The translations under genes were made by a program, and so were the position numbers. Below, in pieces: positions 1-37,772 of a DNA stretch of 37,772 nucleotides; position 1 is the first letter of the stretch; the number at the start of each line of letters is the position of its first letter. The notes under the pieces are model-generated. The model saw nothing but the letters and a program-made list of their open reading frames with translations. It ran no database searches and was not told the origin of the DNA. The stretch is taken from the NCBI GenBank assembly GCA_021731365.1, contig JAKFXL010000050.1:1-37772 (forward strand), given 5' to 3'. Origin of the DNA: Gammaproteobacteria bacterium (GTDB lineage Bacteria > Pseudomonadota > Gammaproteobacteria > Tenderiales > Tenderiaceae).

Positions 1-1
1 C

Positions 2-934
2 AACAACCCCACCACCGCCGCCAAAGTCGAACTGGGCAAACAGCTCTACTTTGATCCACGCCTATCAATCGATGGCACCGTCTCCTGTAACTCCTGCCAC
101 AACGTCATGGCCAACGGCACTGACAGCCGTGCTACCTCCGTCGGTGTTGACGGGCAGCGCGGCGGCAGAAGTGCACCCACCGTCTGGAATGCTGCCTTCC
201 TGAGCGCACAATTCTGGGATGGCCGCGCCAATACACTGGAAGATCAGGCTAAAGGTCCACCCTTAAATCCAATCGAAATGGGCATGCCCAGCGAAGCGGC
301 CATTGTCGAGCGGCTTAGTTCAATCTCCGGCTATGCTGAACAGTTCAATAAGGTCTTCGGCGGTAAAGATGCAGTAAGCTATGACAATATGGCTAAAGCC
401 ATTGCTGCCTTCGAACGGACATTAATCACCCGTAACAGCCCCTTCGACAGGTTTTTGGCTGGCGACAAAAAGGCCTTATCCAGCCAGGCACAAAATGGCA
501 TGAAACTATTTAAGGAGAGCGGGTGCAACGCCTGCCACAGCGGCCCCAACTTTGCCGGTCCACTGATGCCGGCGGGACAGGGTTTCTATCAAAAATTCCC
601 CATGTTCGCCAGCGACTACGACGCCAAATACAAGCTGCTGGAAGATACTGGCCGTCATGAGGTCACCAAGGATGAGAGCGATAAAAATGTCTGGCGTGTA
701 CCCAGCCTGCGGAACATCGCCCTAACCGCCCCCTACTTCCATAACGGTTCTGTGCAGACCCTGGACGAAGCGGTTCGTGTGATGGCCAAAGGCCAGCTTA
801 ATAAAGAGCTAACCGACAAAGAGACAGCAGATCTTGTCGCCTTCCTTGAAAGCTTAAGTGGCGAATTCCCTAAAATAGATATGCCACGTCTACCCGCCAC
901 AAGCGGCGGCAGCATCGTCGGCGCAACAAAATAA
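2..934 (+). CDS. Di-heme cytochrome c peroxidase (MauG/CcpA family), 5' end missing
   Basis: The reading frame is open from the left edge, so the N-terminus and any signal peptide lie outside the window. Two CxxCH heme-binding motifs are visible: CNSCH at 86-100 and CNACH at 524-538. This spacing and the late PYFHNGS motif are typical of bacterial di-heme cytochrome c peroxidases, which reduce hydrogen peroxide in the periplasm using electrons from small cytochromes. MauG-like relatives have other oxidative roles, so the exact reaction is inferred. The first methionine codon downstream (107) falls inside the first heme domain and cannot be the start. The gene ends just before a strong hairpin and converges on the HerA-like gene. 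Confidence 0.9.
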   Translation, partial: NNPTTAAKVELGKQLYFDPRLSIDGTVSCNSCHNVMANGTDSRATSVGVDGQRGGRSAPTVWNAAFLSAQFWDGRANTLEDQAKGPPLNPIEMGMPSEAAIVERLSSISGYAEQFNKVFGGKDAVSYDNMAKAIAAFERTLITRNSPFDRFLAGDKKALSSQAQNGMKLFKESGCNACHSGPNFAGPLMPAGQGFYQKFPMFASDYDAKYKLLEDTGRHEVTKDESDKNVWRVPSLRNIALTAPYFHNGSVQTLDEAVRVMAKGQLNKELTDKETADLVAFLESLSGEFPKIDMPRLPATSGGSIVGATK

Positions 935-953
935 ACACCCTGCAAAAATAGAT

Positions 954-981
954 AAAGGGACGCTAGGCGTCCCTTTGTTTT
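954..981. terminator. Bidirectional rho-independent terminator
   Basis: A perfect 10-bp stem (AAAGGGACGC / GCGTCCCTTT) closes a 3-nt loop and is followed by GTTTTAT. A-rich sequence on the left side also gives a T-rich tail on the minus strand. It lies between the convergent peroxidase and HerA-like genes and can serve both. Confidence 0.85.
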
Positions 982-1003
982 ATCTGGGTTTTATTTGGCC
1001 TAT

Positions 1004-2479
1004 TTAACGCCTGCCGCCCAGTAACGACCCAAGCAGACCGCGCACAATCTGCCGCCCCAGCTGACTGCCAATAGCACGTGCCGCACTTTTGGCCAGTGCA
1101 CTCACTACCGACTCAGGCCCCCTGGAAGAGGTTGATTTGGTAGACGTCTGTTTCACCTCCACACGCTGCTCTGCTTCAGCCGCTTGTGCCAATAGCGCTT
1201 CACTCCGTTTTTGCAGCAGTTCATAGGCCGACTCACGATCAACCAGGCTGTTGTATTTACTCGCCAGAGGTGAACGAGCCAACAGCGGTTGCCGCTCCTC
1301 CACCGTCAACGGCCCAATCCGCGACTGTGGTGGTGCAATCAGCACCCGTTCCACCATCGTAGGCTGCCCTTTATCATCAAGCACAGAGACTAACGCCTCA
1401 CCCACACCTAGCTGGCTGATCACCGTCTCGGTATCCAGTTTAGGGTTGCTACGCAAAGTTTGCGCGGCACTCTTGACTGCTTTTTGATCCTTGGGTGTGA
1501 AGGCACGCAATGCGTGTTGCACACGATTGCCCAACTGGCCCGCAATGTTGACAGGGATATCCGACGGCGTCTGACTAATGAAGTAGACCCCTACCCCCTT
1601 TGAACGAATCAGACGCACAACCTGTTCGATCTTATCTACCAACGCCGCTGGCGCATTTTTAAACAGTAGATGTGCCTCATCAAAAAAGAGCACCAGTTTA
1701 GGCCGATCGGGATCCCCCACTTCTGGTAGCTCTTCAAACAGTTCGGATAACAACCACAACAGAAAAGTAGCGTACAGACGTGGGCGCGGCATCAGTGACG
1801 TAGCATCCAGCATGCTCACCACACCATTGCCTGAGAAATCGACCTGCATCAGATCCTGTAACTGCAATGCCGGTTCAGCAAAAAACTGCTCCGCCCCCTC
1901 CTGCTCCAGTACCAGCAGACTGCGCTGAATAGCGGCAATACTGGCGCTGGAGAGGTTTCCATACTCCCTCTGCAACGCCTTGGCGTTGTCAGACAGCCAT
2001 GTCAACATGGAACGTAAATCTTTAAAATCAAGCAGCAACAACCCCTGGTCATCGGCAATCTTGAAGCAGGCGTACAATACCGCCTCTTGTGTACTGTTCA
2101 GCTCCAGCAAATTGGCCAGCAATAACGGCCCCATCTCTGAGATGGTGGTGCGTACAGGATGGCCAATCTGACCAAAAAGATCCCAAAAGACCACCGGATA
2201 GGGACGATTTTGATACTGAGTCAACTTTAACTGCTCTACACGTGCCTGAATCCGCTCATTCAGCCCCCCAGCCTTGGCTAGACCAGAAAGATCACCCTTG
2301 ATATCTGTAGCAAACACCGGAACTCCGGCCTGAGAAAACCCCTCAATCAAGGTCTGCAAGGTCACCGTTTTGCCCGTGCCCGTCGCCCCCGTAATCAAAC
2401 CGTGGCGATTCCCCATACGCAAACGTAAACTGACCGAAGTATCACCATCAGCACCAATAAACAGCCTATTTTCATCCAT
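1004..2479 (-). CDS. HerA-like ATPase of the YjgR / DUF853 family
   Basis: 491 residues, close to the usual length of E. coli YjgR. A Walker A motif GATGTGKT is at residues 31-38, and a Walker B-like segment ending in FFDEAH lies in the middle. The C-terminal part is low-complexity (K/T/S rich), followed by a glycine-rich tail ending [10 protein letters not shown]. The family belongs to the HerA/FtsK-like ATPases. It is annotated as a putative helicase or DNA-translocating ATPase, but its physiological role is not established. The start ATG at 2479 has only a weak purine stretch upstream. It stands alone: murI is divergent and the peroxidase converges. Confidence 0.9.
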
Positions 2480-2654
2480 CGTTTCTATCCCTTAATAACA
2501 GATGCCCTCCTTACAGAGGACTTACCACAACGTTACTGCATTTTCCCTCAAACCGGAATCAGTGAAGAGCAAAATTGGCGACTACTGTATTATTGGGGCG
2601 AGTTAATGGAGATCACCCGATCCCTCACAAAAAACATGATGAGTGTATTCATAG

Positions 2655-3452
2655 ATGTCCCAAGAGAACCCTGTGGCAGTATTCGACTCTGGCGTTGGTG
2701 GCCTGTCAGTACTGCGTGAAATCCGCAATCTGCTGCCACACGAGGATCTGCTCTATGTTGCCGACTCCGCACACGTGCCATACGGAGAGAAGAGCACGTC
2801 TTTTATCGAGACCCGCGCCATTCTCATTACTGAGTTTTTTATTCGGCAGCAAGCCAAAGCAGTTGTGGTCGCCTGCAACACAGCAACCAGTGCAGCTGTT
2901 GAAACACTGCGCGCCCGTTTTGACATCCCCATAATCGCTATGGAGCCTGCCATCAAACCCGCCGCACAACAGACACGCAGCAATGTTATTGGCGTTCTTG
3001 CCACCAGCGGCACACTCAGCAGCGAACGGTTTGCCAACCTCACCGCCCGTCACGGTAACGGTGTAAAAATTGTTGTACAGCCCTGCCCAGGCTGGGTGGA
3101 ACTGGTTGAACACGGCAATATCAATAATGAAGAGGCGCACATACTGGTGGACCGCTACGTCACGCCGCTGCTGGAAAAGGGGGTTGATACGTTAGTGCTT
3201 GGTTGTACCCACTACCCTTTCCTGAAGAATACAATTCAAAAAATAGCCGGAAGCAACGTCACCATTATCGACCCTAGCCCGGCTGTTGCCCGAGAATTAC
3301 AACGACGCCTCCATCACCATCAACTACTCAATCCAGATAAAAGCAAAAAGGGAGAGGATACTTTCTGGAGTAGTGGCAACTCAGCGCAAGTAACAGCGAT
3401 TATCTCAGCACTCTGGGGTGAAAACGTAACAATCAATAACTTGCCCGCCTGA
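2655..3452 (+). CDS. murI: Glutamate racemase
   Basis: 265 residues, full family length. It converts L- to D-glutamate for peptidoglycan precursor synthesis in the cytoplasm. The N-terminal motif FDSGVGGLSVL is diagnostic, and the two catalytic cysteines are visible: C74 in VVACNTATS and C184 in LGCTHYPF. The DSAHVPYG segment that follows the first strand is also typical. The ATG at 2655 immediately precedes MSQENPVAVFDSG; its Shine-Dalgarno sequence is weak. It is monocistronic as far as can be seen, and divergent from the HerA-like gene. Confidence 0.97.
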   Translation: MSQENPVAVFDSGVGGLSVLREIRNLLPHEDLLYVADSAHVPYGEKSTSFIETRAILITEFFIRQQAKAVVVACNTATSAAVETLRARFDIPIIAMEPAIKPAAQQTRSNVIGVLATSGTLSSERFANLTARHGNGVKIVVQPCPGWVELVEHGNINNEEAHILVDRYVTPLLEKGVDTLVLGCTHYPFLKNTIQKIAGSNVTIIDPSPAVARELQRRLHHHQLLNPDKSKKGEDTFWSSGNSAQVTAIISALWGENVTINNLPA

Positions 3453-3638
3453 AAACAAACCAACAAAGGCTATCAATCATAAAAACGGATGAGCCGGTAT
3501 CCATACCAGCCCCTCCGCCCCGGTAACAGCAGACTCAATACTCATAATGGGGGTGAGCTTTTGAGCCTGACTGTGCCAGACTGCAACAACCTGAGTATGA
3601 TAAAAATCAACATACTCGAAGCCGTTATTCATTTCATA

Positions 3639-3953
3639 TCAGAACGGTTGGCTACCGCCCATTTTGACCGCTGGATGTTCAACACCACGTAAAAAATCTT
3701 TTTGAATCGCTTTCACATCCGAGATCTTCAATAGATAAATAGAGCGACCAGAATCAACAGCACGCCTCTCCGCCATTATTACCCATTTGAGCAACAACGT
3801 ACTATCAACGCCACTTTTTCTGGCCAACGCTGCACGACCGCTGTTGCTACTGCATACTTTCATCAACAGTGCCACACGAAAGGCCCCCGAGGCAGATAAG
3901 GCCTCAACCCCTTTTGAAAAAACAGCCCTATTTTCATCCATTAATCTGGCCAT
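3639..3953 (-). CDS. Diverged DUF4332-family small protein (cassette 1, second gene)
   Basis: 104 residues. The central stretch (SGRAALARKSGV...LLLKWVIMAE) lines up by eye with TGRKALAEKSGI...LILKWVNMAD of the protein at 11891-12298, which is a clear DUF4332 protein. The first helix-hairpin-helix-like IEGIGPKYAEAL of that paralogue is here replaced by an unrelated-looking segment that keeps only EALSAS. The C-terminal part is shorter and different. GAGG lies 7 nt before the ATG, so the gene still looks translatable. It is the second gene after the protein at 3997-4389, the same order as in cassette 2. It is either a fast-diverging functional copy or a decaying one; function unknown. Confidence 0.7.
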   Translation of the reverse strand: MARLMDENRAVFSKGVEALSASGAFRVALLMKVCSSNSGRAALARKSGVDSTLLLKWVIMAERRAVDSGRSIYLLKISDVKAIQKDFLRGVEHPAVKMGGSQPF

Positions 3954-3996
3954 GTTACACCTCTGTTAAAACAACAGTTTTATCTCACTATTGCCA

Positions 3997-4389
3997 TCAC
4001 TCATCACAATGAGTTTTGTCCTTTTTGTCCATGCTAAACCACACTGTTTTCTGACTGCCTTCCACACTCATACCACCATCACTACTGCTACTGATCAATC
4101 CCATAATTTTTGGCAGTAATACCAACATCCCATCCTTAGCCAACATTGGTTCTATTGATGTATTGAATGCCAACAGATCAATGTCAATTTTCTGCATCAA
4201 TGCCATAACAGAAGATGTGCTGTCCGATGACGTAAATTGAGAAATATCCTGCAGCGATACCACATTAACCACCGTACGCACCGCCTCTGGCAAAAAACGT
4301 ACAGACTGTTCGAAACTAAACTCCTTATAAACAAGCAACGAGGTTAACAAGCCTCCATTTATCTCAATAATTTTGTTTGTAATATCCAT
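3997..4389 (-). CDS. Small protein paralogous to the 12345-12722 product (cassette 1, first gene)
   Basis: 130 residues from the ATG at 4389. This start is chosen because GGAGGA sits 8 nt upstream and because the paralogue begins at the same alignment position; a GTG at 4407 is in frame but lies in the ribosome-binding region. Shared landmarks with the other copy are MDI..II...G.L.SLLV, F..EQ...FLPEA, ALMQKIDI and LLPKI. The glycine-rich tail of the paralogue is replaced by an S/D/K-rich end. Similar small proteins are called DUF937 or DUF2780, but I am not certain of the family. No signal peptide or membrane segment is visible. A shared operator-like repeat lies about 100 nt upstream (4488-4504). 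Confidence 0.7.
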   Translation of the reverse strand: MDITNKIIEINGGLLTSLLVYKEFSFEQSVRFLPEAVRTVVNVVSLQDISQFTSSDSTSSVMALMQKIDIDLLAFNTSIEPMLAKDGMLVLLPKIMGLISSSSDGGMSVEGSQKTVWFSMDKKDKTHCDE

Positions 4390-4487
4390 AATAAAAGTCC
4401 TCCACACTACTTGAGCAGTGGCTACATAAGTAGCTCTCCCATCAACTATCGTCTATGAACGCTTTCTATACAATGGCAAAAACCACG

Positions 4488-4504
4488 CTTTTACACTGTT
4501 TTAC
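4488..4504 (-). promoter_or_regulatory. Operator-like direct repeat upstream of cassette 1
   Basis: The plus-strand sequence CTTTTACACTGTTTTAC contains two TTTAC half-sites one helical turn (10 bp) apart. The same 16-17 bases occur upstream of cassette 2 and, with two changes, upstream of ompA. On the transcribed strand a possible -35 box TTGCCA (4474-4479) follows 8 nt later. The geometry fits an OmpR/PhoB-family activator site; the binding protein is inferred to be the regulator at 6260-6940. Confidence 0.6.
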
Positions 4505-4711
4505 CAGGAGGTGAATTGAGAGACCGGAGAGGGAAGCATCATCACAAAAGTAAACTCATAACCGCTCTGCAGTACAACCATAAAAAATTGTTAAGAAACT
4601 ACAGAATTAATACAGAACTCTAGTGTATTGGATAAAAAAAGACAAAAACAGAAAATAGCCAGCCAATGATTAGCAGGCATAAATCAAATAAGAGGGGGTA
4701 ATATAAAGGGT
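4505..4711. other. Non-coding stretch between the cassette 1 operator and the ompA terminator
   Basis: A/T-rich sequence with no credible reading frame or RNA gene that I can recognise. Together with the operator and the ompA terminator it makes up the 364-nt gap between cassette 1 (start 4389) and ompA. Confidence 0.5.
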
Positions 4712-4743
4712 AAAAAACTTCCCGGCGCTATTAGCGCCGGGAA
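4712..4743 (-). terminator. Rho-independent terminator of the OmpA-like gene
   Basis: TTCCCGGCGCT and AGCGCCGGGAA form an 11-bp GC-rich stem with a tiny loop. On the minus strand the hairpin is followed by a T-run (plus-strand TAAAAAAC at 4711-4718). It begins about 10 nt after the ompA-like stop codon. Confidence 0.85.
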
Positions 4744-4753
4744 ACCTCAAACA

Positions 4754-6013
4754 TTAACGCTGCAGAATATGCAATTCAACACGACGGTTAGCACTACGGC
4801 CAGTGGCTGTAGCGTTATCTGCCACAGGCTTGTCCGGACCGTAACCCTTGGTCTTAAGGTTATCCGCCTTAACACCTTTACCTACCAGATAAGCGGCCAC
4901 AGAATCAGCACGCTGCTGTGACAAACGACGGTTCAGACTTACAGAACCAGTGCTTGAAGTATGACCTGCAACTTCCACCACCATAGTTGAGTATTTCACC
5001 AACGTTGTCGCCATATCGTCCAGAACAGTTTGTGACTCGTCGGTTAACTTGGCAGAACCTGTTTCAAAGTTAACACCCTTCAGGACAATAACCTCTTCCA
5101 GCTCACACCCTTTGCTATCAACACGGGCATCTGCCTTACTGTCTGGACATTTATCAGCACTATCAGCGATGCCATCCTTATCACCATCCAATTCGCACCC
5201 TTTGGCATCAACCTTGGCACCAGCCGGTGTATTCGGACAGCTATCTTTACTATCACTCACACCATCCTTATCGCTATCAAGTTCACACCCCATAGCATCA
5301 ACCTTGGTACCTTTTGGTGTGTCAGCACATTTATCCATACTGTCCTTAACGCCATCCGCATCGCTGTCACCATCCACTGGGGCTGGTTTTGCCACAGGCG
5401 CGGGGGCTGGAGCCACAATTTTAGCAACCACAGGTGCTGCAACAACCGCTGCTACCGGTACAGCCTTCGCACCAATCGGCATCATCAAACCAACATTCAC
5501 CATCCAGTCACCAAAACGGTCAACACCGGGCATGCGGTCATCGTTGTCGAGACGGTAACGTACATCACCACGCAGGTTGATGCCTGAATCGGTCAAACTA
5601 CGCATCACACCAACACCGGCATTCACCATGGCATTATTGTCACTGTCACCAGCAACTTCAGTACGCAGTACACCTGCACCAATCACTGCATAGGGTGAAA
5701 AGCTCATGGAACGGTCAAAGAAGTAAAGACCATCCAACTGAGCGCCACGCTGCTTGTATTTGTTAGCACTAGATTCAAAATCGAGGTTATCAGCAGCCAG
5801 ACTCAACTCCAGATTCCACATGTTTGAGATCTGTTTACCAAGCCCCAGCATCAACCCCACATCATTGTCAGCGGTACGATCACTATCCGCATTGATGTAG
5901 GAAAGCGAAGGCACAAAATAAGTTCTTTCATCCGTGGTACCAGCCATCGCCTGTGTAGCAACGGCAGTCAGCGCCAGCGTCACACCGGCAATAGCACGTT
6001 TTCCGTATAGCAT
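4754..6013 (-). CDS. OmpA-family outer-membrane protein with thrombospondin type 3 repeats
   Basis: 419 residues. A signal peptide ends near AMAG (about residue 25). An eight-strand OmpA-like beta-barrel domain follows (about 30-180), then an Ala/Pro/Val-rich linker. Three calcium-binding type 3 repeats (DSDADGVKDSMDKC, DSDKDGVSDSKDSC, DGDKDGIADSADKC) lead into a C-terminal OmpA/MotB-like domain that binds peptidoglycan in the family. In this domain the usual GHTD reads GHTS, so the Asp that contacts diaminopimelate in OmpA is replaced by Ser, while the partner Arg in LSQQRADS is present. AAGGAG lies 6 nt before the ATG. The gene is divergent from the response regulator operon and has an operator-like repeat and promoter upstream. 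Confidence 0.92.
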   Translation of the reverse strand: MLYGKRAIAGVTLALTAVATQAMAGTTDERTYFVPSLSYINADSDRTADNDVGLMLGLGKQISNMWNLELSLAADNLDFESSANKYKQRGAQLDGLYFFDRSMSFSPYAVIGAGVLRTEVAGDSDNNAMVNAGVGVMRSLTDSGINLRGDVRYRLDNDDRMPGVDRFGDWMVNVGLMMPIGAKAVPVAAVVAAPVVAKIVAPAPAPVAKPAPVDGDSDADGVKDSMDKCADTPKGTKVDAMGCELDSDKDGVSDSKDSCPNTPAGAKVDAKGCELDGDKDGIADSADKCPDSKADARVDSKGCELEEVIVLKGVNFETGSAKLTDESQTVLDDMATTLVKYSTMVVEVAGHTSSTGSVSLNRRLSQQRADSVAAYLVGKGVKADNLKTKGYGPDKPVADNATATGRSANRRVELHILQR

Positions 6014-6110
6014 TAAGTACTCCTTTCAAAGTTAGGGTTTGGGTTACTGCAAATCTGGGGATAGCTCTATATTTTTGTATGCTGCCATGTAGTCTGGCAT
6101 TTATGGCGTG

Positions 6111-6139
6111 AGGATACGCATTTACGCCCCCCTTCTCAA
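6111..6139 (-). promoter_or_regulatory. Predicted sigma-70-type promoter of the OmpA-like gene
   Basis: On the minus strand TTGAGA (6134-6139) and TATCCT (6111-6116) are separated by exactly 17 nt. The operator-like repeat ends 13 nt upstream of the -35 box, a position suited to activation. The 5' leader would be about 95-100 nt. Confidence 0.45.
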
Positions 6140-6152
6140 CTAGTGCTGTGAT

Positions 6153-6171
6153 CTTTTACACTACTTTACAC
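6153..6171 (-). promoter_or_regulatory. Operator-like direct repeat upstream of the OmpA-like gene
   Basis: The plus-strand sequence CTTTTACACTACTTTACAC is a near-perfect direct repeat of CTTTACAC with 10-11 bp period. The first ten bases are identical to those of the elements at 4488 and 12831. It lies between the divergent ompA-like and response regulator genes and could control both. Confidence 0.6.
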
Positions 6172-6204
6172 CTTTGAGGGAAAATCAACCAGCCTTAACG
6201 CCGG

Positions 6205-6235
6205 TTGAATGGAGGCCAAACATATACTGTATAAT
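6205..6235 (+). promoter_or_regulatory. Possible promoter of the response regulator operon
   Basis: TATAAT (6230-6235) is a consensus -10 box. The best -35 candidate, TTGAAT (6205-6210), is 19 nt upstream, slightly long. Transcription would start near 6242, giving a short leader before the ATG at 6260. Confidence 0.4.
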
Positions 6236-6259
6236 CGCCACAAATTTTGGAGATACAAA

Positions 6260-6940
6260 ATGCGTATTGCCCTCATCGAGGATGATCCTACACAGGCATC
6301 ACTTCTAAAAAGCTGGTTAACGGCTGCCGACCATCACGTGCACCATTATGACAGCGGTGAGAGTTTTACCCGTGCACTAAATCAGGAGAGTTTTGATCTC
6401 ATGGTGATGGACTGGGGGTTACCTGACATTAGTGGCATTGAGCTGGTGAAAAGTGTTCGAGCCAAAGACACCTTGGTTCCTGTACTCTTTATTACCAGTC
6501 GTGATAGCGAACAGGATATCGTGGCGGCCCTTGCCGCAGGTGCTGATGATTATCTTATCAAACCACCACGTCAAGGCGAAACACTGGCACGCATCGCCGC
6601 ACTGCAGCGCCGCAGCCAAGTGGGGGACAATGAGGAGAACCTGCTTCAATTTGGTCCCTACACCCTTGATAGTGAGCGCAATACGGTTCTTTATAACGAC
6701 GAGGTGATTCAGTTTACCCACAAAGAGTTTAAATTCGCCCATTTTCTATTTCAGAACCGCAACCGGCTGTTATCACGCGGCCACCTGTTGGAAAATGTCT
6801 GGGGATTAAACGCCGAAGTAACAACACGCACCGTCGATGTACACGCCAGCAAAATCCGTCGCAAACTGGGGTTGAGCACTGCCAACGGCTGGCGTCTGGT
6901 ATCAATTTACCAATATGGTTATCGCCTTGAAACGCTATAG
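6260..6940 (+). CDS. OmpR/PhoB-family response regulator
   Basis: 226 residues. The start is set at the ATG at 6260, with GGAGA 6 nt upstream and the sequence opening MRIALIEDD; an in-frame ATG at 6209 lies inside the probable promoter. The receiver domain spans about residues 1-115, with acidic E/D at 8-10, phospho-acceptor D51 in VMDWGLPD, the Thr/Ser switch in FITSRD and the Lys in YLIKPPR. The C-terminal winged-helix DNA-binding domain (about 130-225) contains FTHKEF and the recognition region VDVHASKIRRKL. It is the first gene of an operon with the LysM/FecR protein and the CHASE2 kinase, its likely partner. It probably binds the TTTACA direct repeats found at three promoters here. Confidence 0.93.
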   Translation: MRIALIEDDPTQASLLKSWLTAADHHVHHYDSGESFTRALNQESFDLMVMDWGLPDISGIELVKSVRAKDTLVPVLFITSRDSEQDIVAALAAGADDYLIKPPRQGETLARIAALQRRSQVGDNEENLLQFGPYTLDSERNTVLYNDEVIQFTHKEFKFAHFLFQNRNRLLSRGHLLENVWGLNAEVTTRTVDVHASKIRRKLGLSTANGWRLVSIYQYGYRLETL

Positions 6941-6990
6941 TTAAGCGATTGCAACCTCATCGTATGGGCATCCTCTCAGAGAACATATTC

Positions 6991-8595
6991 ATGGCTACGC
7001 GCACTAATGGCTCAGGAAAGGGCCGATTACAACGCCTGCTGTTAGCCTCACTGATGTTTATCATCGTCATTAATAGTAGTTATGGCAGTGACTGGGTCTA
7101 TACAGTGCGCCCCGGCGACAGCATCTGGCAACTGTCACAGCAGTACCTCAAAAACCCCAACCAGTGGCCTGACGTGCAAAAACTTAATAACATCAGCAAT
7201 GCACAGGCCATGCGTCCCGGTACGCGAATCACCATCCCTGTCGAATGGTTAAAACACTCGCCCAAACCCGCACAAATCATCAAGAGCCATGGCGATGTCA
7301 CGCTCGCCAACGATGGCAAAATACGCCCCTTTACTCCACCTGCCATTATCAATAGTGGTGATACGTTAAGCAGTGGCAATAACAGTAGCGCCACCATTGA
7401 ATTTGCTGATGGATCACTGCTGATTCTCCAGCCAAACAGTGAGGTATCAATGGATAGCCTCGGCAGCTTTGATGCCACAGGCATGGTTGATACTTCAGTG
7501 CGATTAAAAAAAGGGCGTGTTGAGAACAGGGTGGCCCCACAAAAACCTGACAGTCGCTACCGCATTATCACACCGGCAGCTGTGGCCGCCGTACGTGGCA
7601 CCGAGTTCCGGGTGGGCGGCGACAATGGCGGCGCGCTCATGCGCAGTGAAGTGCTGGGTGGCAAAATTGCTGTCACCGGCTCTGGTGTCACCCGTGAGGT
7701 CCCATTAGGCTACGGCACCGTTGCTGAAAGCGGCAAGCCGCCCTCCGAACCCGAACCCCTGCCAGCGGCACCGGATCTATCAGGCCTAACCCAGCGTGGT
7801 TCACAATCGGGTATCAGCTTTCACTGGCCTGCGGTAAACGGCGCTGTCGGTTATCGCGCTCAACTGGCCTACAGCGAAGAGTTCACCACCGTGCTTCGCG
7901 ACGAACTACTGAAGAGCCCCGAGCTCACACTACTCAACCTGGAACCAGCCAATTACGTGCTGCGGCTGCGTGCCATCAACCAATCGGGACTGGAGGGATT
8001 TGATGCCTTGCACTCGTTTACCATCATCGCTCCGATCGCCATGCCACGCCCCACCACCCCCGAAGACGGGGCGACACTAACGTTAGGCAAACCCTGGATC
8101 GGCTGGTCCGCCACCCCCGATACAAGCTTTTATCTGCTACAACTGGCGACAGACGTACAGTTCACCGCCAATCTTCAAGAGATCAGCGGCATCGTCAACA
8201 ACCACTACCGCCCTCTTGATGATCTCCCCGCTGGCCCCTACTACTGGCGTGTGGCCAGTTTCGCCAGCAACATCAAAAGCGAATTCAGCACCCCACGACA
8301 GTTCCTTATCTCAACCAAACCTGCACCCCCTGGCGCGATCAGTGTCACACTCAATCAGCGTGACGCAGACTTTAACTGGGGGACTATTGATGGCGCGGCA
8401 GAGTACCAGTTCCAACTTAGCCCCTATGAAGACTTTACTGCCCTCACCATCAACAGCCGTACCAGCGATAACCACTACGGCGTTAAGTTGCTCGCCCCCG
8501 GCCATTATCACTACCGCGTCCGTGTGATCAACGATGATGGCCAAAGCGGTCCCTACGGCCCTGTCGGGGTACTGGTGGTACCCAATGCGCCCTGA
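6991..8595 (+). CDS. Secreted LysM-FecR domain protein with fibronectin-like repeats
   Basis: 534 residues from the ATG at 6991, which has AGAGAA about 8 nt upstream; in-frame alternatives at 6949 (TTG) and 6964 (ATG) lack a ribosome site. A hydrophobic signal (LLLASLMFIIVI) ends near residue 32. It is followed by a LysM domain (about 36-86, YTVRPGDSIWQLSQQY), which binds peptidoglycan in this family. A FecR domain (about 100-240) includes GDTLSS, TIEFADGSLLILQPNS and AAVAAVRGTEFRV. Three beta-rich, fibronectin type III-like segments follow (about 265-535), each with a Y.(W/F)R(V/L)... motif. It sits between the regulator and the CHASE2 kinase, an arrangement known for FecR and CHASE2 proteins. 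I infer a periplasmic accessory or sensor component coupling the cell wall to the kinase. Confidence 0.88.
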   Translation: MATRTNGSGKGRLQRLLLASLMFIIVINSSYGSDWVYTVRPGDSIWQLSQQYLKNPNQWPDVQKLNNISNAQAMRPGTRITIPVEWLKHSPKPAQIIKSHGDVTLANDGKIRPFTPPAIINSGDTLSSGNNSSATIEFADGSLLILQPNSEVSMDSLGSFDATGMVDTSVRLKKGRVENRVAPQKPDSRYRIITPAAVAAVRGTEFRVGGDNGGALMRSEVLGGKIAVTGSGVTREVPLGYGTVAESGKPPSEPEPLPAAPDLSGLTQRGSQSGISFHWPAVNGAVGYRAQLAYSEEFTTVLRDELLKSPELTLLNLEPANYVLRLRAINQSGLEGFDALHSFTIIAPIAMPRPTTPEDGATLTLGKPWIGWSATPDTSFYLLQLATDVQFTANLQEISGIVNNHYRPLDDLPAGPYYWRVASFASNIKSEFSTPRQFLISTKPAPPGAISVTLNQRDADFNWGTIDGAAEYQFQLSPYEDFTALTINSRTSDNHYGVKLLAPGHYHYRVRVINDDGQSGPYGPVGVLVVPNAP

Positions 8596-8611
8596 ACAGG
8601 GCTGACCGTAA

Positions 8612-11272
8612 ATGAAGCACCGTTGGCAGCGCTTTGCCATACCACAACAGTTTGGTTTTGCGATATTGCTGATCGGCATTACCCTGGGGCTTAGTTATGG
8701 CGACTGGCTCTGGCGTGCTGACAAAGCGCTTTATGATGCCAATCACCGCCTGCTGGCCCGTCCAGCAGCACCTGAAATAGTCATTGTGGCTGTGGATGAA
8801 TACAGCCTCTCCAGTCTGGGGCGCTGGCCGTGGCCACGTCACCTGCACGCCGAGCTGATTGACCAGCTGACCCGTGCGGGTGCCGATACCATCATCCTCG
8901 ATTTTATCTTTGCAGAACCTGACAACAGTGATCCCGGTAATGATATTGCCCTGGCCGCGGCCATGCAGCGCCACGGTCGAGTAATCCTTCCACTCCTGGT
9001 AGAGGAGCGCCAACTTGGCGGCCAACTGCTGGAGACACTGCCACTCCCCGAGTTTGTCAGTGCCGCTGCAGGGATCGGCCATGCCCACATGGAGTTGGAT
9101 GCCGATGGCATCGCCCGTAGCGTCTATCTGCAAGAGGGGCTGGCAACACCGCGCTGGCCACACCTCACCGTTACGGCACTCAGGCTACAGGAGCCAACCC
9201 GATGGCAAACCCTTCCTGGTCGCCACAACCCCAAGGCCGAACCCAACAATACCTCTCCTCACCTGCTGATGCGTGACTCACAAATACTGGTCCCCTTTGC
9301 GGGCCCCCCCGGCCACTACCCCCACATCTCTTACGCTGAGGTGGTTACCGGGCACTATCTAGCCGATACATTTAGAGGCAAAACTGTCCTTGTTGGCACC
9401 ACTGCCACCGGTCTTGGTGACGTTTTGCCAACGCCTGTTTCAGGCTTTAACCAACCCATGCCAGGGGTTGAGATCAACGCCAACATCTTTGACGCCCTGC
9501 AGAATGAGCTAGCCGTAGAGCCACTCCCACAGTGGCTACGAACTACCATCAGCCTCATCATCATATTAATACCCGTGCTACTCTTCTCACGGCTCACCCC
9601 TCGGGCAGCGCTACTCACCACCGGCACCCTGCTATTCGCCAGCCTCGCCCTCAGCGCCCTGCTCATCCACCGTTTTCAACTCTGGTTTCCACCCGCAGCC
9701 GTGGTTATCCCGCTACTACTGGCCTATCCACTCTGGAGCTGGCAGCGGCTGGAGTACGCCAACCGCTTTCTGACGCTGGAGTTAAAACGACTGCGCGATG
9801 AGCCCACCCTGACCCAACTCCCCCCTGTTGATGACATGAAACAGGTGATGCAATTTGTACAGCAACAGCTACCCATCACAGGCTGGGCCTTATACAACAG
9901 TGCTGGCCAGAAAATCGCCACCTGGGGCCAGCCACCCATTACGCTGTCACCCACACAGAAAACAGAACAGTGGTACAGCCACCAGATGGGAGAGTGGTGG
10001 ATAACATTTGAACGTGAGGAACAGCAGTGGCGACTCGGCATCAGCAGTGGTAATACAGCGCCGCCAACAATCGAACAGGAACATCTACTGCTGAACCTGA
10101 TACAACCGTGGCTTCCCGCCAGAGAGCAGGAGTCAGCCAGCCGTATTGAACGCTTCGAAACACGGGTACAAGCCGTACAGGAGGCGGTAACACGAATGCA
10201 GACCATGCGCCGTTTTATTAACGACAGCCTCTCACAAATGGCCGATGGCGTCATCGTTATAAACACCCTCGGACAGATTATCCTCATCAATCCTAAGGCC
10301 GTCGCTTACTTCGGACTACCGCCGGAAACAGAGACACTCACCGGCCACTCCGCCATTGAACTGCTCAACCGACTCGACAATACACGGCCAGAGCGCTGGG
10401 AGCGGCTACTGGCGCTACCACTCAAAACAGGAGAAACAGCACAGAGCGAAACACGCAGCAGCACCGGGCGCGACCTGCTGGTACGTTGCGCGCCACTCAC
10501 CCTGGAACAGCAGCAGCGTAACGGCCTGGTCATCAATCTCTCCGACATCACCCACCTGCTTGATATCGAGCGAACACGTGCTGATACCCTGCGCTTCCTC
10601 ACCCACGATCTGCGTGCACCACTGGTATCACTACTCGCCTTATCCCAGCTTGCCCGCGCACCAGAGGCTGATATCGCCCATGAGGAACTGATCAATCGTG
10701 TCGAAGAACATGCTCAAACCACACTCACCCTCGCCGAAGAGTTCCTCAACCTCAGCCAGATTGAAGGGGCACTACACCTGGAACTGCGACCCGTAGAACT
10801 AACCACCGTCGCCCTCAACGCCATCGACGCAGTATGGGACCAGGCACGCATGAAGCAGATCACCCTCGTTGAAGCGCTGCCCGAATCACTGATCCTGGTC
10901 ATGGCTGACCCCACCGTACTACAACGTGTACTGGTCAACCTGCTCAGCAACGCCATCAAGTACAGCCCGGCCAATACCAGCATCGAACTCACTATCCAGA
11001 CCGCTCATACAACCGTAACGTGCTGTGTCCACGACCAAGGCAGCGGCATTACAGCCACAGAGATCCCCCAGCTCTTCGAACGTTTTTATCGTACCCCCAG
11101 CGCCATTAACTCCGGCATCCAGGGCACCGGGCTCGGACTTGCGTTTGTCAAAGCCGCCATGGAAAAACTAGGAGGCAGCGTCACTGTGACAAGTGAAGCA
11201 GGAAAAGGGGCATGTTTCTGCATCCGCCTGCCACAGCTCGAAGGGCCCCAAAATGATGGCGTAACAAATTGA
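8612..11272 (+). CDS. CHASE2-domain sensor histidine kinase
   Basis: 886 residues. A first membrane helix (about 14-32) leads into a periplasmic CHASE2 sensor domain (about 33-300) with the typical EIVIVAVDEYSL and GRWPWPR motifs, then three closely spaced helices (about 307-375). A cytoplasmic PAS-like domain lies at about 535-640. The phospho-accepting H665 lies in FLTHDLRAPL, and the ATPase domain shows an N box (LVNLLSNAIKYSP), DQGSGI and GTGLGLAFVK. The gene starts 16 nt after the FecR gene, so it is co-transcribed and is very probably the kinase for the response regulator. The signal is unknown; CHASE2 is an extracytoplasmic sensing domain. Confidence 0.93.
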   Translation: MKHRWQRFAIPQQFGFAILLIGITLGLSYGDWLWRADKALYDANHRLLARPAAPEIVIVAVDEYSLSSLGRWPWPRHLHAELIDQLTRAGADTIILDFIFAEPDNSDPGNDIALAAAMQRHGRVILPLLVEERQLGGQLLETLPLPEFVSAAAGIGHAHMELDADGIARSVYLQEGLATPRWPHLTVTALRLQEPTRWQTLPGRHNPKAEPNNTSPHLLMRDSQILVPFAGPPGHYPHISYAEVVTGHYLADTFRGKTVLVGTTATGLGDVLPTPVSGFNQPMPGVEINANIFDALQNELAVEPLPQWLRTTISLIIILIPVLLFSRLTPRAALLTTGTLLFASLALSALLIHRFQLWFPPAAVVIPLLLAYPLWSWQRLEYANRFLTLELKRLRDEPTLTQLPPVDDMKQVMQFVQQQLPITGWALYNSAGQKIATWGQPPITLSPTQKTEQWYSHQMGEWWITFEREEQQWRLGISSGNTAPPTIEQEHLLLNLIQPWLPAREQESASRIERFETRVQAVQEAVTRMQTMRRFINDSLSQMADGVIVINTLGQIILINPKAVAYFGLPPETETLTGHSAIELLNRLDNTRPERWERLLALPLKTGETAQSETRSSTGRDLLVRCAPLTLEQQQRNGLVINLSDITHLLDIERTRADTLRFLTHDLRAPLVSLLALSQLARAPEADIAHEELINRVEEHAQTTLTLAEEFLNLSQIEGALHLELRPVELTTVALNAIDAVWDQARMKQITLVEALPESLILVMADPTVLQRVLVNLLSNAIKYSPANTSIELTIQTAHTTVTCCVHDQGSGITATEIPQLFERFYRTPSAINSGIQGTGLGLAFVKAAMEKLGGSVTVTSEAGKGACFCIRLPQLEGPQNDGVTN

Positions 11273-11366
11273 AAAACATAGATAAAACAATCTATATACA
11301 CACTACATTTGAATTAATGTGTACCATCGCTGTCTTCAAACCGCAGCCATTACATACACCAAGAGG

Positions 11367-11825
11367 ATGATGAGCAATATGGTCATGGAAACACATCGTG
11401 GTATTGCCACAGAGATTGTTAAAGCAGACAGAGGCAATACTGTTAAGTGCCGCCTTGGCGAAAACCACGCCCTGATACACTCAGACCTGCAACGTGTTGT
11501 TAAAGAGGGTGATGAGATCATTGTCGCCGGCGATCTGCGAGAAGGTACCGTCTATGCACTGGCACTGAAAAACGTGACCCACAACAAATCGGTAAGAATC
11601 GACGGTTCCAACTACACACTATTAATCGGCGCGGGGCTATTCTGCTGGTTACTCGGTTTTGTCTTCTACATACAAACCATGACCTCTGGCAATACCACCA
11701 TCATCTCACTTAACCTGTTGTTATCCGCAGGTGGATTTATCGTCGGCATCTGGGCAATCACACAGGTATTGCGTATCCGGCGCGCAGCCATATATGTTGC
11801 ACGTCTTGCATCTACCGTTCAGTAA
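11367..11825 (+). CDS. Small membrane protein of unknown function
   Basis: About 152 residues. The start is uncertain: ATGs at 11367, 11370 and 11379 are in frame behind AAGAGG, and an in-frame upstream ATG at 11319 is less well placed. The first ~75 residues are polar and look beta-rich (GIATEIVKADRGNTVKCRL, EGDEIIVAGDLREG), possibly a small barrel on the cytoplasmic side. Two hydrophobic helices follow (about 88-108 and 115-137), then a basic tail (LRIRRAA). I do not recognise the family; the layout loosely recalls NfeD-like or DUF-type membrane proteins. It follows the CHASE2 kinase by about 95 nt on the same strand and ends at a strong terminator, so it may be read through from that operon. 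Confidence 0.75.
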   Translation: MMSNMVMETHRGIATEIVKADRGNTVKCRLGENHALIHSDLQRVVKEGDEIIVAGDLREGTVYALALKNVTHNKSVRIDGSNYTLLIGAGLFCWLLGFVFYIQTMTSGNTTIISLNLLLSAGGFIVGIWAITQVLRIRRAAIYVARLASTVQ

Positions 11826-11835
11826 TCCTGAATAA

Positions 11836-11862
11836 AAAAGGGATGACAGTGTCATCCCTTTT
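11836..11862. terminator. Bidirectional rho-independent terminator
   Basis: AAAAGGGATGAC and GTCATCCCTTTT form a perfect 12-bp stem with the loop AGT. It lies between the convergent membrane-protein gene and cassette 2 and supplies a T-run on either strand. Confidence 0.85.
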
Positions 11863-11890
11863 CAGCGCCCGATCTTCAAGCACTACAATA

Positions 11891-12298
11891 TTAATGGGTA
11901 ACCATGGGTGGCAACTCGCCCGCCTGAGCAATCCAGCCTTCAACTACCTTGGCACTCGGCACAGCACGGGTCAATTTCATCTCGGCGTTCACCTCAGCCA
12001 TCTTTTTTGCCAGGTTGTCACCATTACGGGTACGCATCTCCTTCACCGTATCCACACCTGCGGCATGCAACAACTCAGCAAACTGGCCAGCAACACCCTT
12101 GATACGAAACAGGTCAGCCATGTTTACCCATTTCAGAATCAGGGATTCACTAATACCACTTTTCTCTGCCAGTGCCTTACGCCCGGTCTTGCTGCTCCCC
12201 ATGCTCAGCAGTTGCTCTGTGGTAAGAACACTTGCAACAGACAACGCCTCAGCGTACTTCGGGCCAATGCCTTCGATTTCAACAATTTTCTTTGCCAT
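11891..12298 (-). CDS. DUF4332 protein (cassette 2, second gene)
   Basis: 135 residues, full length for DUF4332. The N-terminus EIEGIGPKYAEAL is a helix-hairpin-helix-like motif. A second one appears as LFRIKGVAGQFAELLHAAGVDTVKEM, and the C-terminal RAVPSA..VEGWIAQA is characteristic. Such tandem motifs resemble those of DNA-binding helix-hairpin-helix proteins, but no function is established for the family and a nucleic-acid role is inference. GGGAGAG lies 6 nt before the ATG. It follows the small protein at 12345-12722 by 46 nt and is very probably co-transcribed with it. A diverged paralogue lies at 3639-3953. Confidence 0.88.
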   Translation of the reverse strand: MAKKIVEIEGIGPKYAEALSVASVLTTEQLLSMGSSKTGRKALAEKSGISESLILKWVNMADLFRIKGVAGQFAELLHAAGVDTVKEMRTRNGDNLAKKMAEVNAEMKLTRAVPSAKVVEGWIAQAGELPPMVTH

Positions 12299-12344
12299 TC
12301 AATTCTCTCCCATGATGATTAAATTTAATGTTTCAGACTACGGC

Positions 12345-12722
12345 TTATGAAAACAGCTTCTTCACACCACCAAGCAGATTATCGTTACCACCCAACAACG
12401 CCCCCAGACCACCGCCATCGTTGCCCAACAACTGTACAATTTTGGGTAACAGGGCATTCAATCCGGTAGTAGCCATCTCTGCGTTGATGCCAGCTGCGGA
12501 AGCCAACGCACCAACATCAATTTTCTGCATCAGACCCGCAACAACTGAGGCACCACTTCCCGACAACAGACCAGCAATCCCTTCCTGAGGCGCGGCCTTC
12601 ATCACCTGATCAGCCGCGGCAGGCAGAAACTGCTTGGCCTGCTCCAGATTAAAACCTTTGTCTACCAACAGTGAAGAAAGCTCGCCAGAATGGCTTTTAA
12701 TAATTCCATCTAAAATATTCAT
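12345..12722 (-). CDS. DUF937/DUF2780-like small protein (cassette 2, first gene)
   Basis: 125 residues from the ATG at 12722, which matches the start of the cassette 1 paralogue; GGAG lies 10 nt upstream, and a GTG two codons earlier is possible. The protein is rich in Ala, Leu and Gly: helices (GIIKSHSGELSSLLV, LEQAKQFLPAAADQVM), a glycine-rich turn, ALLPKIVQLL and a low-complexity tail GGLGALLGGNDNLLGG. No signal peptide is visible. The family assignment is tentative. An operator-like repeat identical to that of cassette 1 lies 109 nt upstream, suggesting common control. Confidence 0.78.
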   Translation of the reverse strand: MNILDGIIKSHSGELSSLLVDKGFNLEQAKQFLPAAADQVMKAAPQEGIAGLLSGSGASVVAGLMQKIDVGALASAAGINAEMATTGLNALLPKIVQLLGNDGGGLGALLGGNDNLLGGVKKLFS

Positions 12723-12830
12723 AGTCACCTATCTCCAGAGTGAAAAAACGTTAGATTTATTAAGTATTTTTATATTGCAACTCGACACATGGTACACCAG
12801 CTAACCCCCGCCAAGCACAATACCATACCC

Positions 12831-12848
12831 CTTTTACACTGTTTTACA
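12831..12848 (-). promoter_or_regulatory. Operator-like direct repeat upstream of cassette 2
   Basis: The plus-strand sequence CTTTTACACTGTTTTACA is identical over 17 bases to the element before cassette 1. It lies in the gap between the pstB-like gene and cassette 2, 109 nt before the cassette start. No strong -10/-35 pair could be assigned; TTGTGC (12815-12820) is a possible -35. Confidence 0.6.
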
Positions 12849-12881
12849 AACCCGTTTTTTTCACGTTTGCTGACTATCCAA

Positions 12882-13664
12882 TCAACAATCACATACACTC
12901 CAACGTATAAACTCTTTACTCTCTAGCCTCTGTGGCTGCCGAAAGAAACTCTTCATTTCACCACTCTCAATGAGCTTGCCTTCACACATAAATATAATGT
13001 AATTACCAATACGTTTACTCTGCTCAAGATCATGGGTCACCGATAAAATGGGCATCTGTTGCGCTAACAAGAGCATAGACTCCTCTATCAACTGTTTGGA
13101 ACCGGGATCAAGAGACGCCGTAGGTTCATCCAACAGTAATAATTGTGGCGCTACTGCCAATGCACGGGCAATACAGAGTCGTTGCTGCTGACCTAATGAG
13201 AGTGTTACAGCAGGACTGTTTAAACGATCTTTCACTTCATCCCACAAGGCAGCTTGGTGCAAACTCTGCTCCACCACCAGATCCCCGTGGCGACGCTGCT
13301 GTTGTGTCAAACCAAAGGTCACATTGTCACGGATACTCACCGGGAACACACAGGGCTTTTGTGCAATCAGGCCAACATGACGGCGCAGCTGGTCCCAGCC
13401 ACCCGGCCATTCCTGCAGGTCTTGATTGTCGAGCAGAATCCGTCCCTGCCACCCCTGTTGCAAACCGTTAATACAACGTAACAGCGAGCTTTTACCCGCG
13501 CCTGAAGGACCAATCAGTGTGGTAATACCACGCTTCGGCAATACTGCCGATATATCCCGTAAGATATCAACGCCATTCACGTTCAGAGATAGCCCCTCTA
13601 TCACCAGGGAGGTCGGTTGAGAAACATCATCCGACATCTCAGAAAAATCAACGCTGGAACTCAT
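12882..13664 (-). CDS. pstB: Phosphate-type ABC transporter ATPase (PstB-like)
   Basis: 260 residues, normal PstB length. Walker A is GPSGAGKS; Walker B and D-loop read LLLLDEPTASLDP; the switch His is in SVTHD. The signature motif reads LSLGQQQR rather than the usual LSGGQQQR. The N-terminal extension (about 20 residues, S/D rich) is longer than needed. Its ATG overlaps the pstA stop (ATGA at 13661-13664), and it is the last gene of pstS-pstC-pstA-pstB. No phoU or phoB/phoR follows. The substrate is inferred from the whole operon; a related anion is possible. Confidence 0.85.
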   Translation of the reverse strand: MSSSVDFSEMSDDVSQPTSLVIEGLSLNVNGVDILRDISAVLPKRGITTLIGPSGAGKSSLLRCINGLQQGWQGRILLDNQDLQEWPGGWDQLRRHVGLIAQKPCVFPVSIRDNVTFGLTQQQRRHGDLVVEQSLHQAALWDEVKDRLNSPAVTLSLGQQQRLCIARALAVAPQLLLLDEPTASLDPGSKQLIEESMLLLAQQMPILSVTHDLEQSKRIGNYIIFMCEGKLIESGEMKSFFRQPQRLESKEFIRWSVCDC

Positions 13665-14494
13665 ACAGTTACCCTCCAGGTTCTAAGCCAGCGGGCCAGC
13701 ACTCCAAATATCGCCACCATTACAATCAATACCAAGGCACTCCCCCAGGCGACTTGCGTTGCCTGGACATTATTACCCTCTTGGGCAAGATAGAAGATAT
13801 GCGTCTGAAGTGTGGTCACCGGCTCAAAGATCGACCCTGGCCAGACCACACCCGAAAACACCGTGGCCGTAAAAAGAATGGGCGCTGTTTCGCTGAGCAC
13901 CCGCGCCATCGCCAGCAGCTGTCCAGTGACGATGCCAGGCCATGCTTGCGGCAACCAGACTCGCCAGATCAACGTTGCATGGCTCAATCCCAACGCCTGC
14001 GCCGCCTCCGTCTGTTCAATAGCGATACGCTCCAGCGCCGCAACCGTATTCAGCACTAACAGTGGCAAAATCACTGCCGCAAGCGTGACCGCCCCTGTCA
14101 ATAACGACACCCCCCACTGCAACAGATGCACACACACAATCAATCCACACAAACCAAATACAATCGGCGGAACTCCATGCAACATATTAAGCAGAGTGAT
14201 CAACAGATGGCGCTGACGCGGCCCCGCCAGCAAACAGTAATAGAGCGCTGCCCCAAAAGCGATGGGTGCAGCCAGCAGCGACGCAGCCACCGCCAACAGC
14301 AGCGAACCCAAAATTTGCGCCAGTATGCCACTGGAGTTACCAAACCCCACCCCTTCACCGGTTGTGGTCAGAAACGTCCAATCCAGTGCGGGCGCGCCTC
14401 GAAACACAATATAAATAAGCGTGGCGGCTGGCAACAGCAGGGCTGGTAGCGCCAACGTGATCACCAACAGTTTAGCCAGACCTGTTTTACCCAT
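13661..14494 (-). CDS. pstA: Phosphate-type ABC transporter permease (PstA-like)
   Basis: About 277 residues with six hydrophobic segments. The EAA-type coupling motif is EQTEAAQALGLSHATLIWRVWLPQAWPGI (quoted in parts: EAAQALGLS and LPQAWPGI). The start is taken at the ATG at 14494, which lies inside the end of pstC; a GTG at 14503 is also in frame. Neither has a clear ribosome site, consistent with translational coupling. It forms the inner-membrane channel together with the PstC-like protein. Confidence 0.87.
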   Translation of the reverse strand: MGKTGLAKLLVITLALPALLLPAATLIYIVFRGAPALDWTFLTTTGEGVGFGNSSGILAQILGSLLLAVAASLLAAPIAFGAALYYCLLAGPRQRHLLITLLNMLHGVPPIVFGLCGLIVCVHLLQWGVSLLTGAVTLAAVILPLLVLNTVAALERIAIEQTEAAQALGLSHATLIWRVWLPQAWPGIVTGQLLAMARVLSETAPILFTATVFSGVVWPGSIFEPVTTLQTHIFYLAQEGNNVQATQVAWGSALVLIVMVAIFGVLARWLRTWRVTV

Positions 14495-15341
14495 GGCGCA
14501 CACTACGCTGCGCCATTAGTGACACCGCAATCGCCACCAGCGCCAGTACCAAACCACCACTCATCAATGCCGCCCAGTGCAACGATCCCATATCCGCCTC
14601 CGCCATCTCACGACCGATACGTGAGGTGAGTGTTTGCGCCGGTAACAGCAGGTTATAAAAAGGCTCAGGCAGACGATCAAGCGACCCCACCACCAACATC
14701 ACCGCCACCGTCTCCCCCATAACACGCCCTAACGCCAACAGTATCGCCACGCGGATACCCGGCCACGCCTGCGGCAATACCACCCGGTACAACAACGCTG
14801 GCCAATCCAGCCCCAACTGCATCGCAGTTTCACGCTGCTCTATAGAGACACCACTGATGGCATCCTCCGCCAGCACCATAATCGTCGGTATCGCCATTAA
14901 CGCCAGCAACATGCCCGCGGCCAAGAGCGTGCGTCCCGTCAGCAGGTCAAGCTGACTCTCCAGAAACGGTAACAGCAACCATAACCCCAACAGTCCATAG
15001 ACAACCGAGGGGATCCCTGCCATCAGCTCCATACTAAAACGGACCCCACTGCGCAGCCGTGGTGAGAGCAGCTCAGCACTCATAATGGCGGCAGAGAGCG
15101 CCAGTGGCACTGCCATCAATAACGCCACACTCACCACCCAAAAGCTCCCCAGCAAGGCCGGTGCAAGGCCATAAATATCTTCATAGGGATACCATTCAGG
15201 CTCGGTGACAAAACCTAACCCCTGGGCCTGCAGTAAGGGCCAACTGGCATGTAACAGAAAGACCAGCACCACCACAACCGCCAGCGCGGCAAACATAGCT
15301 GATGTAATGAGCCAGAGTTTTAGTATAGAGAAGCGCACCAC
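14487..15341 (-). CDS. pstC: Phosphate-type ABC transporter permease (PstC-like)
   Basis: 284 residues. An N-terminal membrane helix is followed by a periplasmic loop (TEPEWYPYEDIYGLAPALLGS) that is typical of PstC, and then five more helices. The coupling motif reads ETAMQLGLDWPALLYRVVLPQAWPGI in parts (ETAMQLGLD; LPQAWPGI). Translation probably begins at one of two tandem GTG codons (15341 or 15338), 2 nt after the pstS stop. It overlaps pstA by a few bases, showing one operon. Confidence 0.88.
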   Translation of the reverse strand: MVRFSILKLWLITSAMFAALAVVVVLVFLLHASWPLLQAQGLGFVTEPEWYPYEDIYGLAPALLGSFWVVSVALLMAVPLALSAAIMSAELLSPRLRSGVRFSMELMAGIPSVVYGLLGLWLLLPFLESQLDLLTGRTLLAAGMLLALMAIPTIMVLAEDAISGVSIEQRETAMQLGLDWPALLYRVVLPQAWPGIRVAILLALGRVMGETVAVMLVVGSLDRLPEPFYNLLLPAQTLTSRIGREMAEADMGSLHWAALMSGGLVLALVAIAVSLMAQRSVRHG

Positions 15342-15343
15342 CG

Positions 15344-16168
15344 TTATCGCACCCGCAAATAGCCAACCTGTTCCACAATGCGCTGCCCGGCATCTGACAA
15401 CAGAAACTCAACAAAATCGTTGGCCGGCTTGTCCACATTGCCCATGAATAGAACATTTAACTCCCGCTGAATGGGATAGAGGCCATCCGCCACATGTTCA
15501 ATGGTTGGCAACACCGCTTTACCAACATCGCCAATGGCCACCGCACGCACGGCATCATTCAGCCAGGCGTTAGAGAGCATTCCAATCGCCTGACGACTGC
15601 CGGCGATAGCTGCCTGCTCCTCATTGTTTGAACCGGAGATAATCGTGGCACCCGGCGCACGCGCCTGCTCATCGCCCAACACCACCTTGGCAAAGACATG
15701 TCGGGTACCACGCGACGCCTCCTTGTCGATCACCAGAATAGCCGCATCAGGCCCGCCCACCGCCTTCCAATTTTTAATCTCGCCACGGTAGATAGCTGCA
15801 ACCTGGGCCAGCGTCAGCGCCCTCACCCCACCCTCATAAACCGCCTTGGAGACAGCCACAGCCACCGCATCACGCGCCACAGCCACCACTTTAAAACCAG
15901 GGACAAGGCGCTGCTGCTCTTTAGCCGTCAATGTCCGTGACAACATGCCGATCTCCGCCGTGCCCTGCTGTATGGCGGAGATGCCGACACCGGAACCACC
16001 ACCCGATACCGTTAACCCCAGCGCTGGATTCAACAGCCGGTACTGTTTAGCCGCCTCCGCAATGATTGGCAACACCGTGGTGGAACCCACCACACGCAAC
16101 TGCTCTGCCGCCTGTAGTGGTAAAACAGAGATAGATATGATCACCAACAGAAAAAATGGATAAGACAA
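15344..16168 (-). CDS. pstS: Phosphate-type periplasmic binding protein (PstS-like)
   Basis: 274 residues with a short signal peptide (FFLLVIISISVLPLQAAE). The mature start RVVGSTTVLPI, the central SGGGSGVGISA and the later EASRGTRHVF are the phosphate-contact regions of the family of shorter PstS proteins. The start codon is TTG at 16168, supported by GGGAGG about 6 nt upstream; no better ATG exists. First gene of the operon. An inverted and direct repeat array lies 66-118 nt upstream, but no clear Pho box is visible. Confidence 0.87.
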   Translation of the reverse strand: MSYPFFLLVIISISVLPLQAAEQLRVVGSTTVLPIIAEAAKQYRLLNPALGLTVSGGGSGVGISAIQQGTAEIGMLSRTLTAKEQQRLVPGFKVVAVARDAVAVAVSKAVYEGGVRALTLAQVAAIYRGEIKNWKAVGGPDAAILVIDKEASRGTRHVFAKVVLGDEQARAPGATIISGSNNEEQAAIAGSRQAIGMLSNAWLNDAVRAVAIGDVGKAVLPTIEHVADGLYPIQRELNVLFMGNVDKPANDFVEFLLSDAGQRIVEQVGYLRVR

Positions 16169-16233
16169 GGTACCCTCCCCAACAGATCGTCGTTATTCAG
16201 CAGAATCCACCCATAGTCGCATAGCCCCACCAC

Positions 16234-16285
16234 ACCTTACACCTAAGGTTCACAAAAGAGACTCCGTTACCCTGTGTAAGGTTCA
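16234..16285. repeat. Inverted and direct repeats in the divergent pstS / TVP38 promoter region
   Basis: ACCTTACAC (16234-16242) and GTGTAAGGT (16274-16282) form a 9-bp inverted repeat with a 31-nt spacer. TAAGGTTCA occurs twice as a direct repeat at 16244-16252 and 16277-16285, a 33-bp period (about three helical turns). This looks like a regulator-binding region serving the pst-like operon, the TVP38-ArsS operon or both. No regulator gene is adjacent. Confidence 0.45.
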
Positions 16286-16361
16286 AGCCCCTGCCACGAC
16301 CAGATACACAATGCCAGTATAGATCAGCGACTGATTACAGTAGGATACGCAGGAGATAACC

Positions 16362-17093
16362 ATGGATAGCCCCGCCAACCCCACAATGGCCACCACTCAC
16401 CGCTGGATAAAACTCAGCATCGCCACTCTTTTCATAAGTGGCATCAGCGCCTTTTTCATCTTTGGCGGTGATGATTTTCTATCGCTGAATGCACTGCGCG
16501 ACAACCGCGACGCACTCCTGAGCTATACACAGGAGCACTACACCCGCGCACTACTGCTGGCAATATTGATCTACGCCGTAGCCACTGCAATGAGTTTTCC
16601 CGGTGCCACCGTGCTATCGCTGGCGGTTGGTTTTCTATTTGGCCGCTGGGCGGGCACGGCAATCATCCTCATCGCCGCTACGCTGGGTGCCACCCTGGTA
16701 TTTCTTGCCGCCCGTTATCTGTTTGCAGACACCCTGCGTAAAAAGCTCAACAGTGGCATGGCTGCAAAATTGATCAAGGGTTTTAATGACGATGCCTTAC
16801 ACTACCTATTATTTCTACGTTTGGTACCCATCTTCCCTTTTTGGCTCGTTAACTTGGCACCCGCCTTCACACCGATTAAAGTACGCACCTATGTTTTGGG
16901 TACCATCATCGGCATCCTGCCCGGCTGTTTTATCTTTGCTAATCTAGGCCAATCACTTGGGCGTATTGAATCACTGCAACAGCTGCTCTCACTTGAGACC
17001 CTGCTGGCCTTTGCCCTGCTTGGACTCTTTGCCCTGGTACCGGTTATGATAAAAAAACTTCGCAAACCTGTTATGAATGAGGACAACCAATAA
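16362..17093 (+). CDS. TVP38/TMEM64-family inner-membrane protein
   Basis: 243 residues with about five hydrophobic segments. The central motifs FPGATVLSLAVGFLFGRW, FLRLVPIFPFWLVNLAPA and LGTIIGILPGCFIFANLG are characteristic of the TVP38/DedA-related (VTT domain) family. Family members are thought to act in lipid or small-molecule movement across the inner membrane; no specific substrate can be read here. AGGAGATAACC precedes the ATG. Its stop overlaps the ArsS start by one base, making it the first gene of the radical SAM operon. TVP38 proteins often accompany ArsS, so it may move a substrate or product of that pathway. Confidence 0.88.
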   Translation: MDSPANPTMATTHRWIKLSIATLFISGISAFFIFGGDDFLSLNALRDNRDALLSYTQEHYTRALLLAILIYAVATAMSFPGATVLSLAVGFLFGRWAGTAIILIAATLGATLVFLAARYLFADTLRKKLNSGMAAKLIKGFNDDALHYLLFLRLVPIFPFWLVNLAPAFTPIKVRTYVLGTIIGILPGCFIFANLGQSLGRIESLQQLLSLETLLAFALLGLFALVPVMIKKLRKPVMNEDNQ

Positions 17094-18043
17094 TGCACGC
17101 CACACTGCCACTGCTTGAAGCCACTAAATTTCCGGCCATTAAACGGGGCACACTCTCCACACTGCAAGTCAACCTAGGCTATCGCTGCAATCAACAGTGT
17201 TTGCATTGCCATGTTAACGCAGGGCCTAAACGCACCGAAAACATGAATCGTGAAACGGTGGACCAGGTACTGCAGCTACTCCGCAGCTCCGGTGCCAAAC
17301 AGCTCGACCTCACGGGCGGTGCGCCAGAGCTCAACCCCAACTTCCGCTATCTGATTACAGAGGCCCGCAAACTTGGCGTCCATGTGATTGACCGCTGTAA
17401 CCTGACCATCCTGTTTGAACCTGGACAGGAGGGACTGGCACAATTTCTCGCAGACCACCAGGTTGAAGTTGTCGCCTCACTCCCCTGCTACCTGAAAGAG
17501 AATGTTGATCAACAGCGGGGCAAAGGTGTCTTTGATAGCAGTCTGGCGGCACTTAAACTGCTCAACACCTTGGGTTACGGCAAAACACTCCCACTCAATT
17601 TAATGTACAACCCACAAGGGCCATCTCTGCCACCCCCTCAGGTACCACTAGAGGCAGACTTTCGTCAACGACTCTGGGACGATTACAACATTATCTTCAG
17701 CAATCTATACACACTGACCAACATGCCGATCCAACGTTTTGGCTCAACACTCATCTCCAAGGGGCAGTTTGCCGAATACATGCGGCTCCTGCGTGACAAC
17801 TATCAAGCCAGCAACCTTGACGGCGTTATGTGTCGCCATCTGATCAGCATTGACTGGCAAGGGTATCTCTATGATTGCGATTTCAACCAGATGTTAAAAC
17901 TACCCGCGCCCGTCAGCCATAAACCCAACAGCCACATCAGCGATATCATCGGCGTTGATCTTCATGGCAAATCAATCGTGGTCAAAGACCACTGTTACGG
18001 CTGTACCGCCGGGCAGGGCAGCAGCTGCGGCGGGGCGATCTAA
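17093..18043 (+). CDS. arsS: ArsS-type radical SAM protein (arsenosugar biosynthesis family)
   Basis: 316 residues. The radical SAM [4Fe-4S] cluster motif CNQQCLHC is at residues 32-39, followed by HVNAGP. LDLTGGAPELNPNFRYL is the SAM-contact region of this family. The cysteine-rich C-terminal domain ends CYGCTAGQGSSCGGA, typical of ArsS and its DUF3641 domain. In organisms where it has been studied, ArsS supplies the 5'-deoxyadenosyl group to methylated arsenic. Here no arsenic methyltransferase is seen, so the substrate is an inference. It is followed by two glycosyltransferases of families named for the same pathway. Confidence 0.9.
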   Translation: MHATLPLLEATKFPAIKRGTLSTLQVNLGYRCNQQCLHCHVNAGPKRTENMNRETVDQVLQLLRSSGAKQLDLTGGAPELNPNFRYLITEARKLGVHVIDRCNLTILFEPGQEGLAQFLADHQVEVVASLPCYLKENVDQQRGKGVFDSSLAALKLLNTLGYGKTLPLNLMYNPQGPSLPPPQVPLEADFRQRLWDDYNIIFSNLYTLTNMPIQRFGSTLISKGQFAEYMRLLRDNYQASNLDGVMCRHLISIDWQGYLYDCDFNQMLKLPAPVSHKPNSHISDIIGVDLHGKSIVVKDHCYGCTAGQGSSCGGAI

Positions 18044-18049
18044 ACCACC

Positions 18050-18766
18050 GTGCAGGCGACATTAGAGAACAGCGAGGCACCACCAGCGACACTCAAGCTC
18101 TCCATCATCATTCCAACCCTCAATGAGGCGGAGAGCATCATCAACATCCTCACCGCGTTACAGCCGATACGGCAACAGGGGCACGAGGTGATTGTCTGTG
18201 ATGGTGGCAGCAGTGATAACACTGCCGTGCTGGCGCAACCACTGGTGGATACGTTAGTTCAGAGCGAACCTGGTCGCGCCCTGCAGATGAACAGCGGGGC
18301 CAGCCATGCCAGCGGTGATGTTCTGCTGTTTCTGCATGCCGATACCCAGCTCCCCGATAACGCAGCGTTACTGATTGAAGAGGCATTAAACAGAAAAACC
18401 TGGGGCCGTTTTGATGTGCGCCTCACCGGACAACAACCGCTGTTACGTGTGATCGAATATATGATGAACAGACGCTCACAACTGACCGGCATATGTACCG
18501 GCGATCAGGCCATCTTTATTCGCCAGGGGCTGTTCCGCGCCATCGGTGGCTTTCCTGATATTGCCTTGATGGAAGATATCGCCATCAGCCGTATGCTGAA
18601 ACCCCAGAGTCACCCCGCCCGTATCAAAACAGCCGTTCTAACCTCCAGCCGTCGCTGGGAGCGCCGAGGCATTCTGCAAACCGTACTACTGATGTGGTGG
18701 TTGCGACTCGCCTACTTCTTTGGGCGCAACCCCGAACAGCTCGCCAAACGTTATCAACAGGGTTAA
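18050..18766 (+). CDS. Family 2 glycosyltransferase (TIGR04283 type)
   Basis: 238 residues, starting with GTG at 18050, 6 nt after arsS. The GT-A fold is visible: LSIIIPTLNEAESI, VIVCDGGSSDN, a metal-binding-like FLHADTQLP, and GDQAIFIRQGLF followed by GGFPDIALMEDI. This protein family repeatedly accompanies ArsS and is annotated as arsenosugar-associated. Donor and acceptor sugars are unknown. The protein is cytoplasmic, with a weakly hydrophobic C-terminus (LLMWWLRLAYFFG). Confidence 0.87.
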   Translation: MQATLENSEAPPATLKLSIIIPTLNEAESIINILTALQPIRQQGHEVIVCDGGSSDNTAVLAQPLVDTLVQSEPGRALQMNSGASHASGDVLLFLHADTQLPDNAALLIEEALNRKTWGRFDVRLTGQQPLLRVIEYMMNRRSQLTGICTGDQAIFIRQGLFRAIGGFPDIALMEDIAISRMLKPQSHPARIKTAVLTSSRRWERRGILQTVLLMWWLRLAYFFGRNPEQLAKRYQQG

Positions 18767-18768
18767 CG

Positions 18769-19383
18769 ATGCAGTTCCCTGACGCCTGTATCATCATCTT
18801 TGCCAAAGCCCCCATCCCTGGCCAGACCAAAACACGACTGATCCCGGCGTTAGGGGCAAAGGGGGCGGCTGCACTCCATGAAAAGCTGGTGATACATACA
18901 CTCAATACCACCACCCAAGCCAACCTCTGCCCGGTAGAACTCTGGTCTGCGGATACAACAGAACACCCATTTTTCGACGATCTTCAACGCCGTTATCCCA
19001 TCACGCTCAAACAGCAACAGGGCGACGATCTTGGCCAGCGAATGAGTCACGCCTTTGACGTCACACTCGCACAACGACCCTACGCCCTGCTCATCGGCAG
19101 TGATGCCCCGTCACTCAACCGGCAAGATCTGCACGACGCACTCCAGGCGCTACAACAAGGCACTGAGTGCGTGCTCAACCCCGCCGCAGATGGTGGTTAT
19201 GTCCTCATCGGATTGCGCCGCGCTAACCCGGCGCTTTTCCAGAACATTCAATGGGGGAGTGATGCCGTGTTAGCCGCCACCCGGCAACGGCTGTTAAAAC
19301 AGAATATACGTTGGCGCGAACTTAAAACCCATCGTGACATCGATCGACCGGAAGATCTGCTGTTGTGTAATATTCCGTCATGA
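18769..19383 (+). CDS. DUF2064 / TIGR04282 glycosyltransferase
   Basis: 204 residues from the ATG at 18769, 2 nt after the previous stop; an upstream in-frame start at 18694 would overlap that gene heavily. Motifs are IIFAKAPIPGQTKTRL (nucleotide-binding), LLIGSDAPSL (acidic metal-binding) and LNPAADGGYVLIGLR. The fold is that of nucleotidyl/glycosyl transferases related to CofC. The family is found next to ArsS and TIGR04283 proteins, as here, and probably acts in the same sugar-transfer route. Its exact reaction is unknown. Confidence 0.87.
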   Translation: MQFPDACIIIFAKAPIPGQTKTRLIPALGAKGAAALHEKLVIHTLNTTTQANLCPVELWSADTTEHPFFDDLQRRYPITLKQQQGDDLGQRMSHAFDVTLAQRPYALLIGSDAPSLNRQDLHDALQALQQGTECVLNPAADGGYVLIGLRRANPALFQNIQWGSDAVLAATRQRLLKQNIRWRELKTHRDIDRPEDLLLCNIPS

Positions 19384-19850
19384 TCAGCCATCTTCAAACC
19401 CGCACATACCATTCCCCACTCCTGTGGCCACTCCTGCTGATCCTGCTCCTGATAACCAGCCGTGTCAGCCACGCCGCTGACACACGCATCACCATCAACG
19501 GCGTTGGTTTTGATGTCGAGCTGGCAATCACTCAAGAGGAACAGAGCCAGGGGTTGATGGGGAGAACCCACCTGGAAAAAGGTAGCGGCATGTTATTTGT
19601 CTACAGCGATTCCAGAGAGCTATCGTTCTGGATGAAGGAGACACTCATCCCTCTGGATATTCTCTTTTTTGACCATAACAGCACACTGATCAAACTCTTC
19701 AGCAAAGTACCCCCCTGCAAACAAGATCCCTGTCAAACCTACTCAACGCCCCGCCCCGCCCTCTACGTGCTTGAACTACCCGCCGGTACCGCAAAAAAAT
19801 TGAAACTAAAACCCGGCGACAGGTTCCTGCATGCCAGCCCGCTGGAATAG
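19380..19850 (+). CDS. DUF192 secreted protein
   Basis: 156 residues. An N-terminal hydrophobic signal (LLWPLLLILLLITSRVSHA) ends near residue 32. The DUF192 core contains the conserved QGLMGRTHL, GMLFVY and SFWMKETLIPLDILFF, then a disulphide-like CKQDPCQTY and the C-terminal LPAGTAKKLKLKPGD. The family is widespread and periplasmic or exported; no role is established. ATGA overlap with the DUF2064 gene makes it the last gene of the ArsS operon. Confidence 0.88.
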   Translation: MISHLQTRTYHSPLLWPLLLILLLITSRVSHAADTRITINGVGFDVELAITQEEQSQGLMGRTHLEKGSGMLFVYSDSRELSFWMKETLIPLDILFFDHNSTLIKLFSKVPPCKQDPCQTYSTPRPALYVLELPAGTAKKLKLKPGDRFLHASPLE

Positions 19851-19952
19851 CGCCAGCTCACTTAAAATACCTTGTACCAATGCCTTGTTGACACCCACCG
19901 GAAGAACGTGAAACCATTGCCTCCATGAATAACTCGTCTGCACCCAGCAAAC

Positions 19953-20348
19953 ATGCCACGCCTGTATAAACGCCCAGGCCATATCCTGATGGTCATCCTG
20001 ACCATCCTGGCATTGTTATCTATCCAGACCCAGCTGTTCCATACCCACGCCCCACATAGCCACTCTGCTTCACACGCCGATATCGATCAGCACCACAGTG
20101 AGTTTCACCTGGGTGCTACCGACCTCAACGACGATGAACATGATGTTGCATCTGAGGTAGACCTCTCATCCAAAGCTGTGGTTAAAAACATTAAATTCAG
20201 TGCCTCACTGCTAGCGGTATTGGCGCTTATTGTTATTCTTTTTGTCCCGTCTATCGTCAGTAACCAGATCAGGCTGGTCCAACAAAAAAGCTCCATTAAC
20301 AACCCCAATCCGTTTTTACGCCCCCCTGCACACGCACCACCCTATTAA
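19953..20348 (+). CDS. Histidine-rich small membrane protein upstream of the metal pump
   Basis: 131 residues, no family recognised. An N-terminal hydrophobic helix (ILMVILTILALLSI) is followed by a His-rich stretch with about ten histidines in 25 residues (FHTHAPHSHSASHADIDQHH in part), an acidic segment (DLNDDEHD), a second helix (LLAVLALIVILFVP) and a Pro-rich tail. The His-rich loop would face the periplasm and suggests metal binding. About 160 nt separate it from the CzcC-type gene. Similar small His-rich proteins often precede metal efflux operons, so I infer a metal-binding accessory. Confidence 0.78.
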   Translation: MPRLYKRPGHILMVILTILALLSIQTQLFHTHAPHSHSASHADIDQHHSEFHLGATDLNDDEHDVASEVDLSSKAVVKNIKFSASLLAVLALIVILFVPSIVSNQIRLVQQKSSINNPNPFLRPPAHAPPY

Positions 20349-20511
20349 CCCCCTCTGATTCATCAAGCAGCGCCAGTGTAACAACGGTGTAGTAACCACT
20401 ACCTGCCGTCTGCCACGCTGTTAAGCACCTTATCCATCTATATTTTTACTGGCCGTGGCCTGCTCACTTTTATAGTGCAGTGCCATTCAGCCAGAACAGA
20501 GGAATTTTATC

Positions 20512-21801
20512 GTGTCGAGAACCGTTTTCGAACGCGCCATACATGGGGTGTACGCCACCACCCTGATGGTGATTACCAGCAGTGCAATGGCGCAAACCAC
20601 CCCCTGGACGCTGGAATCATCGGTCCAACAAGTGCTGGAGGTGGCCCCTGAACGGCAAGCTGCCGAGGCCGAGGTGATGATCCTGCAAGGCCACCGGCAG
20701 CAAGCCGGACGCTGGCACAACCCCACCATTGAGCTGGGGGCCAGCAACGCCATGAGCAAAGAAGATGGCCAGGGGGGCACCACACTCAACGACATCACCA
20801 TCAGACAGCCACTGCCACTGAGCGGCCGTCTTAATCTGCAACGCCAGCAGGCCGACGCCCAGCTCAAACAGGCCCAGGCCGGGGTATCAGAACAAAATCT
20901 GGCATTGGAGTATGAGGCCGCCCGTGTCTTCCACAGCCTGCAGCTCAACCGCGCCCTGAATCAGCTGGCAGAGCAGCGGCTACAGAATGCCGATGAGTTC
21001 CAGCACATCGGCCGTCGTCGTGAACAGGCGGGGGACCTATCACGCCTGGAGCGGTTACGGCTCGACCTGATCCGCGAAAATGCCAGCCAGCTCATCGCCA
21101 ATGCTGAAGGCAAGGAGAGTGAGTCTCTGAGCGATTTTAAAACCCTGTTAAACCTGACCGAGACAGAACCCGGCGTCACTGCGCTGGAGCAGATGCCACC
21201 CTACCCCGCACTCGCCGAGCTGGAGCAGCAGCTGGAGCAGCACCCCGCCCTGCTCGCCGCCCGACAGAAAATAACCGCCGCCCGCAGTGGCATTGAGATC
21301 GCCCGCGCCAACCGCCTGGCCGATCCTGAACTCTGGCTCTCACGGGGGCGCGACTATCTGGGGGGGCAACGCCAGGATGTGACCGCCTTTGGTGTCGCCA
21401 TCACCTTGCCGCTCTGGAGCAACGGCACCGGCCAGATCGACTCCGCCCGTGCAACACGGGACAAGGCGCAGTTTGAACTGGAGACAGTGCAACGCCAGCT
21501 CAACAACCGGTTACGTCTCAACCATCTGCATCTGGGCCACCTGCTGGAACAGGCGCAAACGTATCTGCCCAAGGTGCTGGAGCCTGCCGAGCAGCTTTTT
21601 CAACTCAGCCGTAGCGGATTTAACGCCGGTGAGGTGGAGATTCTTGCCCTGGTGGATGCCGTCAACGGCTACTACGAGGCCCGTGCCCGCTATCTGGAGC
21701 TGTTACAGCAGACCTGGCTGGAGGCGGCTGAACTGCGCCGCTCCGCCGGTGTATCCCTGCTGACAGCCACTCCCCCTATCACTCAAGGAACCGTACAATG
21801 A
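20512..21801 (+). CDS. TolC-family outer-membrane factor of a metal efflux pump (CzcC-like)
   Basis: 429 residues. GTG start at 20512 with AGAGGAA about 8 nt upstream. The signal peptide ends at SSAMAQ (about residue 28). The two internal OEP repeats are visible: long amphipathic helices with L.QAGVSEQ...EYEAARV and LEPAEQLFQLSRSGFNAGEVEILALVDAVNGYYEAR, and the PLPLSGRL turn. It would form the outer-membrane exit duct with the adaptor and RND transporter that follow; it overlaps the adaptor gene by ATGA. Confidence 0.9.
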   Translation: MSRTVFERAIHGVYATTLMVITSSAMAQTTPWTLESSVQQVLEVAPERQAAEAEVMILQGHRQQAGRWHNPTIELGASNAMSKEDGQGGTTLNDITIRQPLPLSGRLNLQRQQADAQLKQAQAGVSEQNLALEYEAARVFHSLQLNRALNQLAEQRLQNADEFQHIGRRREQAGDLSRLERLRLDLIRENASQLIANAEGKESESLSDFKTLLNLTETEPGVTALEQMPPYPALAELEQQLEQHPALLAARQKITAARSGIEIARANRLADPELWLSRGRDYLGGQRQDVTAFGVAITLPLWSNGTGQIDSARATRDKAQFELETVQRQLNNRLRLNHLHLGHLLEQAQTYLPKVLEPAEQLFQLSRSGFNAGEVEILALVDAVNGYYEARARYLELLQQTWLEAAELRRSAGVSLLTATPPITQGTVQ

Positions 21802-22898
21802 GAACACTACCCCTGCACTCTGCCCTGATCTGCCTGCTGCTGCCGCTCACTGGCTACGCCCTGGAGCTGACACCGCAGCAACAGTCCAGCCTTAAAATCG
21901 ATACAGTGACACTACAGGCGCGTGAATCTGCCGCCACCGTAATGGCCAGCGGCACGCTGCAAGCGGACCAGAAGCGGCTCTTCCGGGTGACCCCGGTGGT
22001 CGGCGGACTGGTCACTGATCTGAACGTGGTTGCGCAGACCACCGTCCGTAAAGGCCAGCTGCTGGCACAGCTGCACAGCAACGCGCTGGGCGAAGCCCAG
22101 GCAGAATATCTGGACGCGCTGTCCCGGCATGAGGTGGCACAGAGTGATCTGCAACGCATTCAATCCTTATATAAAGAAGGAGTCGTAGCAGAAAGCCGTC
22201 TGCAAGAGGCCGACAGCCAACACAAATCGGTCCAGGCGATGCTTGACCAGAAACGTCGCGCCCTGACACTGGCCGGTGTTAACAAGGCCGGTATTGACGC
22301 CCTCACACACCAGCCTGATCAACTGGCCCGCTACCCACTTGTCAGCCCCGCCAATGGCGTGGTGCTGGAGGTCTCCATCGAGAATGGCCAGATGCTGGCA
22401 GCCGGTGAGACCGCCTTCCGCATCGCCGACCTGAGTAAGCTCTGGGCCGAGATCCGCATCCCCGTCAGTGCCATGGCACAGATAAAACCCGGTAGCCAAG
22501 TGGCCATCAAGGTTGCCGCCTTTCCACAACAGCGCTTCTCCGGACAACTCCAGAGCCTCAGTGGCATGGTCGAAGCCGAGAGCCAGACCATCTCCGGGCG
22601 GGCAGTGATCGACAACAGCAAAGGGTTGTTGCGCCCTGGCATGTACGTACAAGCAGAGCTGCAAGGAGTAACGCAGACGGAACTAATGGCGCCGGCCAGT
22701 GCCGTGTTCCGCCGTGGCAACGACAACTATCTCTTCAAGGTCAGCGGGCCACGCAACTATGACCCCGTCAAAGTCACCGTAGGTGACAACAGCAGCGGTT
22801 GGGTCACCATCAAATCCGGTATCCCTGCAGGCGCTGAAATCGTCAGCAGCGGCGTGGCAGAACTCAAATCCCACTGGCAGTACCAGGGAGGCGAATAG
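21798..22898 (+). CDS. Periplasmic adaptor (membrane fusion protein) of the metal efflux pump (CzcB-like)
   Basis: 366 residues, signal peptide ending near GYALELT. The adaptor layout is complete: beta-barrel and lipoyl half (ASGTLQADQKRLFRV, VVGGLVTDLNVVAQTTVRKGQLLAQLHS), a helical hairpin (EAQAEYLDALSRHEVAQSDLQ...LYKEGVVAESRLQEA), the second lipoyl half (LVSPANGVVLEVSIENGQ) and a C-terminal barrel and proximal domain. No His-rich or Met-rich metal-binding N-terminal extension is present, unlike CusB or CzcB of some species. Overlaps czcC by 4 nt and precedes the RND gene by 3 nt. Confidence 0.92.
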   Translation: MRTLPLHSALICLLLPLTGYALELTPQQQSSLKIDTVTLQARESAATVMASGTLQADQKRLFRVTPVVGGLVTDLNVVAQTTVRKGQLLAQLHSNALGEAQAEYLDALSRHEVAQSDLQRIQSLYKEGVVAESRLQEADSQHKSVQAMLDQKRRALTLAGVNKAGIDALTHQPDQLARYPLVSPANGVVLEVSIENGQMLAAGETAFRIADLSKLWAEIRIPVSAMAQIKPGSQVAIKVAAFPQQRFSGQLQSLSGMVEAESQTISGRAVIDNSKGLLRPGMYVQAELQGVTQTELMAPASAVFRRGNDNYLFKVSGPRNYDPVKVTVGDNSSGWVTIKSGIPAGAEIVSSGVAELKSHWQYQGGE

Positions 22899-22901
22899 AC
22901 C

Positions 22902-25900
22902 ATGATCAACGCACTGATCCGTTTCGCGCTGGTCCAGCGGCTGATGATCCTGCTGCTGGCGCTGGGGTTGAGTGGCGCGGGCATCTGGGCCTTCCAGACC
23001 CTGCCTATCGACGCCTTTCCCGAGATCTCCTCACCGCAAGTACGCATGGTGGTCAAGGCCCCGGGGTTATCCCCCAGTGAGGTCGAGAGTCGTGTCACCT
23101 TCCCCATCGAGGTAGAGATGCAGGGGCTGCCACGGCAGACCATGCTGCGCTCTACCACCAAATATGCCCTGAGCATCATCACCATCGACTTTGAGGATGG
23201 CACCGATATCTACTGGGCACGCCAGCAGGTCACGGAACGGCTGAATCAGGTCTGGAGCCAACTGCCGGCGGGCGTTGAGGGTGGTCTCGGACCTATTACC
23301 ACGCCGCTCGGCGAGGGCTATATGTATGAGATCAAGGGTGAAGGCTACAGCAACCAGGAGCTGCGCCGCATCCAGGACTGGGTGATTCGCCCACGCCTAC
23401 GCGGTGTGGACGGTGTTGCCGACGTCAACTCTCTGGGTGGTGAAGTAAAAGTCTACGAGGTAGTGGCCAATCCAGTAGCCCTGGCGGCCCGTGGTCTGGG
23501 CATCGACGATCTGGAGACGGCGCTGCAAGCCAACAACCGCAATGCCGGCGGTGACCGCATCAACCGCAATAACGAAGTATTGCTGGTGCGTACCGTCGGC
23601 CAGCTGCGTGGCATGGAGGAGATCGGTGCCATTACCATCGCCAGCCATAACGGCACCCCGGTGCATGTCAGCGATGTCGCTGAGGTGCGTATCAACTCCC
23701 TTACCCGCTATGGCGCAGTGACCGCCGATGGCAAAGGTGAAGTGGTGACCGGTCTGGTGCTGATGCGTGAGGGGGCCAATAGCCGCACCACCATTGAAGG
23801 GACCAAACAGGCGCTGGAGGAGCTCAAGCCAGCACTGCCCAAAGGGATCGAGATCGTTCCCTTCTATGACCGTACTGACCTGGTCAATGACGCCGTCTGG
23901 ACCGTTGAAAAGGCACTGGGTGAGGCGGTCATTCTGGTATTGATCGTACTGCTGGTGATGCTTGGCAATCTGCGCAGCGCCCTGACGGTGGCGTTGATCC
24001 TGCCGCTGTCGGTGCTCTTCACCTTTGTCATGATGCGGCTCTTTGGCATCAGCGCCAATCTCATGTCACTGGGCGGTCTGGCGATCGCCATCGGTATCCT
24101 GGTGGATGCGGCGGTGGTGGTGGTGGAGAACATCCACACCCGTCTCAGCCATGCGCCCAAAGGGGTGAGCCGACTGCATCTGGTCTATCGCGCGGTGATC
24201 GAGGTGGCAACACCGGTAATCTCCGGCATCCTCATCATCATCGTGGTCTTCCTGCCGATCTTCAGCCTCAGCGGTCTGGAGGGCAAGATGTTCTCGCCGC
24301 TAGCGGTGACCATCAGCTTTGCCTTGATCGGTTCGTTGATCCTGTCACTGACCGTGATCCCGGTACTGGCCAGCCTGCTGATGCGCGGCGGTAGTGAGGA
24401 GGATGGTCGTCTGTTGTCGGTTCTGAAAAAGATCTATCTGCCGGTGATGCGCTGGGCCTTGCGGCAGCGCAAGCTGGCCGTCGGCGGCGCGGTAGTGGCG
24501 CTGGTGCTGGCGTTGGCGCTGTTCCCGCTGATCGGCAAGGAGTTCATGCCGATCATGGATGAGGGCACGACCGTGGTCATCATCGAAAAGCTGCCGAGTA
24601 TCTCGCTGGAGCGTTCGGTCGCACTGGATGAGCCCTACCAGAAGGCAATGATGGAGCTGCCGGAGGTGATTGGCGTGGTATCACGCACCGGCGCCGATGA
24701 GCTGCGCCTGGACCCGATGGACCTGAACCAGACCGACAACTTCCTTATCACCAAACCACGCCGTGAATGGAGCGTGAGCCTGGAGCAGTTTCAGGCACAA
24801 CTGCGTGAAAAGCTGGATGGACTGGTGGGCATCGACTACGCCTTTACCCAGCCCATCGACATGCGGGTTTCGGAGATGCTCACCGGCGTACGTGCCGCCA
24901 TGGCCATCAAACTCTACGGTGATGACCTTGCCGTGTTGGAGGAGAAATCAAAACAGATCGAGGACATGGTGAACAAGGTGCCTGGTGCGGTGGATGTATT
25001 CCGCGAACAGCTCTCTGGGCAGATCTATCTGCAGATTGAGATCCGACCCGAGGCGATCTCCCGTTTCGGCATCAGCACAGAGGAGATCAACAGGCTGATC
25101 GAGGTGGCGGTGGGTGGCCGGGTGGTCACCGAGATCATCGAGGAGAGCCAGCGTGTCGGCGTACTGTTGCGTTATCCGGAACAGGCACGCACCTCGCCAC
25201 AGGCGATTGCGGCGCTGCTGGTCGAGACCCCCGGTGGCGACAAGATCAGGCTCGATAGTCTGGCCGATATCCACGAAGTGGATGGCCCGGTGGTGATCTC
25301 GCGTGAATCAGCCCAACGCCAGGTGGTGGTGCAGGCCAATGTCGAGGGGCGTGACGTGGTCAGTTTTGTGGATGAGGTACGCGCCACCATCGAACGCGAA
25401 GTACAGCTACCGACCGGCTATTACGTCACCTACGGCGGTCAGTTTGAAAATCAGCAACGGGCGGCTTCGCGTCTGGCCATGGTGGTGCCTATCGCCATTG
25501 TGTTGATCTTCCTGATGCTCTTCACCACCTTCCGCTCCTTGCGCCAGGCGGGGCTGATTATCCTCAATATCCCGTTTGCCATGATCGGCGGCGTGGTCAG
25601 CCTCTACCTCTCGGGGCTCTATCTCTCCGTGCCTGCGTCCGTGGGTTTCATCACGCTATTTGGCGTGGCGGTGCTCAACGGTGTGGTGATGGTGAGCTTC
25701 TTCAACCAACTGCGGGAGAGTGGTCGCAGCGTCCTGCAAGCGGTACAGGAAGGAGCAGAACGACGGCTACGGCCGGTGCTGATGACGGCACTCATCGCCA
25801 GCCTGGGATTGGTGCCACTGCTGACCGCCAGCGGGCCAGGCTCAGAGCTGCAACGCCCCTTGGCAGTGGTGGTGATTGGTGGTCTGGTGACCTCAACCCT

Positions 25901-25979
25901 GCTGACATTGATCCTGCTGCCGACCCTCTACGCCTGGCTTGAAGGGCGTGGCGACAAAAATAGTGGAGCTGCAATATGA
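22902..25979 (+). CDS. Heavy-metal efflux RND transporter (CusA/CzcA family)
   Basis: 1025 residues with the standard 12-helix RND plan: helix 1 (LMILLLALGLSGAGIWAF), a large periplasmic porter loop, helices 2-6, a second loop and helices 8-12. DFEDGTDIYWARQQVTERL is a heavy-metal-RND hallmark. Helix 4 reads GGLAIAIGILVDAAVVVVEN, with a single proton-relay Asp (D402). This resembles CusA more than CzcA, which has an additional Asp here. Aligning by eye to CusA, two of the three porter methionines appear replaced by Ile. The ion is therefore unclear. GGGAGG lies 10 nt upstream. The final ATGA overlaps the DUF3240 gene. Confidence 0.93.
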   Translation: MINALIRFALVQRLMILLLALGLSGAGIWAFQTLPIDAFPEISSPQVRMVVKAPGLSPSEVESRVTFPIEVEMQGLPRQTMLRSTTKYALSIITIDFEDGTDIYWARQQVTERLNQVWSQLPAGVEGGLGPITTPLGEGYMYEIKGEGYSNQELRRIQDWVIRPRLRGVDGVADVNSLGGEVKVYEVVANPVALAARGLGIDDLETALQANNRNAGGDRINRNNEVLLVRTVGQLRGMEEIGAITIASHNGTPVHVSDVAEVRINSLTRYGAVTADGKGEVVTGLVLMREGANSRTTIEGTKQALEELKPALPKGIEIVPFYDRTDLVNDAVWTVEKALGEAVILVLIVLLVMLGNLRSALTVALILPLSVLFTFVMMRLFGISANLMSLGGLAIAIGILVDAAVVVVENIHTRLSHAPKGVSRLHLVYRAVIEVATPVISGILIIIVVFLPIFSLSGLEGKMFSPLAVTISFALIGSLILSLTVIPVLASLLMRGGSEEDGRLLSVLKKIYLPVMRWALRQRKLAVGGAVVALVLALALFPLIGKEFMPIMDEGTTVVIIEKLPSISLERSVALDEPYQKAMMELPEVIGVVSRTGADELRLDPMDLNQTDNFLITKPRREWSVSLEQFQAQLREKLDGLVGIDYAFTQPIDMRVSEMLTGVRAAMAIKLYGDDLAVLEEKSKQIEDMVNKVPGAVDVFREQLSGQIYLQIEIRPEAISRFGISTEEINRLIEVAVGGRVVTEIIEESQRVGVLLRYPEQARTSPQAIAALLVETPGGDKIRLDSLADIHEVDGPVVISRESAQRQVVVQANVEGRDVVSFVDEVRATIEREVQLPTGYYVTYGGQFENQQRAASRLAMVVPIAIVLIFLMLFTTFRSLRQAGLIILNIPFAMIGGVVSLYLSGLYLSVPASVGFITLFGVAVLNGVVMVSFFNQLRESGRSVLQAVQEGAERRLRPVLMTALIASLGLVPLLTASGPGSELQRPLAVVVIGGLVTSTLLTLILLPTLYAWLEGRGDKNSGAAI

Positions 25980-26281
25980 AGAGTCTTAACATCGTAATAC
26001 ATACTAGCGCTCAACGGCCATTGGCAGATAAGCTGCGTACACTCGAGCAGATACAGGGGTTCACCTTCACCCACGTAGAGGGGCACTCTGACCAGAGCGA
26101 CAACGACCCCTTCCTCTCGGCACAGGATAAAGTGGTCGGTTATTCACCCCGGGTATCCGTGGCAATTGTGCTGGCCGATGCCGATGTCGGCACAGTACTC
26201 GCCACACTGTTGGCCGATGAAAATCTTCGTGGTCAAGGCATCTACTGGGTCACCCCGGTGGAGCAGATGGGCCGTTTATAA
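25976..26281 (+). CDS. DUF3240 protein
   Basis: 101 residues. The small alpha/beta pattern and the motifs GFTFTHVEGHS, VSVAIVLADADV and GIYWVTPVEQMGRL fit DUF3240, a family with a PII-like ferredoxin fold. It is commonly encoded directly after CzcA-type pumps, as here with a 4-nt overlap. A regulatory or metal-sensing role for the pump is inferred from this repeated linkage. Confidence 0.83.
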   Translation: MKSLNIVIHTSAQRPLADKLRTLEQIQGFTFTHVEGHSDQSDNDPFLSAQDKVVGYSPRVSVAIVLADADVGTVLATLLADENLRGQGIYWVTPVEQMGRL

Positions 26282-26311
26282 ACCATTATTCACTACAAGG
26301 AACTGAGAACC

Positions 26312-26761
26312 ATGACCCTCAATATTAGAAAGGCGCTGACAACCAGCGCACTGGTCGCCACACTGCTGATAACAGGGTGCGCCTCCAGCCCCACTACATG
26401 GCACGACAACGGCGTAAACCTTGAAGGTGTCGAATCGAGCACCGCACGTATCAACCGGCTCTACCTGCAACCCGATAACGGGGCCATGTTACTGCGTGGC
26501 GAAGTCACCCGCCGCATCCACGCCCATGGCCAGATCCCTGGCCATTTACATATCGAAATAGTCTCGCCTCAGGGGGTGGTTATCAAAGAGGCCGATATCG
26601 GTTACAGCCGTCAGAACAGCAATACCCACGACGGAAGCTTTGAACTCTCAATACCCGAAACCCTGGCCAACGGCAGTACCATCCGGGTCACCCACCACGA
26701 CACCGCCTCCCACCTGCCAGAAGTGGGTGAAAACCCCTGGCGCGATCCTGACAACCACTAA
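26312..26761 (+). CDS. Small outer-envelope lipoprotein of unknown function
   Basis: 149 residues. The lipobox LLITGC puts the lipidated cysteine at about residue 24. The mature part (about 45-149) is predicted beta-rich, with His-containing RRIHAHGQIPGHLHIEIVSPQG and SNTHDGSFELSIP, and ends VGENPWRD. I do not recognise the family. It lies 30 nt after DUF3240 in the metal island and 20 nt before the HupE-like gene, and AAGGAACTGAGAACC precedes the ATG. I infer a periplasmic metal-related accessory on context only. Confidence 0.78.
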   Translation: MTLNIRKALTTSALVATLLITGCASSPTTWHDNGVNLEGVESSTARINRLYLQPDNGAMLLRGEVTRRIHAHGQIPGHLHIEIVSPQGVVIKEADIGYSRQNSNTHDGSFELSIPETLANGSTIRVTHHDTASHLPEVGENPWRDPDNH

Positions 26762-26780
26762 TTCAACGGAGTGAATGTGA

Positions 26781-27584
26781 ATGTTAACCCTACCTAAATC
26801 AATATTTTTAATGGTCAGCATCGCCATGCTGTGGTTTTTGCCACAGTACGGCTATGCCCACGGCATGTCAGAGGCAGATAAATTGGCCATCGCTGAAGGT
26901 GGCAATCTCCGCTACCTCTGGCTTGGCGCAACACACATGCTCTCAGGGTATGACCACCTGCTGTTTATATTTGGCATCATCTTTTTTCTGCAAAGTTTCA
27001 AAGACATCGTCAAATATATTACCGCCTTCACCCTTGGCCACAGCGTCACACTCATCTTTGCCACCTTCAACGGCATTCAACTCAACTACTTCTTAATTGA
27101 TGCCATTATTGGGCTCAGCGTCGCCTACATCGCCTTCTCCAACATTGATGGCTTCCGTAAATACCTGAACATCGCCCCGCCCAATCTGCTGGTAATGATC
27201 GTACTGCTGGGGTTAATCCACGGTTTTGGGCTATCAACCCGGCTGCAGGAGCTGCCGCTCAGTGAAGATGATCTGCTCATGAACATCATATCGTTCAATC
27301 TCGGCATCGAACTCGGACAGATACTGGCCCTGACCGCCATGCTCCTGCTGCTATCCGGCTGGCGCAAGGCCGCCACATTCAAGCCATTCAGCCTCGTCTC
27401 AAACTACCTGCTGATTGCCGCTGGCCTGCTACTCTTTTTAATGCAGATGCACGGTTATTCACACATCAGCAACCCCGATGAGTTTGGCTTTAGCTCAGAC
27501 AACCATTACCATGACCATATTGAGATGAGACTTGACGCTGCAGCACAAGCCGCCTCAACCACCACCCACGACACCATTGACTAA
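26781..27584 (+). CDS. HupE/UreJ-family membrane protein
   Basis: 267 residues with an N-terminal signal or first helix (IFLMVSIAMLWFLPQYGYAHG) and about six further membrane segments. The family motif GATHMLSGYDHLLFIFG is present, with TLGHSVTLIFA, IGLSVAYIAF, GLIHGFGLSTRL and ELGQILALTAM. These His/Asp/Glu residues bind nickel or cobalt in HupE-type permeases. The C-terminus is His-rich (DNHYHDHIE). Lying behind an efflux pump, it may be a metal permease working with it; the ion is not determined by the sequence. Confidence 0.87.
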   Translation: MLTLPKSIFLMVSIAMLWFLPQYGYAHGMSEADKLAIAEGGNLRYLWLGATHMLSGYDHLLFIFGIIFFLQSFKDIVKYITAFTLGHSVTLIFATFNGIQLNYFLIDAIIGLSVAYIAFSNIDGFRKYLNIAPPNLLVMIVLLGLIHGFGLSTRLQELPLSEDDLLMNIISFNLGIELGQILALTAMLLLLSGWRKAATFKPFSLVSNYLLIAAGLLLFLMQMHGYSHISNPDEFGFSSDNHYHDHIEMRLDAAAQAASTTTHDTID

Positions 27585-27601
27585 CCAAAAGGAAACAAGA
27601 C

Positions 27602-27955
27602 ATGCGTATCTACACACTCACCATCACAGCCATGCTCTACCTCTTCTCACTGGGCGCTATCGCCGGTCCCGGCCATGATCACGACCACGCAGCACACCCC
27701 CATCCTGACGTCACACAAGCACAGGCTGAAGCCGCCGCTATAAAAAATCTCACCCGACTCGCCGACAAAGGCAAGATCGACAAAAGCTGGGTCACCATCA
27801 AACCCACAACAATAGAGAAAAAAGAGTTAAACGGTAAAAGTGAATGGGTCGCTGTATTCAACAACAACACCGTTACCGACCCCACAAAACAGACACTCTA
27901 TATCTTCCTGAGCAGCGGCGGAGAGTACATAGCCGCCAACCACAGCGGAAAATAA
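27602..27955 (+). CDS. His-rich small periplasmic protein (DUF6488-like)
   Basis: 117 residues. A signal peptide (LYLFSLGAIAG) is followed directly by GHDHDHAAHPHPD. The remaining domain (QAEAAAIKNLTRLADKGKIDKSW, WVAVFNNNTVTDP, LYIFLSSGGEYIAANHSG) looks PepSY-like: one helix and a beta sheet. AAAGGAAACAAGAC precedes the ATG at 18 nt from the HupE gene. It is the last gene of the metal island, ahead of a strong hairpin. A metal-binding periplasmic role is inferred from the His cluster. Confidence 0.8.
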   Translation: MRIYTLTITAMLYLFSLGAIAGPGHDHDHAAHPHPDVTQAQAEAAAIKNLTRLADKGKIDKSWVTIKPTTIEKKELNGKSEWVAVFNNNTVTDPTKQTLYIFLSSGGEYIAANHSGK

Positions 27956-27960
27956 CGGCA

Positions 27961-27989
27961 CGGGGGTCTCCCGCCAATGGAGACCCCCG
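27961..27989 (+). terminator. Hairpin after the metal island
   Basis: CGGGGGTCTCC and GGAGACCCCCG make a perfect 11-bp GC-rich stem with a 7-nt loop. The expected T-run is missing (TATATCC follows). It is probably the transcript end, but weaker as a terminator than the others in the window. Confidence 0.6.
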
Positions 27990-28057
27990 TATATCCACCC
28001 CTCATTAATCATGTAAACTCTGACCGCTGTTACACCTCTGGACACCCCCCAACTGCC

Positions 28058-29065
28058 ATGCCAATCACCCACGTTACTGCCCACAATCTACGCCGTGATA
28101 ACAATACCGACGCCCAGCTCTCACTGCGGCAACAACCACTGGCCATTGATGAACCGGAAGGGAGACTGCTGGACCAGCTGAAAAACTGTTTTCTGGGACG
28201 GTTAAATCGTGAACACGGCAGTTTTAACATGGAAGGTGAATCAGAAAACTCAATGCTGGCCGCCACATTACGCACCTTTTTAGCCGATGGGCAGGATTTT
28301 ACCCAAGCCACTATCGCCATCATGGAGCAGATGCAGCAGCTGGCAAACGAGACCGGGATGGAGATCAACGCCCACTGCCTATTTTTTGTTGAACAGAGCG
28401 AAGATCATCACCATGTCTTCTACCTCTTCATCGTGCATCAAAACGAATCCCTCGCCATCAGTGATCAACTCGACGTCATGCCCAGCTACACCATCGATAC
28501 CGGCCCATCGCTGGCCTGTATCAAGGTCGACATCATCGAGTGGCTGATCCATAAACATTACGCCTATCTGACTCTCTCCTCCCCCAGAGGCAAACCGGCG
28601 CTCTGTGATGTGCTGGAAAAACTAACGGGGTTTAACCACGGCATCAATAAAAAAACAGCAACCAAAAATTTCCTGGATGGCGTTGAATCCTTCGCCAAAC
28701 AGCTACCTGATGCCAAGGCCCGAGAATATCGTGATCAGGTAGTAGACTACTGCATGACGCAGGACGAAAAAGACGAGCCTGTTAACATCGAAGAGCTAGC
28801 CCATACCCTGGGTGATATCGACCGTGATGGTTTTGTGCGTGAACTACGCAGCCACCACCCCGGTGAAAAAGATGAGTTAATGGTAGACCGCAGCAGCCTG
28901 CGACGTTTTGTAAAATTTGCCGGGCGCGACAAAGATCTATCCCTCGCCTTCTCCACCTACCACCTGCATAGCCGTATTGAATACGACATGGAAAGCGACA
29001 CCCTCACCATAAAAGGGCTACCCAAAGGGCTAAGAACACAACTGCTGGCCTATCTGGAGCGCTAA
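28058..29065 (+). CDS. yejK: Nucleoid-associated protein YejK/NdpA
   Basis: 335 residues from the ATG at 28058, exactly the length of E. coli YejK; an in-frame ATG at 27977 lies within the preceding hairpin and would add 27 unrelated residues. The protein shows ESENSMLAATLRTFL, FFVEQSEDHHHVFYLFIV, AYLTLSSPRGKPALCDVLEKLTGF, a central helical domain and the C-terminal IKGLPKGLRTQLL. YejK associates with the nucleoid and with topoisomerase IV in E. coli. The ribosome-binding site is not obvious. It stands alone. Confidence 0.9.
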   Translation: MPITHVTAHNLRRDNNTDAQLSLRQQPLAIDEPEGRLLDQLKNCFLGRLNREHGSFNMEGESENSMLAATLRTFLADGQDFTQATIAIMEQMQQLANETGMEINAHCLFFVEQSEDHHHVFYLFIVHQNESLAISDQLDVMPSYTIDTGPSLACIKVDIIEWLIHKHYAYLTLSSPRGKPALCDVLEKLTGFNHGINKKTATKNFLDGVESFAKQLPDAKAREYRDQVVDYCMTQDEKDEPVNIEELAHTLGDIDRDGFVRELRSHHPGEKDELMVDRSSLRRFVKFAGRDKDLSLAFSTYHLHSRIEYDMESDTLTIKGLPKGLRTQLLAYLER

Positions 29066-29142
29066 TGGTTTACACTTTGATTATGAGCAATAACCCTACA
29101 CCCACGTTACCCAATCACCGCTAACAACAGAGGAGACTACCA

Positions 29143-29541
29143 ATGGCAATTGGTTGGCTGGCAGCACTCAAACTCGTCCCCTGGAGCACCGTACTTGAGG
29201 CGGCGCCACACATCGTCAAAGGGGCCAGGAGCCTCATCGCCAAAACAAAAGAGGCCCCCTCTGCTGCTGCCACAACGCCCCCGCCCCCTGAAGAGTCGCT
29301 CTCCGACAGCGACAAACTGACACACCTTAACCGCCGCTTTCATGAAATGCAGGCCAATATCGTCGAACTCAATAACGAACAGAAATCATCGGCAGAACTC
29401 ATCCAGCTACTTGCCGAACAGAACGCTCAAATTGTAAAAGCCATTGATATTCTTAGGAGACGTACCAAGCTGCTAATCGTCATCTGCGGCATATTAAGTG
29501 TAGTAACCGTACTGCTCACACTACGAATAACAGCCACATAA
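29143..29541 (+). CDS. Small coiled-coil protein with a C-terminal membrane anchor
   Basis: 132 residues, no family recognised. The N-terminus (IGWLAALKLVPWSTVLEAAPHIVKGA) is amphipathic, followed by an A/P-rich linker, then a heptad-type helix (DKLTHLNRRFHEMQANIVELNNEQ...) and a C-terminal membrane helix (LLIVICGILSVVTVLLTL). AGAGGAGACTACCA is a good ribosome-binding site. It follows yejK by 77 nt and is convergent, with an 18-nt gap, to the thioredoxin-like gene. Topology suggests a tail-anchored inner-membrane protein. Confidence 0.8.
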   Translation: MAIGWLAALKLVPWSTVLEAAPHIVKGARSLIAKTKEAPSAAATTPPPPEESLSDSDKLTHLNRRFHEMQANIVELNNEQKSSAELIQLLAEQNAQIVKAIDILRRRTKLLIVICGILSVVTVLLTLRITAT

Positions 29542-29559
29542 CAGTACAGAATCCACCTC

Positions 29560-30003
29560 CTACAGACCAAACGCCTGACTGATGGAGTCACGCAATACCG
29601 CCCGATCCTGAGGGCCATAAAAGGCAATCACCTTCTCCCCGCCCCCCATAAAATAGACCGCACTGGCAGAGCCCATATTATGGGCCGATGAAAACTGTTC
29701 CCCCACGGCAGTCCCCACATCCGCCACAAGAAACTCAATCTTCCCCTCATAATCATCACGAATCTGATTAAACTCCTCCATCAAATCCATGCTCGCCACA
29801 TTCTCTTTATCAAAAATCAGCACAATGGCAGGTTTCCCCTGACCAATTAACGACAGATCAGTGCCATATGAGGGCGGAAATGCAGCCCACATCATCGCCA
29901 CAAAACCAACAAGGACCAGCAAGGCCCCCATCAAATTATGTTTCAAGGCACCTGATTGATAACGCATAAAAGCCCCCCTGGTATCACCACACTGCTTCAA
30001 CAT
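29560..30003 (-). CDS. Membrane-anchored thioredoxin-like protein lacking CxxC
   Basis: 147 residues from the ATG at 30003 (GAGG 5 nt upstream); a GTG at 30009 is also possible. A membrane helix (LMGALLVLVGFVAMMWAAF, about residues 25-43) is followed by a thioredoxin-like pattern: GKPAIVLIFDKENVASMDL, then KIEFLVADVGTAVGEQFSSAHNMGSASAVYFMGGGEKVIAFYG. The position where WCxxC would lie reads DKENVAS, so no redox-active cysteine pair exists. The only cysteine is near the N-terminus. I infer a periplasmic, non-redox thioredoxin-fold protein; the role is unknown. Confidence 0.75.
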   Translation of the reverse strand: MLKQCGDTRGAFMRYQSGALKHNLMGALLVLVGFVAMMWAAFPPSYGTDLSLIGQGKPAIVLIFDKENVASMDLMEEFNQIRDDYEGKIEFLVADVGTAVGEQFSSAHNMGSASAVYFMGGGEKVIAFYGPQDRAVLRDSISQAFGL

Positions 30004-30183
30004 ATTCACCTCACCCTCCCATCATGGCAACAAAAACAGCACCCCACCTATGGTAAACATATAAAGCAATATTCCCAACACCTAAATAGACAAAAACCCG
30101 CAAAAACCCAATACTCACAACCCCAAACAGCACCACCATGCCATATGCTACTTTAACAACCCATTCATGAGAGACCGATCACC

Positions 30184-30654
30184 ATGAACAGCATCGGCAC
30201 CACCCTAGCCATCTGGCAACGGCTAACCAGACTCCCCGCAGGACGCTGGCTCTTTTCAAAACTCGTCTGCTTCAAAGCCCCCTACTTCGCCAGCATCCGC
30301 CCAAAATTTATCACCCTACGCCCTGGTTACAGCGAACTACAGATCAAAAAACGGCACGCTGTTCTTAACCACATAGGAACAGTACACGCCATTGCCATCT
30401 GCAATATGGCCGAACTTGCCGCCGGCACAGCCACCGACGTCACCATCCCCACCACCCACCGCTGGATCCCCATAGGCATGACTGTCGAATATTTAAAAAA
30501 AGCCAATACAGACCTGTGCGCCATCGCAGAACTAGATAAAATCCCGCCATGTGATGGAAAGATAGAGATCCCAGTCAACGTCAATGTGATGGACACAGAA
30601 AACAACATCGTTCTGCGCGCCGTAATCACCATGAGAATATCACCCAAAAATTAG
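30184..30654 (+). CDS. DUF4442 hotdog-fold protein
   Basis: 156 residues. The N-terminal helix (LAIWQRLTRLPAGRWLFSKLVC) precedes a hotdog core. AIAICNMAELAAGTATDVTIP matches the catalytic-helix region of thioesterase-like DUF4442 proteins, and AVLNHIGTVHAIA is the typical approach to it. Members resemble acyl-CoA thioesterases such as YiiD and PaaI-like proteins, but activity here is inferred. GAGAG lies upstream of the ATG. A single-gene unit. Confidence 0.85.
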   Translation: MNSIGTTLAIWQRLTRLPAGRWLFSKLVCFKAPYFASIRPKFITLRPGYSELQIKKRHAVLNHIGTVHAIAICNMAELAAGTATDVTIPTTHRWIPIGMTVEYLKKANTDLCAIAELDKIPPCDGKIEIPVNVNVMDTENNIVLRAVITMRISPKN

Positions 30655-31101
30655 ATGATTACATTGCAGTTACGCAACTAACAAACCCCCAACAAAATAA
30701 GGCCACAGCTTGAGCCAGCCCCAAGCAACCAGAAACTGAAATTTTGTCGAAGCAATCCAGAATTGAAGGCACAAAGCATCATCTCTAACTTGAAGATCTA
30801 TTAGTAACGGTATTGAGAGAAAAATGGTTTGACAGTTATCGGCCAGGAGCCGCCTATCGAACCAGGGGGCTTGAACGGTTGCAGCAATATTGAAAGCCGC
30901 CATTCGCAGAACAAGCCACGATAGCTTTTTGGATGGACAAATACCTCCAACAAAGATGAGCCAGACTGGAGTGTAAATCCCATTTTAAGCGGTTGCTTGC
31001 CAACCAAAACTCTATAGATAAACAGTTGATGTAATGACGAAATCAAACAGAGCCCGGAATTCCCCCGGGCCCTGTTTTGTTGTGCCTTTCTGGTGTATGG
31101 A
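30655..31101. other. Non-coding gap before the RTX gene
   Basis: 447 nt without a convincing gene. Reading frames of 70-80 codons occur on the minus strand, but they have no ribosome site or recognisable domain. The segment around 30830-30930 looks like a degraded intergenic element rather than a gene. I see a hairpin at its right end (31048-31077) and nothing else that can be named. Confidence 0.4.
31048..31077 (-). terminator. Candidate terminator of the RTX gene
   Basis: GCCCGG (31052-31057) and CCGGGC (31065-31070) form a 6-bp GC core, extendable with CAG/CTG. On the minus strand it follows the RTX stop by about 30 nt, but the downstream T-rich stretch is poor. It also has TGTTTTGT on the plus side. 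Confidence 0.45.
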
Positions 31102-34100
31102 CTACTGCCAGTTAGCAGCGATGACTGGTGTCAGCGCCGCCTCGTACTCAGGCGACAAGCTCGTCTGTCCGGCAGCTGGTGGGGAAAATGCTGCCATTGC
31201 ACTGACGAGATTTTCCACTTGAGTATCCAGCAACTGCTTACCATCTGCGGTCTTAAATTGCTCTACGCGGTACTGACTACCCAAGTACCAATCTTTTATC
31301 ACCAGCGAGTCAGTTGTACCGATAATACTAACGTTAAGGTTGTTACCCAGATGTTGGAACCACAATTGGTTGGCTGCAATGCTGGCACTGAATAATGCGA
31401 CATCGGTATTGCCAGCGGTGGCATCGTTTTCCGTCACTGTATCGACACCGTAACCACGACCAAACAGGTAACTATCATTGCCTGTGCCGCCGATCAATGA
31501 GTCATTCGCTGCCGCACCATCAAGAGTATCGTTCCCAGCACCACCTGTTAAGGTGTTTGCCGCACTATTTCCGACGAGGATATTATTGAGTGAATTGCCG
31601 GTACCGTTAATCGCAGAAGTACCCGTTAATGTAAGATTTTCAACGTTTGCGACCAAGGTATAGGTGACCGAACTCTTGGCCATATCCGTACCTTCGTTAA
31701 CATTTTCAGTGATGACATCACTGGCGTTATCCACGACATAAGTATCATCGCCCGCACCACCGATCAACCTGTCGGCACCCGCGCCACCATCCAGCGTGTC
31801 GTTACCCGCGCCGCCGGTCAGCGTGTTAATGGCACTATTACCGATCAATATATTATCGAGTGTATTACCCGTGCCGTTGATAGCCGTGGTCCCCGTGAGG
31901 GTAAGGTTTTCGACGTTATTGCCAAGTATATAGGTGATACTGCTCTGCACTGTATCAATCCCTTCGTTAGCATTTTCGGTAACAACATCGCCAGTGTTAT
32001 CCACAATATAGAGATCGTTACCCGTGCCACCATTCAGTTTGTCAGCGCCTGTACCACCATTAAGTGTGTCGTTACCTGCCCCACCATTCAAGATGTTAAC
32101 TGCGCTATTACCAATCAGTATGTTATCAAGATCATTGCCTGTTCCATTGATTGCAGTAGTGCCAGTCAGCGTGAGATTTTCCACATTAACACTCAATGTG
32201 TATGTAACGGAGCTTTGAACAAGATCCGTGCCTTCGTTAAGGTTTTCGATGACAACATCACTGATATTGTCGACAACATAGGTATCATTGCCTGCACCGC
32301 CACTCATGGTGTCTGCCCCAGTACCACCACTCAGAGTATTGTTGGCACTGTTACCCATCAGGATGTTATTAAGGGTGTTGCCTGTACCATTAATAGCCGC
32401 TGACCCAGTAAGCGTAAGATTCTCAACATTCGCCGCAAGTGTGAATGTAACGCTGCTCAGTACAGAATCGCTGCCTTCATTGGCATTCTCAGTGATAAGA
32501 TCACCGGCGTTGTCGACGATATAAAGGTCATTCCCAACACCTCCAATCAATTTATCAGCGCCCGCACCACCATCTAGAGTGTCGTTACCCGCACCACCGG
32601 TGAGTGTGTTGATGGCACTATTACCGATCAGAACATTATCAAGGGCATTACCAGTACCATTGATAGCAGCGGTCCCCGTCAGGGTGAGATTTTCTACGTT
32701 ATTACCGAGCGTATAGGTGACACTACTCTGCACCAGATCCGTTCCTTCGTTGGTATTTTCAGTGACTACGTCACTAACATTATCTACCACATAGGTATCG
32801 TTGCCTGTGCCACCAGACATCTTATCTGCACCCGCACCACCATCTAAAGTGTCGTTACCGGCACCGCCGGTCAATGTGTTGATCGCACTATTTCCGGTCA
32901 AAATGTTATCGAATGCGTTACCCGTGCCGTTGATAGCAGTGGTTCCCGTGAGGGTAAGGTTTTCAATGTTATTGCCAAGTGTATAGGTGACGCTACTCTG
33001 CACCGTGTCAACGCCCTCGTTGACGTTTTCGATCACTACATCACTGGCGATATCGACGACGTAGATATCATTACCCGTACCGCCGATCATGGTATCGGCA
33101 CCAGCTCCACCATTAAGTGTGTCATTGCCAGCACCACCATTCAAGATATTAACAGCACTGTTACCGGTCAGAATGTTATCAAGATCGTTGCCTGTGCCAT
33201 TAACCGCCGCAGTGCCTGTGAGGGTGAGGTTTTCAATGTTGTCACCCAGGATATACGTGACTGAGCTCTGTACCAGGTCTGTGCCTTCATTGAAATTCTC
33301 AATGACAATATCGCTGATGTTATCCACGACATAAGTATCATTGCCAGCACCACCAACCATAGTATCAGCCCCTATACCACCACTCAAAATGTTGGCAGCA
33401 CTGTTACCAATCAATATATTGTTGAGGATATTGCCAGTACCATTTATCGCTGCTGCGCCTATCAACGTAAGGTTTTCAACATTAGCGGTTAAAGTGTAGG
33501 TGACACTACTTTGTACTGTGTCTATACCTTCGTCAGAATTTTCAGTGATAACATCGCCGGTGTTATCCACAATATAAGTATCATCACCTATACCACCTAT
33601 CAATATGTCGGCACCGGCACCACCATCAAGGGTATCGTTACCGGCACCGCCAGTCAGTGTATTAACTGCACTATTGCCGATGATTAGATTATCTAAAGTA
33701 TTTCCTGTGCCATTGATCGCAGCTGTTCCTGTAAGGGTTAGGTTTTCGATATTGCTATTAATCGTATATGTAACTGAACTCCTGACTAGATCTGTGCCTT
33801 CATTGGGGTTCTCAATTACAACGTCCGAAACATTATCAACTACATACATATCATTCCCATCACCACCGATCAGTGCGTCAGCGCCAGCCGATCCATCAAG
33901 CAGATCATTGCCGCCATAACCATAGATCAGATCAGCGGCAGCAGTTCCTGTCAAGGAGTCATTGCCGTTAGTGCCCGAGACAATATTGCGGGTTGTATTC
34001 ACAGTGATTGAAAATATATCCACTGCTTCCTCCCCTAGCTGATCATAAGCAATGACACGAACAGATAGGGTCCCCATGTCCTGAAGTCCCGGTGAGCCAC

Positions 34101-37100
34101 TAAACATCTTTGTTGCTGAGTTAAAAACTAACCATCCAGGAAGTGATGAGCCATCTGCTAATGTAGCTACATACCCAAGCACATCACCAACATCAGGATC
34201 AGTAAACGTTCCTGTGGGAAATGTATATGTGAATGCAACACCCTCGTTAGCCGTTACATCGGAAATCTGTAAAGCAACAACAGGTGCACGGTTTGTCATA
34301 TAGGGCATTGCTTCAATAAATGACGCCGTTGAAATAATGGGATTGCCAGCATTTGAGTAGGTCACAAACTCTTCTATTTTATTATCAGCTGACAGATACC
34401 AATCTTTGATTGTGATTTTGTCTCCAGCGTCAGCATCAATAACAAGGTCATTGCCATCCTGCGTAACAACCAGATTTTTTAACTGAATACCGGATCCCTT
34501 CACAAATTCGAAACGATCTATGAGAGCACTATTTCCTATGTCTGAAATAACATCCTGTCCATCACCAACATTAAAGAGATAATGTGTTTTTCCTGAAGAG
34601 TTCACAAATTGGTCATTGCCTTTCCCCCCTTGAACCACATCACCCAGAGTATAGGATGAGCCAGCTGATATAATGTCATCGCCATTTCCACCGTTTACAA
34701 TGTCATCCTGGTCACCACCGTACAACAGGTCATTTCCATCCCCACCAAACAATTGGTCATTTTTATCTCCACCATAAAGAGTGTCGTTGCCTACGCCACC
34801 ATATAAGGTATCGTTTCCATCGCCTCCATAAAGATAATCATCACCCTCATCACCATACAAGGTGTCGTCACCAGATTCACCAGAAAGGGTGTCTGAACCA
34901 GCGCCACCGAAAACCAAATCATTACCGGCCCCGGCATCTATCCTATCATCCCCCCCTTCTCCATAGAGGATGTTATTGTTGTAGACAGATCCAGAACTTG
35001 TGTATTTTCCAGTGATCCAGTCATCACCATCGCCACCGAATACAGCATCATTCTGGCTGTTTGGTGTTAGCACATCATTACCTGATGTCCCGATTGATGC
35101 ATTCTCAATGAGATCTCTTAAACTTATGGATGATCCATCACTTAATGTGAAGGTATAGTGTGACGCATTCGTTATTCCAGAATACTGAATCATGCCGTTG
35201 CCAGAACTATAGCTAAAATAGGTGCTGCCAGGGTTGCTATCAAATCTCAGATAATTATTCTGATTATCATTTGAATAGCCAACGTACACTGACAATGCCG
35301 ATCCACTTTGAACAAAACGTGCTTTAATCTCACCCAACGAAATACCACTGCCAAATTTAATGGTGTGTGTCCCTGTGGACCCATTCCACATAATGTCTTT
35401 TCCATCGCCAATATTAATTAAATAGACATTATCTCCTTCGTAATCACCAAAATAATCATTTCCTTTTCCGCCATATAAAACATCATTACCTAAACCACCA
35501 TAGAGGAAGTCATTCCCATCTCCGCCATTTAAACTGTCATCACCTATGTCGCCATAAAGATCATCATCACCGGCGTATCCAATAATAGTATTGTTGGCAG
35601 CATCGCCATACAGTCGGTCTCGTAAATCAGTCCCAACAACAGAATTTAACCCGACCATCAATGTAAAGCTATCACGCCGATACAAACCATTCTGATCTGT
35701 TGCAGTAATAACAATATCTATAGGGCCTGCGTTCTCTATGCCGGGTGAAATGCCACTTAACGTCTGTGTTATGGGGTTGATATTCATCCAGGACGGCAAT
35801 GATGTTCCATCAGAAAGTGATGCTGTGTATGTCAACGTATCACCAAGATCGTTGTCCGCAAACGAACCTGCAAAGGTGATGTTGAATATTTTTCCAAGAC
35901 CCACCTCCTGATCAGGCAGTGGGGATATAATAACCGGGCGACGATTCCCGGTGACAAGGCCTTCCATTTGCGTGGCATTTAAGCTGGAACCATTATCAAA
36001 ACTAAATGAATCTATATAGTTTGCATCTGAGTCAGCCCAACCCCTGATAAGCACAGAGTCTCCATTAGTCTCAGGACCGACTACTATCTTTAGTCCATCG
36101 ATTGTTAATGTGACTGCAAGATCATTAATGTTAATGCCGGGTCCAAATTTCAATATATCCAGTGATCCTGCAGTATCAACAATAGTATCTCTGCCATCTC
36201 CAACAGCATATTTGTAGGTGTCATTCCCTGCCCCGCCATAGAGTGAATCCGCACCGCCTCCTCCCGTGACAAGATCATCACCGATGGTTGCATTAATCAC
36301 ATCAAACCCAGATGTGCCTATAAATGACCTGCCTACTGGAGCGACAGTTGAGAGTGATATGTACCCCGTATTTGTTATAATTCCGTGAACATACTCAGCT
36401 GAATTTGATTGATACCAGTTATTCAATACCAGTACTGGCTTGCTGACAGTGACTCCATAATCAATGCCATTGCCAAGCTGAAATAAAATCCCAGCAGCCG
36501 TTAGTCCAGCGGTATCAATCCAGTCGGAAAGATTGCCGTCATAGGCAACAATCAGATTTCCGTTGACTCCAAAATAAGACAATTCAGACGCTGTCACTCC
36601 TATACCAAGATTAAGCGCCCTAATTGAAGAGGTCCCTGGGATGAATTTATCCAACAATTGATTTGAGGTCAGCGTTGATCCATCTGAAAACTCAACCATT
36701 TGTACACTGGACAATGAATCGACATCCATAATAAGGTAATCCAATGCACTGTACCTTATATAAACCATCCCATTACTGAGAGTCACATTAATATCGGAAG
36801 CAGATATTCCACCTGAGAAGATGAGAGTCTGTTTCCCTGAACTATCCACGATTCTGTCTATCCCATCCCCTACCTGCATCACATAAGTATCATCACCCTC
36901 ATTACCTTCAAGCCAGTCATTACCGACCCCGCCAACCAGAGTGTCATCGCCACCATCACCATACAAAGTATCGTTACCGGCACCGCCATCAAGATAGTCA
37001 TCGCCATGTGCAGTAGCAGAAACGCCAAGGCCATCTCCTTGCAGTACGTCATTACCATCCCCACCAAACAGTCTGTCCGCGCCACCACCACCGATCAGAG

Positions 37101-37772
37101 AGTCATCACCTGCACCACCATCAAGATAATCATTTCCATGAAGTGAATCAGCAAGACCCGCTGCATCTCCATCCAGAACATCATTGCCATCGCCACCATA
37201 TAGAATGTCAGAGCCACCATCGCCGACCAGAATATCATCACCTGCACCGCCATCAAGGTAGTCATTGCCTAATGCGCTTTCTGGAGTAACGTTCGAGTCT
37301 CCATACAATTGATCGTTTCCGTCTCCGCCCAATAGTGTGTCATGGCCACCACCACCATTCAGAATGTCATTGCCTGCACCACCATCCAGGAAATCATCTC
37401 CTTGAAGCGATGCAGGTGTATCAGAAGAATCACCATACAATTGATCCATGCCATCACCACCGATCAGGGTATCAGCACCACCCCCTCCAAATAAAAGATC
37501 ATTGCCAGCGCCACCAATCAGAGTGTCATTACCGCCCATGCCATAAAGAGTGTCATCGCCATCACCACCATCCAGGTAGTCATTTCCATGAATATTGGCA
37601 GAAACATTATCACCATCACCGTTAAGGGTATCGTTACCTTTTCCGCCATACAGTGAGTCTGATCCACCGCCACCGACAATGATGTCATCACCTTCACCAC
37701 CATCCAGGTAATCGTTTCCGTGCATTTCGTCAGGGGTATCAGATGAATCCCCAAAGAGGGTGTCCATTCCAT
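31102..37772 (-). CDS. Giant RTX calcium-binding protein, type I secreted (N-terminus outside the window)
   Basis: More than 2220 residues are visible and the frame is open at the right edge. The methionine at 37767 sits inside an RTX nonapeptide ([11 protein letters not shown]), so it is not the start. Order from the visible N-side: a block of 44-residue RTX repeats (about 1-290), an HCBP-related segment (about 295-375), more RTX, a first cadherin-like/He_PIG domain (about 612-709, [14 protein letters not shown]), RTX with HCBP-type segments (about 715-1155), a second cadherin-like domain (about 1159-1259, [14 protein letters not shown]), nine ~90-residue VENLTLTG repeats (about 1300-2090) and a C-terminal region (LVIKDWYL...) where type I secretion signals lie. 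GGxGxDxL repeats bind calcium outside the cell. Likely an adhesin or surface protein; no secretion genes are in view. Confidence 0.92.
31480..33960 (-). repeat. Nine tandem ~90-residue repeats in the RTX gene
   Basis: The (V/I)ENLTL motif recurs at 31633, 31903, 32173, 32416, 32686, 32956, 33226, 33469 and 33739. The spacing is 270 nt, except for two steps of 243 nt that lack exactly one 9-residue RTX nonapeptide. Each unit comprises DTYVVDN..D...EN..EGTD, SSVTYTL, ENLTLTG, INGTGN, NNIL/DNIL and RTX nonapeptides. Confidence 0.9.
36940..37772 (-). repeat. 44-residue RTX repeats in the RTX gene
   Basis: The coding sequence for the (N/D)(Y/F)LDGG landmark recurs at 36989, 37121, 37253, 37385, 37571 and 37703. 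The period is 132 nt (44 residues), except one step of 186 nt that contains two extra nonapeptides. Each unit has several GGxGxDxL nonapeptides and a variable ~10-residue insert (for example [10 protein letters not shown]). The block continues past the window edge. Confidence 0.88.

Follow-up and report, generated by a model that had tools for sequence, protein, structure and literature searches.

Gene content of the window

The stretch of DNA analysed here (the window, 37,772 nucleotides) carries on its plus strand the genes of an OmpR-type regulator, a secreted LysM-FecR-FN3 protein and a CHASE2-PAS histidine kinase, and on its minus strand an ompA gene divergent from the regulator (Table 1). 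This gene set was confirmed by Pfam and agrees with the content reported in the first-pass annotation of the sequence (OmpA, regulator, LysM-FecR-fibronectin-like protein, CHASE2 kinase).

Table 1. Genes and predicted regulatory sites at the ompA/regulator locus (positions in the window)
Feature	Position	Strand	Basis
YidB-like 3997-4407 (paralog of 12345-12728) and DUF4332-like 3639-3953; predicted target	3639..4407	-	HMM matches
Second box copy TTTTACAC-TGT-TTTAC, ~80-100 bp 5' of the 3997-4407 gene	4489..4504	+	
OmpA: beta-barrel, three TSP3 calcium-type repeats, OmpA peptidoglycan-binding domain; predicted target	4754..6013	-	Pfam
Direct-repeat box TTTTACAC-TAC-TTTAC, ompA/regulator intergenic; predicted regulator binding site	6154..6169	+	
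OmpR/PhoB-type response regulator	6257..6940	+	Pfam Response_reg and Trans_reg_C; alignment, nine orthologs
Secreted LysM-FecR protein with three FN3-like modules	6991..8595	+	Pfam, alignment, AlphaFold model
CHASE2-PAS-HisKA-HATPase histidine kinase	8612..11272	+	Pfam, alignment
YidB/DUF937-like 12345-12728 and DUF4332 11891-12298 (Pfam 1e-38); predicted target	11891..12728	-	
Third box copy TTTTACAC-TGT-TTTAC, ~104 bp 5' of the 12345-12728 gene	12832..12847	+	

The open reading frame of the regulator opens at position 6209, and the start conserved in the alignment with nine orthologs lies at 6257. No named NCBIfam equivalog was matched by this protein at its cut-off: the CreB model gave 147.9 bits (cut-off 273), and the RppA and PhoB models scored higher, also below their cut-offs. 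In the LysM-FecR gene, whose frame opens at 6949, the likeliest start is the ATG at 6991, which is followed by a stretch resembling a signal peptide as judged by eye. The frame (6949-8595, plus strand) matched the Pfam families FecR (3e-16), LysM (3e-8) and Ig_J, while an fn3 match (E 4e-5) remained just below the Pfam cut-off. Its AlphaFold model reached a mean pLDDT of 87, and a fold search of the PDB with this model gave mostly FN3 tandems among the 50 matches listed. Same-family relatives possess a shorter LysM-FecR protein, which according to the alignment lacks the third FN3-like module. For the kinase (8612-11272, plus strand), Pfam disclosed CHASE2 (2e-55), PAS, HisKA and HATPase_c; the motif H665-D666-x-R668-x-P670 is invariant across nine aligned kinases.

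The gaps between the three genes amount to approximately 50 bp (regulator/LysM-FecR) and 16 bp (LysM-FecR/kinase), and terminator- or promoter-like sites were not found above chance level inside the block, which fits an operon. This three-gene operon belongs to the already published BiofilmReg type (PMC5192318); new is a testable suggestion as to which operator and targets it has. The combination with LysM, which the first-pass annotation had set beside the known FecR-CHASE2 association, is not new but part of the published operon as well (PMC5192318).

The minus-strand gene at 4754-6013 encodes a product with Pfam matches to OmpA (E 7e-22), a beta-barrel (3e-12) and thrombospondin type 3 repeats (3e-10), the translation of which contains three D-x-D-x-D-G units. 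It belongs to the OmpA family by a C-terminal PF00691 and an N-terminal barrel PF13505, both above cut-off. An inverted repeat (6185-6208) with 12-nt arms of 83% identity is situated between the box and the start of the regulator gene and resembles a terminator on the minus strand. The gene located 3' of the kinase (11319-11825) did not match any Pfam family above cut-off. A gene for a HerA-like ATPase (PF05872) lies near the operon at 1004-2479 and directly 5' of the regulator in the loci L080 and L088. Furthermore, the window contains a minus-strand open reading frame of 2221 codons at 31102-37767.

Co-conservation of the LysM-FecR and CHASE2 proteins

Named genomes were searched with a LysM-FecR profile alone. 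The 80 loci found in this way, L070 and the window make up 82 loci, in 80 of which a CHASE2 gene is situated directly 3' of the LysM-FecR gene; the contigs of L115 and L117 end 1 bp after that gene. A regulator gene lies upstream of LysM-FecR in 39 of the 82 loci. Addition of 18 loci from a class survey and of two plasmid loci gave 102, which were reduced to 92 unique loci (51 kinase-type and 41 others) by removing L115, L117 and eight duplicates. These data bear out the co-conservation of kinase and FecR protein that had been suggested for the locus, yet three of the 51 kinase-type loci (L289, L303 and L305) are devoid of a nearby LysM-FecR gene, which is present in the remaining 48.

Seven of the 41 other loci were studied by Pfam. 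Six of them encode GGDEF and EAL domains (one with a partial EAL) and one a short protein comprising only CHASE2 and PAS. By motif strings, GGDEF was detected in 31 and EAL in 33 of the 41 loci, and the remainder are mostly short open frames. In the regulator-less loci within L091-L152 (e.g., L091, L094, L119 and L132), LysM-FecR is followed by a CHASE2-PAS-GGDEF-EAL protein, which gives the same sensor pair a c-di-GMP output. Hosts of this arrangement are Competibacter, Nitrosomonas, Accumulibacter, Thauera and Nitrospirota, and an earlier description of it was not found in the excerpts returned by a literature search. At L071 (6223-10305), the neighbour of LysM-FecR is a hybrid histidine kinase that combines CHASE2 with a receiver domain of its own. 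The system extends over many Gammaproteobacteria and some Betaproteobacteria, e.g., Methylophilaceae. The records of L115 and L097 are titled Halobacteria archaeon and Synechococcaceae, respectively; their loci resemble proteobacterial ones and are probably mis-binned contigs.

LysM-FecR and CHASE2 are thus the constant part of the system, while the output varies between kinase plus regulator and GGDEF-EAL. The pairing persists whichever output is attached, which suggests that LysM-FecR is the sensor partner. The protein might instead serve the cell as a structural component or an adhesin, and indeed its FN3 tandem is similar to modules of the adhesion type and the phenotype published for the operon concerns biofilm formation: a strain of Burkholderia contaminans with an interrupted regulator makes no biofilm (Voronina et al. 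2016; PMC5192318). However, LysM-FecR stays beside CHASE2 when the output is GGDEF-EAL or a hybrid kinase (L071), and is therefore tied to the sensor and not to one particular output, which makes an adhesive role instead of a sensory one improbable. Even further from our expectation is a function as in FecIR, with the protein serving in anti-sigma or iron-citrate signalling and the kinase sensing something separate. The Pfam FecR domain is compatible with it, and an iron-dicitrate sensor has been offered as a reading of this domain (PMC5192318). Nonetheless, neither a FecI-type sigma factor nor a TonB-dependent receptor was present among the Pfam-scanned genes of 107-12728, and the LysM and FN3 modules together with the CHASE2 partner in 80 of 82 loci speak for another role, so that we consider the FecIR reading highly unlikely.

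Neighbourhood of the operon and direct repeats in the source genome

A divergent ompA gene was found in four of the 51 kinase-type loci, the window included, and was rejected as a general feature. It was seen in none of the nine closest system-bearing relatives, two of which (G007 and G008) have contigs ending within ~430 bp 5' of the regulator, so that a divergent ompA would not be visible there. The adjacency of ompA, on which the first-pass annotation had built, is hence not general. In a wider neighbourhood of 9 kb, genes with an OmpA domain occurred in 10 of the 51 kinase-type loci as opposed to none of the 41 others (p 0.002), and DUF4332 genes in seven as opposed to none (p 0.016); for YidB-like genes nearby the values were five and none (p 0.063). 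The locus L299 of G168, which belongs to a different family, mirrors the window: it exhibits a divergent ompA on the minus strand, two boxes between ompA and the regulator, and YidB-like and DUF4332 genes 3' of the kinase.

The region between ompA and the regulator contains an exact 7-bp direct repeat, TTTACAC, at 6155-6161 and 6165-6171, corresponding to a step of 10 bp. Exact copies of TTTTACAC-N3-TTTAC were detected four times in the source genome (3.41 Mb), three of them in the window, but only twice in 29 other genomes, indicating that the repeat is more than chance. The four boxes reside in front of ompA/regulator, of two YidB-like genes and of a secreted 323-residue protein on contig C21, and in all of them the strand reading GTAAA is oriented toward these genes. 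A promoter scan yielded one weak site directed to ompA (9/12 matches), no better than shuffles.

The YidB/DUF937 label of 12345-12728 is based on a weak match, below cut-off, of its homolog in L088, and the DUF4332 match of 3639-3953 is weak, too (Pfam E 0.003, below cut-off). Homologs of the pair at 11891-12728 adjoin the operon in L080, L088, L293 and L299. In the window, two paralogous pairs of YidB-like and DUF4332-type genes flank the block of ompA and operon, with the same box 5' of each; they look like a duplication within one regulon. The fourth exact box precedes the gene of the secreted 323-residue protein (L193:5266-6237, source genome) by ~150 bp; this protein did not match any Pfam family above cut-off.

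It is conceivable, though rather unlikely in our estimation, that we are dealing with an ordinary operon of the BiofilmReg type with other targets, that ompA is a chance neighbour, and that the box is read by another OmpR-family or a CpxR-like regulator. A chance neighbour is suggested by the nine closest relatives, in which no divergent ompA was seen, but it is at odds with the distribution of the GTAAA-N5-GTAAA sites. Genome-wide there are ten of them, compared to five for the reversed control, and three of the ten cluster at the operon in the window, which makes up 1.1% of the genome (binomial by hand ~1.5e-4). As to the reader of the box, GTAAA-N5-GTAAA on the opposite strand fits the CpxR consensus GTAAA-(N)4-8-GTAAA (PMC5063474). 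CpxR itself was nevertheless rejected, as the source genome does not contain an equivalog: its best score was 146.2 bits against an NCBIfam cut-off of 341, and the regulator of the operon attained about 106 bits (105.8-106.5) with the same model. The genome encodes eight full-length OmpR-family regulators including the operon's own, and one of the seven others could read the box; the comparison with other lineages bears on this point.

Recurrence of the repeat in other lineages

Exact boxes, even of the looser TTWAC-N5-TTWAC form described below, were absent from the Burkholderiales loci L258 and L259 and from the regions 5' of the regulator in the same-family relatives L073-L075, L077, L081 and L082. 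As the window was the only one with the exact TTTACA/GTAAA box among 39 regulator upstream regions (one of zero bases and one of 87 bases), this box was rejected as a universal operator; a looser TTWAC form recurs. Repeats of the type TTWAC-N5-TTWAC with a 10-bp period were visible in several of ten loci inspected, and this form was derived after their inspection. Within 250 bp 5' of the regulator it was found in six of 38 loci, three of which (L070, L115 and L126) are outside the ten used for the derivation; 200 shuffles gave a mean of 0.135 and a maximum of two. Every other spacing from 0 to 20 gave at most one in the 38 upstream regions. In regulator-less loci the repeat did not occur 5' of LysM-FecR (0/40).

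The intergenic DNA of the 51 kinase-type loci harbors 18 exact sites at spacing 5, confined to eight of these loci, compared to zero to five sites at spacings 0-4 and 6-15. None was present in the intergenic DNA of the 41 other loci. The reversed control pattern gave 11 intergenic matches in four kinase-type loci and six matches in six other loci. Regions 5' of regulator, ompA, YidB-like and DUF4332 genes contained 13 sites in 13.5 kb, whereas five were found in 97 kb of other intergenic DNA. After exclusion of the five discovery loci (window, L120, L112, L128 and L089), four sites in 10.4 kb faced none in 79 kb (p 2e-4). A reader other than the operon's regulator is thereby disfavoured, for the boxes recur at the regulator promoter elsewhere and are missing from intergenic DNA of regulator-less loci. 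DUF4332 pairs elsewhere in system-bearing genomes had a box within one mismatch near five of ten; because of their mixed orientation and the lack of a shuffle control, they were not counted as evidence.

ompA as a candidate target in other genomes

The best ompA homolog was taken in 30 genomes with the system (29 matched) and in 30 without it (20 matched). Some genomes gave two loci, and after removal of one duplicate and of cases at contig or locus edges, 25 upstream regions were usable in each group. A box within one mismatch was identified upstream of ten of 25 ompA genes in genomes with and of one of 25 in genomes without the system, the compared genes being not all strict orthologs. Leaving out the three ompA genes near the operon, the ratio was 7/22 to 1/25 (p 0.015). 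For barrel-type ompA, whose upstream regions have a G+C content of 0.458 with and 0.526 without the system, the box was present in eight of ten system-bearing genomes (shuffle expectation 0.84) and in none of seven others (0.44); away from the operon, the values were 6/8 and 0/7 (p 0.006). Spacing 5 yielded eight hits in the ompA upstream regions, spacings 2-4 and 6-9 one to three. G052, a genome without the system, contains an exact box before an ompA gene. Since the two groups of genomes are not matched in kinship, nor their ompA regions in G+C content, we regard this comparison as support, not as proof.

The comparative counts support the predicted link between box and ompA, and the results on both point to a putative envelope regulon. 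Thus, the DNA element common to ompA and regulator, the weakest claim of the first-pass annotation, fared best, backed by genome-wide as well as comparative counts.

Proposed mechanism and comparison with known systems

On the basis of these sequence data, we think it probable that the locus encodes a two-component system of the BiofilmReg type that senses the envelope and whose regulator would act via TTWAC-N5-TTWAC on ompA and envelope genes. The LysM-FecR protein would sit on the periplasmic peptidoglycan through LysM, a binding expected from the LysM family, and its FecR/FN3 part may be presented to CHASE2 of the kinase in the inner membrane. A change in the state of wall or envelope would alter the kinase activity, and the kinase would phosphorylate the OmpR-type regulator. 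The latter is predicted to bind the direct repeat with 10-bp period, TTWAC-N5-TTWAC (here TTTTACAC-N3-TTTAC), 5' of its own operon and of ompA and, in the source genome, also of the two YidB-like/DUF4332 pairs and of another gene, which codes for a secreted protein. In this way, the system would tune small envelope proteins and an outer-membrane protein anchored to peptidoglycan. That the wall or the calcium-type repeats of OmpA provide the sensed signal is a guess. The similar circuit outlined in the first-pass annotation is upheld as to kinase/FecR co-conservation and shared element, but not as to the novelty of its LysM combination.

More tentatively, and with slightly less than even confidence, LysM-FecR and CHASE2 may be seen as an exchangeable wall-state sensor, which is coupled either to a kinase and regulator or to c-di-GMP enzymes as its output. 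The kinase form would have a DNA code of its own, TTWAC-N5-TTWAC, with the TSP3-bearing OmpA anchor and the YidB-like/DUF4332 pairs as core regulon, so that the linkage of outer membrane and wall would be sensed and reset by feedback. With a candidate operator and target set, recognition by CHASE2 and the targets of the regulator become testable by ordinary means. If a sensor bound to the wall did act back on an outer-membrane protein anchored there, a biofilm switch would be tied to envelope mechanics.

CpxAR responds to an envelope signal and differs from the present system in the sensor domain of its kinase and in its accessory protein. Common to both are the OmpR-type regulator and a box of the form GTAAA-N-GTAAA (PMC5063474). 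In Sinorhizobium meliloti, the receptors CyaD1, CyaD2 and CyaK likewise possess CHASE2, and their activation requires the outer-membrane beta-barrel protein NsrA (PMC13001267); the FecR-domain protein SMc02177 has been studied there among the Clr targets (PMC5498481). These receptors have a second-messenger output, however, and NsrA is an upstream receptor (PMC13001267), whereas ompA looks like a target here. The CHASE2 adenylate cyclase clusters of Campylobacterota also encode a FecR-domain outer-membrane protein together with a CHASE2 receptor, but their output is cAMP and they are completed by a TPR protein and a phosphodiesterase (PMC9239204).

The closest known system is the BiofilmReg operon (PMC5192318). 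Most published BiofilmReg regulators belong to the CreB subfamily; full orthologs of the operon were reported in Burkholderiales only, and partial ones in two Pseudomonas strains. According to that paper the CHASE2 ligand is not known; the sections consulted name no target genes of the regulator, and the words OmpA, GGDEF, 'binding site' and 'outer membrane' are absent from its main text. The DUF4136 gene, the fourth gene in nearly all Burkholderia members, is missing from the operon in the window; as the three-gene form has been inferred to be ancestral (PMC5192318), this gene is not defining for the wider group. Both operons share the order of regulator, LysM-FecR protein and CHASE2-PAS histidine kinase on one strand, a second protein that is secreted (here with a signal peptide judged by eye) and contains LysM and FecR, and a kinase composed of CHASE2, PAS, HisKA and HATPase_c. 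The operon described here differs in its host, a gammaproteobacterium outside the published range (PMC5192318), and in the ompA and YidB-like/DUF4332 neighbours and the candidate box found with it.
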